64,000 bases of DNA. Source: Eubacteriaceae bacterium (GTDB lineage: Bacteria > Bacillota > Clostridia > Lachnospirales > Lachnospiraceae). Position 1 is the stretch's first letter. Every line of letters begins with the position of its first letter. Positions 1-64,000 of the stretch are shown one piece after another. The notes beneath the pieces were generated by a model. The model did not search any database and was not told where the DNA came from. It saw only the letters and a list, made by a program, of their open reading frames with translations. The stretch covers positions 558,001-622,000 of the forward strand of contig CAJTDQ010000001.1 of the NCBI GenBank assembly GCA_910574895.1. Reading direction: 5' to 3'. Position numbers and translations under genes: made by a program.

Positions 1-178
1 CCCTATGGTCTGATGATGCAGTAATATCTAAAAAAACAAGTTCGTCTGCACCTGCTTTATTATATGCCTTTGCGACCTCTACCGGGTCGCCTGCGTCTCT
101 CAAATTCACAAAATTAGTTCCTTTTACAACTCTGTTGTTATTTATATCCAAGCACGGAATAATTCTTTTCGTATGCAT
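1..178 (-). CDS. hisF: Imidazole glycerol phosphate synthase cyclase subunit, N-terminal part (runs off window)
   Basis: The reverse-strand translation starts [20 protein letters not shown] and continues with a segment containing [24 protein letters not shown]. This is the N-terminus of HisF, the (beta/alpha)8 cyclase that uses ammonia from HisH to make IGP and AICAR in histidine synthesis. The Asp of PCLD is the conserved catalytic residue at the first strand. Only about 59 codons are present; the rest lies beyond base 1. It sits about 50 bases downstream of hisH on the same strand, as expected for a his operon. Identification is firm from the N-terminal signature, although the gene is partial. 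Confidence 0.95.
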
Positions 179-230
179 TTATTTCTCCAATCTCTACATA
201 ATCCAATCATATAAACATCTTTATTACTTA

Positions 231-836
231 TTAGATTCCAGCAAAATTTTTTAATATCTTAAGTCCTACATCTCCACTCTTCTCCGGGTGAAACTGACAT
301 GCAAATACATTATCCTTTTCAACAGATGCATGAATATCTGCCACATAATCTGTTTTTGCCTTTACGATCTGTTCTTCCCTTGCCTTTAAGTAATAAGAAT
401 GAACAAAATAAACATAAGACTGCTCATCAATCCCCTCAAACAGTCTTCCGTTATTTACCAGCTCTAATGAATTCCATCCAATATGTGGAATCTTAAAACC
501 CGGCTTATCCGGAATTTTTACAATCTCTCCCGGTAATATTCCAAGTCCCTTCATTCCTGTTGTCTCGTCACTGCTTTCAAACAACAGCTGAAGCCCAAGA
601 CAAATCCCTAGAAACGGTGTCTTATTATCTACTACATCATAAATAGTGTTTACAAGATGATAATCTTTTAATTTCGTCATGGCGTCTCCAAATGAGCCCA
701 CTCCCGGAAGCACCACCTTATCTGCTGAAAGTATCTCATCTCTGTCTCTGGACAAAATTGTTTCCTCACCTAAAAACTGAAATGCTTTCTCCACACTCTT
801 TATATTTCCTGCATCATAATCTATTATTGCAATCAT
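231..836 (-). CDS. hisH: Imidazole glycerol phosphate synthase glutamine amidotransferase subunit
   Basis: This 201-residue protein is a class I glutamine amidotransferase domain that hydrolyses glutamine and channels ammonia to HisF. The nucleophile Cys79 lies in the elbow GICLGLQ, and His183 and Glu185 are in FHPEKSG, so the triad is complete. The N-terminus (MIAIIDYDAGNIKSVEKAF) is typical of HisH and the length is normal. Its ATG overlaps the stop codon of the preceding histidine kinase gene in an ATGA arrangement, so translation of hisH is probably coupled to the two-component system. It is followed by hisF. High confidence. Confidence 0.97.
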   Translation of the reverse strand: MIAIIDYDAGNIKSVEKAFQFLGEETILSRDRDEILSADKVVLPGVGSFGDAMTKLKDYHLVNTIYDVVDNKTPFLGICLGLQLLFESSDETTGMKGLGILPGEIVKIPDKPGFKIPHIGWNSLELVNNGRLFEGIDEQSYVYFVHSYYLKAREEQIVKAKTDYVADIHASVEKDNVFACQFHPEKSGDVGLKILKNFAGI

Positions 837-2332
837 TCACTCTGCCTTTCTTCTAAGTTATTGCAGTCTAACTCAAACCAAAACTCTACTCCATTCTCTT
901 TGTTGATTACTCCATACGACTTATTATGTCTGTCCATAATCGCCTTTACAATAGAAAGTCCAATACCATTTCCGCCATAAGCTCTGGTTCGTGCTTTATC
1001 TACTTTGTAGAATTTAATCCAGATATTTTCCAAATCCTGCTCGGGTATATTTTTTCCTGTGTTAAAAACTGCTACTCTTACTATACCATTTTTTCTGATA
1101 ATTTCTACTTTAATTATTTTATTTTCATCAACATGATTCAGCGCGTTACTTAAATAATTCGTAATTACCTCTTCTATCTGGAACTCATCTGCCCACACAA
1201 AAACCTCTTCATCACAGGTAAATTGTATTTTTACATCCTTCTGCTGTGCCTGAAGTTTCATAGAAGATATTACACCATAGATAACCGAAATAAGATTAAA
1301 CCTCTCCATATTTACGTGAGAATCTCCAAACTCTAATTGATTTAAAGTAAGAAGACTCTTAACCATTTTGTTCATCTTATTTGCCTCATCAATGATAACA
1401 TCACAATAATACTGCATATCTTCCGGGTTATCTGTTATCCCCTCCTGAAGACCTTCTGCATATCCCTGAATTAATGCAATCGGTGTTTTTAGTTCATGAG
1501 ATACATTGGAGATAAACTCTTTTCGCATCTCATCTACTTCTTCTTTTTTCTCAATGTCCTTCTGCAGTTCAATATTGGCGGATTTCAAATCGGAAATTGC
1601 CTTTTCCAATTTTTCTGACATGTCATTCATACTATTTCCAAGAATTCCTAATTCATCATTATGATGTCCCGTATATCTTGCCTCAAAATCCAACTCAGAC
1701 ATTTTTTTCGATATATCAGCCAACTGTAACAATGGTTTTGTATACCTACTGGTAACAATTAGTATAACGATCGTAGCAATAATAATTGCTATTATACCTA
1801 TCCATAAATAAAAATTGTTAGATATACTGATACTCTCCTTAAAACTTTCCACGGACATCCGCACGATTGATGAAACTCCATTGTCAAAAGTACTAAACAA
1901 CTCATAATACTTATCAGTAGACGATTTATCCACCGTGGAATGTATCTGATATCCTTCCCCGGACTCTATTAAAACAGTTTCTCCTCCCTGTTCTGTACTT
2001 CTGCCAAATATCATATCACGCCATATATCGGTAAGTTTCTGTCCCGCACCATATTCATAAATCGCATTTCCGCTCTCGTTTACAACAATCATTGTGACTC
2101 CGGAAGTTTCACATACACGATTTAATTTGTCAACACTGAATGGACTTGAAATCGTACTGTCATTTTTTACAATATCTCTTAAATTGTAATATACATTTTT
2201 AATTGATACCTGTTTCGTACTGCTGTAATACCGCTCCATAAAAAGGCTGCTGTATATTACCACAGAAGCCATAGATACTGTCATAATTGTAATAATAAGT
2301 GCTGCCATTTTATAGCGGATTGATTTTCTCAT
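833..2332 (-). CDS. Membrane sensor histidine kinase (HAMP-HisKA-HATPase)
   Basis: A 499-residue sensor kinase. A first membrane segment lies at about residues 8-30, followed by an extracytoplasmic sensor region to about 170, a second membrane segment at about 174-195 and a HAMP linker to about 248. A HisKA domain has phospho-acceptor His279 in the motif NVSHELKTP. The HATPase_c domain shows the N-box (NYLSNALNHV) and the G2 motif GGNGIGLSIVKAI. The partner regulator lies directly upstream with the stop and start almost abutting. The signal sensed cannot be read from the sequence. The gene ends in a 4-base overlap with hisH, an unusual link to histidine biosynthesis. Kinase assignment is secure; specificity is unknown. 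Confidence 0.95.
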   Translation of the reverse strand: MRKSIRYKMAALIITIMTVSMASVVIYSSLFMERYYSSTKQVSIKNVYYNLRDIVKNDSTISSPFSVDKLNRVCETSGVTMIVVNESGNAIYEYGAGQKLTDIWRDMIFGRSTEQGGETVLIESGEGYQIHSTVDKSSTDKYYELFSTFDNGVSSIVRMSVESFKESISISNNFYLWIGIIAIIIATIVILIVTSRYTKPLLQLADISKKMSELDFEARYTGHHNDELGILGNSMNDMSEKLEKAISDLKSANIELQKDIEKKEEVDEMRKEFISNVSHELKTPIALIQGYAEGLQEGITDNPEDMQYYCDVIIDEANKMNKMVKSLLTLNQLEFGDSHVNMERFNLISVIYGVISSMKLQAQQKDVKIQFTCDEEVFVWADEFQIEEVITNYLSNALNHVDENKIIKVEIIRKNGIVRVAVFNTGKNIPEQDLENIWIKFYKVDKARTRAYGGNGIGLSIVKAIMDRHNKSYGVINKENGVEFWFELDCNNLEERQSE

Positions 2333-3010
2333 TTAATTTACCTCGAACTTATATCCCATTCCCCAAATTGTCAAAATGTATTTTCCACATTCACCCAACT
2401 TGCTTCTCAACTTTTTCACATGAGTGTCTATAGTTCTGGCATCTCCAAAGTAATCATAATTCCAGACATTATTTAAAATATTTTCTCTGGATAATGCAAT
2501 TCCTTTGTTCTGAACAAAATAAGTCAGTAACTCAAACTCTTTGAAACTCAAATCTACGATTTCACCTTTAACCATTACAAGGTGTGCCGCTTTGTTAATT
2601 TCAATATCACCTGCCATCACAATTTCATTCTGATCAACATTGCTGGTTCTTCTAAGCAATGCATCCACTCTGGCTACAAGAATTCTTGGACTAAAAGGTT
2701 TTGAAATATATTCATCCACACCCAATTCAAAACCTAACAGTTCATCACTTTCTTCTCCTTTTGCAGTAAGCATAATGATAGGTACTTTTGAGACTTTTCT
2801 AATTTCACGACATACTTCCCATCCGTCCATTTTTGGCATCATTACGTCTAAGATAATCAAATCAAAATCATTATGTTCCACAAACAAATCAATTGCTTCT
2901 TCACCATTCTCCGCCTCAATTACTTTATACTGTTTTCTTGTCAGAAAATCTTTTACCAGCTTTCTCATTCTATCTTCATCATCTACTACTAAAATTTTCA
3001 ATTCCGGCAT
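2333..3010 (-). CDS. OmpR/PhoB-family response regulator
   Basis: A 225-residue response regulator. The receiver domain (about 1-120) has the acidic pocket VVDDED, phospho-acceptor Asp55 (LIILDVMMP), the switch residue in MLTAKGEE and Lys in the SKPFSP motif. The C-terminal part (about 130-225) is a winged-helix Trans_reg_C domain with the typical ending DTHVKKLRSKLG...GYKFEV. It pairs with the kinase that follows on the same transcript. A good AGGAGG site precedes the ATG, with a consensus-like promoter and a palindrome further upstream. Targets are unknown. Confidence 0.96.
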   Translation of the reverse strand: MPELKILVVDDEDRMRKLVKDFLTRKQYKVIEAENGEEAIDLFVEHNDFDLIILDVMMPKMDGWEVCREIRKVSKVPIIMLTAKGEESDELLGFELGVDEYISKPFSPRILVARVDALLRRTSNVDQNEIVMAGDIEINKAAHLVMVKGEIVDLSFKEFELLTYFVQNKGIALSRENILNNVWNYDYFGDARTIDTHVKKLRSKLGECGKYILTIWGMGYKFEVN

Positions 3011-3036
3011 AAGAACCTCCTCGTTTACTAAAATCT

Positions 3037-3065
3037 ATTATATTTTATTTATTATAATTTAACAA
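3037..3065 (-). promoter_or_regulatory. Sigma-A type promoter of the two-component/his operon
   Basis: On the minus strand a -35-like TTGTTA (3065-3060) and a perfect -10 TATAAT (3042-3037) are separated by exactly 17 bases. They lie just upstream of the ribosome binding site of the response regulator. This is seen in the sequence; activity is inferred. Confidence 0.65.
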
Positions 3066-3082
3066 TAAGATGTGTAGATTTC

Positions 3083-3100
3083 ATGAACAAGTATGTTCAT
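3083..3100. promoter_or_regulatory. Palindrome upstream of the response regulator promoter
   Basis: The inverted repeat ATGAACA-AGTA-TGTTCAT is perfect (7-base arms, 4-base spacer). It lies about 18 bases upstream of the -35 of the operon promoter. This is a plausible activator or autoregulation site; the binding protein is unknown. Confidence 0.4.
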
Positions 3101-3129
3101 TCAAAAAAGTATTACACGAAATATCACAC

Positions 3130-3162
3130 AAAGAAAAAGAACCCCTTTAATCAAAGGAGTTC
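3130..3162 (-). terminator. Rho-independent terminator of ssrA
   Basis: On the minus strand the hairpin GAACTCCTTTGATTAAAGGGGTTC (arms at 3139-3162) is followed by a run of five T, directly after the 3' end of the tmRNA. Confidence 0.85.
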
Positions 3163-3167
3163 AAGAG

Positions 3168-3504
3168 TGGACTAGATGGGAGTCGAACCCATGTCCAAAA
3201 ACCCTTCCACTGTTCTTCTACTATCATAGTCCGTTCTTTCACATTCCCTCAGAATAACGGAAACGAACATCCTTTATTCCTTGGTAGCTTCATATTGCTT
3301 CTACATACGCAAAGCTTTGTATATAGAGTTCCCTACGAAAGTCGATGCCAGCGAACAAGCTGTAGGAGACTTATTCGTGACAGCTGCAACTAGGCAGCGT
3401 AAGCTAAATTATCTTCAGCGTTTAATTTTAATTTTGTGATTTAACGCATCACCTGCGGATAGCTTCACCAGATTCCAAGTCCCTGTCGAAACCAGTACTA
3501 GCCC
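3168..3504 (-). ncRNA. ssrA: Transfer-messenger RNA (tmRNA)
   Basis: The 5' end GGGCTAG (3504-3498) pairs with CTAGTCC near the 3' end (3175-3169), with one G-U pair, forming the tRNA-like acceptor stem. The T-arm GGTTCGACTCC and the 5' D-loop-like segment GGTTTCGACAGGGA are diagnostic. CCA is not encoded. The tag reading frame at 3419-3390 gives A-E-D-N-L-A-Y-A-A followed by TAG, using GCT as the resume codon and preceded by TTAAAC as in other clostridial tmRNAs. The tag ends AYAA rather than the more common ALAA or VLAA. It rescues stalled ribosomes and marks products for proteolysis. Length 337 nt. A promoter and a terminator flank it. Confidence 0.97.
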
Positions 3505-3530
3505 TTACTGGATTTAATTATGTAAACAGT

Positions 3531-3559
3531 ATATTAAACCTTTTAAATAAAAAAGTCAA
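3531..3559 (-). promoter_or_regulatory. Promoter of ssrA
   Basis: On the minus strand the -35 TTGACT (3559-3554) and -10 TAATAT (3536-3531) are separated by 17 bases and lie about 25-30 bases upstream of the mature tmRNA 5' end. Confidence 0.65.
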
Positions 3560-3626
3560 CAATGTTTTCGTAATTTTTTTCACATAAAATGCATACAATA
3601 TATTATATGCTGGAAAGGAGCCTTAC

Positions 3627-4127
3627 ATGTCAAAAAATTATAATAAATTTGTCTTATTTGGTATTATTTTTACATTTATTCTCGGAACACTTCTCCACTT
3701 TGTTTATGAATGGTCAGGTTCTAATGTAATTGTAGGAATTTTTTCTCCCGTGAATGAGAGTGTTTGGGAACATCTGAAACTTTTATATTTTCCAATGAGC
3801 CTCTGGCTTCTTTTAGGATACTCCAAATTCGGAAAAAACAACTGCAATTATCTTTTTTCTGCCATTATAGGATTTCTATGTGGAGCTGTTTCCATTCCAC
3901 TGCTATTTTACCTATATACATTTTTCACTCAAAAAAGTATTCTCATAGTTGATATTATAATTTTTATCATCGGAATATGCATCAGTTTTCTTGTCATGGC
4001 TTTTATCTATAAAAACTACGCATTTCGATGCAGACCTGTAAAATTACTATTAATATGGGAACTGATATTTGTATTATTTGTTATATTTACAATTTTCCCA
4101 CCAGACTTTTTCCTTTTCAAATCCTAA
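3627..4127 (+). CDS. Small polytopic membrane protein (DUF6512-like)
   Basis: A 166-residue hydrophobic protein with about five predicted membrane helices. A conserved-looking motif near the start reads HFVYEWSG...FSPVNESVWEHLKL. I associate this with a family of small uncharacterised Firmicutes membrane proteins (DUF6512, from memory). The ATG follows a good AAGGAG site. It is monocistronic, on the plus strand between ssrA and the convergent MFS transporter. No catalytic motif is visible, so no function is assigned. Coding status is well supported by the ribosome binding site, hydrophobic periodicity and length. Confidence 0.8.
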   Translation: MSKNYNKFVLFGIIFTFILGTLLHFVYEWSGSNVIVGIFSPVNESVWEHLKLLYFPMSLWLLLGYSKFGKNNCNYLFSAIIGFLCGAVSIPLLFYLYTFFTQKSILIVDIIIFIIGICISFLVMAFIYKNYAFRCRPVKLLLIWELIFVLFVIFTIFPPDFFLFKS

Positions 4128-4162
4128 TCGCATATTATTAAAAAATGAGTGTAGTTCATAAC

Positions 4163-4246
4163 AAAAAAGGAACTTTTTTGAAGCACCCTCCAAATGTTAG
4201 ACAATAAGCTAATCTTTGGAGATACACTTCATTTAAAGTCCCTTTT
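4163..4246. terminator. Long two-stage palindrome between convergent genes, probably a bidirectional terminator
   Basis: The outer arms (about 4163-4182 and 4227-4246) begin AAAAAAGG and end CCTTTTT. The inner arms CTCCAAATGTTAG (4188-4200) and CTAATCTTTGGAG (4209-4221) also pair. Together they form an imperfect hairpin of about 84 nt with A and T tracts at both ends. Its position between converging genes fits termination in both directions; a small inverted-repeat element is an alternative. Confidence 0.55.
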
Positions 4247-4317
4247 TATATAAATATAAAGTTTAATCTTTACTTCTTCTATTGTGAATATTCAGACTTA
4301 TTTCAGTCTGTTCTACA

Positions 4318-5679
4318 CTATTTATCTGCTTTCGCCTTCTTTGCCTCTAATGCTTTATCTGTAGGTCTTACCATTAACAGACAGATTAACATTGCTACAA
4401 TATAAAGTGCGATTGTTGCATATAATACATATTGATATCCTGTTGGATTTACTACTATTTGTTCTCCATGACTCATGATTGTCTTTGGTTCGCCAAAATG
4501 CTCTACAATCCAGTTAGCAAGCTGATTTCCCGTAAGTCCGGCAAATCCCCATGCTGACAATGTAATACCATGAATAGCACTGATACTTCCCATTCCGTAA
4601 TGGTCAGATAACAATGTCGGTACATTCGAAAATCCACCGCCATATCCTGCATTGACTACAAAAATCAACGCAAGTACAAGTACAACAAGGAACATATTTC
4701 CTTCACCATTCTTTATACCGCCTGTTAACATTACTGCAGCTGTAAATATAATAGAAAGTGCAAATATAATTTTATAGATTGTATTTCTATCTTTCATCTT
4801 GTCTGCCCATGCAGAAAATCCAAGACGTCCACCAGCATTAAACACTGCAGAAACTGTAGAAATAACACCTACAATACCGGCAAGTCCAATACACTTCACA
4901 ATCATTTTTTCTTGTGAAATCAAAGCAAGTCCACAAGTAATGTTAATATAAAACATTAACCATATACCAACATAATTTGAAATGGGCTTTGTCTTAATCA
5001 CTGAAAGAATACTCTGTTTCTCCTCTTTATTCTGTGGTTCATGCCATCCTTCCGGTTTCTTTAACAACAGATGACCTACGAACATCATAACAAAATATAC
5101 CGCAGCCAGAATCCAGAACATTTTAAAGATTCCGCCTTTTCCCAAGTTGTCAAGAAGGCTCTGCATAATCGGACTTGCGATTGCTTTCGCCGCACCAAAT
5201 CCTGCTACTGCAAGACCTGTTGCAAGACCTTTTCTATCTTCAAACCAAAGCATTAATGTCTTTACCGGTGACAGGTATCCTGTACCCAAACCGATACCCA
5301 TAATAAAACCATAACATATGTAAATTCCGATTAATGCAATCATACTGCCTTTATGTGCACCACCGTAATAAATGAAAAAGCCTGTACCAGCCATACCACA
5401 CGCAAAGCATATCGTCGCGATAAGAGATGACTTATGAATATCTTTTTCTACAACATTTCCAAGAAAAGCAGCTGACATGCCTAAGAAAAAGATTGCAAAA
5501 CTGAATGCCCATTCTGTAGCACCTTTTGAAAAGCCAATATAATCTGCTATTTCCTGACTGAAAATTGACCAGCAATAAACTGTACCAATACTACAATGTA
5601 ATAACAATGCCGGGATTGCTGCCCTAATCCACTTATTAGAACGCCAGCCCTTTTGTGTTTTCACATTTTCCGTGTTCAT
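4318..5679 (-). CDS. OFA-family major facilitator transporter (oxalate/formate antiporter-like)
   Basis: A 12-helix MFS permease of about 453 residues. The N-terminal segment AAIPALLLHCSIGTVYCWSI and the loop GTGYLSPVKTLMLWFEDRKG are typical of the oxalate:formate antiporter (OFA) group. It probably exchanges small organic anions across the membrane, but the substrate is not determined by sequence. I chose the ATG at 5679 (MNTENVK) because AGGAGG lies 7 bases upstream; the longer reading frame to 5712 lacks such a site. It lies about 100 bases downstream of a histidine kinase on the same strand, so it may be a target of that two-component system. Confidence 0.88.
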   Translation of the reverse strand: MNTENVKTQKGWRSNKWIRAAIPALLLHCSIGTVYCWSIFSQEIADYIGFSKGATEWAFSFAIFFLGMSAAFLGNVVEKDIHKSSLIATICFACGMAGTGFFIYYGGAHKGSMIALIGIYICYGFIMGIGLGTGYLSPVKTLMLWFEDRKGLATGLAVAGFGAAKAIASPIMQSLLDNLGKGGIFKMFWILAAVYFVMMFVGHLLLKKPEGWHEPQNKEEKQSILSVIKTKPISNYVGIWLMFYINITCGLALISQEKMIVKCIGLAGIVGVISTVSAVFNAGGRLGFSAWADKMKDRNTIYKIIFALSIIFTAAVMLTGGIKNGEGNMFLVVLVLALIFVVNAGYGGGFSNVPTLLSDHYGMGSISAIHGITLSAWGFAGLTGNQLANWIVEHFGEPKTIMSHGEQIVVNPTGYQYVLYATIALYIVAMLICLLMVRPTDKALEAKKAKADK

Positions 5680-5776
5680 AATATTTCCTCCTACTGTATC
5701 CTCAATAAACACCTATGTTTTAAATTTAAACATAGGTGTCCAAACATTCCAATTATATCGCTTATTTCGACAATAT

Positions 5777-7225
5777 TCAACCCTGTGAATCTGTTTTTTG
5801 CACTTTCGGAAGTTCTATATAGAATATAACTCCATTCTCTTTGTTTTCAAAACCATATTTTCCATTATGCATTTCCACTATGCATTTCACTAAATGAAGT
5901 CCTAAACCGCTTCCTTTCTGTCCATTTAAATTAGCGTCATTCCCCTGATAAAACATATCCCAGATATTATCTTTTTTCCTTTCATCAATCGGCGTGCCGT
6001 CATTTTCTACTTCCACACGAATAGACTTTTCAAAAGATAAAAGTCTGACATAAATATTTCCATTACGTTTACAGTGCTTTATTGCATTTGTAATATAATT
6101 GCTTACAGCCTGCGTGAAAAACTTTTCATTGACCTGAGCGATACATTCCTTTGGATACTCTTCATGTATCGTAAGATTATTTATTTCCAGTAGTTTGTCA
6201 TAATCCCTGCATGTAAACTCAACCAATTCAATAATATCAGAATAAGATACTTTCAGATTTTCCTCATCATTTTGTATCGAATAAATAATAATCATATCAT
6301 TAATCATTTGTGACATATGCTCTGTCTCTTCGATAATTGACTGGTAATATTCCTTTTTCTTATTTTCATCCTGCAAAATTTCTAACATTTCGACCTGATT
6401 CGAGATAATTGCCAGAGGCGTTTTCATTTCATGGGAAACATTATTTACAAACTGTCTCCTTAAATTTTCTGCATTTGTCTTTCTTCGAATTTCCTCTTCC
6501 AAACTTGCAATCTGTTCCCTGATTTTAACCATCATCTTATTAATACTTTGAGCCAGCCCCGATAACTCAAGGAACTCCTGCTCTTCACTGATATTAAGAT
6601 TATAATTATTATTTACAGCCTCTCTCGTATTGGCTTCTATTTGTTTTATCGGCTTGCAGATCATATTGGAAATAATAATTGATACAATAATTCCTACAAT
6701 TGCAACTAATATTATTATCATTCCGAAAAACAGTGTGTAATATGAAAAATGTATTTTCATATTTGTCTTTAATTCATAAATGCACACATAATACTTATGA
6801 CCATTTTGAGATATAATTCCTCTTCCTGAAATTTTTCCCTGACCATTCCGCATCTTTAACTCGTTTTCCTTATACCGATCCACTTTGTCGACAACTTGAT
6901 TTTTAATTTTTGCAGCAAGTACTTTTTTATTCTTCTGCTTTTTTGTTGTAACATGTATCAGTTCAAAATTTTCATCACAAATAATAAACCTTAATTTCTG
7001 TTCTTCAAAAGAGATAATACCTTTATCCTTATATGAAACCTGACGAATATCCTGCTCTGACAAATAGTTAAAGGCTCTCTTGATAACATGCATCTTTCTA
7101 TTAAAATAATAATCTTCCGAAAATGCATTAAACGCCACAAACATAATTCCCAAAATAATAAAAATCATCAATGTCTGCATGATAATCATTTTACTTTTAA
7201 TTGTCTTAAACATTTTAAATCTCAA
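5777..7225 (-). CDS. Membrane sensor histidine kinase (second two-component system)
   Basis: A sensor kinase of 482 residues from a TTG start, or 478 from the ATG at 7213. Two membrane segments (about 12-32 and 165-190) enclose a basic extracytoplasmic sensor of about 130 residues. HAMP, HisKA (NNVSHEMKTPLAI, His265 in TTG numbering) and HATPase_c (N-box NYITNAIKH, G2 motif GSGLGLHLVKCI) follow. TTG at 7225 has TAGGA 7 bases upstream and overlaps the regulator gene by 11 bases. The ATG at 7213, just after the regulator stop, is the alternative. It forms an operon with trxB and the regulator upstream. The signal is unknown. Confidence 0.93.
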   Translation of the reverse strand: MRFKMFKTIKSKMIIMQTLMIFIILGIMFVAFNAFSEDYYFNRKMHVIKRAFNYLSEQDIRQVSYKDKGIISFEEQKLRFIICDENFELIHVTTKKQKNKKVLAAKIKNQVVDKVDRYKENELKMRNGQGKISGRGIISQNGHKYYVCIYELKTNMKIHFSYYTLFFGMIIILVAIVGIIVSIIISNMICKPIKQIEANTREAVNNNYNLNISEEQEFLELSGLAQSINKMMVKIREQIASLEEEIRRKTNAENLRRQFVNNVSHEMKTPLAIISNQVEMLEILQDENKKKEYYQSIIEETEHMSQMINDMIIIYSIQNDEENLKVSYSDIIELVEFTCRDYDKLLEINNLTIHEEYPKECIAQVNEKFFTQAVSNYITNAIKHCKRNGNIYVRLLSFEKSIRVEVENDGTPIDERKKDNIWDMFYQGNDANLNGQKGSGLGLHLVKCIVEMHNGKYGFENKENGVIFYIELPKVQKTDSQG

Positions 7226-7904
7226 ATATGTATCCTACACCATATATTGATTTAATATATGGACATTCCTCTCCTAGTTTTATTCGAATCTGCTTGATAA
7301 TTGTATCGACAGTTCTATAAGTTCCGTCATAATCAGATCCCCAGACAGCGTCCAGTATCTGCTCACGCTTTAGTGTGACATTCTGATTCTGTATAAAGAA
7401 TCTTAATAAATCAAACTCTTTTGGTGTTGTAATAATATAATCATCATCAACATAGATTTTTCTTGCCTTACAGTCAAGTCTTAGTCTGCCTGCCACAAGT
7501 TCCTCTGCGTCATCTTCTTCCCTTTGTGTACGTTTTAGTACTGCCTCTACTCTTGCCTTTAATACTGCCAGCATAAAAGGTTTCTTAATATAATCATCAA
7601 CACCATTTCCAAAACTTTTAATCTGCTCATAATCTCCTGATTTTGCTGTCATCATAATTACTGGTATATCTGAAATCTCTCTAATCTTTTTTAATACATA
7701 TTGTCCATCATAAATTGGCAGCATAATATCAAGAAGAACCAAGTCTATTTCATTCATTTGATCCTCAATCTCGCGGACTGCCTCTTCACCATCCTTTGCC
7801 TCGATAATATTGTAATCGTACAACTTCAAAAAATCAGCGACAGTTGTCCGCAATTTTTCCTCATCTTCAACGATTAAAATTTTTTTCCTGATATCTTTTT
7901 TCAT
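7215..7904 (-). CDS. OmpR/PhoB-family response regulator (second two-component system)
   Basis: A 229-residue regulator. The receiver domain has VEDEE, phospho-acceptor Asp59 (LVLLDIMLP), MMTAKS and KKPF. A C-terminal winged-helix domain ends RTVDTIIKQIRIKLG...GVGYIFEI. Its AGGAGG site overlaps the stop codon of trxB (10-base gap), so the two are very likely co-transcribed and translationally coupled. The cognate kinase follows. The linkage to thioredoxin genes suggests a role in redox or thiol stress, which is inference only. Confidence 0.95.
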   Translation of the reverse strand: MKKDIRKKILIVEDEEKLRTTVADFLKLYDYNIIEAKDGEEAVREIEDQMNEIDLVLLDIMLPIYDGQYVLKKIREISDIPVIMMTAKSGDYEQIKSFGNGVDDYIKKPFMLAVLKARVEAVLKRTQREEDDAEELVAGRLRLDCKARKIYVDDDYIITTPKEFDLLRFFIQNQNVTLKREQILDAVWGSDYDGTYRTVDTIIKQIRIKLGEECPYIKSIYGVGYIFEI

Positions 7905-7913
7905 GAATTCCTC

Positions 7914-8837
7914 CTATGACTTGGTATTAATATACGAACAGGCTCCAAGTGCTGCAACTGCTCCGTCTGATGTAGCTGTCGTAAGCTGTCTTATCGATTT
8001 GGTTCTACAGTCCCCTGCTGCATATACTCCCTCGCAGTTTGTTTTGCAGTCTTCTCCTGCTGCAATATATCCATACTCATCTAATTCCACAACGTTAGAG
8101 AAAACATCATTGTCCGGCACCTGACCTACAGCAATAAATAAACCGTTAATAGATATTTTTTCAGACTTGTCTCCATCTTTTTCTTTTACGATTATGGATT
8201 CCAAAGTCTCTTTTCCCTGAATCTCCTCTACAACACGATTTAACAAGAAAACTACATTTTCTTTTGCCCTAAGGGACTCTTCCAATTGTTTTTCTCCTCT
8301 GAACGTTTCTCTTCTGTGAATAATATAAACTTTATTACAATAATCAGACAAAAACAGTGCATCCTCTAAAGCAGTGTTTCCACCGCCCACAACCGCAACA
8401 TCCCTGTTTCTAAAAAACATACCATCACATGTAGCACAATAAGATACTCCCTTACCTGTTAGTTCTATTTCTCCGGGAACATTTAGAGTTCTGTTTCTCG
8501 CTCCGGTTGCAATAATAACTGATTCAGCCTTATATGAATTATCATTCACCGTAACTTCTTTTGTATCACCACAATCTTTAATCTCTGTTACTTTCCCACT
8601 CAGATATTCTGCCCCCAGTCCTTTTGCCTGATTATATAAATTGGTTGCAAAAGAAGCTCCGGATATCGTCTCAATTCCCGGATAGTTTTCTACCTGGGGT
8701 GTATTAATTATCTGTCCGCCATACATTTTTTCTTCGATTAACAGAATAGACTTTCCTGATCTTACTCCATAAATTGCAGCAGTCATTCCTGCAGCACCTG
8801 CTCCCACTATAATAATGTCATAATCTATTTTGTTCAT
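7914..8837 (-). CDS. trxB: Thioredoxin-disulfide reductase
   Basis: A 307-residue flavoprotein that reduces thioredoxin, normally with NADPH. The N-terminal FAD-binding motif is GAGAAGMTAAIYG. The redox pair is Cys134 and Cys137 in CATCDG. The NAD(P)H-binding motif is GGGNTALEDA, and the late FAD motif is YAAGDCR. Length and order of motifs are normal for the low-molecular-weight bacterial enzyme. It lies between trxA upstream and a two-component system downstream on the same strand. Assignment is firm. Confidence 0.96.
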   Translation of the reverse strand: MNKIDYDIIIVGAGAAGMTAAIYGVRSGKSILLIEEKMYGGQIINTPQVENYPGIETISGASFATNLYNQAKGLGAEYLSGKVTEIKDCGDTKEVTVNDNSYKAESVIIATGARNRTLNVPGEIELTGKGVSYCATCDGMFFRNRDVAVVGGGNTALEDALFLSDYCNKVYIIHRRETFRGEKQLEESLRAKENVVFLLNRVVEEIQGKETLESIIVKEKDGDKSEKISINGLFIAVGQVPDNDVFSNVVELDEYGYIAAGEDCKTNCEGVYAAGDCRTKSIRQLTTATSDGAVAALGACSYINTKS

Positions 8838-8883
8838 ACGCTCTCCTTAATTACTATAGTCAAAAAATTTGATATAAATATAA

Positions 8884-9192
8884 TTATTTTACCATCTTTA
8901 TAATGTCTTCTTTTGAAACCAATCCTACTGATTTGTTAACTTCTTCCCCATTCTGAATCACCACAAGTGTTGGAATGCTCATAACATTATATCTCATAGC
9001 AAGCTCCGGCTCTTCATCCACATTAATCTTGCAAACTTTAATATCAGTGTTTTCTTCAGCCACCTCATCCACTATAGGGCTCAGCATCTTGCATGGACCA
9101 CACCAGTCTGCAAAAAAATCTACTAATACCATTCCCTCTGCCTTTAACACCTCTGTTTCAAAACTTTCCTTATTTACTTTCATTACTGCCAT
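8884..9192 (-). CDS. trxA: Thioredoxin
   Basis: A 102-residue thioredoxin fold with the active site WCGPC (Cys31, Cys34) and the conserved cis-proline region YNVMSIPTLVV. It is a general cytoplasmic disulfide reductant, recycled by the TrxB encoded next to it. The start is ATG at 9192 (MAVMKVNKESF) because AGGAGG lies 6 bases upstream. The reading frame is open further upstream but adds a non-thioredoxin hydrophobic segment without a ribosome binding site. It lies about 110 bases downstream of the P-type ATPase gene. Confidence 0.97.
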   Translation of the reverse strand: MAVMKVNKESFETEVLKAEGMVLVDFFADWCGPCKMLSPIVDEVAEENTDIKVCKINVDEEPELAMRYNVMSIPTLVVIQNGEEVNKSVGLVSKEDIIKMVK

Positions 9193-9302
9193 ATTCAGCC
9201 TCCTGACTTTTTTAATATTTGTACTTTTATTAAAGTACTGATTAAGGTTTTCCTTAATTACTTTTAAATATAGTATAACCATTTTATTCAATTAAACCAA
9301 TA

Positions 9303-11765
9303 CTATTTTTTACTCTTTTTCTCTTTTATATATTTTATTAACTGAATCACTGCTGTAGGAATAAAAGATAATATAAAAATTATAATTAATCCTGTGCTTG
9401 ATATTGTAACAACATTAAAAATATCTTTCAGATATGAAATCCTTACAATCATAAACACAAGCATAATTCCCAGTAAAAAAGCCCCGATGCTATATTTATT
9501 TGAAAACATTCCTATCTTAAATACAGATCCCTCATTACGACAGTTAAAACCATGAAAAAGCCTTGCAGCGGTCAATGTAATAAATGCATATGTGGCGGCA
9601 GATTCCGGGCTTATTTTTAATCCTATAAAATACGAGATTAAAGTTACAACAGATATCAGTGCCCCCTGCCATAATACTCTGATAGAAAATTCTTTCGTTA
9701 AAATTCCTTCTTTCTGGTTTCTCGGCTTTTGTTTTAATAGACTATCATCGTTTTCTTCCATGCCGATTGCCAGTGCCGGAAAAGAATCTGTTACCAGATT
9801 AATAAATAATAATTGAATGGCAGTAAAAGGAGAAGGTAATGCCAGTAGTGATGTAACCAGCACAGTAATAATTCCTGCCATATTTCCTGATAACAGAAAA
9901 ATAACAGCATTTTTAATATTTCTGTAAACATTTCGTCCATTAGATACTGCCTGAATAATTGTAGAAAAATTATCATCCGTTATAACCATATCCGAAGCAT
10001 CTTTTGCAACTTCTGTGCCTGTTCCCATACCGACGCCGATATCTGCCCGTTTCAGTGCCGGAGCATCATTTACTCCATCTCCGGTCATTGCTGTTATATG
10101 CCCTATCTTCTGCCACGCCTTTACAATTCGTATTTTTGCTTCCGGAGAAACTCTTGCGAAAACAGATACCTTTGGCAATACCTCCAGCAATTTCTCTTCC
10201 GGAATCTCTTCCACTTCTTCTCCGCTTAAAACCATATCTCCTTCATGATATATTCCCACCTCTTCTGCAATAGATGCTGCTGTAAGTTTATTATCACCTG
10301 TTATCATAACAGTTTTTATACCTGCCATCTTTGCTGACTCTACAGCATCCCTTGACTGTATTCTTGGTGGATCAATCATAGATATCAATCCTATAAATAT
10401 CAATTCATTCTCACATTCCATTGTTAAAACTTCATCGGTTTCTTTATATGCAAAAGCCAGTACTCTCTTTCCTTCCCCCGCATATTTTTTATTATATTGC
10501 TCCAACACCTCTCTATCCTTGCTGTTGATTTCACGTACCTGATTATTTTCAACAATATATTTGCATCGACTGATAATAACCTCATAAGCACCTTTCGTAT
10601 AAAGAGTCTCCTGGCCATGAATAAAACATTTCACACTCATCATCTTTCTTTCAGAATCAAAAGGAAGCTCCTCTATCCGTCTAATTTCATTTTTTATTTT
10701 TTGCACACTATAAGAAAGATTCATTTGATTTCCCATATCCAACAAAGCTGTTTCTGTGGGATCTCCTCTAAATCCACTTTCACAAAACTCTGCATCATTA
10801 TTTAACACAGCACAATATAGAAGCTGTGTTTTTACAGTGCTGTCCTTTCGGAATAATTGCGGTGTCATGGATATGCCATCTACATATATATCTTTTACTG
10901 TCATTTTATTTTGTGTTAATGTTCCTGTTTTATCCGAACATATAACAGAAACACATCCTAATGTTTCAACTGCTTTCAAGTTTCTGATGATTGCATTTTC
11001 TTTTGCCATATGACTCGTACCAATTGCCTGAACTATTGTTATAATAGAACTCAATGCCTCAGGAATCGCCGCCACTGCTAACGCAACTGCAAACATCAGA
11101 GAATCAATTACATTCCAGCCTCTTAACCAATACAATAAAAAAACAACTGCACTAATTGCTATAATAACAATTGCCAGATTTCTGCTAAATTTGTCTAAGC
11201 TTATTTGCAATGGAGTTTTCCTGCTTTTTTCATTCTTCAGCATCGTTGCAATCTTTCCGATTTCCGTATCCATACCTATTGATGTAACCACAATCTCTGC
11301 TCTTCCATATGTTACATACGTTCCGGAAAATCCCTTATCTGTTTTTTCTACGCTGACAGATTCACCTGTAATTGCACTTTCATTCACCTTTAGTGAATAA
11401 TTCTTGTCGATATTACCATCTGCTACTATCATATCTCCTGCTTCAACGAGCAGTCTGTCTCCCGGCTCAACATCAATACTGTTTATCTCTACCGTATTAC
11501 CATCACATAATACTTTTGCTTTTGGCGAAGAGAGTCTTTTTAATCCTTCTATGGATTTTCTTGCTTTAACTTCCTGAACTGTACCTAAAATAGCATTCAG
11601 CAATATCACAATAAAAATCACGACAGCATTTTCTGTTCCTCCTGACAGCATCGAAATTAATGCTACGAGAATCAAAATTAAAACTAATAAATCACAAAAC
11701 TGCTTTAAAAATACTCTCACAATACTTTGCTGTTTTTCTGTTACAATTACATTTCTTCCTGCCAT
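9303..11765 (-). CDS. P-type cation-transporting ATPase (P2A, Ca2+/Mn2+ type), short N-terminus
   Basis: An 820-residue P-type ATPase. Phosphorylated Asp278 lies in CSDKTGTLTQNK. The hinge is MTGDGVNDAPALKRADIG, the actuator loop is VNESAITGESV and the TM4 ion site is VAAIPEAL. A C-terminal membrane region contains NLVTDSFPALAIG. It exports divalent cations. The usual N-terminal cation_ATPase_N segment is largely missing: the protein begins only about 20 residues before TM1. The start is nevertheless well supported by GGAGG 7 bases upstream of the ATG. A yybP-ykoY riboswitch lies in its leader, which argues for Mn2+ (or Mn2+/Ca2+) efflux, as with other ATPases under this riboswitch. trxA follows on the same strand. 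Confidence 0.93.
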   Translation of the reverse strand: MAGRNVIVTEKQQSIVRVFLKQFCDLLVLILILVALISMLSGGTENAVVIFIVILLNAILGTVQEVKARKSIEGLKRLSSPKAKVLCDGNTVEINSIDVEPGDRLLVEAGDMIVADGNIDKNYSLKVNESAITGESVSVEKTDKGFSGTYVTYGRAEIVVTSIGMDTEIGKIATMLKNEKSRKTPLQISLDKFSRNLAIVIIAISAVVFLLYWLRGWNVIDSLMFAVALAVAAIPEALSSIITIVQAIGTSHMAKENAIIRNLKAVETLGCVSVICSDKTGTLTQNKMTVKDIYVDGISMTPQLFRKDSTVKTQLLYCAVLNNDAEFCESGFRGDPTETALLDMGNQMNLSYSVQKIKNEIRRIEELPFDSERKMMSVKCFIHGQETLYTKGAYEVIISRCKYIVENNQVREINSKDREVLEQYNKKYAGEGKRVLAFAYKETDEVLTMECENELIFIGLISMIDPPRIQSRDAVESAKMAGIKTVMITGDNKLTAASIAEEVGIYHEGDMVLSGEEVEEIPEEKLLEVLPKVSVFARVSPEAKIRIVKAWQKIGHITAMTGDGVNDAPALKRADIGVGMGTGTEVAKDASDMVITDDNFSTIIQAVSNGRNVYRNIKNAVIFLLSGNMAGIITVLVTSLLALPSPFTAIQLLFINLVTDSFPALAIGMEENDDSLLKQKPRNQKEGILTKEFSIRVLWQGALISVVTLISYFIGLKISPESAATYAFITLTAARLFHGFNCRNEGSVFKIGMFSNKYSIGAFLLGIMLVFMIVRISYLKDIFNVVTISSTGLIIIFILSFIPTAVIQLIKYIKEKKSKK

Positions 11766-11828
11766 AAAATTTCCTCCCGACTTTACTAATATTCCTCATT
11801 GAATAAAAATAATAACTTTTTGTACAAC

Positions 11829-11876
11829 GAAAAAACGAGACCCTTACCGTACAAAAAATACGGTAAAAGTCTCGTT
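11829..11876 (-). terminator. Terminator forming the riboswitch expression platform
   Basis: On the minus strand arms of 18 bases (11876-11859 and 11851-11834) pair with one or two mismatches and are followed by TTTTTT. It lies between the riboswitch aptamer and the ATPase start codon, so it can act as the regulated terminator. Confidence 0.85.
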
Positions 11877-11956
11877 CTTATCTCAGTATGCTCTCCGGTA
11901 TAAAACGTGATGACGAAAAGCATAACAGTTATCCACTGCGAACTACTCCCTTTTAC
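11870..11956 (-). ncRNA. yybP-ykoY manganese riboswitch
   Basis: The minus-strand leader contains the family hallmarks in order: AAAAGGGAGTAG at 11954-11943, the internal CGTCATCACG, and CCGGAGAGCATACTGAGA. These match the two Mn2+-binding loops of the yybP-ykoY aptamer. It precedes a strong terminator and the P-type ATPase gene, a known gene association for this class. Mn2+ binding would favour read-through and raise ATPase expression, which follows from the family. Exact boundaries are approximate. Confidence 0.88.
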
Positions 11957-12047
11957 AGGTAATTGCTTTTATTTGTTATTAGTATATAGTACTCTTTCTA
12001 AAAATGTCAAACATTTTTCTCTCTTTATCTCATTCTTATCTAACTTT

Positions 12048-14213
12048 TTAAGGTTTTACAAGCGAACCTTCCCAGCCATACTCCATTTCCTGATAATCCG
12101 GATTTACTAATTTGAGTATTGTATTGTATGCATAATTATGAGATGCCAACGTCATAAACTGACTATTCTGATATAAACGGTCCGCTACATCATATACTGT
12201 ATACTCTGCTACATCGCTGTATAAATATGTATCATCTTCCATAAGTGCATATACTCTTACTTTATATTTGGATGTAAATGCTGTCACATTTTTCTTTCCA
12301 AAACTCATAGTTCTTGCAAAATATGTTGCTGTGTCAGACTGTCCATATTTGCCATTAAGAGTTCCTTTCGATGTCGATTCATATGCTTTAATATATTCAT
12401 TATCCTCTCTGATATATAAATCTTCATTCGTAATACCTGTTTTTTCACTTTTTACTGCATCTAAGCCATAAACAAATCCCCAGTTTACAACTTTCTTTCC
12501 TTCAATGACCGGTTCAACAGAACCTACCACTCTGCTTCCTTCATAAGTCGTATTAATCTGAAATCCCTGTATATTAAGTCCATCTTCTTTAGAAATCCAT
12601 TGTTCTGTTCCATATACTGCCATGTCATAAATTGAATAACCATAGGTTGTATTTCTTGAAATTCCATTCATTTTTACATAGCGTCCTCTTACCATTTCTT
12701 TTAATAGAATTTCATCCAGCCTGTTTTGAATGCCGCTTCCTCCCTCAATATCTGCAACTGTCTGATAATTTTCTCCATCTTCTGAAACTTCCAATGTATA
12801 TCTTTTGGCACTGGCTGCTTCCCAGATAATATCAATCTTCTTGATTGTTCTAATCTGACCCAAATCAATTGTTATAGTCTGCGGGTCTTTTCCATGTTCC
12901 GATTCCCACCTGCTGCTAATATCATTATCAATAATATTCTGTGCAGAATTCTGGCCTGAAGATGCTGACACGGTTACTTCCGACTGATTTGCATAATCTT
13001 CATAGACTGTATTATCAACAGTTACTGTGTCATCTAAAAGACTCTTTTTGGTAGACTCACTAAAAGAATATCCAAAATCATCTGTCGTTGATGCAGCATA
13101 ACCTTCCGGATTTCCTTCATTCACATAAATCTTACCTAAATCTGTAAGTTCCCCTGTTCCATTGGTCCAAAGAGCAGATGCTCCATTATTATCTGTTGTA
13201 TCAAAAGAGAACCATGAATATCTCTCTACATAGGGTCTCTCATTTAATCCTTTTATCGCTGTAGATATAAACTCTTCCACACTTTTTCTAGCCCATTCTG
13301 TGTCATAACCCCATCCACTGACAGCGAACTCTGTAACCCAGATAGGTTTATGATACATCTCATATGTTTTATCTACTACCTCAGTAAGAAATGCCTGTGC
13401 ACCTGCTGCACCACCATATTGTCCATAATAACAATGCAATGGAATAAAATCGATTGTATCATGATTTACTTGCTCCATAAATGAACGAAACCAATATCCA
13501 CCATCTGTTCCAGTCCCCCATGACGGACTAAATGCCGGTGCCGGTGCTCCAAGATAGTAACTGTCATGCTGTGTAAACTTTGGCCAGTTAGCCACAGCCG
13601 TATCTACAGAAATATTACTACCACCAACATCTCCTCCCATATCCGGTTCATTGTATGCTAACAAATATTTGTATCCATCGGATGCAATACTAGAAATATT
13701 TCCTTCACCACCATTGCCCCATATCATTGGAACAAACTCAACATACCGATATGGAGTATATGGTAATTTACCAGCTCCCCAGTCATAGTACCATCCCATA
13801 TTCATTGCCCGCGGGTCCAGTTTTCTCCCCATCTCACTATTAACGCACAAACCTTTTTTGGTTACACCAAACTTCACTACTGGTGTATTTTGAAAACTTC
13901 CATCCGTTAATTCAGCTCTAACATATACTTCATACATTTTCACATTGGTTGTGTAATAGTCATATGATGCATCATTTGTTGTTGCAATTAATTCTCCATC
14001 AATATACAATTGATAATTCTTTAAATTGCCTGACTGTATATCAGACCATGTAATATCAAAATATCCTGCTCCTTTTAGTTCATTGTCTTTTGGACTGACA
14101 ATGACAAATTCCTCTGCCGCATTCACGTTGTATTCTCTTGAAACTGCCGGCATAACGGTAAGAACCATAACAATTGATACTACAATTGCCAAAACTCTAT
14201 TTACTATTTTCAT
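12048..14213 (-). CDS. Secreted GH128-like glycosidase with F5/8C-like domain and novel C-terminal domain
   Basis: A 721-residue exported protein with a signal peptide (about 1-32). Next is a conserved N-terminal beta-sandwich-like domain (about 33-125) ending FGVTKKG. The glycoside hydrolase domain (about 128-385) resembles Glyco_hydro_cc/GH128 with acid/base Glu189 in YNEPD and nucleophile Glu295 in WVTEFA. A discoidin-like F5/8C domain follows (about 400-535; SRWESEHG...ITIDLG...KKIDIIWE). The last 175 residues form a domain of unknown function also found in the protein at 63086. Known GH128 enzymes cut beta-1,3-glucan; that substrate is inferred here. The start at 14213 has AAGGAGG upstream. 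Five related proteins occur in the window. Confidence 0.8.
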   Translation of the reverse strand: MKIVNRVLAIVVSIVMVLTVMPAVSREYNVNAAEEFVIVSPKDNELKGAGYFDITWSDIQSGNLKNYQLYIDGELIATTNDASYDYYTTNVKMYEVYVRAELTDGSFQNTPVVKFGVTKKGLCVNSEMGRKLDPRAMNMGWYYDWGAGKLPYTPYRYVEFVPMIWGNGGEGNISSIASDGYKYLLAYNEPDMGGDVGGSNISVDTAVANWPKFTQHDSYYLGAPAPAFSPSWGTGTDGGYWFRSFMEQVNHDTIDFIPLHCYYGQYGGAAGAQAFLTEVVDKTYEMYHKPIWVTEFAVSGWGYDTEWARKSVEEFISTAIKGLNERPYVERYSWFSFDTTDNNGASALWTNGTGELTDLGKIYVNEGNPEGYAASTTDDFGYSFSESTKKSLLDDTVTVDNTVYEDYANQSEVTVSASSGQNSAQNIIDNDISSRWESEHGKDPQTITIDLGQIRTIKKIDIIWEAASAKRYTLEVSEDGENYQTVADIEGGSGIQNRLDEILLKEMVRGRYVKMNGISRNTTYGYSIYDMAVYGTEQWISKEDGLNIQGFQINTTYEGSRVVGSVEPVIEGKKVVNWGFVYGLDAVKSEKTGITNEDLYIREDNEYIKAYESTSKGTLNGKYGQSDTATYFARTMSFGKKNVTAFTSKYKVRVYALMEDDTYLYSDVAEYTVYDVADRLYQNSQFMTLASHNYAYNTILKLVNPDYQEMEYGWEGSLVKP

Positions 14214-14280
14214 ATAGTCCTCCTTATTATGCTTTTGCCCTTTCAATTTTCCTCAGGATATTATATCACAAAATAGTTAT

Positions 14281-15126
14281 TTACATTTCAATAAATTTAA
14301 AATTAAATAAATTAAGATATTTATTGTTCCATTTCTTTTCTTTTAAATCGACATAAAGGTTCATTTTAACCTCTGTACCATTAAATTCAAAAAATGTGCT
14401 TGGACCAATTAATTTTAATTCTCCATTTAATTTTTCATAATACTTTCCATCATTATAAAAAATATTAACATTTGATTCTGCAATCTTTGCTTTTCCTTTT
14501 TTAAGCCGAAAATTTTTATAAGTAGATGCCAATTCTCTATTGTATTGTGAAACCGCTTTGTTAATAGATACTCTTTTGCGAGAAATACTCATATATTGTT
14601 TCATACTATCCGACAAATTAATTGTTATGTCAATATAATTGTTACCTTTAATAAAAGTATATGTCATATATTCATGCTCAGGATGTACTGAAATTGTTTC
14701 CAATTTATATTCTTTATCTTTTGCTTCAACAACCAATAAATCTTTTTTTTGACGAGCTACATTTAAAAAATGCATTCTAGGATCATTATCATCTGCTTTT
14801 TTTATCCATTCAATTAATTCTCCTATGTTCTTCGCATAGTAAAAAGCAATTGATACATTATCTAAATTCTGATTCCCTGATTCTTTTGTTTCCTGTATCT
14901 GTCCATTCTCTCTGCTCATATGAGTAGAAATCTCTTCCTTATCAGCAAACGTATCTTGTGAAATCTCTGTTGAATTTTCTTCGGATAAAATAGTTGAATT
15001 TTCTGAACTATGATTTGAAATCAAACCAGTTGTTGAAACTGTTTTATTATCAACTCGATTACTGAATAAATATATACTCAGACTCACTATTACAATTAAT
15101 AATACGCTTATTACTATTTTTTTCAT
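14281..15126 (-). CDS. Membrane-anchored or secreted protein of unknown function
   Basis: A 281-residue protein not recognised as a known family. One N-terminal hydrophobic segment (about 3-22) acts as signal or anchor. A Ser/Thr/Glu/Asn-rich linker (about 25-85) is followed by a globular lysine-rich region containing ISISRKRVSINKAVSQYN. The ATG at 15126 is preceded by GGAAGG; in-frame TTG codons further upstream are less likely. It lies between the glycosidase and the BspA-like gene. Lipobox and catalytic motifs are absent. The start, length and composition support a real gene, but no function can be given. Confidence 0.7.
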   Translation of the reverse strand: MKKIVISVLLIVIVSLSIYLFSNRVDNKTVSTTGLISNHSSENSTILSEENSTEISQDTFADKEEISTHMSRENGQIQETKESGNQNLDNVSIAFYYAKNIGELIEWIKKADDNDPRMHFLNVARQKKDLLVVEAKDKEYKLETISVHPEHEYMTYTFIKGNNYIDITINLSDSMKQYMSISRKRVSINKAVSQYNRELASTYKNFRLKKGKAKIAESNVNIFYNDGKYYEKLNGELKLIGPSTFFEFNGTEVKMNLYVDLKEKKWNNKYLNLFNFKFIEM

Positions 15127-15166
15127 ATCAATACCTTCCAACAATCTCTTCTACTTGTATTACGAG

Positions 15167-16717
15167 TTACTGAACAAGAATCTTACACCTTGCCTTTTTA
15201 TTTCCATCTTTTGTTATGACTGTAATCGTACACTTTCCTTTTTTTCTTGCTTTGACAACTCCCTTCTTGGAAACTGTTGCTACTTTTTTATTGCTGCTCT
15301 TCCAATATACCTTTTGGTTGGTCGCCTCTTTTGGCGTAACCTTTGATCTTAGTGTATATCTCTTTCCTTTTGCTATTACAAGTTTTTTCTTGTTTAATTT
15401 AACTTTTGTCACAGGTATAATAACCGACACTTTATAACTCGATTTTTTATTTCCATCATCTGTAATAATTGTTATTGTACATTTCCCTTTTCTCTTAGCA
15501 GTGACTACTCCACTTTGAGAGACTGTGGCTACTTTTGGATTTGAACTTTTCCATGTCACTTCTTTATTTGTAGCATTTATTGGAGATAAAGTATACCTCA
15601 ACTGTTGTTTTTTCTTCTTTTGAATCGTTAATTTTCTCTTATTAATTTCAATTTTTTGTACTAAAACTCCTCCCTCATAATGTGGCTGTCTAGTATAATA
15701 TGTATAATCTCTCCAACTTTTTTCATACCATTTAGGATAATAAATTATAAGATCTTTATGTGTATTTTTAAAAATAGAGTCATCAAAAATAGGATTTTTT
15801 TCTCTCGGATCTTCTGAGAAAGCTTTCGGTTTCTTCCCCATAAATTTAACTTCTTTAAGGTCTTCGCAATAGTAGAATACCTCTTTTCCCATTGATGTGA
15901 CGTTTGCTGGTATTACTATACTCTTCAAACTTGTACACGATCCAAATGCATATTCACCAATTGATGTAACACTTTCCGGTATTACTACACTTTCTAAGGC
16001 ATAACATCCTCCAAATGCACCTCCTCCAATTTTCGTAACACTATTTGGTATCGATATATTTGTCAAACCTGTACAAGTTCTAAATGCATTTTGTCCAATT
16101 GCTGTAACACGATTTGGTATTGTTACATTTTTCAATCCTGTACATCCACTAAATGTCTCTTTTCCAATTGAGATAACACTATTTGGTATTGTGATACTTG
16201 TTAATTGAGTACAATCCGAAAACGCAAAACTACCAAAATATTTAACGCTATCTGGTATAATAAAACTCTTTCCAGTCTTTCTTTTTGGATATAACAGCAA
16301 ACCCGATTTATCTTTTGTATATAAAACACCATCTTCACTACTGTACTTCTGATTATTACTGTCCACATTTATACTTTGTAATTTGTCACAATCTCTAAGG
16401 GCAAGTCCTCGAAACCAGGTAACACCAATACGTTCAACACTCTCTGGTATTGTGATACTTGTTATTTCACTATTCAAATAAAGCGAATCACCAATTTCAG
16501 TAACCATTACTCCATCAATCTTAGACGGAATAGTTACATTTGTTTCATCTCCTAAATACCCGGTAATTTTAATATTTCCATAGTACTCCTCATACTTCCA
16601 TCCGTCTTCTGTTTGAGATTCATATCCAACTGCTGAAATAGCCGGGAATAGAGATATAACCATCACTACCACTAATAACCTGCAAACTAACTTTTTACCA
16701 TAAACTTTCATTTTCAT
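15167..16717 (-). CDS. Secreted BspA-type leucine-rich repeat protein with two Big_2 domains
   Basis: A 516-residue exported protein. The signal peptide (about 1-30) is almost identical to that of the gene at 22028. A run of BspA/LRR_5 repeats (about 50-300) shows units such as ITIPNSVISIGKETFSGCTG. Two bacterial Ig-like Big_2 domains close the protein (about 355-435 and 438-516), each with the core WKSSNPKVATVS or WKSSNKKVATVS and GKCTITVIT. Such proteins mediate surface adhesion in gut bacteria. AGGAGG is 4 bases before the first ATG and 10 before the next in-frame ATG two codons later, so the start is uncertain by two residues. It flanks the large metalloprotease gene together with its paralog. 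Confidence 0.88.
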   Translation of the reverse strand: MKMKVYGKKLVCRLLVVVMVISLFPAISAVGYESQTEDGWKYEEYYGNIKITGYLGDETNVTIPSKIDGVMVTEIGDSLYLNSEITSITIPESVERIGVTWFRGLALRDCDKLQSINVDSNNQKYSSEDGVLYTKDKSGLLLYPKRKTGKSFIIPDSVKYFGSFAFSDCTQLTSITIPNSVISIGKETFSGCTGLKNVTIPNRVTAIGQNAFRTCTGLTNISIPNSVTKIGGGAFGGCYALESVVIPESVTSIGEYAFGSCTSLKSIVIPANVTSMGKEVFYYCEDLKEVKFMGKKPKAFSEDPREKNPIFDDSIFKNTHKDLIIYYPKWYEKSWRDYTYYTRQPHYEGGVLVQKIEINKRKLTIQKKKKQQLRYTLSPINATNKEVTWKSSNPKVATVSQSGVVTAKRKGKCTITIITDDGNKKSSYKVSVIIPVTKVKLNKKKLVIAKGKRYTLRSKVTPKEATNQKVYWKSSNKKVATVSKKGVVKARKKGKCTITVITKDGNKKARCKILVQ

Positions 16718-16776
16718 TCTCCCTCCTTAAAATTCACATGTTCTAATATTCATGCATAGCGCTATACACAATTGTA

Positions 16777-19700
16777 TTAGTATCCTGATTTCGGCATATT
16801 TACCGTAAGTGATATAGGTAAAACAAAACTTACATCATTTGCGAGTACCTGATTCATATATGCAACACACGCTCCATTAACTCCATAAAATGCTGATGCA
16901 CCTATTACTACCTTTATCGTCTGTGTTTCATCAAATTTTACTTTTTTTAGATTTGAACAGTTCTGAAAACACTTTTCTGCTATAGCAACATTTTTAGGAA
17001 GAAGAACTACAGATATTTGTGGAGCATTGGATGTACTTATTCCAGAAAATGCTCCTCCTCCAAATGATGTTACCCCTGACAAATCAGCTTGTTCATTTAC
17101 TTTAGGTTTACCATTCTTATATATTGTAGTAAGAGCACCACAACTGCGGAAACAGTTACCTGATATCGAAATGCTTTCTGGTAACTTTATTGTATTAAAT
17201 TTAATTACTTTACTAAAATAATTCCAAAAAGCTCCATAACCAATTGTAGAAACCCCCGACAAATCTAACTCACCAATCACTGGCGAATTTCCAGTCTTAT
17301 ATATCGTTGAAAGATTTCTACAAGCCATAAAACAATATTGTGGTATTGCAAACGACGAAGGTAACCTAACTTTATCAATAGCTGTATTCATAAATGCATA
17401 ATTACCGGCAGATACAACTCCTGACAAATCACATTCTCCTATTACCGGAATGTTACCAAACTTATATACTGTATCTAAATTTTCACAATCAGAAAAAGCA
17501 TACACTGGTAAATTTATATTTCCAGCTGGTAAAATAACAGTTTTAAGTTTTGTACATGTATGAAATGCAAAACTTCCAAGCTTACCCGTAAACTCTGATA
17601 AATCTACCATCTCAAGTTCTGGCAACATCTTTGCAGAGTCTTCATTACTTGTTCCTGAGTTCATGATAACATTTCCCTGAATTTTAAGCCTTTTTACACT
17701 TTCCTCTGGAATTGTTCCTAACTCTCTTGTTATTGCCTGTTTCATTGTTTCTCCACTGTTGGGTTTAACAGTTAATGCATATAACTGTTTTGGCATATTA
17801 TCTGTATCGGACATTGGCAATACAAAACTTGAATCTTTTACCAGTGTCTGATTCATATATGCTATACAAGACCCATTTACTCCATAAAACGCGGATGCAC
17901 CAATTGACATCTTTGTTGTTTGTGTTTCATCTAATTCCACTTTTTTTAAATTACCACAATTCAAAAAGCATTCCGAAGATATTGCTACATTTTTTGGAAG
18001 AATTACCGTTGACATCTGTGGAGCATTCAAACCTCCAGTTCCTGAAAAAGCTCCACCTCCAAACGATGTAACTCCTGATAAATCTGCCACACCATTAACT
18101 TTTTCATTTCCGTTTTTATATATTGTTGTCAAATTTGCACTGTTTCTAAAACATTTTCCTGGTATTGCAACTTTCACCGGCAATTTTACAGTATTGTATT
18201 TTGGTGCTTCATTGATATTATTCAAATCATTATAAAAAGCCGCATAACCAATCGTTGTAACCCCTGACAAATCTATTTCACCATCCACTGGAGAATTACC
18301 TATTTTATAAACTGTTCTTAAATTTTTACATTCCATAAAACAATACTGTGAAATTGTGAAAGATTCAGGCAATTTAACTACAGAAATAGATTCTGCATTA
18401 CGAAATGCGAAATTACCAATTGATGTAACTCCCGACAAATCTATTTCTTCAGAAGCAATTTTCTCACCTGTCCTATGTATTGAAGTTAATTTCGTACAAT
18501 CTCTAAAGGCATTCTCAGGTATTTTAATGTTGTCTGGCAATACAACATTTTTAAGATTAGAACAATTGAAAAATACAAATTTTCCAAGAGTTCCCGTAAA
18601 TCCTGACAAATCTGCCAACTCAAGATTCGGTAATATTCTTGCCGAATCACTATTCCCTGTACTATCTGCCATTACAGCATTTCCTCGTAATATCATTTTC
18701 TTTACAACACCAGCAGATAATGAGCCTAATTGTCGTGAGATAGCCTGTTCTATTGTCTCTCCAGTATTTGGTGTTACAACCAACGGGGATATTTGTTTAG
18801 GCATGCTTGTCGTAGATGACATCGGAATAACAAAACGTGTATCATCTACCAACACTGGATTCATATACGCAATACATGATTCATTAACTCCATAAAACGC
18901 CGATGTTCCAATTGTCACCTTTGAGGTCTGAGACATATCAAATCTAACTTCTTTTAAATTTGACAAATTCTGAAAACAATTATTAGATACTGTTACATTT
19001 GCAGGTAAATTTACTGATATTATGGAACTTCCTGCATCTCCAAACGCACCTATACCAAAAGATGCGATTCCTGACAAATCTAATTCTCCATCTATAGGGA
19101 AATTACCTGTCTTATATATTGTTCTTAACTTTTTACAATCCTTAAAGCAATACTGTGGTACAGTAAATATCTCAGGTAACTCAACGTTCATTATCCCTGT
19201 ATTCTGAAAAGCGTTGTTACCTACTGATGTGACACCTGACAGGTCAACTTTTCCCGTTATTTTTGTTTTTCCCACTTTATAAACTGTATTCAACTTTTTA
19301 CATTGGGCAAATACAAATGAAGGTAACTCAATGCTTGTTGGTAATTTAACCGTTTCCAAATTTGCGCAACTATAAAATGAATGTGCACCCAGTGTTCCAC
19401 TAAATCCTGACAAATCAACTTCCTTCAAATTCGGCAAAATATTTGCTAACTCATTAAATTGCATAGCTGTACCCATGGCCGCATTTCCTGTTATCTTAAT
19501 TTTAGTTATTGTATTGGCATTAGTATTAGCTTTCTCTAATACCCTTTTGACTGCTTTCCCAATTGTCTCATCCATGTTTGGTGTAACGACTAATGGCGGT
19601 ATCCTATGATGATTATCCAAATGTTTTTTAATATCTTCCATACAATATTTACAAAAAATATTATGCACATTACTTATTCTGTCACTATCATACATTGCAT

Positions 19701-21969
19701 ATCCCATGATACAATCGCCAATAAATCTTTCCGGATGATGTTTCGGGCATCCAGCAATACCACAGTCCCCTCCTGCCGGCTTATTTTCATCATAACAATA
19801 CTCATCTGGTGCACCAAAATTATGTGCTAATTCATGCATTATATCACGCCTTTCTTGATCCACCCGTTCATCTGGCTCAAATGGATCAAATATGTATACA
19901 CTATTATTTGCACACCAAGCTCTATTATAAGGTTCCTTATTTTCGTCATAAAATTGATATCCCGTCCATAATACATTACAACAAGTATCACTACTTGGTC
20001 TATCTGCAATAAATGATTGATGTGCAGCCCCTAGCAAGGTACATTTATTATAAATTTCATTGTTAACATTGCTGACAAATCCATGTCCTGCTCCTCCCGG
20101 ACAATACGGATCATCCAGCATTGTTGTATTTAATTCCAATCCTCGATTAATCCTACACATATCTGTAAGTGAAGCATATAATTGTGGTGTGTTGGATATA
20201 ATTTTCAATCCAAATAACACCCCAAAAACAGAATTTGCCCAATCTTGATGGCTTTTTATTACATTAGCCGGTATAGTGTTTCCATATTTAGCCTGACTGT
20301 ACCGAATATTATATGAATTATCATAGTAGTGATTTACTGTTGCAGTATATGGGAAATATCTGATAGTTAACTCAAGAAACTTGCCATTTGTTTTTGATAA
20401 CCATGGTCCATAGAAATATGCTCCTGTTCCTTGATTTTTTGCCTTCAATGCCAATCCACAATTTGGTATTTCCCGATCTGCAATTGCCTGCGCCCAACTT
20501 GTTAAATTTACATCATACCTTTTGTCTGGTGTTCCAGTTGTTGTAAACTGAGCCCATATTTTATCTCCGACTTCCGGATGATTATTCCATGTAATAGTAT
20601 TAGGATCCCATAAACCACTTGGTGTTCTAACCTCAATTGTTCCTGGCTTATATGGACTACTTATACTATATTCAACAATTTTAAGATTAGCTGACTCTAT
20701 CTTGGATCCATAAAATTCTTTATATATTGGATCAAAACTCCCTGAAGATGGATCAGCATTCGTACTTATATAACACATATATTCTGTATCCAAATCAGCA
20801 GCTGAATTCATTGCCCGATTTTGTACCGGAAAATACGTGTTAATTTTTATATTTGAATTTGCTGTAATACTATTATTAGATATATTGACACAAGGTAGTC
20901 GTGAATCAACCCATGCAACCGTTGGATCAATAATTACCGGATATTTCGTATCAGAATCTTTCAAATAATTGTTATCAACAATAATTTCTAAATTATAACT
21001 TCCAGCCTCAGTTTCTTGAATTTCATAAGATACTTCTTCATATCTTAATTTCCCGTCTTGATCTTTAATATTTGGCTCACCAATAAATGCAACTTGCTCA
21101 TTTGTTTCTTTATTGATTATATTTAACCCTTTACCAAATTGTTCTTTTTCTATTCTCATTCCTGGAGAATCTAATTTAAATACAAAAACATTTTTATCTG
21201 GTCTTTCTTTTAAAATAATCTCTTCTTTTACACCAGAAGTAAGCGAAGTATATTGATACTCAATATCCTCTCTTTTGTCTATATACGTAATATTGCTTCC
21301 CTCTACATTATCAATATATAGTTGAGAATAAACGCTGCCCTTTTTTGATTTTTGTTCTACATTAAGTAGTTCATTATTTTCACGTACTTTTTTACCTTCT
21401 AGTACATCTAATTTTTGTTCTTCTTGATCATTTACTTCTTGCTGTGATATCAATGGCTTAAATGAAATAAAATAATTATCCTTTTTCAAAAGTATTCCTT
21501 TGTTTTCATCAAAAACTTCCGGAAAATACAACTTAGAATCTCCAGCTATATTCATATATGCAAAGTCATTAAACTCACTTTCATCCAACATCATATCATT
21601 TTTTTCTAAAATGTCTTTTAAATCATTCTTATTGTTGTCTGAAAGTTTTTTCAATTCAGGATTATAATCTTTTAAAACACCATTTTCTTCATATCGTATA
21701 TCTCCCCCACTTATTTCAAGTTTTCTGCTTCCATCACTTAAAAGATATGTTGTAGAATTTGTTGTTCTCAAATCCTTTAGTTCTTTTACAACGCTTATAT
21801 CTTTTTCACTATCTTTTTTTTCAATTATTTCTTTACTTTCTTCTTTATTCCCAATGAATTGTTTAAAAGTATTCTCATGTTGTGCATATACGTTTACTCC
21901 TAAACTCGTAACCACCATCGACCAAATCATAAACAATGCTATTATTTTATTTATTTTTTGTATATTCAT
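16777..21969 (-). CDS. Very large secreted metalloprotease-like protein with DNRLRE-like module and BspA repeats
   Basis: A 1730-residue exported protein with a signal peptide (about 1-29). An N-terminal region (about 30-350) resembles those that precede DNRLRE modules in clostridial wall proteins (YLLSDGSRKLEISGGDIRYE). A DNRLRE-like beta domain follows (about 350-525). A putative zinc metalloprotease domain (about 540-785) contains HELAHNFGAPDE, where His712, Glu713, His716 and Asp722 fit the HExxHxxGxxD metzincin-like pattern; several Cys follow it. Three tandem BspA/LRR_5 arrays occupy the rest. GGAGG lies before the ATG. It is flanked by two near-duplicate BspA/Big_2 genes. Proteolytic activity and host or surface targets are inferred. 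Confidence 0.82.
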   Translation of the reverse strand: MNIQKINKIIALFMIWSMVVTSLGVNVYAQHENTFKQFIGNKEESKEIIEKKDSEKDISVVKELKDLRTTNSTTYLLSDGSRKLEISGGDIRYEENGVLKDYNPELKKLSDNNKNDLKDILEKNDMMLDESEFNDFAYMNIAGDSKLYFPEVFDENKGILLKKDNYFISFKPLISQQEVNDQEEQKLDVLEGKKVRENNELLNVEQKSKKGSVYSQLYIDNVEGSNITYIDKREDIEYQYTSLTSGVKEEIILKERPDKNVFVFKLDSPGMRIEKEQFGKGLNIINKETNEQVAFIGEPNIKDQDGKLRYEEVSYEIQETEAGSYNLEIIVDNNYLKDSDTKYPVIIDPTVAWVDSRLPCVNISNNSITANSNIKINTYFPVQNRAMNSAADLDTEYMCYISTNADPSSGSFDPIYKEFYGSKIESANLKIVEYSISSPYKPGTIEVRTPSGLWDPNTITWNNHPEVGDKIWAQFTTTGTPDKRYDVNLTSWAQAIADREIPNCGLALKAKNQGTGAYFYGPWLSKTNGKFLELTIRYFPYTATVNHYYDNSYNIRYSQAKYGNTIPANVIKSHQDWANSVFGVLFGLKIISNTPQLYASLTDMCRINRGLELNTTMLDDPYCPGGAGHGFVSNVNNEIYNKCTLLGAAHQSFIADRPSSDTCCNVLWTGYQFYDENKEPYNRAWCANNSVYIFDPFEPDERVDQERRDIMHELAHNFGAPDEYCYDENKPAGGDCGIAGCPKHHPERFIGDCIMGYAMYDSDRISNVHNIFCKYCMEDIKKHLDNHHRIPPLVVTPNMDETIGKAVKRVLEKANTNANTITKIKITGNAAMGTAMQFNELANILPNLKEVDLSGFSGTLGAHSFYSCANLETVKLPTSIELPSFVFAQCKKLNTVYKVGKTKITGKVDLSGVTSVGNNAFQNTGIMNVELPEIFTVPQYCFKDCKKLRTIYKTGNFPIDGELDLSGIASFGIGAFGDAGSSIISVNLPANVTVSNNCFQNLSNLKEVRFDMSQTSKVTIGTSAFYGVNESCIAYMNPVLVDDTRFVIPMSSTTSMPKQISPLVVTPNTGETIEQAISRQLGSLSAGVVKKMILRGNAVMADSTGNSDSARILPNLELADLSGFTGTLGKFVFFNCSNLKNVVLPDNIKIPENAFRDCTKLTSIHRTGEKIASEEIDLSGVTSIGNFAFRNAESISVVKLPESFTISQYCFMECKNLRTVYKIGNSPVDGEIDLSGVTTIGYAAFYNDLNNINEAPKYNTVKLPVKVAIPGKCFRNSANLTTIYKNGNEKVNGVADLSGVTSFGGGAFSGTGGLNAPQMSTVILPKNVAISSECFLNCGNLKKVELDETQTTKMSIGASAFYGVNGSCIAYMNQTLVKDSSFVLPMSDTDNMPKQLYALTVKPNSGETMKQAITRELGTIPEESVKRLKIQGNVIMNSGTSNEDSAKMLPELEMVDLSEFTGKLGSFAFHTCTKLKTVILPAGNINLPVYAFSDCENLDTVYKFGNIPVIGECDLSGVVSAGNYAFMNTAIDKVRLPSSFAIPQYCFMACRNLSTIYKTGNSPVIGELDLSGVSTIGYGAFWNYFSKVIKFNTIKLPESISISGNCFRSCGALTTIYKNGKPKVNEQADLSGVTSFGGGAFSGISTSNAPQISVVLLPKNVAIAEKCFQNCSNLKKVKFDETQTIKVVIGASAFYGVNGACVAYMNQVLANDVSFVLPISLTVNMPKSGY
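16780..19592 (-). repeat. Three internal BspA-type repeat units of the large secreted protein
   Basis: Three units of about 270-335 residues start with related sequences: VVTPNMDETIGKAV near residue 793, VVTPNTGETIEQAI near 1062 and TVKPNSGETMKQAI near 1398. Each contains the same order of LRR_5 segments (LPNLKEVDLSGF, VDLSGVTSFGGGAF-like) and ends with SAFYGVN...AYMN. The similarity is visible at DNA level, so they arose by internal duplication. Confidence 0.85.
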
Positions 21970-22027
21970 TCTTCCTCCGTATTTTCATTATTATATTTCT
22001 TTTGACCTGTTCTACTTTTATTACAAA

Positions 22028-23323
22028 TTATTTAACTATAATCTTACACCTTGCCTTTTTATTTCCATCTTTCGTTATCACTGTAATTGTACATTTTCCT
22101 TTTTTTCTTGCTTTAACAATCCCCTTCTTAGAAACTGTTGCTACTTTTGGATTAGAACTTTTCCATCTTACAACTTTATTTGTAGCACTTTTGGGAGTAA
22201 TTATATAACGCAACTGCCGTTTTTTCTTTTTTTTAAGCGTTATTTTTTTCTTATTAATTTTAATTTTCTTTACCGAACAATACGGTTTTTTCCGATAATA
22301 TGTATATCTACTCCAACTTTTCTTATATTTTTTCGGATAATAAATTATAAGTTCTTTGTGAGTATCATTAAAAACAGGTTCAAAAACAGCCGGATTTTGT
22401 TCCCATGGATTACCTGGAAAAAATTTTGGTTTTTTTCCCATAAACTTAACTACTTTAAGTTTTTTACAATGATAAAACGCATTACTTCCTATTGATGTAA
22501 CACTTTTAGGAATCACTACCCTCTTCAGACTCGTGCAGTATTCAAAAGCATCGCACGAAATTTTTGTAACACTGTTTGGAATGCTTATATCTGTCAAGCT
22601 GCTACATCCCATAAATGCACAGGTGGAAATTTCCGTAACACTATTTGGAATGGTTATTCTAGTTAATTGTGCACAATCTCTAAATACATTTGCTCCTATT
22701 AATGCCACACTGTTTGGAATAGTTATGTCTTTTAAACTTTTACATCCTTTAAACGCACAGGTGGAAATTTCCATAACACCCTTAGGAATGCTTACTCTTG
22801 TTAATTGTACACAATTTGTAAATGCAAAATAGCCTATTTTTTTGACACCGTTCGGAATTACAAAACGACTGCCATTTTTTCCTTGTGGATATAACAATAA
22901 TTCCAGCTTATCTTTCGTATATAAAACGCCATTCTCACTACTGTAATTCTTATTATTACTGTCCACATTTATACTTTCTAATTTGTGCCAGTTTTCAGAC
23001 TTATGAAATCCTGAAAACCAGTAAATGCTAATATCTTCAATACTGTTCGGTATTGTGATACTTGTTATCGGTTTATTAAAGTATTGCCAATCACCAATTG
23101 CGGTAACTCTTGTTCCTTCAATCTCTGATGGAATCGTTACATTTGTTTCTTCACCCACATAACCAATAATTACAATATTTCCATTGCTCAACCAATTATA
23201 CTTCCATCCATCTTCTGTTTGAGATTCATAGCCAACTGCTGAAATAGCCGGAAATAGAGATATAACCATCACTACCACTAACAACCTGCAAACTAACTTT
23301 TTACCATAAACTTTCATTTTCAT
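22028..23323 (-). CDS. Secreted BspA-type leucine-rich repeat protein with one Big_2 domain
   Basis: A 431-residue paralog of the protein at 15167. The first 42 residues are nearly identical (signal peptide MKMKVYGKKLVCRLL and then SQTEDGWKY). BspA/LRR_5 repeats follow (about 50-300), then a segment ending YYPKKYKKSWSRYTYYRKKP. A single C-terminal Big_2 domain (about 350-431) contains WKSSNPKVATVSKKG and KKARCKI. It therefore differs mainly by lacking the first Big_2 domain. The likely role is surface adhesion. Near-identical DNA at both gene ends suggests duplication or gene conversion across the metalloprotease gene lying between the copies. Confidence 0.88.
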   Translation of the reverse strand: MKMKVYGKKLVCRLLVVVMVISLFPAISAVGYESQTEDGWKYNWLSNGNIVIIGYVGEETNVTIPSEIEGTRVTAIGDWQYFNKPITSITIPNSIEDISIYWFSGFHKSENWHKLESINVDSNNKNYSSENGVLYTKDKLELLLYPQGKNGSRFVIPNGVKKIGYFAFTNCVQLTRVSIPKGVMEISTCAFKGCKSLKDITIPNSVALIGANVFRDCAQLTRITIPNSVTEISTCAFMGCSSLTDISIPNSVTKISCDAFEYCTSLKRVVIPKSVTSIGSNAFYHCKKLKVVKFMGKKPKFFPGNPWEQNPAVFEPVFNDTHKELIIYYPKKYKKSWSRYTYYRKKPYCSVKKIKINKKKITLKKKKKRQLRYIITPKSATNKVVRWKSSNPKVATVSKKGIVKARKKGKCTITVITKDGNKKARCKIIVK

Positions 23324-23534
23324 TCTCCCTCCTGCACTTTAATAAACAATTGAAATCTATACAAAATCCTCAGACAATATTCTGAATGCAAATATAAAAT
23401 AATACTTTAATAAATATTCCCTGTTTCTTCTGGCAATAGATTAGGTTACTTATAGTATTTAATTTTTAGTCTGTTTTCTTTTTCCTAATTATACCAATTA
23501 ATTTTATAAACTACAATGAAAACATGGAATTCCC

Positions 23535-25274
23535 CTATCTCGGTATACTCTCCCTCAGACACAGCGCTCCCCATCCTGCCAGTTCACTTGGATATTCATT
23601 GATTCCCGCTAAGTGCCTCGCTCCTCTTATCATATATGCCTTGACCTTTTCTCCATATAAAAAAGCATCATTTCCTCTCACAATTCCCCACTCCATCATC
23701 AAAGCCGCACTGCCTGACACAAAGGGAGTTGCCATAGATGTGCCGCTTCTGATGGTTGTACCGCCTGTATTTGATGCGGATACAATATTCACTCCCGGTG
23801 CAACAATATCCGGCTTTATCTGATTGTCCTCTCTTGTGAAACCTCTGCCCGAAAATGATGCAATAGAATCATTGTTCCCATTATACGCCCCAACGGTTAT
23901 TGCTTTTCTCGTTCCTGCCGGAACAGTCAACGTTATAAAAGGATCCGGTGTAAGAAATCTTGTATTTTCGTTAATAGAACCACTCGTCGGAAGCCATAAA
24001 TCATACCTGCCATTTACAGTTCTCTCAGGGATGATACTGATGTTCCATATCCCGCTTTTTACATATCTGTTCTGTGGAATCAGACTAATATATACTTCCT
24101 GATATTTACTATACGGTTTCGGTGTTCCGTACAAAAGTTTCACCGTTGTTCCATCCAATTCATATGTAAATATATACCCATCTCTATTAATTACCGGCGT
24201 ATAATCGCCAGAAGGGGCAGTTATCTGAACTCCCCATTCATCTACATAATTTTTCCATAACTGTATGCCAAAAGCCCCCTGATATTCGGACACCTGCAGT
24301 TCAATATCTTTCCTTTCTTCTAAAGATCTGTCTGATGTATTTCCGCGATTCACATTGATATATCCTCCCGCATGTCCTGCACTATCTCCCTCATTTCCCG
24401 AACCAATTGCCATTACCATTCTGTTTGCATCAATTACTGAATCAAAATAAGTGGATAAAAGAGAGGTTCCGTCATGAGAACCATAAGTATTACCAAAACT
24501 GATATTCACGACAAAAGGCATTCCATATTCATTTGCCTGTTTCACAATAAAATCCACAGCTTCCATAAGTTGTGTCGTTTTAGGAAAAGAATTCTCGGCA
24601 GGCTCTGCCATTTTCACAATAATCAGTTTACTCTTTGTGGCAATTCCTAAATTTTGGTTTTTGTTCTCCGCATAATTTCCCGCTGCGATTCCTGCTACAT
24701 GAGTGCCATGACCAGATATATCTCTGGAATTAACAATCGCATAGGGATTATCACTGAGCAGTGCCTCATTAATCTGTGCTTCATCAAAGACAGTGTCTGT
24801 TACCTGATCCCATAACTTTAGAATCCTTGTCGTTCCATCAGCATATCGAAAAGCCTGATTCGTGTAATCTATACCACTGTCAGCCACACCAATAATTACT
24901 CCCTCACCAAACAATCCATTCGCACCGCCTATGATAGAACCGGGTACCTGCACTTCATTGACACAGGAGATTCGTTTGCCCTGAATCACACTAAATTCCA
25001 GACTTTTTGGCTTTTCTACAAAGATAATCTCCTCCAAATCAGACACCGTATCCACCAACAATTCCGGTACATTCAAAACAGCATATCCTCCGGTCAGTTC
25101 TTTGACTGTTGCACCTAATTCTCTTACCCTGTCCAGATTTCCCTGATACTTAACAATTAAATCCCAGGAATTGGAAGATTCATTAAAACCTACCGATAAC
25201 TCCTGGGATTTATTTAACTGCTCCGGTGTCAACTCCAAAGCCATATTTAATTGATTGTCCTGTTTTTCATTCAT
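23535..25274 (-). CDS. Subtilisin-like serine protease (S8), no signal peptide
   Basis: A 579-residue subtilase with a complete triad: Asp132 (GVADSGID), His189 (SGHGTHVAG) and Ser513 (SGTSMATP). About 110 N-terminal residues form a prodomain-like region. A large insertion between His and Ser resembles the Csp-type proteases of Clostridia. No signal peptide is seen, so the protein is probably cytoplasmic, spore-associated or exported by another route. It lies downstream of the sufB-like gene, separated by a short hairpin. The ribosome binding site is weak (AGGTATAAAT). No germination genes adjoin it, so a CspB-like germination role is only a possibility. Confidence 0.88.
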   Translation of the reverse strand: MNEKQDNQLNMALELTPEQLNKSQELSVGFNESSNSWDLIVKYQGNLDRVRELGATVKELTGGYAVLNVPELLVDTVSDLEEIIFVEKPKSLEFSVIQGKRISCVNEVQVPGSIIGGANGLFGEGVIIGVADSGIDYTNQAFRYADGTTRILKLWDQVTDTVFDEAQINEALLSDNPYAIVNSRDISGHGTHVAGIAAGNYAENKNQNLGIATKSKLIIVKMAEPAENSFPKTTQLMEAVDFIVKQANEYGMPFVVNISFGNTYGSHDGTSLLSTYFDSVIDANRMVMAIGSGNEGDSAGHAGGYINVNRGNTSDRSLEERKDIELQVSEYQGAFGIQLWKNYVDEWGVQITAPSGDYTPVINRDGYIFTYELDGTTVKLLYGTPKPYSKYQEVYISLIPQNRYVKSGIWNISIIPERTVNGRYDLWLPTSGSINENTRFLTPDPFITLTVPAGTRKAITVGAYNGNNDSIASFSGRGFTREDNQIKPDIVAPGVNIVSASNTGGTTIRSGTSMATPFVSGSAALMMEWGIVRGNDAFLYGEKVKAYMIRGARHLAGINEYPSELAGWGALCLRESIPR

Positions 25275-25278
25275 ATTT

Positions 25279-25317
25279 ATACCTGCGTAACTTCTTTATT
25301 AGTAAATATGCAGGTAT
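25279..25317 (-). terminator. Hairpin between the sufB-like gene and the subtilase gene
   Basis: The arms ATACCTGC (25279-25286) and GCAGGTAT (25310-25317) are perfect inverted repeats. No strong T run follows, so it may be a weak terminator or an RNA processing/attenuation hairpin. It contains the ribosome binding region of the subtilase gene. Confidence 0.35.
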
Positions 25318-25330
25318 CACAAAAAATATA

Positions 25331-26248
25331 CTACCTAAGAAAGCCATTTACAATCTGCTCTTCTGCCTCTTCTTCCGTAAGCCCTAGCGTCTGCAGTTTA
25401 ATCAACTGTTCCCCTGCGATCTTTCCAATAGCCGCCTCATGAATCAATGAAGCCTCCAGATTATTCGCAGTAATTTCCGGAATTGCACTAATCTTTGCAT
25501 TGTCCATAATAATCGCATCACACTCAGAATGTCCGCTGCATTTTGCATTTCCATTAATTACAGAATAAAATATCTGTTTTGAATTGTCTTTTGCCACAGA
25601 ACGTGAAATGACATTTGCACTGGAGCCATCTCCATTCATATCCACGTCAAATCTCGTTGTAGCCATCTGATTTCCATGTGTCATCAGACGTTCTGTAATC
25701 ACAATCTTTGCATCCTTCTCTAACGTACCTCTGGTAACTCTGTCCGTAGAATCAACACCTTTTATCTGGACAGTTTCCATTTCCATAAAACCACCCTCTT
25801 CGATATTAACAACCGTAGTAGGATTCATGACATTTTCGCCATTACCGTCACCTTTTCCATAATGTTTCTCCACATATTTTACTCTGGCATTTTTTCCAAT
25901 ATAAAACGTATGAATACCATCATGACGAGAGCGTTTGTCTCCACTGTTATGAATACCGCAGCCGGCTACAATCAGCACATCTGCGCCCTCCCCTATATGG
26001 AAATCATTATATACACATTCTTCCAGCCCTGTTTTACTAATCACTACCGGAATATGCACACTCTCATTCTTTGTTCCCGGTTTTACGTAAATATCAATTC
26101 CATCCTTGTCATCTTTTGTGACAATATCTATATTTTCAGTTGTATTTCTACTATCTTTTTCGCTATTTGCCCTGATATTATAAGCACCTGCCGGAATCTC
26201 ATGCAGACCTGTCAGCTGCTCAAATAGTTCCATCTGTATTCTGTCCAT
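25331..26248 (-). CDS. SufB/SufD-family scaffold protein (minimal SUF/SMS type)
   Basis: A 305-residue protein of the SufBD beta-helix family, much shorter than SufB of the full suf operon (about 470 residues). The C-terminal signature LIHEAAIGKIAGEQL is present. The segment GNAKCSGHSECDAIIMD carries the only Cys residues in the core region. With the ATPase encoded just upstream it forms a two-gene SufBC-like pair, as in the minimal SMS system of methanogens and some anaerobes. It is probably the scaffold for Fe-S cluster assembly. No sufS or sufU is visible in the window. The family is certain; the exact role is inferred. Confidence 0.88.
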   Translation of the reverse strand: MDRIQMELFEQLTGLHEIPAGAYNIRANSEKDSRNTTENIDIVTKDDKDGIDIYVKPGTKNESVHIPVVISKTGLEECVYNDFHIGEGADVLIVAGCGIHNSGDKRSRHDGIHTFYIGKNARVKYVEKHYGKGDGNGENVMNPTTVVNIEEGGFMEMETVQIKGVDSTDRVTRGTLEKDAKIVITERLMTHGNQMATTRFDVDMNGDGSSANVISRSVAKDNSKQIFYSVINGNAKCSGHSECDAIIMDNAKISAIPEITANNLEASLIHEAAIGKIAGEQLIKLQTLGLTEEEAEEQIVNGFLR

Positions 26249-26257
26249 GACTCCTCC

Positions 26258-26986
26258 TTATGCCTTTAATTTTTCACAAACACCACTCTGATTTGTTCCC
26301 AGCACCATCGGCATAATCTCATCTTTACTGCCATGGGCTTTTATTTTACCATCTGCAAGCAGAATAATCTCATCTGCAATATCCAGTATTCTTTCCTGAT
26401 GTGAAATAATCAGGATAGAATTATTATTATTTTCCTGCATTTTTTCAAATACCTTAATCAGGCTGTTAAAACTCCATAAGTCAATCCCTGCTTCCGGCTC
26501 ATCAAATACAGAAAGTTCTGAACTTCTTGCAATGATGGTAGCAATTTCAATTCTTTTCAACTCACCACCCGAAAGGCTGCCATCCACCTCACGGTTAATA
26601 TAATCTCTTGCACAAAGTCCAACCTCAGACAAGTATTCACATGCCTCACTGATTGTCAGCTGTTTTCCTGATGCCATTCGAAGTAAATCAATTACTTTAA
26701 TTCCCTTAAACCGGACCGGCTGCTGAAACGCAAAACTGATACCCAGTTTTGCCCTGTCTGAAATTGACATATTCGTAATATCTGTACCATTATATATAAT
26801 CTGACCGCCCGACGGCTGAAATATTCCAACAATTAATTTTGCAAGCGTTGACTTTCCACTGCCATTTGGCCCTGTAATTGCCACAAACTTACTCTCATCT
26901 ATTTTTAAACTGACACCATTGATAATGTTCTTTGTCTGTCCATTATCGTCTGTCACGCTGAACTTAATGTCTCTTAATTCAAGCAT
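26258..26986 (-). CDS. sufC: SufC-like ABC ATPase
   Basis: A 242-residue cytoplasmic ABC ATPase. Walker A is GPNGSGKST (39-47), the Q-loop region is FAFQQPVRFKG, the signature is LSGGELKRIEIA and Walker B is LSVFDEPEAGID followed by a switch His (IISHQERIL). The FQQP and DEPEAGID forms are typical of SufC. It pairs with the SufB/D-like protein 9 bases downstream. Its start overlaps the end of the S66 peptidase gene by 8 bases, so the three are one operon. ATP hydrolysis would drive conformational change of the SufB-type scaffold. Confidence 0.9.
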   Translation of the reverse strand: MLELRDIKFSVTDDNGQTKNIINGVSLKIDESKFVAITGPNGSGKSTLAKLIVGIFQPSGGQIIYNGTDITNMSISDRAKLGISFAFQQPVRFKGIKVIDLLRMASGKQLTISEACEYLSEVGLCARDYINREVDGSLSGGELKRIEIATIIARSSELSVFDEPEAGIDLWSFNSLIKVFEKMQENNNNSILIISHQERILDIADEIILLADGKIKAHGSKDEIMPMVLGTNQSGVCEKLKA

Positions 26987-27989
26987 ATTCTAAAACTCCT
27001 TTTCCACCTTCACTGGTAACTTTTGCCAAAGCACCTTCAATTAAAGAAAACTGTGGTCCCTTATGTCCTATATCAGCATCAAATATAATTGGAACATCCA
27101 AATCGCCCAATATAGACATCACCGCTTCTTTATAAGGCTGTTCTATCCACGTATTATACATTAAAGGTCTTCCAAATACAAACCCCTTTGCATTTTTAAA
27201 ATATCCCCGCTGTTTCATCTGCCACAAATGCGTAATCAAAACAACATCTTCCATATTAAAACTCTCTAGTGTCCAAATAATACCGTCATCAGCATATTTC
27301 TTTACGAACTGCTCTGTACCATCATACTTTGTGCCAAGAAGAAAAACAATAACATCCAGACAGCCGCCCAGAAGTCTTCCTGATATTTCTATTTTATCCT
27401 CTCCTCTGGCGTTTATCCATTTTACCTTCTCATCGCTACAATAGCCTTCATAGCCTGTAATATATTCATGACGCTCCGACTCGTAAAACTCATAAGATGA
27501 TAGCATTTTCTTACTTCCATCTAACACACCCAGTGCATCTTCCACCGGTTTCTGCCATGGTTTCATCCCAAAATCTCCAATATGACAGCCATAAACTGCT
27601 GCCACGTCGCAGGTAGTTACAATAGGATATACAAGTCCGGTATTATCTGAAAATCCCTGAAACCACTTTGGATTTGCTTTTATTTTTTCAAAGTCAACAT
27701 AGTCAAGCATCTCCATCAAGTAATCTCCACCTGCTGCAGAAATAATACATGTCACATCCTGATTTGACACCAGTTCATTCAACTGTCTGGCTCTCTCGAT
27801 TCCTGTGCCGCTGCACCCTCTCCAGTCTGACTGAAATACATTGTCGCTGTATAACACATTATATCCTTTTTCTTTTAACTGTACTGTTGCATTTGCAACT
27901 CTTTTCTGCTTTAGCTCATTAGTGATACCGCCTGATGTCGCTGTAACACCGATGGTATCTCCTTTTCTTATAAACTTTGGAATAATCAT
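26979..27989 (-). CDS. Peptidase S66 family protein (LD-carboxypeptidase / MccF-like)
   Basis: A 336-residue serine peptidase of family S66. The nucleophile Ser114 sits in GFSDNTGL. The Glu of the triad is in TLESFNMED and the His in the late motif GHKGPQ. Relatives trim tetrapeptides from peptidoglycan (LdcA) or hydrolyse microcin C-type nucleotide peptides (MccF). The GFSDNT and LESFN forms with about 335 residues are closer to the MccF-like branch, a judgement without alignment. The gene overlaps sufC by 8 bases. No signal peptide, so it is cytoplasmic. Confidence 0.88.
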   Translation of the reverse strand: MIIPKFIRKGDTIGVTATSGGITNELKQKRVANATVQLKEKGYNVLYSDNVFQSDWRGCSGTGIERARQLNELVSNQDVTCIISAAGGDYLMEMLDYVDFEKIKANPKWFQGFSDNTGLVYPIVTTCDVAAVYGCHIGDFGMKPWQKPVEDALGVLDGSKKMLSSYEFYESERHEYITGYEGYCSDEKVKWINARGEDKIEISGRLLGGCLDVIVFLLGTKYDGTEQFVKKYADDGIIWTLESFNMEDVVLITHLWQMKQRGYFKNAKGFVFGRPLMYNTWIEQPYKEAVMSILGDLDVPIIFDADIGHKGPQFSLIEGALAKVTSEGGKGVLEYA

Positions 27990-28035
27990 ATCTATCTCCT
28001 TCTCATTGGAACTACTCTCAGATATTCTTCTTGCA

Positions 28036-28059
28036 GAATTTTGATCCAGATCAAAATTC
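28036..28059. promoter_or_regulatory. Perfect palindrome between addA and the S66 peptidase gene
   Basis: The sequence GAATTTTGATC-CA-GATCAAAATTC is a perfect inverted repeat with 11-base arms. It lies about 50 bases upstream of the S66 gene start and has no T run on either side. This fits an operator or RNA hairpin better than a terminator. The function is unknown. Confidence 0.4.
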
Positions 28060-28065
28060 CGCTAT

Positions 28066-31000
28066 CTAAATACGAATCTCATCTCCCAAATAAACCGAAT
28101 AAATAATCATTTCAGATACCGTAGTACCCGTGATTTTTTTCAGTGCTAATTGATAGCACTCTAACTGCTTCGCATATTTTTCCTTTAGTTCCTCCATGTT
28201 GTCCACTCTGTCTGTCTTATAGTCCATAATAACATATTTACCATCTTCCAAAAAACAGACATCAATAATCCCCTGAATAATCATCGTCTCTTCAGAATCT
28301 GATTTTTTGATTTGTTTCGCAGGAACCCCCAGCAGGAACTGACGCTCTCTAAACAGTTCATCCCTTCCATATGCTTCCTTCATTCTTGCAAAAACATCGG
28401 ACTTTGTAAATTTTACAATATCTGCTATTTGAATGCAATCCGCCTGCGTCTGTGATAATTTCTTTGTCTCCACGAGTCTCTCAATCATCTCCGAAACAAC
28501 ATCTTCTGTATAGTCTGCACATTCCATATCAAGCAGTTCAAATACTCTGTGGTACGCTGTTCCTCTCTCTGCCCCCAAAAGAGGCTGTTCCTCTTTATCA
28601 TTTTCCTTCATAAATTTTGGAACAATAAGTTCTCGGTCAAATTTCTCATATCCAATATCATATGGATGCTCTGCCTCTTCATCCTCCATGCTCTCTTTTT
28701 TCAATTCCGTAACACTCGCTTTTGCGCATAAGAGAATATCTTCTATATATGGATATTTGTATTCAAAATTTGACACAATCGTGTCATAAATATCCTTTGG
28801 AACCTCTGCATTCTCCCACTGTTCCATCGCCATTCGTTTTAACTCATCTACAGCAACATTACCTGCCCGCTCTATCTCAATATCATCCTCTGCCACCTGA
28901 ATACATCTCACAATCTGATTTTCCCTTTGATAAATCAGATTCATCCATTGAAACAGTGTAGAATTGCTCATTAACTCACGATACGTAACAACTTCACTGG
29001 TGTTTGTATGTATGCTCTCGCATTTCTTTAAATACTTATCAATATCCTGACCGACTTTGCCTGTAATATAAAGTTTTTCCTTTGCTCTGGTAAGTGCTAC
29101 ATAAAGTAATCTTAAGTACTCTGCACGGTCTTCTTCACTATTTTTATTTTTAATATACTGCCGGTACATCGGTGTAACTGAAACCTTAACTTCCGGATAA
29201 ATGGCATCTAAACCAATCTGTCCATCATCCGATAAATTTACCGCATCTTTGTCTGACATAAATGTACTGTTCGTATCACATAAAAACACAATCGGATACT
29301 GAAGTCCTTTACTTTTATGTATCGTAGATATGCGGACAATATTGTCGTTCTCATTGACAACAGATGCCTCTCCCTCGTCTTTATCCAATTCCTTAATTTT
29401 TTCGATATAGCGCACAAAATTAAACAGTCCTCTGTAACTGGACTTTTCATAATTCATCGCTTTTTCTTTTAAATTCTCAATATTCAAAAATCTACGCTTT
29501 CCATTGGTTAATGATGATACATAATAACCAAAACCTGTACGCTCCAATATCTCATTAATCATATCATAAACGGAATTTTTATAATCTGAATTTCTGAAAT
29601 ACTCTAACATCTCAAGAAAAGATTTTACTTTGAAAACAAGTTCTTTATTTTCCCCATTCTCTGCATAAGCACATACATTGTCATAAAAGGAAATATAACT
29701 GTTCTCTGACTTTATCTGAGCAAGTTCATCATCATCAAACCCAAACATGGCACTGGACATAACACCTGCTAATGGAATATCCTGTCTTGGATTATCAATA
29801 ATATTCAACATATCCATAATTGTCTTAATCTCAAGCGAATCAAAATACCCGCTTTTTGATTCTGCATATGCCGGAATCCCTGCATTACTCAATGCTTCTA
29901 AATAAATATTTGCATTGTTCTTAATTCCACGCATCAATATGACAATATCCTGAAACCTTGCAGGTCTCATGGTCTTATCTCTTCCTTCAACCTTGATGCC
30001 ATTGACCGGGTCTGTAATTTCTTTGATCTTTGATGCAATAAAAGCAGCCTCTATTTCTTTTTTATCTGTACCGATAGCAATAAATTCTGTTCTGTTATCC
30101 TGCCCCTTTGGCAGTTCTGTATAATCTGCACCAAGACTTAACCCATTTCCGTCTCTATAATCAATCCCACCCAATTCTTTAGACATCATATGCTCAAACA
30201 GAAAATTAACACTGTCAATGACTTCTTTTCTGCTTCTGAAATTCTGATCTAATATAATTTTGCAGTTGTCTGCTTCAAGGTTTTCCTCATAAGTATCAAA
30301 CTTATCTAAAAACAGTTTCGGCTTTGCATTTCTGAAACGATAGATACTCTGCTTTACATCACCTACCATAAACATATTTCCCATTCCCTGTCCGTCTGCC
30401 ACGCTCGTCAGAATCGCTTCCTGCACAAAGTTACTGTCCTGATACTCATCAATCATAATCTCTTTATAAAATTTTGCCATCTGTCTGGCTACTTTGGTCG
30501 GATGAGGATTTCCCTCCTCATCAATATCATTTAATATATTTAATGCCATATGGGCAATATCATCAAAGTCAGCAATATGCTTGTCTTTTTTCTCCTGCGC
30601 AAAACGCTCCATTAATTGAAGCGTTATCTCTGCTAAAATCTTTACTGAATCTTTGCAGTTCATTAGATTTTGATACATGTCTTCTACAGGCTCTGCAAAA
30701 AATGTTTCTGCCAATGCTTTGATATTATCACGAACGGATGTAATCAGTTCTTTTGCACCCTGCCTTATCTCCGGTGTACCTTTTCGCTTTCTAGACATTG
30801 CCGGAAGACTGCAATGATTGATTTCTTTATGTAATGCTTTATAATCTTCACACGCTAACATCAATTCTACCACAGATGAATACTCCTCTGCATTGTCCAC
30901 CAGATCGATAACATCACTGTCTTCTTTTGCTATGTTTACCGCACGCTCTAACCATTCTCTACATTCTCTTAACTGTGCATGGCAACTCTCGTACACCTCT

Positions 31001-31632
31001 GTAAACACTTTCCCCTGAAACATCTCTTCTTCACTACAGAAATCATAACTTTTCACGAGATTTTCCACCCATTTTTTCGGAGAAACCTCTCCTTTTGCTT
31101 TTTTATAAATGCTGTCTATCAGTCGAAAGATATTATCATAAACTTTTCCGCCAGAATATTTTTTTGCCAATGTCACAAAATCTTTCGATTCTGATAGATA
31201 ATATTCCTCGAGCAATTCTTCCAAAATATCATTTTTCAGCAAATCAATTTCTGTTTCGTCCGCCAAACGATAACCCGGGTCCAAATCAATTTTGTCAAAG
31301 TTTTCTTTTACGACCTTTGCACAGAAACTGTCAATCGTAGTGATCGTTGCATTATTTAACAATGCCAGTTGATTTTCAATATTATCACTGTTTTCTTCTC
31401 TCTGCAGTTCCTCTAACCGCTCTCTCAACCGCTCTTTCATTTCAGACGCCGCAGCTCTGGTAAACGTAACGACTAACAATTCATCTACATTGACATTACT
31501 TTTTTCATCAGTAATCAGCCCGATAATACGCTCAACTAAAACAGCGGTCTTTCCGGAACCCGCTGCGGCAGAAACTGATATATTTCGATTTCTTGTATTG
31601 ATAACATCTAACTGTTTACTGGTCCAATTCAT
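28066..31632 (-). CDS. addA: ATP-dependent helicase/nuclease subunit A
   Basis: A 1188-residue UvrD-like helicase with a C-terminal nuclease. Walker A is SAAAGSGKTAVLVERI (21-36). Motif II region is MIDEYQDSNFVQE and the QTNFR-like motif reads LDQNFRSRKEVID. The motif V/VI region includes STIHKSKGLQYPIVF and LLYVALTRAKEKLYITG. The C-terminal RecB-type nuclease motif is VIMDYKTDR. With AddB it resects double-strand breaks for recombination, the RecBCD counterpart in Firmicutes. The start overlaps the addB end by 17 bases. Length is normal. Firm assignment. Confidence 0.97.
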   Translation of the reverse strand: MNWTSKQLDVINTRNRNISVSAAAGSGKTAVLVERIIGLITDEKSNVNVDELLVVTFTRAAASEMKERLRERLEELQREENSDNIENQLALLNNATITTIDSFCAKVVKENFDKIDLDPGYRLADETEIDLLKNDILEELLEEYYLSESKDFVTLAKKYSGGKVYDNIFRLIDSIYKKAKGEVSPKKWVENLVKSYDFCSEEEMFQGKVFTEVYESCHAQLRECREWLERAVNIAKEDSDVIDLVDNAEEYSSVVELMLACEDYKALHKEINHCSLPAMSRKRKGTPEIRQGAKELITSVRDNIKALAETFFAEPVEDMYQNLMNCKDSVKILAEITLQLMERFAQEKKDKHIADFDDIAHMALNILNDIDEEGNPHPTKVARQMAKFYKEIMIDEYQDSNFVQEAILTSVADGQGMGNMFMVGDVKQSIYRFRNAKPKLFLDKFDTYEENLEADNCKIILDQNFRSRKEVIDSVNFLFEHMMSKELGGIDYRDGNGLSLGADYTELPKGQDNRTEFIAIGTDKKEIEAAFIASKIKEITDPVNGIKVEGRDKTMRPARFQDIVILMRGIKNNANIYLEALSNAGIPAYAESKSGYFDSLEIKTIMDMLNIIDNPRQDIPLAGVMSSAMFGFDDDELAQIKSENSYISFYDNVCAYAENGENKELVFKVKSFLEMLEYFRNSDYKNSVYDMINEILERTGFGYYVSSLTNGKRRFLNIENLKEKAMNYEKSSYRGLFNFVRYIEKIKELDKDEGEASVVNENDNIVRISTIHKSKGLQYPIVFLCDTNSTFMSDKDAVNLSDDGQIGLDAIYPEVKVSVTPMYRQYIKNKNSEEDRAEYLRLLYVALTRAKEKLYITGKVGQDIDKYLKKCESIHTNTSEVVTYRELMSNSTLFQWMNLIYQRENQIVRCIQVAEDDIEIERAGNVAVDELKRMAMEQWENAEVPKDIYDTIVSNFEYKYPYIEDILLCAKASVTELKKESMEDEEAEHPYDIGYEKFDRELIVPKFMKENDKEEQPLLGAERGTAYHRVFELLDMECADYTEDVVSEMIERLVETKKLSQTQADCIQIADIVKFTKSDVFARMKEAYGRDELFRERQFLLGVPAKQIKKSDSEETMIIQGIIDVCFLEDGKYVIMDYKTDRVDNMEELKEKYAKQLECYQLALKKITGTTVSEMIIYSVYLGDEIRI

Positions 31633-34600
31633 GTTCTTTCTCCATCAACTCTCCAATATTTTTATAAGTTACTTTCTCTAGTTTCCGATATTTGTCTCCC
31701 AACGATTTGTCGAACCGACAGATTCCATTATATCCACAGTATCTGCAGGCATCTTCCGTAGGATTTAAATGAATATTCCCGGCAAATAACTGCTCTTTCA
31801 TTCTATCTGCCTTATCTGAGACATACTCTATCAGTTTTTTGTAAATTTCCTGCTCTAATGCGTGACTGTTAGAATCCGGTTCCCCGTCTTTCTTTTTTTT
31901 CAATTTTACTATTTGGGAACTGCTGCCCTCTTCAAAAACTTTGTCCACTGCGGTTACTACAGAATCATCCGTATTCACAATTCCCGACATCTGGAATTCC
32001 GGCAGCTGTTTTTCAAATACAAGCTGATTCAGAATCTCTTCGTCCGTTCTTTCATCTGCAGGATGCGTCTCTCTGTAATCTTTTATCGTATGATTCATAT
32101 TCTGCATCGAAACAAACGGGTCTTTAATGTTAAAATACAATCCCGCCGCAGGCACTACTTCCTTTTTGCTGCGTTTTTTCTCATAATTCATCGCATCATT
32201 TAAATAAACAAGCAACTGCATCTGAATCCCGTGATATGCTTTCGTAATATCAAAAGTCACTTTTCCAGATTTATAATCAATAACCTTTACATATAATTTG
32301 TCGTCCGTCTCATAGGTATCAATTCTGTCCACCACACCATGTTCCAGAGGTATTTCGTATTCTGCCGGCTGGAATTTTCCTGCGCGGATATGATTTACTA
32401 AAACCTTTGTCGTTTTAGACGCAATCTCTCTGACCTGACTCGTGATAAAAGAATTTCTGGCTGAGCCCTCTAACGCTTCATTTTCAGAATCTGCTAAAAC
32501 TTTATCCACTGCTGATGTAATCAATTCCTGATTTTTCTTATCCGTGATTTCTCTCCAGTCAATCTTTTCATCATGCGCTATCTCAAAAAACTTCTGTATG
32601 GATTTGTGGTACAAATTACCGATATCATATGCCTGTATGGAAAACTTCTCCCTCTCCTGCAATCTTAAACCATAGGATAAAAACTGAGAGTACGCACATT
32701 TTGCATATCCTTCTAGTCTGGTAATACCGATATTTCCCGGCAGACCATAAAGTTTCCTTGACAACACATCCAGCAGACGCTCCTTGTCATTATTATAAAA
32801 TCCGGCATCTGTAATCAGTTTCATAAACTGCTTTGTATCATCTTTTGAATATAAAATTTTACTTAGATATGTAAACAACTTGTTGTCATGATTGTTCCTA
32901 AATGCATTGATATTCTCAGACACATATTCGAGTGCCACTCTTTGATTCGTAATATGTTCCGGAGTTGTCTCTATCCGGTCAATCTGCTCTACTGTCAGAT
33001 TCTCAAACAGATTCTGCAATGTGCCGATAATATAAGATTTTCTAAGAGCCGAACCGTCTGCCCCCGTCTGACTGTAGCAGAGAACAACCTGCTCTAATGG
33101 TTTTGCAAACAGAGAGTACAAATAAATTCTCTGTTTAAAAATATTGTCCCTCGTGGTTGGTGCCAGTTCAAAGTCTTTTGTGCTGAGTACATCCCGCTCG
33201 CTGTCTGTAATAATTCCGCCTCCGGTATTTGTATTCGGTACGATTCCATCATTCATTCCCAAAAAGTATAATATCTTCTTCGTATCCTTTAGTCTCGTTC
33301 TTTCAATATTTCCCACCATAACTGTATCAATTCCCGGCGGAATAATTCCTATCTGAATCTGAGAAAAACCTGCCTGTAATATATCTATGTATTCTTTGTT
33401 TGGTACAACCTCATCACCCATAAGAGATACCAGCCGGTCTAAAACATTGATGATACATTCTGACATCTGCTGATATTCTTTTTCTGATGCTGTCAGTTTT
33501 TTTTCTCTAAAATACAGAATATCCTTGTCTATCTTTTCCTGCATTTGATGTCTGTTCGTAAACAAATATAATGCTTTTGTCTTATCCGATATAGTCGATT
33601 TTTTATTGATAAAAACTTCTCTTAATTCAGAAAATCCTTCTACCAGTTCTTCTCTGATCTTATTGACGATATCAATGTGGGACTCTTCCATAAATTGATA
33701 GACTCTTTCCCACACTCTTGTATAGCTTTTGTACCCTCTTCTTCCGGATTTTAAAATGTAATTTTCAAAAATATCACATTCCTGCTCATCCAGATCCATG
33801 ATTCCCTGACGGATAAAACGCATCACCGACTGGTGGGAAAAATTCTTTTCAATGACATCTAAGGCCGCTAATATTCCATCCACATATTTATTTGACAACA
33901 CGTCCTCTTTATGGTCAATAAAACAAGGGATACCATATTTTATAAACGCCTGTCTGATATATTTATAATATCCCTCAATATCTCCGGCAATCACTGCAAA
34001 ATCGTAATACCGGTACTTTTCATTTTTAACCCGTCTGGAAATTTCCCCTGCCACATATTCTGCTTCTGCTTTCGGGTTGCTGAGCGTGCAGATTTTGACA
34101 GCCTCTGTTTTTTTTGTATATTTCACTGTACTGCAATGACCTGAAACATTATCCTGCACTGTCTGTATGTGATTTCTGAAAATATTTCCCTCAACAAATG
34201 CCAATGCTTCATCCATTCGTCCAAGTCTGGATTCTTTTTTCTGCTCACTGTCTTTTTCTAAATCAATGACGATATTCGGAAGTATCTCCACGCTGTTTTT
34301 GATGGCTAATTCTTTTGTTTTTACAATCGTTTCCTTACTTAATGTAAACAACTCATATGGCGTATATCCCTGAAATCCGACTTCATTTTCCGGCAGCATT
34401 ACAGCCATTGTTACCATCTTGCTGTACCGCATCATCTGCTCTAATACCTTATACTGAACAGGCGTAAAGCCTGTAAAACTATCAAAATAAAAGTATGTAT
34501 TCTTAATAAACTCTGATTTATCAATATACCGGCATAACAATGTCAATAATTCTTCACTGGTAATCGCTTTATCTTTGATATAATTATCAAACGCCTGATT

Positions 34601-35086
34601 TATCAAATAAACATCTTTTAATTTCATTTGAAGAGACGGAAATTCTTCTGTTTTCTCACACATTTCCAGTAATTGTTCTTCACTGATATGATACTGTCTG
34701 AGTTCTGAAATGATGGACTTTACTTTCTCCGTAAATCCCATCATGGAAACCTTACTCTGGTATACCTGCAGCTGTTCTTTACATTCCTCTAACACCTTGC
34801 GGATAACCAAAGTCTTTCCCAAATCATCCATTACGTGAATATCTGCTGCTCCCTGCTCTTCCAAAACCGTATACGCAAGTCTTGTAAGGCTCGTCACCTC
34901 TATATTAAAGCATCCCTTTCTTGGATGAAGATTCAATATTTCCTTTTGTGTTTCCATGGAATACTGCTCCGGAACAACTACCACAAACCTTTTCTGTGGC
35001 ATCTTTATTGATTTATCAATCATGTCTTTTATCAATGTATATGTTTTTCCGGTGCCTGCCCTTCCCATAATAAATTGTAATGCCAT
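31616..35086 (-). CDS. addB: ATP-dependent helicase/nuclease subunit B
   Basis: A 1156-residue partner of AddA. The N-terminal Walker A-like motif is GRAGTGKT (8-15). The C-terminal RecB-type nuclease contains VIDYKSGKVTFD. Four Cys that hold the Fe-S cluster are visible: one in EGYAKCAYSQF and three in ACRYCGYNGICRF. I chose ATG at 35086 (MALQFIMGRAG) because GGAGG lies 6 bases upstream, rather than the frame start at 35098. It is first in the addB-addA operon, divergent from the membrane protein at 35221. Firm assignment. Confidence 0.97.
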   Translation of the reverse strand: MALQFIMGRAGTGKTYTLIKDMIDKSIKMPQKRFVVVVPEQYSMETQKEILNLHPRKGCFNIEVTSLTRLAYTVLEEQGAADIHVMDDLGKTLVIRKVLEECKEQLQVYQSKVSMMGFTEKVKSIISELRQYHISEEQLLEMCEKTEEFPSLQMKLKDVYLINQAFDNYIKDKAITSEELLTLLCRYIDKSEFIKNTYFYFDSFTGFTPVQYKVLEQMMRYSKMVTMAVMLPENEVGFQGYTPYELFTLSKETIVKTKELAIKNSVEILPNIVIDLEKDSEQKKESRLGRMDEALAFVEGNIFRNHIQTVQDNVSGHCSTVKYTKKTEAVKICTLSNPKAEAEYVAGEISRRVKNEKYRYYDFAVIAGDIEGYYKYIRQAFIKYGIPCFIDHKEDVLSNKYVDGILAALDVIEKNFSHQSVMRFIRQGIMDLDEQECDIFENYILKSGRRGYKSYTRVWERVYQFMEESHIDIVNKIREELVEGFSELREVFINKKSTISDKTKALYLFTNRHQMQEKIDKDILYFREKKLTASEKEYQQMSECIINVLDRLVSLMGDEVVPNKEYIDILQAGFSQIQIGIIPPGIDTVMVGNIERTRLKDTKKILYFLGMNDGIVPNTNTGGGIITDSERDVLSTKDFELAPTTRDNIFKQRIYLYSLFAKPLEQVVLCYSQTGADGSALRKSYIIGTLQNLFENLTVEQIDRIETTPEHITNQRVALEYVSENINAFRNNHDNKLFTYLSKILYSKDDTKQFMKLITDAGFYNNDKERLLDVLSRKLYGLPGNIGITRLEGYAKCAYSQFLSYGLRLQEREKFSIQAYDIGNLYHKSIQKFFEIAHDEKIDWREITDKKNQELITSAVDKVLADSENEALEGSARNSFITSQVREIASKTTKVLVNHIRAGKFQPAEYEIPLEHGVVDRIDTYETDDKLYVKVIDYKSGKVTFDITKAYHGIQMQLLVYLNDAMNYEKKRSKKEVVPAAGLYFNIKDPFVSMQNMNHTIKDYRETHPADERTDEEILNQLVFEKQLPEFQMSGIVNTDDSVVTAVDKVFEEGSSSQIVKLKKKKDGEPDSNSHALEQEIYKKLIEYVSDKADRMKEQLFAGNIHLNPTEDACRYCGYNGICRFDKSLGDKYRKLEKVTYKNIGELMEKEHELDQ

Positions 35087-35220
35087 AAAAACCTCCAAAT
35101 GTCTAATTTAATTATAGTTGATATCAGGTATGTTTTTCAACAAAAGAATTTTTTTAGAATACTTTAGGGATTTTAATAATAGATTAAATTATAGAAAAAA
35201 ATATTTAATAAGGAGTCAAT

Positions 35221-35673
35221 ATGGGAAAAAGTCCAAAATTTATGGTATTTCATTTAAGGGAGCTTATATACACCGTAGTATTTGTACTCCTTGGTATTGT
35301 ACTTGTAATTTCTCTAATTTTTATGTTTTGCAATAAGAACCAAGGAAAAAAAGAAAATGAAACTACTTCCAGTCAGTTTGAAGCCGGTGTTTATACTTCT
35401 AATGTAACACTGAATGGCAATCCAATGGAAATATCTGTAACTCTTGATAATGACCATATCAATGCCATTACCGTAGACAATGTAAGTGATACAATTGCAA
35501 CAATGTATCCTCTTGTACAACCTGCATTTGAAGATATTGCAAAACAAATTGTAGACACGCAATCTGTAGATAATGTCAAATTTTCAGAAGACAGCCAGTA
35601 TACATATTCCATGTTATATGACGCAATTGTAGAGACAATCAACAAAGGGGTTAAAGGCAATAAAGCGGAATAA
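35221..35673 (+). CDS. Single-pass membrane protein with FMN_bind-like extracytoplasmic domain
   Basis: A 150-residue protein. One membrane helix lies at about 15-40, followed by a polar linker and a domain from about residue 60 (FEAGVYTSNVTLNGNPMEISVTLDNDHINAITVD ends in a later YTYSMLYDAIVETINKG). The pattern resembles FMN_bind domains. However, the Ser-Gly-Ala-Thr flavinylation motif is replaced by SEDSQYTYSMLY, so covalent FMN attachment is unlikely. The role is unknown. AAGGAG precedes the ATG. It is monocistronic and divergent from addB. Confidence 0.7.
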   Translation: MGKSPKFMVFHLRELIYTVVFVLLGIVLVISLIFMFCNKNQGKKENETTSSQFEAGVYTSNVTLNGNPMEISVTLDNDHINAITVDNVSDTIATMYPLVQPAFEDIAKQIVDTQSVDNVKFSEDSQYTYSMLYDAIVETINKGVKGNKAE

Positions 35674-35789
35674 CCTTTGGGGGCAGTTCATTGGTGAATC
35701 CAAACCAAAATGATATCAGTATACAAACAGAAAACTTTCCGGTTTCGGAAATGTCTTTACAGGGTTATATGCACAACATCAGATTGCCA

Positions 35790-35827
35790 GAGGCTATCGC
35801 ACTAAATTTAGTTAGTGCGATAGCCTC
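35790..35827. repeat. Perfect 16-bp inverted repeat without T tract
   Basis: The arms GAGGCTATCGCACTAA (35790-35805) and TTAGTGCGATAGCCTC (35812-35827) are exact complements around a 6-base loop. Neither strand has a T run after it. It lies about 115 bases after the stop of the gene at 35221, so it may end transcription, stabilise the 3' end, or be a mobile hairpin. Confidence 0.75.
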
Positions 35828-35866
35828 ATATAAAATATTTCTACTTGTCATGAATTCCAAACGATT

Positions 35867-35982
35867 TTACATATATGTTCTGCGGTTTTGCCCCAATCTA
35901 TATGTAATAAGTCTTCTCCAACCACGATTCCCATCCAATTCTTACATATATTTCTTACGGATTTGTCTAATTCTATATGTAA
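35867..35982. repeat. Two tandem imperfect hairpin repeats
   Basis: Two copies, 75 bases apart, each have TTACATATA and TATATGTAA arms (35867-35875 with 35899-35907; 35942-35950 with 35974-35982). Their loops are related (TTCTGCGGTTTTG and TTCTTACGGATTTG). Sequence similarity extends a few bases beyond the second arm (TAATAAGTC and TAATAGATTC). Confidence 0.65.
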
Positions 35983-36029
35983 TAGATTCATTTACCATAA
36001 TTTTCTCACATGTAATGTTATATTAAAAT

Positions 36030-36057
36030 AAGGCTGGTGCTTTTATGCGCCAGCCTT
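36030..36057. terminator. Terminator hairpin downstream of nadE
   Basis: The arms AAGGCTGGTGC and GCGCCAGCCTT form an 11-bp GC-rich stem with one G-T pair. On the minus strand it is followed by the T-rich TTATTTTAATATAA, fitting the end of the nadE transcript. It could also stop plus-strand transcription. Confidence 0.6.
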
Positions 36058-36174
36058 GGTACTTTAAAATTTGTCAGACACTTATTCTATTTACAAATAT
36101 TTAATTTATGAAGTTTGCATATAACCTGATAAATGAAATTTCCTCAACTCAAAAAATTTCCGTTTGCATATGGA

Positions 36175-38220
36175 TTATTCTTCGAGTTCTTCTAACCATT
36201 CTCTTACACAGGCGTCACTTGGCATCCGCAAATCTCCTCTTGGCGACACTGCCACAGTTCCCACCTTTGGTCCGTCCGGTAAACAGCTTCTCTTAAACTG
36301 CTGTGAAAAGAACCTCTTATAAAATACCTTTAACCATTTCAAAATAGTTTCATTATCATATATTCCATGAAATGCTTCCTGTGCTAAAAATAAAACTTTC
36401 TTTGGTGTATATCCAAATCTCAGAATATAATATAAAAAGAAATCGTGTAACTGATATGGTCCTACTAAATCCTCTGTTTTCTGAGAAATCTTTCCATCTT
36501 TTGGTGGTAAAAGTTCAGGGCTTACCGGTGTATCTAATACATCAGACAGAACTACTGCAAGCTCTTTTTCTTCTGTCACATCTGCAAAGTATTGAACAAG
36601 ATGTCTTACCAAAGTTTTCGGAACTCCCGCATTGACACCATACATAGACATGTGGTCGCCATTATAAGTTGCCCAGCCAAGTGCCAGTTCTGACATATCT
36701 CCTGTTCCTATAACCATTCCATTATACTCATTGGCAAAATCCATCAGAAGATATGTTCTCTGTCTCGCCTGTGCATTTTCATATGTGATATCATGACGAT
36801 TCATATCATGCCCAATCTGCTTCAAATGTAATTCCACCGCTTCAGCAATATTTACCTCTTTCAGTGTACATCCTAAGACTTCTATCATCTTTAATGCATT
36901 ATTATATGTTCTGTCTGTCGTGCCAAATCCCGGCATTGTTACAGTAATAATACCTTTTCTGTCAAGTCCCAGACTATCAAACGCTCTAACTGTTACCAAC
37001 AGCGCTAATGTCGAATCTAATCCTCCCGATATTCCTACAACCGCATGAGCACATCCGGTATGAGCTAACCTTTTCTTTAATCCCACAGTCTGAATGGCCA
37101 GAATTTCTTCACATCTTTTTTCTCTCTCTGACTCGTTTGATGGGACAAAAGGTGCATTATCTATCTTTCTGTCAAAAACAAACTTTCTTTCTTCCAGTTC
37201 AATCTCAATCTCTTCATACTCAGGTTCTGCATCTCTTATAGGTACAAATGTAGTAAGCCTTGCTCTCTCTGACGCCAGTTTATCTAAATCAACATTTGCA
37301 TAAACAATCTCATTAGTAAATTTCTTCGCTTCTGCAAGGATTGTCCCATTTTCTGCAATAATATTGTGTGCTGCAAAAACCAGATCAGTAGTAGACTCTC
37401 CCTCTCCCGCATCTGCATAAATATAAGCCGAAATTGTTCTTGCAGACTGACCTGATATAAGACTACGTCTGTAACTGTCCTTTCCAATCGTCTCGTCACT
37501 GGCTGATAAATTGGCAATTACTGTAGCTCCTGCTAAAGCATGCCCTGTACTTGGTGGATTTGCCACCCATAAATCCTCGCATATTTCAATTGCAAATGTA
37601 AAATTATCAAAGTTACTACATTTAAATAGCAGATTTGTTCCAAACGGAACAGATTCCTGTATCATATCAGTCTCATCATCATATTCATCATCGTACTCGT
37701 CATCATACTGTACTTTAGAACTCAACTTAAAATTCTTTATAATATATGAACCTGCTACAATCGGTTCCTCTTCTTCTAAATCATAATAATATATATCTTT
37801 ATATCCTTCAATACCAATTCCTGATGAAAAATGACGTGCCTCGTAAAACTCCGAATAATTCGGTATATGTGATTTTGGTACAAATCCCATAATCTCTCCA
37901 TCATAAATAACAGCAGCAACATTATATAACTTATCATGAAAAATCATTGGCAATCCTACAATCGCAATAATCTCCTTATCTTCACTAAACGGAAGAATAA
38001 TCCTTAACAATGCATCCATTGCTTTATCCAGCATAGATTTTTGCCAGAACAAATCACTAGCTGTATATCCTGTAATACATAATTCCGGAAAAACTACCAA
38101 CTGCGTTCCATTATTATAAACTGTTTCAATTAAGTTACATATTTTTTTCGCATTGTATTCGCAATCTCCTACTTTAATTTTCGGTGTTGCCGCTGCTACT
38201 TTGATAAATCCATTGTTCAT
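36175..38220 (-). CDS. nadE: Glutamine-dependent NAD+ synthetase
   Basis: A 681-residue two-domain enzyme. The N-terminal nitrilase-type glutaminase (about 1-320) has Glu in FPELCITGY, a Lys in FVPKSHIPNY and nucleophile Cys in EICEDLW. The C-terminal synthetase domain has the ATP-PPi motif GISGGLDST (396-404) and the later segment GTGDMSELALGW. It makes NAD+ from nicotinate adenine dinucleotide with glutamine as the nitrogen source. A short acidic insertion (DDEYDDEYDDE) lies in the glutaminase domain around residues 175-185. Length is normal for the long form. Monocistronic by appearance. Confidence 0.97.
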   Translation of the reverse strand: MNNGFIKVAAATPKIKVGDCEYNAKKICNLIETVYNNGTQLVVFPELCITGYTASDLFWQKSMLDKAMDALLRIILPFSEDKEIIAIVGLPMIFHDKLYNVAAVIYDGEIMGFVPKSHIPNYSEFYEARHFSSGIGIEGYKDIYYYDLEEEEPIVAGSYIIKNFKLSSKVQYDDEYDDEYDDETDMIQESVPFGTNLLFKCSNFDNFTFAIEICEDLWVANPPSTGHALAGATVIANLSASDETIGKDSYRRSLISGQSARTISAYIYADAGEGESTTDLVFAAHNIIAENGTILAEAKKFTNEIVYANVDLDKLASERARLTTFVPIRDAEPEYEEIEIELEERKFVFDRKIDNAPFVPSNESEREKRCEEILAIQTVGLKKRLAHTGCAHAVVGISGGLDSTLALLVTVRAFDSLGLDRKGIITVTMPGFGTTDRTYNNALKMIEVLGCTLKEVNIAEAVELHLKQIGHDMNRHDITYENAQARQRTYLLMDFANEYNGMVIGTGDMSELALGWATYNGDHMSMYGVNAGVPKTLVRHLVQYFADVTEEKELAVVLSDVLDTPVSPELLPPKDGKISQKTEDLVGPYQLHDFFLYYILRFGYTPKKVLFLAQEAFHGIYDNETILKWLKVFYKRFFSQQFKRSCLPDGPKVGTVAVSPRGDLRMPSDACVREWLEELEE

Positions 38221-38401
38221 ATGATACCTCTCACAAACTTGTATTGTATAACCTGTCTGTATTGTAACATTTTATCCAACGAAATACAAATTTATGTGAA
38301 AGTTTGTTAATTGAAGAAATACCTTTATTAATTTCCTTTTCTAATACTAGATTCCTTACATTGTTTTGAAATATGTACTAAAAAAGTTCCTCTTATATGT
38401 C

Positions 38402-38818
38402 TCAATCGTATATATAACTTACCCCATTATTATTTACAAACGTTTCTATTTCCGGTACTTTTCTCATTTTATCTGATTGGAAAATCTCTAGCTCCTTTTG
38501 AGGCATCTTGTCCAAATTATTATCATCATACTTGTGATATGTATTGTTATCATAATTAACAATTACATATTCCTGTTCTCCTCTAGCATATAACTTATTT
38601 TTCCCATCATCATAATAGGATATTATTGTTTCTATTAAATCATCATCTTTCATCTGATCGGACAAAGCATATTCCATCGGCCCTGATAATATCTGAAATC
38701 TTCCATCACCTACAACTACAAACGAGTCTCTTCCTACCGGATATTTATAATCTTCCATTCTACACCCCATTATTATAAAACAAATAAACATAAAAAATAT
38801 AAATACTCTTTTTTTCAT
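38402..38818 (-). CDS. Small lipoprotein downstream of the Rhs fragment (possible immunity protein)
   Basis: A 138-residue protein with a lipoprotein signal peptide; the lipobox IIMGC puts the lipidated Cys near residue 19. The rest is acidic and hydrophilic (YYDDGKNKLYARGEQ, YDNNTYHKYDDNN) with no recognised domain. It lies 24 bases after the Rhs C-terminal fragment on the same strand, where immunity genes are normally found in polymorphic toxin loci. A role as membrane-bound immunity protein is inference from position only. Confidence 0.65.
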   Translation of the reverse strand: MKKRVFIFFMFICFIIMGCRMEDYKYPVGRDSFVVVGDGRFQILSGPMEYALSDQMKDDDLIETIISYYDDGKNKLYARGEQEYVIVNYDNNTYHKYDDNNLDKMPQKELEIFQSDKMRKVPEIETFVNNNGVSYIYD

Positions 38819-38842
38819 TTTAAACCTCCAAAATGCTATGCT

Positions 38843-39796
38843 TTAAATTATTTTCTGCTTTTTATCCTTAAATTTCATATTTACCGTTATATTATATTTA
38901 TGACTAGCTCCTTTTACCTGTAAATACCATGCATAATTATTTGCAAACATGGTTATAGATAAATATTTTTTTTCAAATTTAAAATCATATTTATCTATTA
39001 ATTTACATGTTATTTTACCACTAAATCTATCAAATTTTAATCTAACCCTATGAAATGCTCCAAACAAATCACCTTTATTGAAGTCAATATGACATTCGCT
39101 AGCTAACTTATTTGTCTTTCTAAACCTTCTAACTTCTCGTTTTACTTTTTTATGTTTTTTTAATTTTTTTGCTAAATCAGATTTATTATCAAATTCTAAA
39201 TCATTTGGAAAAGATTGAAGCGAATGTTCAAGAAAATCTGCCGAATATTTCCAACCTTTCTTCTTTCTCAGATATAATTCTGCTCCAAGATAAGCAGGCG
39301 AATTTAATATTTTTTTTGCAAGCCAATTTGTTGTATATCTTCCAATTATGTGCATTACAATATGCCCACTCGGATCCACATAATTAACCGGATTCCCCCC
39401 ACAATACGCATACAGGTTCCATGTACCATAATCCTTCTGCTCTCCCCTGTAACTGTCCTGTGTAATAAACGTCGCCGTACCCGGATTATAATACCTCGCA
39501 TTCAGATAATACAGTCCCGTCAGCTCATCATACACACCCGACGTATAACACAGCTCATTATAAAAGTCCTCATCACCATACTTATTCGTCATTCCATAAT
39601 CATCATACCGGTAACTTACCACACCTCTTCCTGACTCATCAGCCACATTCGTTACACTCGTCCTGATATCCTTATTATAAAAGTATGCATGCTGTCCATC
39701 ATTCTCATAACGGATTGTCGCAATCACATTCTCCTGCGGTCCTATGATATTCTGGCTCGTCTTATTTCCTTTGTGCGATGGATAATACAACTGCAC
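38843..39796 (-). pseudogene. Orphan Rhs C-terminal fragment with variable toxin-like domain
   Basis: A 317-residue frame. Residues about 1-145 match the conserved end of Rhs/YD-repeat proteins, including GLYYLNARYYNPGTATFITQD and the hallmark NPVNYVDPSGH. Residues about 146-317 are an unrelated basic C-terminal domain, AT-rich at DNA level in contrast to the C-rich Rhs core. No upstream Rhs body exists: a TAA lies in frame a few codons before the first start (GTG) and 470 bases of non-coding DNA follow upstream. It is probably a displaced Rhs-CT cassette or remnant, not an intact exported toxin. The enzymatic nature of the tip is not recognised. Confidence 0.75.
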
Positions 39797-40269
39797 ATGT
39801 GCTTTTTAACATTCTTTTCTTCATTATTGTTCTCCCATTCTTTTGTTTTCTCATAGAATTTATGATTCTATGTACTTTTCCGAGTTGCCTTTCAGTGCTT
39901 TAAATATACTTTTGATATAATTTTCTCTCCCTTCTTTTTTACTTTTAAAACACTTTAATATAAAAAACCCTTATCCGCAAAGAGTCCCTGTATATACCAG
40001 AATCAATTTCCTCATATATGACTTACTCTTTTAGATAAGGGGTAATATTTCTTTGTAATTTTTATAGTTTATTTCCGTTCATCTTTTCCCCTCATAGTTG
40101 TATCTTACCAATTTCTGTATATAAATACAACTAGTTTTTAGGTTGCTTTTATAAATAATAAGGACACTAAATTTGCATTATATAAAGATTTCAAAACCTC
40201 TATATCGTACAAAATTAATGTCCTTAAAATTTTATTACATTAAATATATATTTTCTTTTCAACAAAAAA
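39797..40269. other. Non-coding gap upstream of the Rhs fragment
   Basis: No gene is visible. Two long inverted repeats are present: 39962-40044 (ACCCTTATC...GATAAGGGGT arms with extended pairing) and 40160-40225 (see separate entry). The remaining sequence is T-rich. It may be what is left after loss of the 5' part of the Rhs gene. Confidence 0.6.
40160..40225 (-). terminator. Nested hairpin after the amidase gene
   Basis: The outer arms AAGGACACTAAATTT and AAAATTAATGTCCTT, and inner arms ATATAAAGATTT and AAACCTCTATAT, form a two-stage hairpin of 66 nt. It lies about 45 bases downstream of the amidase stop codon. The T tract is weak, so terminator function is probable rather than certain. 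Confidence 0.45.
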
Positions 40270-41037
40270 CTAACTTCTAATAAATGTATTATACCCAAGC
40301 GCTCTTAATTTCTGCTCTGTTACAACAGCATTATCCAACTTTTCAAAATCTCCGACAACTACCTTATATAAATCATCCTCAGATATTACTTTTACCTGAA
40401 ATCCCTGATTTCTTAACTGTGTTGCCAGATTATCTGCAAGCTGTGCATTTCGAAATGCCCCAACCTGTACATGATAGCGTGTTCCTTCTGAAGCTGTAAT
40501 TCCATTATCACTAAGCGTGTCGATAATACCATCTGCAATTCCCTGGGCAATTTCATTAAATTTTTCATCAAATATCTGATTATCTGTCTCTGAATTTATA
40601 AAACCTGTCTCCAATAAGATTGCCGGCATTTTTGTCCTCTTTAACACTACCAGATTTGGTCTTTCCACCACACCCTTATCTTCGAATCCCAATGCCGCCA
40701 TATTTTCATTAATATTTCTGGCTAATTGTGCTTTCAGCCCTTCATCATTGTATACAAGTGTCTGATTACCACTATACATTCCGGGTATTGCAGAGGAATT
40801 TCTGTGAAAAGAGACAAACAAATCTCCTCCTGCATTATTACCAATCGTTGCCTTTTCAAATGGTGTATTATATACATCTGAAGTTCTCGTATAAACTACA
40901 TCAAATCCTGCGTTACTTAACAATTTACCCACAGCCATGGCGAGCGCTAAGGCATCATCCTTTTCCTGTCTGCCATTAAAAGTAGCTCCAGGATCGGACC
41001 CGCCATGTCCGGGGTCTATAATAATTCTATAAGCCAT
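40270..41037 (-). CDS. N-acetylmuramoyl-L-alanine amidase with SPOR domain
   Basis: A 255-residue protein. An Amidase_3 domain (about 1-175) carries the zinc ligands in IIDPGHGGSDPGA and later SFHRNS, plus the catalytic Glu in ILLETGFINSE. A C-terminal SPOR domain (about 185-255; YHVQVGAFRNAQLADNLATQL) binds denuded peptidoglycan. It cleaves the amide bond between MurNAc and the stem peptide. No signal peptide is present, so export may be non-classical, or the enzyme acts in the mother cell or spore. CAGG lies 6 bases upstream of the ATG at 41037. The architecture resembles CwlC-type mother-cell lysis amidases. Confidence 0.92.
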   Translation of the reverse strand: MAYRIIIDPGHGGSDPGATFNGRQEKDDALALAMAVGKLLSNAGFDVVYTRTSDVYNTPFEKATIGNNAGGDLFVSFHRNSSAIPGMYSGNQTLVYNDEGLKAQLARNINENMAALGFEDKGVVERPNLVVLKRTKMPAILLETGFINSETDNQIFDEKFNEIAQGIADGIIDTLSDNGITASEGTRYHVQVGAFRNAQLADNLATQLRNQGFQVKVISEDDLYKVVVGDFEKLDNAVVTEQKLRALGYNTFIRS

Positions 41038-41091
41038 ATTTACCTGATACATTCTTTATCATAACAATATATGAGTGTATCAGATAAAACA

Positions 41092-41445
41092 TTACTTATT
41101 CTTTTTATTTTTTTTCGTTGTGTTATTATTGTCGTTGTTATTATTATTATTATTATTATTATTGTTTGTGTTATTGTCATTGTCTCCATCTACATCATCT
41201 ACAATATCACTTACTCCGTCTTCAATGTCATCACCAATTTCATCGACAATACCATCATTTGTAGTATCATTTACATTTCCTGCATTTCCATTGTTGTCCA
41301 TATTATCTGTTGTGTTATCATTGACACCATTTTCTGTTGCTGACTCTGCTGTTGTTGTTTCATCTTCGTTATTTCCACAGGCTGCAAATGTAAATGTTGC
41401 AAGCATCAGTGTTAATACTAATAAGTAATTTCTTAAATGTTTCAT
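41092..41445 (-). CDS. Asn/Asp-rich small lipoprotein
   Basis: A 117-residue lipoprotein with signal peptide and lipobox (TFAAC, Cys near residue 22). The mature part is low-complexity: Thr/Glu/Asn, then Asp/Asn repeats, an unbroken Asn run of about 11 residues and a Lys-rich tail (KKNKKNK). The Asn run is encoded by a (AAT)n-type triplet array near 41135-41164 that could vary in length without frameshift. The start is ATG at 41445, preceded by GGAGG; an in-frame upstream ATG overlaps that site. No function is recognised. Confidence 0.75.
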   Translation of the reverse strand: MKHLRNYLLVLTLMLATFTFAACGNNEDETTTAESATENGVNDNTTDNMDNNGNAGNVNDTTNDGIVDEIGDDIEDGVSDIVDDVDGDNDNNTNNNNNNNNNNNDNNNTTKKNKKNK

Positions 41446-41535
41446 AATAAAATCCTCCATGATAAAATTGTCAAATGCATCTTTTGATGCAAAATCTGTA
41501 TGACTTTATTATTTTCATTTTTCAAACTTTTATAC

Positions 41536-41604
41536 AAAAAATATGGAAACCCGTTCACACAAAACATATCTCTTGTTTTCATTTAAACGAATTTCCATAT
41601 TTTT
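41536..41604 (-). terminator. Terminator hairpin downstream of dapB
   Basis: The arms AAAAAATATGGAAA and TTTCCATATTTTT form a long A/T-rich stem with pairing ACCCGTT/AACGAAT inside. It lies just after the dapB stop codon. Confidence 0.5.
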
Positions 41605-41614
41605 CACTTATTTT

Positions 41615-42370
41615 TTAATCAATAACATCTGACATATCATACATGCCCGTAGCTTTTCCTGCCAAAAACTTTGCTGCATCAATTGCCCCTTTTGCAAAAA
41701 TCGCTTTAGAATAAGCAGTATGCTTAATCTCTATAATTTCATCAGTTCCCGCATATATCACTTCATGCTCTCCAACAATCGTGCCTCCACGCACTGCGGA
41801 AAGACCAATTTCTTTCTTTCTTCGCTTTTCTCGTACTGTACTTCTATCATATGCATAATCATATTCATTATCCAATACCTGATTGATACAGTCGGCCAAT
41901 GCCAATGCTGTTCCACTCGGTGCATCCACCTTTTGGTTATGATGTTTTTCAACAATCTCTATATCAAACCCTCTGTCTGCCAACACATCTGTAGCAATTC
42001 GGAGTAATTTCATTAAAGTATTGATTCCAAGAGACATGTTTGCTGAACGTAAAACCGCAACCTTTTTACTTGCTTCATTTACTTTGTCTAACTGTTCAGC
42101 AGACAATCCTGTTGTACATACTACCACTGGTGTATTCGTACGAACAGCGTAATCCAGCAAATCATCAATTGCCGCTGTTACCGCAAAATCTATAATTGCA
42201 TCAGCCTTTATATCACAATCTGTAATCGACGAAAAAACCGGATATTCATTAGGTACTTCTGTATATGCATCAACTCCTGCTACAATCTGTACATTTTCAT
42301 CTTTACTTACAAGGTCTGTAATAACTCTTCCCATCTTGCCATTACATCCATGCATAATTATATTAACCAT
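41615..42370 (-). CDS. dapB: 4-hydroxy-tetrahydrodipicolinate reductase
   Basis: A 251-residue enzyme of lysine/diaminopimelate synthesis that reduces the DapA product with NAD(P)H. The nucleotide-binding motif is HGCNGKMGR at the N-terminus. The catalytic signature is EIVEKHHNQKVDAPSGTA (His-His and Lys), and the C-terminal motif is HTAYSKAIFAKGAI. The start ATG at 42370 follows AAGGAGG; an upstream in-frame ATG is not supported. It lies 119 bases downstream of dapA in the lysine-riboswitch operon. Confidence 0.96.
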   Translation of the reverse strand: MVNIIMHGCNGKMGRVITDLVSKDENVQIVAGVDAYTEVPNEYPVFSSITDCDIKADAIIDFAVTAAIDDLLDYAVRTNTPVVVCTTGLSAEQLDKVNEASKKVAVLRSANMSLGINTLMKLLRIATDVLADRGFDIEIVEKHHNQKVDAPSGTALALADCINQVLDNEYDYAYDRSTVREKRRKKEIGLSAVRGGTIVGEHEVIYAGTDEIIEIKHTAYSKAIFAKGAIDAAKFLAGKATGMYDMSDVID

Positions 42371-42489
42371 CTTTTCCTCCTTGTGAGTCATAGAGATAAA
42401 CACTCATTTCATATACTCTGAATTGAAAATTATGTTTTTACTCTTTCCTCTGAATGTTCTCAAAAACATTTTTACCTATAATCGTAAAT

Positions 42490-43374
42490 TTATAAAACAC
42501 CATAATTCTCTAATGCTTTTCTTAATACTTCTTTATGAGCATCCGTCAACTCTGTAAGTGGAGCTCTTACAATTCCGGCATCATATCCCAACATATTCAT
42601 TGCTGCTTTTACCGGAATAGGGTTTACTTCACAGAATAACGCTTCAATCACATCAATTGCCTCTAACTGAAGTTTTGTAGCAGTTTCTACATCTCCGTCT
42701 AAAAATGCGTAAACCATATCATGCACTTTTTTTGGTGCAACGTGTGACCATACAGATATTACACCTATTCCACCAAGTGATAATAAAGGTAATACCTGAT
42801 CATCATTTCCTGAATAAATATCAATGCATCCATCTGCCAGTGCTGCTAATTTTGCTACAGCTGAAATATTTCCTGATGCCTCTTTAATTGCTACTACATT
42901 TTTTACTTCTTTTGCAATTCTTACTGCTGTTTCCGGCTGTATTGTTGTACCTGTTCTACCTGGTATATTATACATAATAATTGGAATATTAACCGCATCG
43001 GAAATTGCTTTATAATATTGATACAATCCTTCCTGTGTGCACTTATTATAATATGGCGTTACACACAGAAGTCCATCTGCTCCTGCTTCCTCTGCTTTTG
43101 CTGACATATTTATAGCTTCTCTAGTACAATTTGAACCAGTACCTGCAATAACTGGTACACGTCCTGCAACCTTATCAACACAATATTTAATTGTCGCTAT
43201 ATGCTCTTCATCATTCATTGTAGAAGATTCTCCAGTCGTTCCACATACAATAATTGCATCTGTACTGCCTGCAATCTGATCTTCAATAATCTTTCCAAAA
43301 GCATCAAAATTAATTGAACCATCCTCATTAAATGGTGTAATAATTGCTACACCTGCACCTGTAAAAATTGACAT
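42490..43374 (-). CDS. dapA: 4-hydroxy-tetrahydrodipicolinate synthase
   Basis: A 294-residue TIM-barrel aldolase that condenses pyruvate with aspartate semialdehyde. Schiff-base Lys164 is in VVAIKEASG, the catalytic Tyr135 in MYNIPGRTG, and the Thr-Thr pair in CGTTGESSTM. Length is normal. AGGAGG precedes the ATG. It is the first gene after the lysine riboswitch, followed by dapB, so both are probably repressed by lysine. Confidence 0.97.
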   Translation of the reverse strand: MSIFTGAGVAIITPFNEDGSINFDAFGKIIEDQIAGSTDAIIVCGTTGESSTMNDEEHIATIKYCVDKVAGRVPVIAGTGSNCTREAINMSAKAEEAGADGLLCVTPYYNKCTQEGLYQYYKAISDAVNIPIIMYNIPGRTGTTIQPETAVRIAKEVKNVVAIKEASGNISAVAKLAALADGCIDIYSGNDDQVLPLLSLGGIGVISVWSHVAPKKVHDMVYAFLDGDVETATKLQLEAIDVIEALFCEVNPIPVKAAMNMLGYDAGIVRAPLTELTDAHKEVLRKALENYGVL

Positions 43375-43417
43375 TTTACTCTTCCTCCTAAAAAATATGT
43401 ATTTTTCGTTAACATAG

Positions 43418-43648
43418 TAAAAGGAGCTTACGCATAAGCTCCTTATAAGAATTCTATTTAATACTTATAAGTAGCTCTCCATCAATTAGCTCTTCATCAA
43501 ATTGACGACAGTCATATAGCTGTTAACTATATGCCCAGGATCTGTATTCCGGTAACTTATCCTTCGGCACCCCTTCCTTTCAAATATAGTCATCTGTCTC
43601 CGGGACATCCTATATCCTACTAATAAGTAGTGCAACCTCTACTATTAT
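43418..43648 (-). ncRNA. Lysine riboswitch (L-box) with terminator
   Basis: The minus-strand leader of dapA contains the L-box core in order: AGAGGTTGCACTACTTATTAG, GGGGTGCCGAAGG, CTGGGCATATAG, GACTGTCGTCAATTTGATG and GGAGAGCTAC. A terminator hairpin with arms AAGGAGCTTA/TAAGCTCCTT follows at 43444-43421. Lysine binding should favour the terminator and repress dapA-dapB. Boundaries are approximate. Confidence 0.9.
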
Positions 43649-43816
43649 TTAACTATATATATAATAACACTGCCCATGCATAGTGTCAACCCAACACTTT
43701 TATAACAATATTATATTCATGATATTTTCTTTTGCTCAGTATTTTTCACTTTATAATATAAATATTTCACTCTAAATTACTTTATTAAAACACCTTTTTG
43801 TAATCTGTTTAATAAT

Positions 43817-45022
43817 TTATTTAACAATATCCTTTTTCATATTATCCTTCTGCTCAACTTGCTTATTATCTTGATACCCCTCTGGAATTCCCAATTTCTG
43901 ATATAACTTTCCTAAACCGGTTAATTTTCCTGTATAAGTATCTAATAATGCTGAACCACTATTTTTAAAATCAGATTTACTAAAAGAAAACCATGAATAC
44001 CGCTCTACGTAATCACGCTTATCTAACTCCGGCAGAACTATTTTCATATAATTAATAGCGGACTGCCTTGTCTGTTTAGTCCAATCCGGAACACCACTCA
44101 GTGCAAACTCTGTAATCCATATTGGTTTGTGATACATTTCCCATGATTCGTCCACAATTTTTAAAAATGCTTCCGCCCCCTCTTTCGTATGCCAATTCCA
44201 ATAATGATGCAACGCAATAAAATCTACATCCATCTTGTTTTCTTTCATCTTTTTCATAAATGGCTGAAACCAGTCTGTAGAAATAGACGGCCATATAGAT
44301 ACCGCAGGACTCCCCACTCGTATTCCTTTATTCAACAACGGTTTCATTCCTTCTATAGCAGTATCCACCGAAATATTCGCCTGATCCGGTCTGTCTGGTT
44401 CATTAAAAGCTAACACATTTTTATACCCTCTTTTCGGAAGAACTTCCACCTCATTTTTATCTGTAGGTGCCGATGTCCAAAACATAGGAACAAACTCCAA
44501 ATCTTGAAAGGATGTATAGTTATGTTTGCTCAAACTCCAATTATAATACCATGAAACATTCCAATCGTCTGCATTCACATTCGAAGCCATATCTGTATTC
44601 ATACAGAAACCTTTTTTATTTACATAAAAATAAAATATATCTGAGTAAATCTCACTTCCCTGTTTCAAATTCGCTTTAATAGCAACTTCATGTCTCGAAA
44701 CCTTTGTTGTATAGTATTCAAACGTAGTTTTATTGCCTGGTACTTTACCTTCTTTTTTATTATTTACATATATTTCATAAGAATCTACATCATCCATTTT
44801 CTCAGCAGAATTCCATTCGATAGTGATATAACCAGCCGGCTGTAAACTAAGTTTTGCAGGTGAAATCAGCGCCTCTTTCTTCCACTGTTCTTTTAATTGA
44901 TTAATATTTGATATACGATTATTCTTTGAAATATTAACCGCTGCTATCATTCCAATTAAAATTAACGCTAATAATATTGTTGCTACGATTACTGCTAATT
45001 TATTTCTTTTAATATTCTTCAT
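43817..45022 (-). CDS. GH128-like glycosidase, membrane-anchored or secreted, short form
   Basis: A 401-residue paralog of the 12 kb glycosidase. An N-terminal hydrophobic segment (about 8-30) lacks a clear cleavage site, so it may be an anchor. The shared N-terminal domain (about 55-145) ends FYVNKKG. The catalytic domain follows with FNEPD (acid/base Glu) and WITEFALSG (nucleophile Glu). It lacks both the F5/8C domain and the cationic Fn3 tail found in most paralogs. It ends in a polar tail. It is separated from the upstream paralog by a terminator, so it is transcribed alone. Beta-1,3-glucan as substrate is inferred from GH128. Confidence 0.78.
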   Translation of the reverse strand: MKNIKRNKLAVIVATILLALILIGMIAAVNISKNNRISNINQLKEQWKKEALISPAKLSLQPAGYITIEWNSAEKMDDVDSYEIYVNNKKEGKVPGNKTTFEYYTTKVSRHEVAIKANLKQGSEIYSDIFYFYVNKKGFCMNTDMASNVNADDWNVSWYYNWSLSKHNYTSFQDLEFVPMFWTSAPTDKNEVEVLPKRGYKNVLAFNEPDRPDQANISVDTAIEGMKPLLNKGIRVGSPAVSIWPSISTDWFQPFMKKMKENKMDVDFIALHHYWNWHTKEGAEAFLKIVDESWEMYHKPIWITEFALSGVPDWTKQTRQSAINYMKIVLPELDKRDYVERYSWFSFSKSDFKNSGSALLDTYTGKLTGLGKLYQKLGIPEGYQDNKQVEQKDNMKKDIVK

Positions 45023-45063
45023 GCTTATTCCATTCCTATCTATATTTCTCTTGTCTAATATAA

Positions 45064-45095
45064 CAAAAGAAAAGGGTCTTTTACAACCCTTTTCT
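45064..45095 (-). terminator. Terminator downstream of the glycosidase at 45110
   Basis: On the minus strand AGAAAAGGGT and ACCCTTTTCT form a 10-bp stem around an 8-base loop, followed by TTTTG. It lies just after the stop codon. Confidence 0.75.
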
Positions 45096-45109
45096 CCTCT
45101 ATAAAAATA

Positions 45110-46585
45110 TTATTTTTTCACCTTCACATTTTTCGCTTTGCTCCACGCACCATAAAGTTTTTTTCTTCCATTTTTTACATAAGCCCTAACTTTAAAATAA
45201 TAACGTATATTTTTATCCAACTTTTTAAATGTATAAGATGTTTTCTTTATATTTTTATTCCAGTATCCATTAAACTTCTTATTTTCAGCAATTTTAACCT
45301 GATATCCAACTGCTCCTTTTACCTTCTTTAAAGAAAGCTTTATCTTTCTTCCTTTTAGATTTTTAACGGATTTTATCTTTACCTTAGCTGGTTTTGTTAT
45401 TTTAGTAACATTTGTTGTACTAGAAGGTTTATATGGATTTACAGCATTTCCTGTTTTATATTCTGTTGTAGGGTTGCCATATGTTACATAAGCTTTTCCT
45501 AAATCAGTTAATACTCCATTATAATACCATAATGCGGAGGCTCCACTCTCACTACTTGCGTCAAAAGAAAACCATGAATATCTCTCAACATAATCTCTGC
45601 TGTCCAATCCTGCAATTGCTGTTTTCAGAAATTCTTCAACAGATTTTCTTTTACTTGTATCATTAAACTTCCATTTACTTACCGCAAACTCTGTAATCCA
45701 GATTGGCTTATGATACATTTCCCATGTTGCATCTACTACCTCTTTTAAAAATGTATTTGCTCCAGCTGCACCACCATAGTTATCATAATAACAATGTAAA
45801 GGAATAACATCAATAGTATTTGTGTCAATTTTACTCATAAATGTACGAAACCACGTACCACTATTCCACGATGGACTAAGTGCCGGTGCCGGTGCTCCTA
45901 AATGATAACTATTTCCCAAAAACTTATTCCAATTAGCAATTGCTGTATTCACATTGACATTGCTACCACCAATATAATTTCCATATTTATCCCGCATAGG
46001 CATATCCGGCTCATTATATGCCAACAAATATTTATAATTCTTGTTTGCAATAGAAGGTATACTTCCTTCGTTTCCAGCTCCCCAGATCATTGGTACAAAC
46101 TCTATCTTAGAATATGTAGTATATGAAAAGGGGTTTGTTCCCCATGAGTAATACCAGCCCATATTCATAGCAACTGGATCCAGATTTTTTCCCATTCCAT
46201 CATTAACACATAATCCTTTTTTCGTAACACCAAACTTTACTGTAGGGGTATAAACTTTTTTTCCATTGTTCAACTCTGCCTCAATCCAAGCCGAATGATA
46301 ATTTACTTTTGTTGTATAGAACTCATACTTTGTAGATGTAGTGGTAGCTTTTAGACTGCCATCCACGTACACCTTGTAATTTTTCACTCCACTTTTATCA
46401 GATGCTGGATTCCACTTAATATCCATGTAGCCTGCACCTTTCATTGTATTATTCACAGGACTAGTAATTACAAATGCAGTATCTGCAAAAACGTCGACTA
46501 CTCCGTCTTCCCCATTCCATATATTTAATGATAATGATATTATCAAAATCATTATTATTCCAATAAATTGTCTAACCCTTTTCAT
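45110..46585 (-). CDS. Secreted GH128-like glycosidase with cationic Fn3-like tail
   Basis: A 491-residue exported paralog. The signal peptide spans about 1-36, the shared N-terminal domain about 37-125 (EFYTTKVNYHSAWIEAELNN, ending FGVTKKG). The catalytic domain (about 128-380) has YNEPDMPM and WITEFAVSKW with the two Glu residues. The C-terminal module (about 398-491) is Fn3-like and extremely Lys-rich. It is closest to the catalytic domain of the protein at 12048 (MNMGWYY.WG, GAPAPA.SPSW, CYY..YGGAAGA). It lies 13 bases downstream of the next paralog, so the two are co-transcribed. Secreted beta-1,3-glucanase is the best inference. Confidence 0.8.
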   Translation of the reverse strand: MKRVRQFIGIIMILIISLSLNIWNGEDGVVDVFADTAFVITSPVNNTMKGAGYMDIKWNPASDKSGVKNYKVYVDGSLKATTTSTKYEFYTTKVNYHSAWIEAELNNGKKVYTPTVKFGVTKKGLCVNDGMGKNLDPVAMNMGWYYSWGTNPFSYTTYSKIEFVPMIWGAGNEGSIPSIANKNYKYLLAYNEPDMPMRDKYGNYIGGSNVNVNTAIANWNKFLGNSYHLGAPAPALSPSWNSGTWFRTFMSKIDTNTIDVIPLHCYYDNYGGAAGANTFLKEVVDATWEMYHKPIWITEFAVSKWKFNDTSKRKSVEEFLKTAIAGLDSRDYVERYSWFSFDASSESGASALWYYNGVLTDLGKAYVTYGNPTTEYKTGNAVNPYKPSSTTNVTKITKPAKVKIKSVKNLKGRKIKLSLKKVKGAVGYQVKIAENKKFNGYWNKNIKKTSYTFKKLDKNIRYYFKVRAYVKNGRKKLYGAWSKAKNVKVKK

Positions 46586-46598
46586 TTTTTACCTCAAA

Positions 46599-48179
46599 TT
46601 ATTTCTTCTTTGATTTCTTTTTAGTTTTTTTCTTTTTAATAGCAGACTTGGTTTTTACTTTTTTCGCCTTTGTCCACTTGCAATAATACTTCGTTCCATT
46701 AAGAACTTTATATGCACGAACTCTAACATAATATGTTCTTTTCTTTTTATCAAGTTTCTTAATTGTTCCTGTTCTCGTTGCAGCCTTTGTTGCTTTTAAG
46801 TTGACTGTCTTTGTCTTATATTTTTTAGCTTTTTTAAATTTCTTATTTAAAGAATACTGCAACTGATAACCTGAAGCTCTTTTTACCGCTTTAAAAGAAT
46901 ATCCAAATGCCTTTTTCTTTGATGTAAGACTATAGATTTTTGTATCTACAGCTGCTACACACGCAGCAATGGATGTATTTTTTGCAATTGAAGAACTTAC
47001 ACTATATGTGCGATTGTTGTAGCCTGCAGGGTTTCCTATATTTGCATAAATCTGTCCTAATGCTGTAATCTCTCCAGAATAATGGAAAATACCAGAAGCT
47101 CCTGTCACATCATCCTTTGGATTAAAATCAAACCATGCGTATCTTTCTACATAACTTCTTTCATTCAATCCTTTTAAAACAATCTTCATAAACTCTTGTA
47201 CCTGAGCATTATGTTTTGCATTTGTTGGACTAAATTTATTATAACTATCTGCAACAGCAAATTCTGTCACCCAGATAGGCTTATGATACTTTGCATATAT
47301 TTCATCAATTGCATGTAAATATTGTAATGCTGTATCTGCGTTGTCATAATAATGCTGATATGCATGTACTGCAATAAAAGACATATCATTTTTTTCTGTA
47401 ACAGTTAATCCATTCCAGAATGGTGTCCACCATTTATCTGAATTTATTTGGAATGTTTCTGTAGCTGGAGAACCAAGACGAATGCTTCCTTTATTTTCTC
47501 TAAACATATTCCATCTTGATATCATTGTTCCCGGATCTGTATTTGATTCCCATTTCAAGTCTGGCTCATTATAGGATAACATATATTTATATCCATTGCT
47601 CTTTACCCTATTAAAAATGGTTGAAAACTCTTCGTTTGGATCTCCCCAAATCATTGGAACAAATTCTAAATCATAAAACTTTTTATTACTAAAATTAGTT
47701 TCTTTAAATGATTTTGACCCCCAATTATAGTACCAACCTATATTCATAGCTGCCGGATCAACCTTTGTCCCCATATCTTTGTCATTTACACAAACGCCCT
47801 TTTTCGTCACATAAAATGTACGTGTATCTGTTTTAACACTAGAACCATCTTTCAAGTCTGCCACAATATATGTATTGTGAGCACTTACCTTGGTAGTATA
47901 AAATTCAATACTCATAGTTTCACCACTTGGTAAAAGAGTCTTCTTTAATACACCATCCACAAAAATTTTATACTGCTTTACATTTTCTAAAGTATTATTC
48001 CATTTTATATCTATATAACCAGCACCTACTAATTTCTTTTCAGTTGGACTTACAATGGCTTTTTTCTGCCATGTTACTGCATCATCCGCTTTTACTGATA
48101 CATTTGATATAACCGTAAGACACGAAAACATCATTACCACAACCAACACCATGGACACTAATTTCTTTATTTTTCCCAT
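46599..48179 (-). CDS. Secreted GH128-like glycosidase with cationic Fn3-like tail
   Basis: A 526-residue exported paralog. Signal peptide about 1-30, shared N-terminal domain about 40-130 (EFYTTKVSAHNTYIVADLKD). The catalytic domain shows NIGWYYNWG, SYNEPDLKW and WVTEFAVADS. The C-terminal Fn3-like domain (about 425-526) ends in a long run of Lys (KKKKTKKKSKKK). ATG at 48179 has GGAGG upstream. It is the first gene of a pair with the glycosidase at 45110. Both catalytic Glu are present, so it should be active. Confidence 0.8.
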   Translation of the reverse strand: MGKIKKLVSMVLVVVMMFSCLTVISNVSVKADDAVTWQKKAIVSPTEKKLVGAGYIDIKWNNTLENVKQYKIFVDGVLKKTLLPSGETMSIEFYTTKVSAHNTYIVADLKDGSSVKTDTRTFYVTKKGVCVNDKDMGTKVDPAAMNIGWYYNWGSKSFKETNFSNKKFYDLEFVPMIWGDPNEEFSTIFNRVKSNGYKYMLSYNEPDLKWESNTDPGTMISRWNMFRENKGSIRLGSPATETFQINSDKWWTPFWNGLTVTEKNDMSFIAVHAYQHYYDNADTALQYLHAIDEIYAKYHKPIWVTEFAVADSYNKFSPTNAKHNAQVQEFMKIVLKGLNERSYVERYAWFDFNPKDDVTGASGIFHYSGEITALGQIYANIGNPAGYNNRTYSVSSSIAKNTSIAACVAAVDTKIYSLTSKKKAFGYSFKAVKRASGYQLQYSLNKKFKKAKKYKTKTVNLKATKAATRTGTIKKLDKKKRTYYVRVRAYKVLNGTKYYCKWTKAKKVKTKSAIKKKKTKKKSKKK

Positions 48180-48222
48180 ATTTATTTCCTCCATACTATA
48201 ATATTATCAACAAATTGTTATG

Positions 48223-48270
48223 TAAAAAAGGGCAGAATAAGTTATATCAATATAACCCTTTCTACCCTTT
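48223..48270 (-). terminator. Terminator downstream of the jelly-roll protein at 48296
   Basis: On the minus strand AAAGGGTAGAAAGGGTTATA pairs imperfectly with TATAACTTATTCTGCCCTTT, followed by TTT. Confidence 0.65.
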
Positions 48271-48295
48271 CAATTAAAATGTTATATGCATATCA

Positions 48296-49606
48296 TTATT
48301 TAATAAATGCATTCTTCTTTACAGTCTTCTTGCTATAAACTCTCTTACCAGCTGAATCAATATTGTAAGCCTTAATTTGGAAATATGTCTTCTTTCCTGA
48401 TTTTAACTTCTTGATTGTAAGGCTCTTCTTTGTTGTTCTTTTAACTTTAGCTTTCTTCATATTCTTCTTATTAGAATACTTAATTTCATATCCTTTAGCA
48501 TTAGCAAGTTTACTAAATGTCAATTTAGCTTTCTTCTTCTGAGCTGCAACTTTAACTTTTACCTTACCTGGTTTCTTTGTAGCTGTGTAAACGCATTTAA
48601 GAGTCAAATTGCTTCTTACTGGTGTACTAAGATTAAAATTAGCACCTGTTGAAGCATTCTTATATCCTGTTAATGTCTTACCTTTTATACCAAAGTTATG
48701 ACCTGAAGTTTTATCACCTGAATTTACATATTCTGTATATGATTTACTTCCATATGTGTACTTAACCGCATACTGTGCACCAGCCTTAATCTGAATATCA
48801 CTAAAGAATAAGCTTCCACTCATTGCAATTTCATCTGGATATGTCTTTAAGAACGCTCCACATGCAAAATTGAGTGCTACTACCGTACCATCATATGTTT
48901 TTGGTACTAAAATCTTTGCTGTAACAGTCTTTTCTCCTGTAGCTGAATCAGTCTCAATCATACCACCTACTGTACAGCCTGATGTCGATGTAAATGCTAC
49001 TCCCGGTTCCCCTGGTGCTGTAGGATTATATGCTTTAAACAAAATATGCTTCTTAGTAATAGTATTTTTAACTACATTACCAGCTTCATCTTTTACTTCA
49101 TTTCCTGCCTCATCTTTTACTGTTACATTTGCTTTTAATGTACTTCTAACTTTAAAAGAAATATCATATGTTCTACCTTTTTCTACTGGAAATCCACTAG
49201 ATAAAAGTCTAAGACCATACGGATTATCTCCTGCCAGCTCTCCTGTCATAGGATTGTATTCACCATCCCATCCACTGTTGCCAACCCAAAATTCTACTGC
49301 TGAAGATGTTGCTCCTTTTACAACATAGCCCTTTGTAGCAAAGTCTTTTCCTTCTACCTGACCATCTGGATATTCAGCAGTATTGATATGTGTTAATGAA
49401 TGATACCAGCACCATGGATGTGCTTTTGAGCCATCTTCTCCTGCTACATGGTCTTCCTGTGTACAGATTGAAAACGATGTCCATTTAATACTTGTTGCAA
49501 CATTTGCACCGTTTGCAGCATGTGCAGCAAATACGCTACTTGTCATACCAACCACTAACGTCAGTGACAAAAAAGAAGCCACAATCTTTTTTGTGATTTT
49601 TTTCAT
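48296..49606 (-). CDS. Secreted jelly-roll (CBM-like) protein with InlB-type repeat and Fn3-like tail
   Basis: A 436-residue exported protein. Signal peptide about 1-30. A beta-rich domain (about 35-275) resembles carbohydrate-binding modules of the CBM4/9 kind (KGRTYDISFKVRS, GSLFFSDIQI). An InlB_B/Flg_new-like repeat follows (about 278-345; YGSKSYTEYVNSGD), then a Lys-rich Fn3-like module. No catalytic residues are evident. AGGAGG precedes the ATG. It lies between GH128-like genes, so it probably binds the same polysaccharide. CBM assignment is by pattern only. Confidence 0.72.
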   Translation of the reverse strand: MKKITKKIVASFLSLTLVVGMTSSVFAAHAANGANVATSIKWTSFSICTQEDHVAGEDGSKAHPWCWYHSLTHINTAEYPDGQVEGKDFATKGYVVKGATSSAVEFWVGNSGWDGEYNPMTGELAGDNPYGLRLLSSGFPVEKGRTYDISFKVRSTLKANVTVKDEAGNEVKDEAGNVVKNTITKKHILFKAYNPTAPGEPGVAFTSTSGCTVGGMIETDSATGEKTVTAKILVPKTYDGTVVALNFACGAFLKTYPDEIAMSGSLFFSDIQIKAGAQYAVKYTYGSKSYTEYVNSGDKTSGHNFGIKGKTLTGYKNASTGANFNLSTPVRSNLTLKCVYTATKKPGKVKVKVAAQKKKAKLTFSKLANAKGYEIKYSNKKNMKKAKVKRTTKKSLTIKKLKSGKKTYFQIKAYNIDSAGKRVYSKKTVKKNAFIK

Positions 49607-49637
49607 TATATGTATTCCTCCTAATATCTTTAACTAA

Positions 49638-49670
49638 ACAGTAACCCAATGCATTCGCATTGGGCACTGT
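49638..49670. terminator. Hairpin between two jelly-roll protein genes
   Basis: ACAGTAACCCAATGC and GCATTGGGCACTGT form a long stem with a minor bulge around a 4-base loop. The T tract is poor. It lies downstream of the gene at 49699 and may terminate or stabilise its mRNA. Confidence 0.5.
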
Positions 49671-49698
49671 AAATTATTATTAAATAAATTAACAATTA

Positions 49699-50811
49699 TT
49701 ATTTAACTTTTACTTTCTTTGTAGCCCAAGCAGATGTCTTGTATCCAGCAGCTTTAGCACGTACCTTAACAACTACTTTTCCTTTTTTAACTTTCTTAAC
49801 TGTTAATTTAACTTTTTTAGTATTATAAGTCTTCTTACCAACTTTAACCTGATATTTCTTAGCATTCTTTACTTTTTTCCAAGTAATCTTTACTGTTCCT
49901 TTTTTCTTGCTAACAGCTTTAAGTTTTTTAACTTTTGCTAATTTCTTAGCCTGAACTGCAGGTGTAGTAGGTTTTACTGTTGGCTTAACTGTTGGCTTTG
50001 TTGGATTATCTGTTCCTGGTGTATCTGGCTTTGTTGTAACATCTGGTTCTGGTGGTAGAACAAACTCTGGGTTCTCACCATTATCTGTAATTGAAAAATC
50101 ACTTACAGTTACAGTACCACTCCAACCATTTTCAACTGCTGTAATAATATTAGATACATCATTTCCTGCATAATCATATTGTGCATCAAATGCACCAAAC
50201 ATCAATGTTGTTGTAAGTTTCTTTGCTGATACCCAGTTTGTAAATGTGTATGTAAATGTCTTATCTGTTGTTCCTAAAGTAATAAGCGTATTATCACCTT
50301 GAACCGGATCCTGATCATATGGAGTTGTTCCTTCTACATCACAACCAAATGCTACATAACCAAATTTTGCTTTTGTTGCACGAGCTTTAAAAGAAACTGT
50401 ATAAATATGACCTGGTATAATGTTAACCTGATCCATTAATGCCTGTATTGACCATGGATTTATTCTTACTGGACTTTCTGCCCACTGAGCATCCCAACCT
50501 GTGTTTGCTATATCAATAGCAAAACCTGTTGCATCTGTTGTTGCTTTCTTGGTCTGGTTAACTGATGCTTCTCCACCTTTAAGCCATCCACCAACTGTTT
50601 CATCTGTTCCATTCATTTTTACTGAATTAATGTAACCTTCATTACCAGGTTCACTCGGATTGTACTGACCGCCCTGAACAAATGTCCACTTCTGAAGTGC
50701 TACTGTCTCAGCAGCCTTTACTGATTTTGTAACATTCATTCCAACGAATAGTGCAGCAACTAACGCTACTGTAGTAATTCCTGCTAATGCCTTGTTGAAA
50801 ATCTTTCTCAT
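49699..50811 (-). CDS. Secreted jelly-roll (CBM-like) protein with Fn3-like tail
   Basis: A 370-residue exported protein. Signal peptide about 1-33. A beta-rich domain (about 35-250) contains WKTF-type openings (LQKWTFVQGGQYN), PGHIYTVSFKARATK and SGTVTVSDFSITDNG, the typical end of CBM4/9-like sandwiches. A Pro/Thr linker (about 252-285; KPTVKPTVKPTTP) leads to a highly Lys-rich Fn3-like module (about 290-370). ATG at 50811 is 8 bases after GGAGG; the TTG two codons upstream is too close. It probably binds carbohydrate next to the glycosidases. Confidence 0.75.
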   Translation of the reverse strand: MRKIFNKALAGITTVALVAALFVGMNVTKSVKAAETVALQKWTFVQGGQYNPSEPGNEGYINSVKMNGTDETVGGWLKGGEASVNQTKKATTDATGFAIDIANTGWDAQWAESPVRINPWSIQALMDQVNIIPGHIYTVSFKARATKAKFGYVAFGCDVEGTTPYDQDPVQGDNTLITLGTTDKTFTYTFTNWVSAKKLTTTLMFGAFDAQYDYAGNDVSNIITAVENGWSGTVTVSDFSITDNGENPEFVLPPEPDVTTKPDTPGTDNPTKPTVKPTVKPTTPAVQAKKLAKVKKLKAVSKKKGTVKITWKKVKNAKKYQVKVGKKTYNTKKVKLTVKKVKKGKVVVKVRAKAAGYKTSAWATKKVKVK

Positions 50812-51185
50812 TTTCAATTCCTCCTCTAAAAATTTTTTTCATCACTTGAAAACACTCATTTTCAATTACGTTTATTATATCATAAACGTTTTTATAATAC
50901 AATCTGTAAATGTATTTTTTTCACAAATAAAACTCTTTTTATTTTAAATTAGTGTATATTTTTCACATAAACTACACAAAAAGAAATTTTTCTATTATAT
51001 AAATTGTTAATAGAATGCTTAATTATCTTTCTTTTTTTAAATAATTGAATATATTTCTATAAATTTTGGAAATTAATATATTACTTTTATAAAGTTTTCT
51101 TTAACTTATTCAAATTCATCATACTAAACATAAAAAGCACCTGTTTCTAACAGATACTTTTTATATTTACTATCACATCATGCAA
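50812..51185. other. AT-rich intergenic region
   Basis: No gene is visible. The region holds the promoter side of the gene at 49699 and the terminator of the gene at 51186. The middle part (about 50900-51110) is strongly AT-rich with no structure that I can support. Confidence 0.6.
51131..51160 (-). terminator. Terminator downstream of the glycosidase at 51186
   Basis: On the minus strand AAGTATCTGTT and AACAGGTGCTT form an 11-bp stem (two G-U pairs) around a 3-base loop, followed by TTTTT. Confidence 0.8.
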
Positions 51186-52883
51186 TTATTTCTTAATTTT
51201 TACACTTTTTATATTTGACCATTTTCCATTTCCTATTTTATTCACTGCCCTTACTCTGAAATAATATTTTTTCTTTTTTATAAGCTTAGCAATTTTTAGT
51301 GTAGTCTTTTTTGTAGTCTTTCTCTTTAGTTTCTTAGTAAATTTTTTATTCATGGCATATTGCACTTGATATTTAGTCGCACCAGAAACTTTCTTCCATG
51401 TTAGTTTAACTGATCTTTTCTTAACATTTTGAGCCTTACTTAATTTCGCCTTTACTGGCTTTACCATTTTCTTAGTTACCGGAACAACAGTTGTAACCGG
51501 GTTCTTTATATCCGGCTGTTGTACTGTTGTTGTAACAGGTTCTTTTGTAGTATTCTCTTCTGGTACATACACAAACATTTCATCATCGCTAATCGTCTCA
51601 GTTTTATATCCCTCAGGATTTCCAATTGAAGAATATAATCTTCCAAGTTCTGTATATGCTCCTGATGCATATTCAAACATAGCCGTAGCTCCTGAACCAT
51701 TAAAAACATCAATTTCATTTGTACTATCGATATCATATGAGAACCAGCAGTATCTTTCTACATAAGGAATAGCATCAAGTTTCTCCACTATACCTTTTAC
51801 AAATTCCGCCATAGCTGCTCTCTTTTCCGGAAGTTCATAGCTGTGATCAGTATCTAATCCCTTTATTCCAAAAATAGACAATTCTGTAACCCAAATAGGT
51901 TTATGATAGGTTTCCCACAGATTTTTTATTGCAGCAATCAGACCATCCAAATTAATTTGATTTCTGTAATAGTGCAAAACAACTGCATCCACTTCATTTC
52001 CCATGCCTTCAACCCATGTTTTTGTTTCATCATCTAAATAGTCTGAATATAATCCCCAAGTTCCATCCCAAGGATTCCTACATTTATACCCACCATTCAT
52101 AAATAGCTTAAGCCAACCAGAATCTCCTCCCGGCGCAGCTGGTGCAGGCGATACTTTTCTCATTTTTAAAGGAGATATATATTCTTTCCATGTTTCAATG
52201 CCTTCAAAAAAGAACATATCCGCTTGAGTCTTAATATCCGGTTCATTAAATCCTAAAATGTAGTTTGCAGTGCTAGTCATATCTGCCATGGCTTCTTTAT
52301 TATCATCTGCTCCTCCCCACATCATAGGAATATGTGCAACACCTTCATCTATACTATTATTAAAAGCATCTGTAGCCCAATTATAATACCATGAACAATT
52401 AAGTTTTTTCAATGAAACTTTGTCACTCATATCACCTCCTAATGCCATGCCTTTTTTGGAAACATAAAAAGTACGTTTTTCTGAAATCCGTTCCTCTACT
52501 CCATTATCAGCTTTCACAATAAGTTCATGTTTACTGACAGTTGTTGTATAAACTTCTGTTTTACCTGCATCTTTTGATGTATATGTTTTAACTTTTGCTT
52601 CATCTGTAATTTTTTCACCAATTTCAGTTCGTACAATATTATTACCAATCCAATACACCGGTTGTCCATCAAGATAGACTGTATATGTATATCCTTCCAT
52701 GGAATTGTCAAATTCTACATCAATATAACCTGCTCCTACCAACTGCCCTTCTGCCGGAACGGTAATCGCTGTGCTACCCCATTGATTTTCTTCTGCATTA
52801 ACCTTTGTTACAGTAATATGATTAAACGAAATCACCGAAAATACTAATGCAATTGATAAAAAAATTGATACTAATTTTTTCAT
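51186..52883 (-). CDS. Secreted GH128-like glycosidase with cationic Fn3-like tail (divergent paralog)
   Basis: A 565-residue exported paralog. Signal peptide about 1-30. The N-terminal domain (about 35-150) is longer than in the others but keeps EVYTTTVSKHELIVKA and FYVSKKG. The catalytic domain has GFNEPDIKTQ and WVTELSIFG; note TELS in place of TEFA around the nucleophile Glu. A Thr/Pro linker (about 440-470) leads to an Fn3-like Lys-rich module. AGGAGG precedes the ATG. It is the most divergent copy and may act on a different linkage or substrate. Confidence 0.78.
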   Translation of the reverse strand: MKKLVSIFLSIALVFSVISFNHITVTKVNAEENQWGSTAITVPAEGQLVGAGYIDVEFDNSMEGYTYTVYLDGQPVYWIGNNIVRTEIGEKITDEAKVKTYTSKDAGKTEVYTTTVSKHELIVKADNGVEERISEKRTFYVSKKGMALGGDMSDKVSLKKLNCSWYYNWATDAFNNSIDEGVAHIPMMWGGADDNKEAMADMTSTANYILGFNEPDIKTQADMFFFEGIETWKEYISPLKMRKVSPAPAAPGGDSGWLKLFMNGGYKCRNPWDGTWGLYSDYLDDETKTWVEGMGNEVDAVVLHYYRNQINLDGLIAAIKNLWETYHKPIWVTELSIFGIKGLDTDHSYELPEKRAAMAEFVKGIVEKLDAIPYVERYCWFSYDIDSTNEIDVFNGSGATAMFEYASGAYTELGRLYSSIGNPEGYKTETISDDEMFVYVPEENTTKEPVTTTVQQPDIKNPVTTVVPVTKKMVKPVKAKLSKAQNVKKRSVKLTWKKVSGATKYQVQYAMNKKFTKKLKRKTTKKTTLKIAKLIKKKKYYFRVRAVNKIGNGKWSNIKSVKIKK

Positions 52884-52954
52884 TTTTTCCTCCTTATTTC
52901 ACCTTATTCTAATGTATTTACTTTATCACACATTTTAAGTTTAAACAATACAAA

Positions 52955-52995
52955 TAAAAAAAGGATTTAGCAATAATTTTCATTATGCTAAATCC
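52955..52995 (-). terminator. Terminator downstream of the SSB-like gene
   Basis: On the minus strand GGATTTAGCATAAT and ATTATTGCTAAATCC form a long stem followed by TTTTTTT. A clear rho-independent terminator. Confidence 0.88.
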
Positions 52996-53006
52996 AATCT
53001 TTCTCT

Positions 53007-53636
53007 CTAATCCTCAATATATTCTAATTTACTTACTGACACTTCATAGGCTACATGCTTTTCACTTTCTTCGTCATTTATTTTTTTCACATACTCGCGA
53101 CTCTGTACTCTTCCCCATATCTGTACATGTCCTCCTACTTCAAAAGTGGATGCATATCTGGCATTTCTTCCCCATGCAATACATGGAATATAATCAGATT
53201 TACCATATGGTCTGTTAACTGCAATCAGTAAATCTGCAATTTCTCTTCCTAATGGCGTTTTTCTATATATAGGTGATTTACATATATATCCATCAAGAAA
53301 AATTTGATTGGTCTTTCCTACCTCTAGATTCTCTTCTACTTCTTCCCATTCTCTAACAAATATTGAAAGCACTAATTTATTCTTTGTTCCCTCATGACGA
53401 TTATAAGATCTAAACTGACCTGATACCTCTACTAATCTTCCCTGATAATCTTCATTAATATCAACTAGACGCTCTGAAACCATTAATGGAATTATATCTG
53501 TTAATTCACTTAAGCGATCCACAGATACATCTACTATGTAGAACCCTTCACCAAAAACTTCATGGCTGAATCTGAATTCTGAAACAATTTCCCCTATAAT
53601 ACTTACTCTGTTGTTTTCAATAACTTTGTCAATCAT
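53007..53636 (-). CDS. Single-stranded DNA-binding-like protein with two OB-fold regions
   Basis: A 209-residue protein with two SSB-like OB regions: about 7-110 (NNRVSIIGEIVSEFRFSHEV) and about 112-209 (NQIFLDGYICKSPIYRKTPLGREIADLLIAVNR). The second part shows the SSB pattern IPCIAWGRNARYAS...GGHVQIWGRVQSREY. The typical acidic C-terminal tail of housekeeping SSB is missing, so it is an accessory protein. AAAGGGGG precedes the ATG. It lies among secreted protein genes but has its own terminator. The double-OB form is common in Lachnospiraceae, to my knowledge. Confidence 0.82.
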   Translation of the reverse strand: MIDKVIENNRVSIIGEIVSEFRFSHEVFGEGFYIVDVSVDRLSELTDIIPLMVSERLVDINEDYQGRLVEVSGQFRSYNRHEGTKNKLVLSIFVREWEEVEENLEVGKTNQIFLDGYICKSPIYRKTPLGREIADLLIAVNRPYGKSDYIPCIAWGRNARYASTFEVGGHVQIWGRVQSREYVKKINDEESEKHVAYEVSVSKLEYIED

Positions 53637-53770
53637 TGTATTTCCCCCTTTACCATACTTTGGTTTATTATTTTTTTATCATTATAATTATACTCTATTT
53701 TTCCCAAAATATGTAAAAAATCGTTCGACCTATATCGACTTTTCTCGTCTTTTCGGATTGAATGTATAAT

Positions 53771-53913
53771 AACTTTTTCTTCGCGTCTGCCTTATTGATT
53801 ACTTTCGTAATCAATAAGCATGCGTACATTTTCTATCCTATATTTCTTCTTTTACTTTTTCTTCGCGTCTGCCTTATTGATTACTTTCGTAATCAATAAG
53901 CACGCGTACATTC
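53771..53913. repeat. Two direct copies of a GC-rich REP-like hairpin repeat
   Basis: The 59-base unit starting ACTTTTTCTTCGCGTCTGCC occurs at 53771-53829 and 53855-53913 with one or two differences. Each copy contains the hairpin CTTATTGATTAC-TTTC-GTAATCAATAAG and ends CGCGTACATT or TGCGTACATT. The second copy runs into another palindrome, GCGTACATTCG-T-CGAATGTACGC (about 53904-53926). Confidence 0.85.
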
Positions 53914-53929
53914 GTCGAATGTACGCTAC

Positions 53930-53991
53930 ATAGCCAAAAGACAGGCATAACTCCATGCGAGCATGGGTTATGCCTGTCTTTTGGCTATGTA
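53930..53991 (-). terminator. Very long hairpin downstream of the jelly-roll gene at 54019
   Basis: ACATAGCCAAAAGACAGGCA continues into TAACTCCATGC and pairs almost perfectly with the downstream GCATGGGTTATGCC and TGTCTTTTGGCTATGT, a stem of about 28 bp with a short loop. It probably ends the transcript of the gene at 54019. The unusual length, and adjacent REP-like repeats, suggest a composite repetitive element. Confidence 0.7.
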
Positions 53992-54018
53992 TAGCCGCTC
54001 GACTCATTGTCTACGCGA

Positions 54019-54891
54019 TTATTTTTTAACTTTTACAGTTTTCTTTGCTGACCAAGCACCTACTGCACCTGACTTGCTTACTGGTGCAACCTGTACTTTT
54101 ACTTTCTTTCCAGCTTTTGCTTTTACTGTAACTGTAGTTTTTTTAGTAGTTGTTGTCTTTGAACCAACTTTTACTTTATACTTAGCTGCTCCATCAGCCT
54201 TTGCAATAGTTACTTTAACTTTGCCCTTCTTAGGTGATTTAACTTTTTTAACTTTTGCTTCACCTAAAACAGCAAACTTAGAAACAGTAATATCTATTGA
54301 TGCTGTTGAATCTCCATTAGCATCTTCTGCAGCTAATGTTGATTGTCCGTTCTTTTTGAACTGCTTTGTAAATGCTGCATATCTGATAGCTGCATCTACA
54401 TCATCTGCTGTATCTTCTCTGTTACCAAAGTCTCCACCTAAACCAAAGTAAATAGTACTTGCATTTGCTTTTGCCTTAAATGTTTTGTTAAACTTAACTG
54501 TCTTACCTGGTGTTAACTTAACCCATGTTGAGTAAGCTAATGTTTCACCTTCAGAGATTTTCACATAAACATATTTCTGTACGTTTGTACCTTTTGCTGT
54601 AAATGTAAGTGTGTATTTCTTACCTTTCTTTACAGATACTTTTCCAGATGTGTTCTGTTTCTGATCCATGAATACCTGAGCTCCCCAGACACCACCCCAG
54701 CCTACTGTAGCCATCTTTGCTGTAAATCCATCAGCCTTATTTGCTGTAAGCTGTCCTTCTGCTCCTTCATACCATCCTGCTGAAGCTCCAAAATAACTTC
54801 CCCATGTAGCACCAAAACATGTTGTTCCCATAGCTACTACAAGAGTAAGAGCCATGATTGATGCCGCAATTTTTTTTGCCAATCTTCTCAT
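54019..54891 (-). CDS. Secreted jelly-roll (CBM-like) protein with Fn3-like tail
   Basis: A 290-residue exported protein. Signal peptide about 1-27 ending in CFGA. A beta-rich domain (about 28-210) begins TWGSYFGASAGWYEGAEG and includes VKKGKKYTLTFTAKGT and ITVSKFAVLGE, as in CBM4/9-like modules. A Lys/Val-rich Fn3-like module follows (about 212-290; GKVKVTIAKADGAAKYKVKVG). No catalytic residues. AGGAGG precedes the ATG. Related in design to the proteins at 48296 and 49699. The likely role is carbohydrate binding at the surface. Confidence 0.74.
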   Translation of the reverse strand: MRRLAKKIAASIMALTLVVAMGTTCFGATWGSYFGASAGWYEGAEGQLTANKADGFTAKMATVGWGGVWGAQVFMDQKQNTSGKVSVKKGKKYTLTFTAKGTNVQKYVYVKISEGETLAYSTWVKLTPGKTVKFNKTFKAKANASTIYFGLGGDFGNREDTADDVDAAIRYAAFTKQFKKNGQSTLAAEDANGDSTASIDITVSKFAVLGEAKVKKVKSPKKGKVKVTIAKADGAAKYKVKVGSKTTTTKKTTVTVKAKAGKKVKVQVAPVSKSGAVGAWSAKKTVKVKK

Positions 54892-55000
54892 GATTGTTCC
54901 TCCTTAAAAAATATAAATTTTGTCATACAATTATAAACGAGTTTCTCTCCTCTAATAATTGTACTAGATCTGTGTCAAAATCCAACACCCCTCTTGCTCT

Positions 55001-55975
55001 CTATTCTATAACATTTATGGGTGTTCCTGCAAGCCATTTTTTTAAATTTTCTGAAACGATTTTTATCAGCCTCGTTCTAGTCTCCACTGGAGCCCATGCA
55101 GCATGAGGAGTTATAATAATGTTTTTCGCTTTTAATAACTGACAATCAGACGTCATCGGCTCTTTATCAATAACATCCAAAGCTGCCCATCTTATGATAT
55201 TATTGTTTAGAGCCTCAAGTAAATCCCCCTCGTTTACTACACCTCCACGTGATGTATTAATAAACAGGCTGTCTTTTTTCATTTTTTTAAAAAATGCCAT
55301 ATCACACATCTCTTCAGAATCCTTATTTAACGGACAATGCACAGTAACTATATCAGAGTTTTCTAAAAGCGTATCAATATCAACAAACTGAATACTTTCC
55401 TTTAACTCTTTTGTTGTTCTATCTGTTTGTTTCAAAGCACTTCTGCTATATGCCAGTACATTCATTCCAAAAGCATTGGCTACTTGTGCTACTTTTCTTC
55501 CAATAGAACCATATCCTATGATACCTATTGTTTTTCCATAAAGTTCCTTCATTTCCATAAAGGGAGAAAACTTATTTGTATGGATCCATCCCTCTTCCTT
55601 TACAAAGTTATCATACCTGAAGATTGTGTTGTAATAATGAAGTATTAACGCAAACACATGCTGTGTTACCGCATCTGCGGAATAACTTCCCGCGTTACAT
55701 ACAGTGATATTTTTTTCTTTGGTATATTCTAAATCTACATTGTTATAACCGGTTGCAAAAAGTCCAATATATTTTAAATCTTTTGCATGGCAGAGATTCT
55801 CCCGATTCATTGGTGATTTATTGCATAATATAATATCTACATCTTTTATTCGTTCTGGTATTTCTTCATCTTTTGTAAAGGGATAGATTGTCACGTCTCC
55901 ATATTGGTCAAATATGGAAAAATCTATATCATTGTTAATTGTAAGAGTTTCGGCATCTAAAATAACTATTTTCAT
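55001..55975 (-). CDS. D-2-hydroxyacid dehydrogenase (glycerate dehydrogenase-like)
   Basis: A 324-residue NAD-dependent dehydrogenase. The nucleotide-binding motif is GIIGYGSIGRKVAQVANAFGM. The catalytic Arg is in NTSRGGVVNEGDL, the Glu in DVIDKEPM and the His in ITPHAAWAPVE. The PHAAWAP form is typical of glycerate/hydroxypyruvate-type enzymes, but the substrate is not fixed by sequence. I chose ATG at 55975 (MKIVILDAETL) after GGAGG; the longer frame runs into the GC-rich repeat. It is followed by a jelly-roll gene and preceded by repeats. Confidence 0.92.
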   Translation of the reverse strand: MKIVILDAETLTINNDIDFSIFDQYGDVTIYPFTKDEEIPERIKDVDIILCNKSPMNRENLCHAKDLKYIGLFATGYNNVDLEYTKEKNITVCNAGSYSADAVTQHVFALILHYYNTIFRYDNFVKEEGWIHTNKFSPFMEMKELYGKTIGIIGYGSIGRKVAQVANAFGMNVLAYSRSALKQTDRTTKELKESIQFVDIDTLLENSDIVTVHCPLNKDSEEMCDMAFFKKMKKDSLFINTSRGGVVNEGDLLEALNNNIIRWAALDVIDKEPMTSDCQLLKAKNIIITPHAAWAPVETRTRLIKIVSENLKKWLAGTPINVIE

Positions 55976-55990
55976 AAAACCTCCATTATA

Positions 55991-56137
55991 TAAGCCATGC
56001 GCGAAGCTCGACAACCTTCGGTTCTCTCGCTCGCAGGGCTGCGCCCTATAAAACTTTTCTCTATTTTTACTCTAAGCCATGCGCGAAGCTCGACAACCTT
56101 CGGTTCTCTCGCTCGCAGGGCTGCGCCCTATAAAACT
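55991..56137. repeat. Two direct 65-bp GC-rich repeats
   Basis: The unit beginning TAAGCCATGCGCGAAGCTCG and ending GCGCCCTATAAAACT occurs at 55991-56055 and 56073-56137, with no visible difference. It contains partial inverted repeats such as CGAAGCTCGACAACCTTCG and AGGGCTGCGCCCT. Its GC content is far above the surroundings. A reverse copy of its start (CATGGCTTA) appears near 56195. Confidence 0.88.
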
Positions 56138-56138
56138 C

Positions 56139-56185
56139 AAGAAAAGGAGATTCCTGAATGCAAGCATTCTGAATCTCCTTTTCTT
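56139..56185 (-). terminator. Terminator downstream of efp
   Basis: AAGAAAAGGAGATTC and GAATCTCCTTTTCTT are perfect 15-base arms with a smaller inner hairpin (AATGC/GCATT). It lies between the 65-bp repeats and the efp stop codon. Confidence 0.75.
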
Positions 56186-56199
56186 TCCTTTTGCATGGC

Positions 56200-56757
56200 T
56201 TAGACTCTCTTCGAATATTCGCCTGTTCTTGTATCTATTACAATTGTTTCGCCCTGTTCTACAAATAAAGGAACGTAAACTGTTGCACCAGTCTCTACGA
56301 TAGCCGGTTTCGTTGCATTGGTTGCTGTGTTTCCTTTGAATCCCGGTTCTGTCTCTGTAATCTGGAGTTCTACTGTAATCGGTGGTTCAATTGCAAAAAT
56401 ATCTCCCTTACAGGAACAAATCTTTACTGTCTCGTTCTCTTTTACGAATTTCAGTGACTCTCCTACCTTATCAGCACTGACTGCTATCTGGTCATATGTC
56501 TCACCATCCATAAAGTAATAAAGATCTCCATCGTTATATAAATACTGCATATCTTTTCTGTCAATATGTGCATTTTCAAACTTTTCTGTCGGTCTGAATG
56601 TTGTTTCTACAACACCACCACTCTTAATATCTTTTAATTTTGTTCTAACGAACGCTGCGCCTTTTCCTGGTTTTACATGCTGGAACTCGATAATCTGACA
56701 TATCTTTCCTTCATATTCGATTGTAATACCATTTTTGAAATCGCCTGCTGTTACCAT
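56200..56757 (-). CDS. efp: Translation elongation factor P
   Basis: A 185-residue three-domain factor that relieves ribosome stalling at polyproline stretches. The tip of domain I reads [14 protein letters not shown] with Lys32 at the modifiable position. The domain III signature includes [28 protein letters not shown]. Length and motifs are normal. AGGAGG precedes the ATG. The terminator and GC-rich repeats lie downstream. Firm assignment. Confidence 0.98.
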
Positions 56758-56837
56758 AATTTTTCCTCCTAAAAGTTCATCTGTGATAAATCACGCTTTT
56801 TTCATTATAAATTATATCCTGATTAATTTCAACTATT

Positions 56838-58073
56838 TTATATTTGAACTACTCCTAATTCTTCCAACTCTGTTATAATTTGATAACATGTCAGAATTCT
56901 GTCATTTGCATCTACGCTTATTTTCACATCCGCTACTGACTGGTAACGTGGTTCTCTTTTCTCCATCAGTTCTTTCACATGGCTAAGACTCATATCATTA
57001 TTGAGAATTGGACGGTGGGTATGATCTTTCACTCTGTCAAAAATCGTTTCCGGCGTAGCTGTGAGAAGTATAATTACCCCTCCTGCCTTTAAAATCTCTA
57101 CGTTCTCATCCCGCAAAACAGCACCGCCACCACAGGAAATAATCTTGCCGCTTTCTTGTGATATTTCTTGTAGTGCTTCTGTTTCCAGATTTCTGAAATA
57201 ATCTTCTCCTTCTTTTTCAAAAATATCACTGATACTTCTTCCCGACTTCTTTACAATATATTCATCTACATCAATTTCCTGAAAACCGGTTATCTTTGAC
57301 AATGCTTTTGATATGGTCGTTTTTCCTGTTCCCATAAAGCCAATCAATGCTATGTTGCCTTTTAATGTGCATCCTTCATTCACCTTTAATAGTTTTCTTG
57401 CCATATGTACATCTACCTGTCCCGGTGCTGATGCCTGAACACCAGCTGCAAATGTAACGCATGAACCGGTTTGTTCTGTACACACTCTGGTAACAGAACC
57501 TAACTCGCCCATGGACATTGTGATAATCGGTACGGCAATTATTTCACATAATTGCTTCGATATTTCCATAAACCTTTCTACATCATTTCTATCTTTTGGC
57601 ATAACTGCTATTTTACAAATATCAGCTCCTGCCTTTTCCATCGTTGTCATAATTTCAGTAATCTTAATATTCTCCGGAGTTTTGTCAAAATGATGATTCG
57701 AGCCGATAACTTTTGCTCCTTTTTTATGTATTCCTTCTATCATCTTATTTGCAATATCTAAATGTCCAATAATCTCTACATCTACATATTCACAAAATCC
57801 GGCTGCTGCATTACATAATTCTTTATACTCCAAATCTCCGATTTCACGTTCCCCGCCTTCATTTTTTGTACGAAACGTAAAAACCAATTCTATATCATCT
57901 ATAATTTTTTTAATGTCCTCTACAACACAGACAACGTTTTCCTTTCTTATATCTTCCAGATAATCTGCACGGAATTCTACCATATCCGGTTTCATTTCCG
58001 CTACTTTTGCTGCCTGCTCTATTACTTCTGTTTTTGTTTTTCCCATAATCGGAACACATACTTTTGTACTCAT
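56838..58073 (-). CDS. aroDK: Fused 3-dehydroquinate dehydratase (type I) - shikimate kinase
   Basis: A 411-residue bifunctional protein. Residues about 1-238 are type I dehydroquinate dehydratase, with EFRADYLED, the catalytic His in NHHFDKTP and the Schiff-base Lys in CKIAVMPKD. Residues about 240-411 are shikimate kinase, with Walker A GFMGTGKTT (245-253), DVDEYI, the shikimate-binding FRNLE and CGGGAV. It catalyses steps 3 and 5 of the shikimate pathway; step 4 (aroE) is encoded divergently next to it. Start ATG at 58073 has GGAGG upstream. The symbol is composite (aroD + aroK). Confidence 0.93.
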   Translation of the reverse strand: MSTKVCVPIMGKTKTEVIEQAAKVAEMKPDMVEFRADYLEDIRKENVVCVVEDIKKIIDDIELVFTFRTKNEGGEREIGDLEYKELCNAAAGFCEYVDVEIIGHLDIANKMIEGIHKKGAKVIGSNHHFDKTPENIKITEIMTTMEKAGADICKIAVMPKDRNDVERFMEISKQLCEIIAVPIITMSMGELGSVTRVCTEQTGSCVTFAAGVQASAPGQVDVHMARKLLKVNEGCTLKGNIALIGFMGTGKTTISKALSKITGFQEIDVDEYIVKKSGRSISDIFEKEGEDYFRNLETEALQEISQESGKIISCGGGAVLRDENVEILKAGGVIILLTATPETIFDRVKDHTHRPILNNDMSLSHVKELMEKREPRYQSVADVKISVDANDRILTCYQIITELEELGVVQI

Positions 58074-58219
58074 GAATACCTCCAATTTTTACAATATTTC
58101 AAGTATAGCCCCGCCTGTATTTTTAGTCAATGCGAAAGGTTTACTTTTTTGTAGAAAACTTTTATACTTGAAAAGGCAATTTAATAAAATATCATAATTT
58201 ATATACATGGAGGTACTTT

Positions 58220-59089
58220 ATGGGATGTATCAATGAAATTACAGGCCACACAAAACTAACAGGTCTTTTAGGCAGTCCTGTGGCGCATAGCAAATCACCT
58301 TTAATGCACAATGAATCATTCAGACAATTAGATCTTGACTATGTTTATTTGTGTTTTGATGTTCCTGAGAATGATTTAAAAACAGCTTTTGAAGGTTTAA
58401 AGAAATTAAATGTTTCAGGTTTTAACTGCACAATGCCTGACAAAACTCTTATCTGTCAGTTTCTGGATGAACTCTCACCTGCCGCTTCTATGATTGGCGC
58501 TGTTAATACTGTAGTAAATGAAAATGGAAAATTTATCGGTCACAATACCGACGGAATTGGATATATGCAGTCCGTAAAAGACGCAGGTTTCGATATTATC
58601 GGAGATACTATGACGTTGCTTGGTGCAGGCGGTGCTGCCTCCTCTATTTTTGTTCAGGCGGCAATTGATGGTGTCAAAAATATTAATGTATTCAGTATTA
58701 AAGACAAGTTCTGGGATAATGCTGAACGCATGGTAGAAATGGTTAATAAAAATACAAATTGTACTGCAAAACTGTTCGAATTAGGAAGTGATGCTGTATT
58801 AGCCGATGCCATTGCAGACAGTCAGATTCTTACCAATGCTACTTCTGTAGGTATGGCTCCAAACACAGATAACTGTATCATCAATGATAAGTCCATGCTG
58901 AGAGAAGATTTAATTGTATCTGATGTTATTTATAATCCTATGGAAACAAAACTATTAACAATGGCAAAAGAACAGGGCTGCCAGACTTTTAACGGTCTCT
59001 ACATGCTTTTATATCAGGGAGCCGAGGCATTTAAAATCTGGACCGGAAAAGAGATGCCGGTAGAACATATTAAAAAATTATATTTCTAA
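58220..59089 (+). CDS. aroE: Shikimate dehydrogenase
   Basis: A 289-residue NADP-type enzyme. The substrate site shows GSPVAHSKSPLMHN, the catalytic Lys in NCTMPDKT and Asp in HNTDGIGY. The nucleotide loop is LLGAGGAASSIF. It reduces 3-dehydroshikimate to shikimate, the step between the two reactions of the aroD-aroK fusion transcribed divergently. GGAGG precedes the ATG. The C-terminal motif GLYMLLYQGAEAFKIWTG is typical. Confidence 0.97.
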   Translation: MGCINEITGHTKLTGLLGSPVAHSKSPLMHNESFRQLDLDYVYLCFDVPENDLKTAFEGLKKLNVSGFNCTMPDKTLICQFLDELSPAASMIGAVNTVVNENGKFIGHNTDGIGYMQSVKDAGFDIIGDTMTLLGAGGAASSIFVQAAIDGVKNINVFSIKDKFWDNAERMVEMVNKNTNCTAKLFELGSDAVLADAIADSQILTNATSVGMAPNTDNCIINDKSMLREDLIVSDVIYNPMETKLLTMAKEQGCQTFNGLYMLLYQGAEAFKIWTGKEMPVEHIKKLYF

Positions 59090-59101
59090 TTTAAACCAAA
59101 T

Positions 59102-59145
59102 AAAAAGGACTAAATCCTGTTTCATGCAGGATATAGTCCTTTCTA
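59102..59145. terminator. Bidirectional terminator between aroE and yqeG
   Basis: AAAAAGGACTAAATCCTG and CAGGATATAGTCCTTT form a stable hairpin with A tract before and T-rich sequence after, serving the convergent genes on both sides. Confidence 0.8.
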
Positions 59146-59646
59146 TTACTTTTTATTTCTCTTCTTCCATATCCACAACACAAACTTTTCCGGAATTCGT
59201 TTTAAGACAATCTGTATCTCTTCTTTTGGATTAATCTTTTCTAACATAATAGAACGTATCCCTGTCCTGTTCGCCCCCCAGACATCCGTAAAAATCTGAT
59301 CGCCCAGAAACAGTGTTGTATTTTTATCTGTTCCCATAAGTTCCATTGCTCTGATATAATTTTTCCTGCTTGGCTTGTGTGCATCATATATGTACTTCGA
59401 CCTCACCTCTTCTGCAAATGGTTTTACTCTGGGTTCGTCATTATTAGATATCAGACAAGTATCCATACCTAAACCGTGTACTTTTTCAAATACTTTAATA
59501 ATATGCTCATCTGCCGGAAATCCATGAGGTACCAGTGTATTATCAATGTCTGAAATAATCCCACGAATTCCCTGCTTATAATATTTTTCAAAATCGACTT
59601 CATCAATCGACTTCAAATATTCGTCCGGATAAAATCTTTCCAGCAT
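59146..59646 (-). CDS. yqeG: YqeG-family HAD-IIIA phosphatase
   Basis: A 166-residue HAD-superfamily protein. Motif I is DIDNTLVPHG with the nucleophile Asp. Motif II is the Ser of CLISNNDE, the Lys lies in DAHKPSRKN and motif IV is FLGDQIFTDVWGANRTG. The N-terminal LERFYPDEYLKSI is typical of YqeG. Members include PGP-type phosphatases, but the bacterial role is poorly defined. It is encoded just upstream of the aroE terminator and downstream of nrdR. Confidence 0.9.
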   Translation of the reverse strand: MLERFYPDEYLKSIDEVDFEKYYKQGIRGIISDIDNTLVPHGFPADEHIIKVFEKVHGLGMDTCLISNNDEPRVKPFAEEVRSKYIYDAHKPSRKNYIRAMELMGTDKNTTLFLGDQIFTDVWGANRTGIRSIMLEKINPKEEIQIVLKRIPEKFVLWIWKKRNKK

Positions 59647-59672
59647 ACCGTCCTCCTTACCACCATATATAG

Positions 59673-60122
59673 TTATTTTAATAGCTTTGTTAACTCATCC
59701 ATAAATGTGTTTACATCTTTAAACTCTCTATATACTGAAGCAAATCTGACATATGCTACCTGATCTAGATTTTTTAATCTATCCATAACCAATTCTCCAA
59801 TAATTGTACTGGATATTTCTTTTTGTTCCATATTAAAAATCGAATTCTCAATATCCTCTACTGCCGACATAATTTGTTCGTAAGACACAGGCCTCTTATG
59901 ACAGGAGCGTAAAATTCCTGCCTCTATTTTCCCTCTGTCATATTGTTCTCTAATATTATCCTTTTTTATTACAATCAGTGGAATTGTCTCTACTTTCTCA
60001 TAAGTAGTAAATCTCTTTTTACATTTTTCACATTGTCTTCTACGTCTAATTGCGTTATTATCGTCTGCCGGTCTAGAATCAATTACTTTTATATTTTCCT
60101 CCCCACAATATGGACACTTCAT
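59673..60122 (-). CDS. nrdR: Transcriptional repressor NrdR
   Basis: A 149-residue repressor of ribonucleotide reductase genes that senses ATP/dATP. The N-terminal zinc ribbon has CPYC (Cys3, Cys6) and CEKC (Cys31, Cys34). The ATP-cone domain follows (about 47-140; IPLIVIKKDNIREQYDRGKI, DQVAYVRFASVYREF). Length is standard. Position between sporulation genes and yqeG is common in Clostridia. Firm assignment. Confidence 0.97.
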   Translation of the reverse strand: MKCPYCGEENIKVIDSRPADDNNAIRRRRQCEKCKKRFTTYEKVETIPLIVIKKDNIREQYDRGKIEAGILRSCHKRPVSYEQIMSAVEDIENSIFNMEQKEISSTIIGELVMDRLKNLDQVAYVRFASVYREFKDVNTFMDELTKLLK

Positions 60123-60208
60123 TCGTCTGCCTCCTACAATATATTGTCACTTTAGTTCACATAACATCATTATAAAGAAACAAACCACTTTGGTCAAGAT
60201 ATTTAACC

Positions 60209-60469
60209 TTATATTTTTATCTTATGCTTTACGTCTTTTTCATTTACTTTTACCAGAATAATATCCGGTCCCACCTGGACAATGCACTGAAACGGAATAA
60301 TAAATTCAAATTCACTGCAGATTAATCCACACCATTTACTTGGTCCCTGTACAATAATAGCTTTAATGCAGCCGGTACATATATCAAACTCTAAATCATG
60401 AACACAGCCTAAAATCCTGCAGTCACAACTGTTTATAACTTCTTTTCTTCTTAATTCTTCAATTCGCAT
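60209..60469 (-). CDS. ylmC: YlmC/YmxH-family sporulation-linked PRC-barrel protein
   Basis: An 86-residue PRC-barrel-like protein with MRIEELRRKEVINSCDCRIL at the start and an LEFDICTGCIKAIIV segment, as in the YlmC/YmxH family found next to sigG. The function is unknown, with a weak link to sporulation. I chose ATG at 60469 by family N-terminus. A GTG at 60499 in the same frame is possible, and neither start has a strong ribosome binding site. It follows sigG closely. Confidence 0.85.
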   Translation of the reverse strand: MRIEELRRKEVINSCDCRILGCVHDLEFDICTGCIKAIIVQGPSKWCGLICSEFEFIIPFQCIVQVGPDIILVKVNEKDVKHKIKI

Positions 60470-60506
60470 GTGAATACCATTTTTATTTATACTATTCACA
60501 GAATTC

Positions 60507-61283
60507 TTACTTGATATAATTTCTCATGCTTTTTATGGCATTTTTCTCTAAACGGCTCACCTGTGCCTGTGAGATTCCTATTTCGTCCGCAATTTCCATC
60601 TGTGTTTTCCCATTAAAAAATCTCATGTCTATAATTTTTCTTTCTCTTTCATTTAACCCGTCTAAAGCTTCTTTTAAAACAATATTTTCTACCCAGTTTT
60701 CTTCCTTATTCTTCTTATCACTAATCTGGTCCATTACATACAGAGTATCTCCTCCCTGGTCATATACCGGATCATATAAAGAAACCGGACTTTGTATCGC
60801 ATCTAAAGCGTAGATTACCTCATCTGTTGTGGCTCCAATGCTTTCTGCAATTTCACTGATTGTCGGCTCTCTGTTACTTGTTTTCATAATATTTTCTTTA
60901 CAGTATATTGCTTTATATGCAGTATCCTTAATAGAACGGCTTACCCTGATTGCCGCATTATCCCTTAAAAATCTTTTTAACTCTCCGGAAATCATAGGCA
61001 CCGCATAAGTTGAGAACTTTACATTCAACGTATCGTCAAAATTGTCGACTGCCTTTATCAACCCTATGCAGCCTATCTGAAACAAATCGTCCACGTTCTC
61101 ATTACTATTGGAAAATCTCTGTAATATGCTGAGAACCAATCTAAGATTTCCCCTAATATATTTTTCTCTTGCTTCCATGTTTCCCTTTTTTATTTCTTGA
61201 AACAATTCTTTCTTTTCTTTTTCTGTTAATAACGGTAATTTGGATGTATTCACACCACATATTTCCACTTTAAAAAGAGCCAT
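60507..61283 (-). CDS. sigG: Sporulation sigma factor SigG
   Basis: A 258-residue sigma-70 family factor that drives late forespore transcription. The N-terminus MALFKVEICGVNTSKLPLL carries the conserved anti-sigma contact region of SigG. Region 2 includes NVDDLFQIGCIGLIKAVDNFD and the RVSRSIKDTAYKA segment. Region 4 ends GISQAQVSRLEKNAI. ATG at 61283 follows AGGAAAG. It lies directly after sigE, the conserved spoIIGA-sigE-sigG order. A sigma-F-like promoter is seen upstream. Confidence 0.96.
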   Translation of the reverse strand: MALFKVEICGVNTSKLPLLTEKEKKELFQEIKKGNMEAREKYIRGNLRLVLSILQRFSNSNENVDDLFQIGCIGLIKAVDNFDDTLNVKFSTYAVPMISGELKRFLRDNAAIRVSRSIKDTAYKAIYCKENIMKTSNREPTISEIAESIGATTDEVIYALDAIQSPVSLYDPVYDQGGDTLYVMDQISDKKNKEENWVENIVLKEALDGLNERERKIIDMRFFNGKTQMEIADEIGISQAQVSRLEKNAIKSMRNYIK

Positions 61284-61317
61284 ATTCTTTCCTACTTTCC
61301 ATACTTTCTTCATAAAT

Positions 61318-61346
61318 ATGGTGTCCGAAATTCTGGCTCTTTATAC
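61318..61346 (-). promoter_or_regulatory. Putative sigma-F-type promoter of sigG
   Basis: On the minus strand GTATA (61346-61342) and GGACACCAT (61326-61318) are separated by 15 bases, resembling the GYWTA/GGnrAnAnT sigma-F pattern with two mismatches in the -10. It would start transcription about 30 bases before the sigG ATG. Regulation by SigF is known for sigG in Bacillus. Confidence 0.45.
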
Positions 61347-61372
61347 TTCATTCCTATTTATTTTTTGTTTTC

Positions 61373-62110
61373 TTATTCATATTTGACAATTTCCCTTTTT
61401 AATCGTTTAATTATCTTTTTTTCCAATCTTGATATGTATGATTGAGAAATTCCCAGACTGTCTGCTACTTCTTTCTGGGTCATCTCTTCTCCATCAACAT
61501 TATTTAAGCCGTATCGCATTTCAACGATTACCCGTTCTCTCTGATTTAATTTTTCAATTGCTTTATATAACAGTTTTTTCTCTACTTCACTTTCGATATC
61601 CTTTGAAATAATATCTTCCTCTGTTCCCAAAATATCAGACAAAAGCAATTCATTTCCATCCCAGTCTACATTTAACGGTTCATCTATTGAAACTTCCAGT
61701 TTTGTTTTATTATTCTTTCTTAAATACATTAAAATTTCATTTTCAATACATCTGGATGCATATGTTGCAAGTTTAATATTTTTTGTAGGATTAAATGTGT
61801 TAATTCCTTTGATCAGTCCTATCGAACCAATAGATATTAAATCCTCCACACCTACACCTGTATTATCAAATTTTTTTGCAATATATACTACAAGCCTTAA
61901 ATTATGCTCTATCAGTTTTGCCCTGCTGTCCTGATCATCATTTTCAATAATATTTTGGATACACAACGCCTCTTCATCACTCTCTAAAGGAGGTGGCAGA
62001 ACATCATTTCCTCCAATATAATAAATTTCTCCTTTTTTGGAATACAACATCCCTCTGATAAGTGAAAGATTTTTAAAACATAATTTTCTTAAATTAGTAA
62101 GATTAATCAA
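61373..62110 (-). CDS. sigE: Sporulation sigma factor SigE (pro-form)
   Basis: A 245-residue mother-cell sigma factor, made as a precursor. The first 25-30 residues form the pro-sequence, followed by [15 protein letters not shown], the region cleaved by SpoIIGA. Region 2 includes [21 protein letters not shown]. Region 4 ends [15 protein letters not shown] chose TTG at 62110, with AGGGGG 8 bases upstream, overlapping the spoIIGA end closely; an in-frame TTG at 62131 lacks a suitable site. It is located between spoIIGA and sigG, as expected. Confidence 0.95.
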
Positions 62111-62111
62111 A

Positions 62112-62882
62112 TTATTTTCCCCCTGACTCAAATAATTTTGGATGTAAGATCATTTGATATTCATTATTTTTACTTAACTTGCCTTCAAACACCCCAATCT
62201 CTGTATTATGATATTGTTTCCCACCTAATTCTATCTGTTCAACAATATAAGCTTCCATTAGCCCATTAGACTTTCCAACTGACTGGAAAGGTACATAAAT
62301 TTTTTTTTCGGTGTCTTCTATTAATGAATATAGAATATCTTTTTCTATAATGGACACTGGCTTGTTAGTAAGCGGGTCTGTAAGATGATTTCCTGTATCT
62401 TTCAAAGCCTTTACAGAGATTGATTTATTTTCTTCTGTTATTTTCACTATGTACCTGACGGACTCTTCCCCTATCATCTCCATCACTTTTTTTATACCGA
62501 CAATCATAATCCCACATGATATCAGTACAATGAACAAAACCTTCCACATATTATCATTCACATGAAAAATATTAATAATCCCATTCAGTAAAAATGTAAT
62601 TAAATAAATAAACAGCACTTTTTTAATATTTTCTTTTATACCGCTTTTTCCAAAAGCAATCCATACCATGATTTCAATCGCACCAATATATGTGACAAAT
62701 TCTCCAATCAACATAACATGTGGAACAAATAACACCATAACTGCATATAAACCACCAAAGAATGCTGATAGTATCAATCTGAATACTGATTTTTTTATTT
62801 TCAATACATTTTTCACAACAAACAGTACAGAAAAATCTAAGATAAAATTATAGAAAAAGTAAACATCTAAATATATGTATAT
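62112..62882 (-). CDS. spoIIGA: Sporulation sigma-E processing protease SpoIIGA, apparent ATA start
   Basis: A membrane aspartic protease that cleaves pro-SigE. The C-terminal half has the catalytic-like [12 protein letters not shown], and the N-terminal half has about five hydrophobic helices. The GTG at 62816 gives 234 residues and would cut off the first helix. The frame is open upstream to a TAG just before 62882, and these extra codons read [16 protein letters not shown] after an ATA, which matches the SpoIIGA N-terminus. The site AAGGGGTGAG lies at the right distance before that ATA. No ATG, GTG or TTG exists there. So the start is probably ATA at 62882 (mutation, sequencing error, or real non-canonical start). 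Confidence 0.8.
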
Positions 62883-62903
62883 CTATCTCACCCCTTTTGA
62901 CAC

Positions 62904-62968
62904 ATTATATAATTTCATATAAAAAAAGTCTGTCGAAGAGAGAACGAGAAAGAAAAAAATTTTCGACA
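62904..62968 (-). promoter_or_regulatory. Spo0A-type promoter of the spoIIG operon
   Basis: On the minus strand a perfect 0A box TGTCGAA within TTTTGTCGAAAA lies at 62968-62962. A second box in inverted orientation (TTCGACA, 62937-62931) overlaps a -35-like TCGACA (62936-62931). The -10 TATAAT is at 62909-62904, leaving a 21-base spacer. An over-long spacer with 0A boxes at the -35 is the hallmark of Spo0A-activated spoIIG in Bacillus (22 bases there). Confidence 0.7.
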
Positions 62969-62999
62969 AAAGATAATTTGATATATTATCAATTCATAT

Positions 63000-63056
63000 A
63001 AAAAAATCGGCTGGATTTTAAAACAAAATAGTCAATTTGTTTCATAACCCAGCCGG
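63000..63056 (-). terminator. Terminator downstream of the partial gene at 63086
   Basis: On the minus strand CGGCTGGG and the later TCCAGCCG form a GC-rich stem with inner A/T pairing, followed by seven T. Confidence 0.85.
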
Positions 63057-63085
63057 TCATTTAAAAGTTTATATTACCATATTTT

Positions 63086-64000
63086 TTAAGGTATCATCCT
63101 GAAACTAACCGGTTTCACAATTGGTGACCAGTCTTTGTCAATATATTTATAATCCGGTTGAACCTTCGTCAATATCTTGTCATAAAGATAATCATGCTCT
63201 GCTTTAGTGCTCATAATTCTATTATCATACATATAACTTGCCACATCAAACACACTAAAGTTTACCAGCTTACTATATACATATGTTCCATCTTCCAAAA
63301 CTGCATAAGCTCTAACCTTATATTTCGCAGTATATGCACTGACTGTAAAAGCACCAAACTTCATAACTCTTGCATAATTTGTTGCCGTCTCAGATTCTGA
63401 ATACTTATCCTGTAATGTACCACTTGCAGTTGACTGATATGCTTTTACATAATAGTTATCTCCTCTTACAAAAACATCATCATCCACAACACCTGTATCT
63501 TTGCCATTTACATTTGCAAGGGCATATATAAATCCCCAACTCTTAACTTTCTGGTTGTTAATTGTATCTTCTACAGAACCTACGACTCTGAATCCTTCAT
63601 GTGCTACGCTGATCTGATATCCTTCTACATTAATATTAGAATTTATATTAATATTCTTCTTCATAACAGCAATTTCTGATAACTGATATCCCCATGTACA
63701 GTTTCCACCTGTAAGATTTACCTGCACATACCTTACTGTTTCCTTAGAATAATTGCTGACATCAACTTTATCTTCTAAAGCCTCTTTGTATGCAACATCT
63801 GTTTTTTCCAGTACTTTCTCATAATTTGTTCCATCCTCAGAGAACTGAACATTGTAATCTGTTGCATTGGTGTTATCAGCCTTAAATGCCATAATGATTT
63901 CGTCAATCATATTCTTACTGATATTCTTTCCTAAATCAATTGTAATTGTTGCTTTTTTCTCACCCCATAATGTTTCCACAACATTACCTAGATTTGTGGA
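63086..64000 (-). CDS. C-terminal part of a secreted protein related to the 12 kb glycosidase (runs off window)
   Basis: The frame is open to the window edge; the first 304 codons seen belong to the C-terminus. Residues about 1-120 resemble an F5/8C-like domain (KATITIDLGKNISKNMIDEI, VRYVQVNLTG). The last 185 residues (from GYQISVAHEGFRVVGSVED) align well with the C-terminal domain of the protein at 12048: SWGFIYAL/NWGFVYGL, YSESETATNYAR/YGQSDTATYFAR and SKLVNFSVFDVA/SDVAEYTVYDVA. It is probably another glycosidase or surface protein of this group. The catalytic region is outside the window. Confidence 0.75.
   Translation of the reverse strand, partial: STNLGNVVETLWGEKKATITIDLGKNISKNMIDEIIMAFKADNTNATDYNVQFSEDGTNYEKVLEKTDVAYKEALEDKVDVSNYSKETVRYVQVNLTGGNCTWGYQLSEIAVMKKNININSNINVEGYQISVAHEGFRVVGSVEDTINNQKVKSWGFIYALANVNGKDTGVVDDDVFVRGDNYYVKAYQSTASGTLQDKYSESETATNYARVMKFGAFTVSAYTAKYKVRAYAVLEDGTYVYSKLVNFSVFDVASYMYDNRIMSTKAEHDYLYDKILTKVQPDYKYIDKDWSPIVKPVSFRMIP

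Follow-up and report, generated by a model that had tools for sequence, protein, structure and literature searches.

Beta-1,3-glucan, a polymer that occurs in material from fungi, algae and plants, has immune effects in hosts. The GH128 enzyme 6uaq, which we take to belong to subgroup I of the family, is among the described proteins that come closest to the genes analysed here. Tandem GH161 and GH94 enzymes act sequentially on beta-1,3-oligosaccharides according to PMC6484121, and PMC8100471 cites earlier work in which the fibronectin(III)-like (Fn3-like) module of CbhA exfoliates cellulose. We analysed a window of 64,000 nt (positions 558,001-622,000, forward strand, of contig CAJTDQ010000001.1, assembly GCA_910574895.1) in which four GH128 paralogues and two CBM4-like proteins stand in a compact, conserved group and provide candidate enzymes and binders for testing. 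Protein families, conserved catalytic residues, two domain folds, gene order and pathway genes, all established by computation, argue that this array serves extracellular beta-1,3-glucan degradation, a reading to which we assign a probability of about 85%. The GH128 family and both module folds are already known; what is new is the conserved six-gene array in an apparent beta-1,3-glucan specialist.

Organization of the GH128 Array

Six genes, all on the minus strand, fill positions 43817-52883. A sequence-only reading of this DNA had counted four complete paralogues here and a fifth near 12048, and all five open reading frames are indeed present on the minus strand. The reading had placed the fifth copy at 12048-14213; the frame itself stands, but 14213 is an in-frame ATG lying 11 codons into a TTG-started frame that ends at 14246. 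It had also described the interval as a GH128 cluster, which is accurate for the four copies but overlooks two further genes between the third and the fourth (48296-49606 and 49699-50817), whose products have no glycosidase match in a Pfam scan. Paralogue A (43817-45022) consists of an N-terminal hydrophobic stretch beginning at residue 11, a Big_7/Fn3-like domain and a GH128 domain, without a C-terminal module; B (45110-46585) and C (46599-48194) share a layout of Big_7/Fn3-like domain, GH128 domain and lysine-rich Fn3-like C-terminus; and D (51186-52883) combines a Big_7/Fn3-like domain carrying an insertion with GH128 and an Fn3 C-terminus. In the fifth copy (12048-14246), the Big_7/Fn3-like and GH128 domains are followed by an F5/8C domain (F5_F8_type_C, 79.4 bits) and an unnamed C-terminal region. 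The two noncatalytic array proteins join a CBM4-like fold (48296-49606) or a CBM4/9-like part (49699-50817) to a lysine-rich Fn3-like C-terminus, and a small CBM_4_9-like protein (54019-54891, minus strand; 18.8 bits, under the cut-off of 25.9), encoded past an SSB-like gene, is possibly related to the array.

Transcription of the array may break up into several units, with hairpins at 45098-45065 and 49665-49644 as possible division points. Promoter-like sites (63 vs. 68.5 in shuffles) and terminator-like sites (7 vs. 5.2) do not rise above shuffled sequence, and we therefore propose no operon for the array. Neither a transporter nor a regulator was found among the scanned neighbours (36175-42403 and 53007-54891), and an NCBIfam search with the array products returned nothing informative. 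Elsewhere in the window, two large BspA-type leucine-rich-repeat proteins are encoded side by side (15167-16717 and 16777-21969), one of which has Big_2 domains, while its neighbour matches CBM96 at 30.8 bits (cut-off 26).

Catalytic Domains

GH128 membership was assigned with the PF11790 profile at its curated cut-off of 21 bits, which all five window copies exceed (A, 159.8; B, 153.9; C, 147.6; D, 130.5; and the fifth copy, 163.9 bits), bearing out the family assignment that had been made from the letters of the sequence. The two glutamate motifs that had been named, NEPD and W[IV]TE[FL], likewise occur in all five. For the two copies searched against solved structures, the closest entries are 6uaq and its mutants (E 9.2e-28 and 3.6e-31), followed by 6uax (E 5.3e-14 and 3.7e-22). 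In the alignments of copy B, NEPD lies opposite NAPD of 6uat and TEF opposite TQY of 6ufl, and the two glutamates are thus the same as those mutated by the depositors.

To collect relatives, we used two peptide patterns derived from GH128, one spanning the WYY.W motif, and the resulting 133 sequences were reduced to 71 at 75% identity and to 67 once four short ones had been dropped. An Asn, both Glu, a His and a Tyr are identical in 67/67 aligned sequences, the five window copies among them, and match N167, E168, H245, Y247, and E272 of CBM6E by motif and spacing (PMC10956234). A Tyr and a Trp near these catalytic-type residues vary, being kept in 62/67 and 61/67, respectively.

The N-terminal Domain

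The shared N-terminal stretch that had been pointed out is alignable in all five copies, at pairwise identities of 25-47%. Its extent had been given as roughly 90 residues ending in a KKG motif; the domain is real, but KKG aligns with the first GH128-domain residues of PDB 6uaq, which leaves an extra domain of ~85 residues. Its status as an unnamed family is ruled out both by Big_7 (PF17957), which matches 34/67 N-terminal domains at E ≤ 0.1, and by its Fn3/Ig-type beta-sandwich fold, for which the nearest structure is the CbhA Fn3-like module. The sequence-only reading as a whole is partly supported. Among the five window copies, Big_7 exceeds its cut-off only in B (25.0 bits; cut-off 24.1), and the N-terminal alignment, used as a profile against the PDB, produced weak Fn3 and chitinase-A-type matches only.

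Since the relatives were gathered with GH128-based patterns, the link between this domain and GH128 is biased within that set, and a whole-genome search with the N-terminal profile is the less biased test. In the source genome, which encodes seven PF11790 proteins, six of them with the domain, this search found six strong places, each in a GH128 protein, and a weaker tier of 13 places (E 1.3e-5 to 0.05) in other long frames. Across the order, the profile occurs in 4/295 genomes, the source genome counted and the match in G262 being weak; in G299 and G131, it directly adjoins a GH128 match.

We suggest that the domain would act as a structural or chain-presenting module. That it is instead a true glucan-binding module seems doubtful to us: the cellulose exfoliation ascribed to its nearest fold (PMC8100471) speaks for binding, whereas its invariant residues, P11, G20, and Y38, look like fold residues.

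Conservation and Divergence of the Paralogues

PF11790 matches all 23 genus genomes searched (118 rows, one of them a 30-bit fragment); two or more rows fall within 9.5 kb in 22/23 and three or more in 20/23, and G015 has a single row. Order-wide, the profile reaches E ≤ 0.001 in 23/295 genomes and more than 100 bits in four, the source genome counted. We compared seven loci, each from a different one of the other 22 genus genomes and selected for clustered GH128 rows. At least five array genes are present in the same order in all seven, and all six are present in three (L083, L085, and L086); B is missing from L084, A from L087 and L088, and D from L089, and the contig of L088 runs out within D. 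An additional CBM4-like gene is present in some of these loci. In all seven, the array is flanked by homologues of 41615 (DapB by Pfam) and 42490, and a homologue of 54019-54891 lies close to it in six, the seventh locus stopping at its contig end.

A quick tree with SH-aLRT support and without bootstrap resolves A (5 rows), C (13 rows) and D (15 rows) as clades with support of 100 each. Clade B (10 rows, support 86) includes the 12048 copy, which groups with B at forks of 80-86 inside a 26-row set supported at 99 and shares 66% identity with B over the GH128 part. A recent expansion is ruled out, as identity over domain and core is 65-71% between example orthologues of the array copies, against 32-42% in the GH128 part among the array paralogues, and as A, C, and D form clades with full SH-aLRT support. 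Old GH128 paralogues in a fixed array offer a way to ask about the division of labour on one polymer.

This divergence raises the alternative that the linkages attacked differ among the four array paralogues (e.g., mixed-linkage beta-1,3/1,4-glucan or branched fungal glucan) and that strict beta-1,3 specificity fails for some of them. The low identity among the paralogues, the well-supported separate clades of A, C, and D and the insertions carried by D are compatible with such a split; however, the five catalytic-type residues are the same in every aligned sequence, and no more than seven ungapped positions combine conservation of at least 85% within each clade with a difference between clades. 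We consider different linkages improbable and retain beta-1,3-glucan as the probable common substrate.

C-terminal Modules and CBM4-like Proteins

The C-terminal ends differ among the copies as had been described: there is none in 43817, a lysine-rich, Fn3-like end in 45110, 46599, and 51186, and F5/8C followed by an unnamed region in 12048. Pfam fn3 exceeds its cut-off (25) only in D (41.4 bits), with B at 24.2 bits and C without an fn3 row; the last 90 aa of B have a pI of 10.7, and C matches a module profile at E 1.9e-13. That profile, built from B, D, 48296, 49699, and two other source-genome GH128 proteins, matches 60 places in the source genome, among which its six source sequences count by construction; a few frames hold two. 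In the 59 matches examined (one row with an inner stop was left out), a stop codon follows within 10 residues of the module in 52 and within 16 in 54, and none falls within 50 residues in five. The matches have pI values of 9.5 to 11.9, mostly with 30-40% Lys and a pI near 11. At E ≤ 1e-10, and when up to 17 candidates were scored in each genome, the module occurs in 11/295 genomes of the order, the source genome counted, and is thus not specific to this genus.

We tentatively propose, while regarding it as the less probable outcome, that this is a general noncovalent surface-retention module that would hold secreted enzymes and binders on the anionic envelope, making the array a surface coat that digests beta-1,3-glucan. 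If so, the display of dozens of secreted proteins by such a bacterium would have an explanation. Literature searches, which covered titles and abstract openings and few subscription papers, gave no description of either the basic module or the array among the matches listed. For the unnamed C-terminal part of the fifth GH128 (12051-12614, minus strand), Pfam gives no match at E ≤ 1; this part recurs in the frame at 63086-63979 and in nine open reading frames of fetched loci (two with identical scores), one of which is a GH55-GH128 fusion (L068).

Both noncatalytic array proteins are predicted to adopt the CBM4 jelly-roll fold, and both score under the CBM_4_9 cut-off of 25.9 (48296, 17.0 bits; 49699, 17.1 bits). 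Among relatives, the best CBM_4_9 E-value is 0.0019 for the 48296 family and 1.5e-9 for the 49699 family, in which 13/25 aligned members match. CBM4 structures are also found with the 49699 family profile, which ranks 3p6b first among them (E 0.00024) and places xylanase CBM4 modules above 1gui, the CBM4 module of laminarinase 16A. 1gui is the nearest structure to the 48296 model; the sequence evidence for CBM4 in this protein is weak, and a PDB profile search with its family returned mainly contactin Fn3 rows covering its C-terminus.

A Probable Beta-1,3-glucan Pathway in the Source Genome

Elsewhere, the source genome encodes a 1566-residue protein (L103:4535-9235, contig C1, minus strand) that combines GH55 (4pew, E 8.4e-130) with GH128 (6uaq, E 1.1e-39), a weak F5/8C match and a basic C-terminal module, and that lacks the N-terminal domain. 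GH55 homologues were found in 19 open reading frames of the fetched loci, this protein counted: 15 are fused with GH128, in Lachnospirales-type loci and one Streptomyces locus, and four occupy the frame directly upstream of GH128 (three loci titled Erysipelotrichaceae, Stoquefichus or Thomasclavelia and one Faecalibacillus). On contig C2, GH161 (9qqk, E 2.5e-242) adjoins a GH94 close to the laminaribiose phosphorylase 6ggy (1059.5 bits), at a locus that also holds LacI, GH16, and an ABC permease. A DUF5696 protein encoded near this locus (L110:12010-14547) is possibly part of an uptake or surface system. GH16 occurs in ten open frames of the source genome and GH3 in one. The main GH161 match has at least 78% identity in 21/23 genus genomes, being weak only in G016 and absent in G013, and GH94 is strong in 21/23, being weak only in G015 and absent in G013. 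G013 (91% complete) has three GH128 rows and neither phosphorylase, which speaks against a strict link between GH128 and the phosphorylases.

That the enzymes mainly remodel the bacterium's own beta-1,3-glucan, in a capsule or biofilm, rather than serve nutrition is very improbable: GH128 does persist in every genus genome, even those of 1.1-1.6 Mb (some incomplete), and in G013 without phosphorylases, but the source genome also contains GH161, GH94, GH55, and ten GH16 frames, which point to food use.

We hypothesize that the array is the secreted front end of beta-1,3-glucan utilisation in a probable gut Lachnospiraceae-type bacterium. The four diverged GH128 endo-beta-1,3-glucanases would cleave glucan outside the cell while the two CBM4-like proteins grip or loosen it, the lysine-rich Fn3-like C-termini may retain proteins at the envelope, and the products would be imported and cut by the GH161 and then the GH94 phosphorylases. 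The substrate, the endo action and the import of products are inferred, the substrate with high confidence from its context; the parts played by the N- and C-terminal modules and by the CBM4-like proteins are likewise inferred and less certain. The beta-1,3-glucan reading draws on the GH128 scores, the catalytic residues, the GH55-GH128 protein, the GH94 and GH161 locus and the proximity of the 48296 model to a laminarinase CBM4. Counting against it are G013, the missing N-terminal domain of the GH55-GH128 protein, the lack of a transporter among the scanned neighbours, the hairpins that may divide the array, the weak sequence evidence for CBM4 in 48296 and the ranking of xylanase CBM4 modules above 1gui. 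The probable gut genus appears equipped throughout for beta-1,3-glucan.

Comparison with Known Systems

The window copies have in common with 6uaq and its mutant chains the catalytic core, both Glu motifs and the His and Tyr positions; they add the N-terminal Big_7/Fn3-like domain and, in three array copies, the lysine-rich Fn3-like C-terminus, and four diverged copies stand in one array. The fibronectin(III)-like modules of Clostridium thermocellum CbhA (3pdd and 3pdg), the nearest fold to the N-terminal domain at ~20% identity, sit in a family 9 glycoside hydrolase, whereas the domain described here sits in GH128 proteins. The CBM4 of laminarinase 16A (1gui) shares 15% identity with 48296, with 3k4z and 3p6b (cellulase CBM4) tied within 1 Z, and is a module of its enzyme, whereas the CBM4-like unit of the array is a free-standing protein. 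The tandem GH161-GH94 loci described in PMC6484121 likewise have GH161 beside GH94, with GH16 and an ABC permease near; here, that locus lies on a different contig from the GH128 array. CBM6E of Saccharophagus degradans (GH128-CBM6), as presented in PMC10956234, likewise brings GH128 and a noncatalytic beta-sandwich module to bear on beta-1,3-glucan, but it carries its CBM6 in the same chain, whereas the CBM4-like domains of the array are separate proteins.
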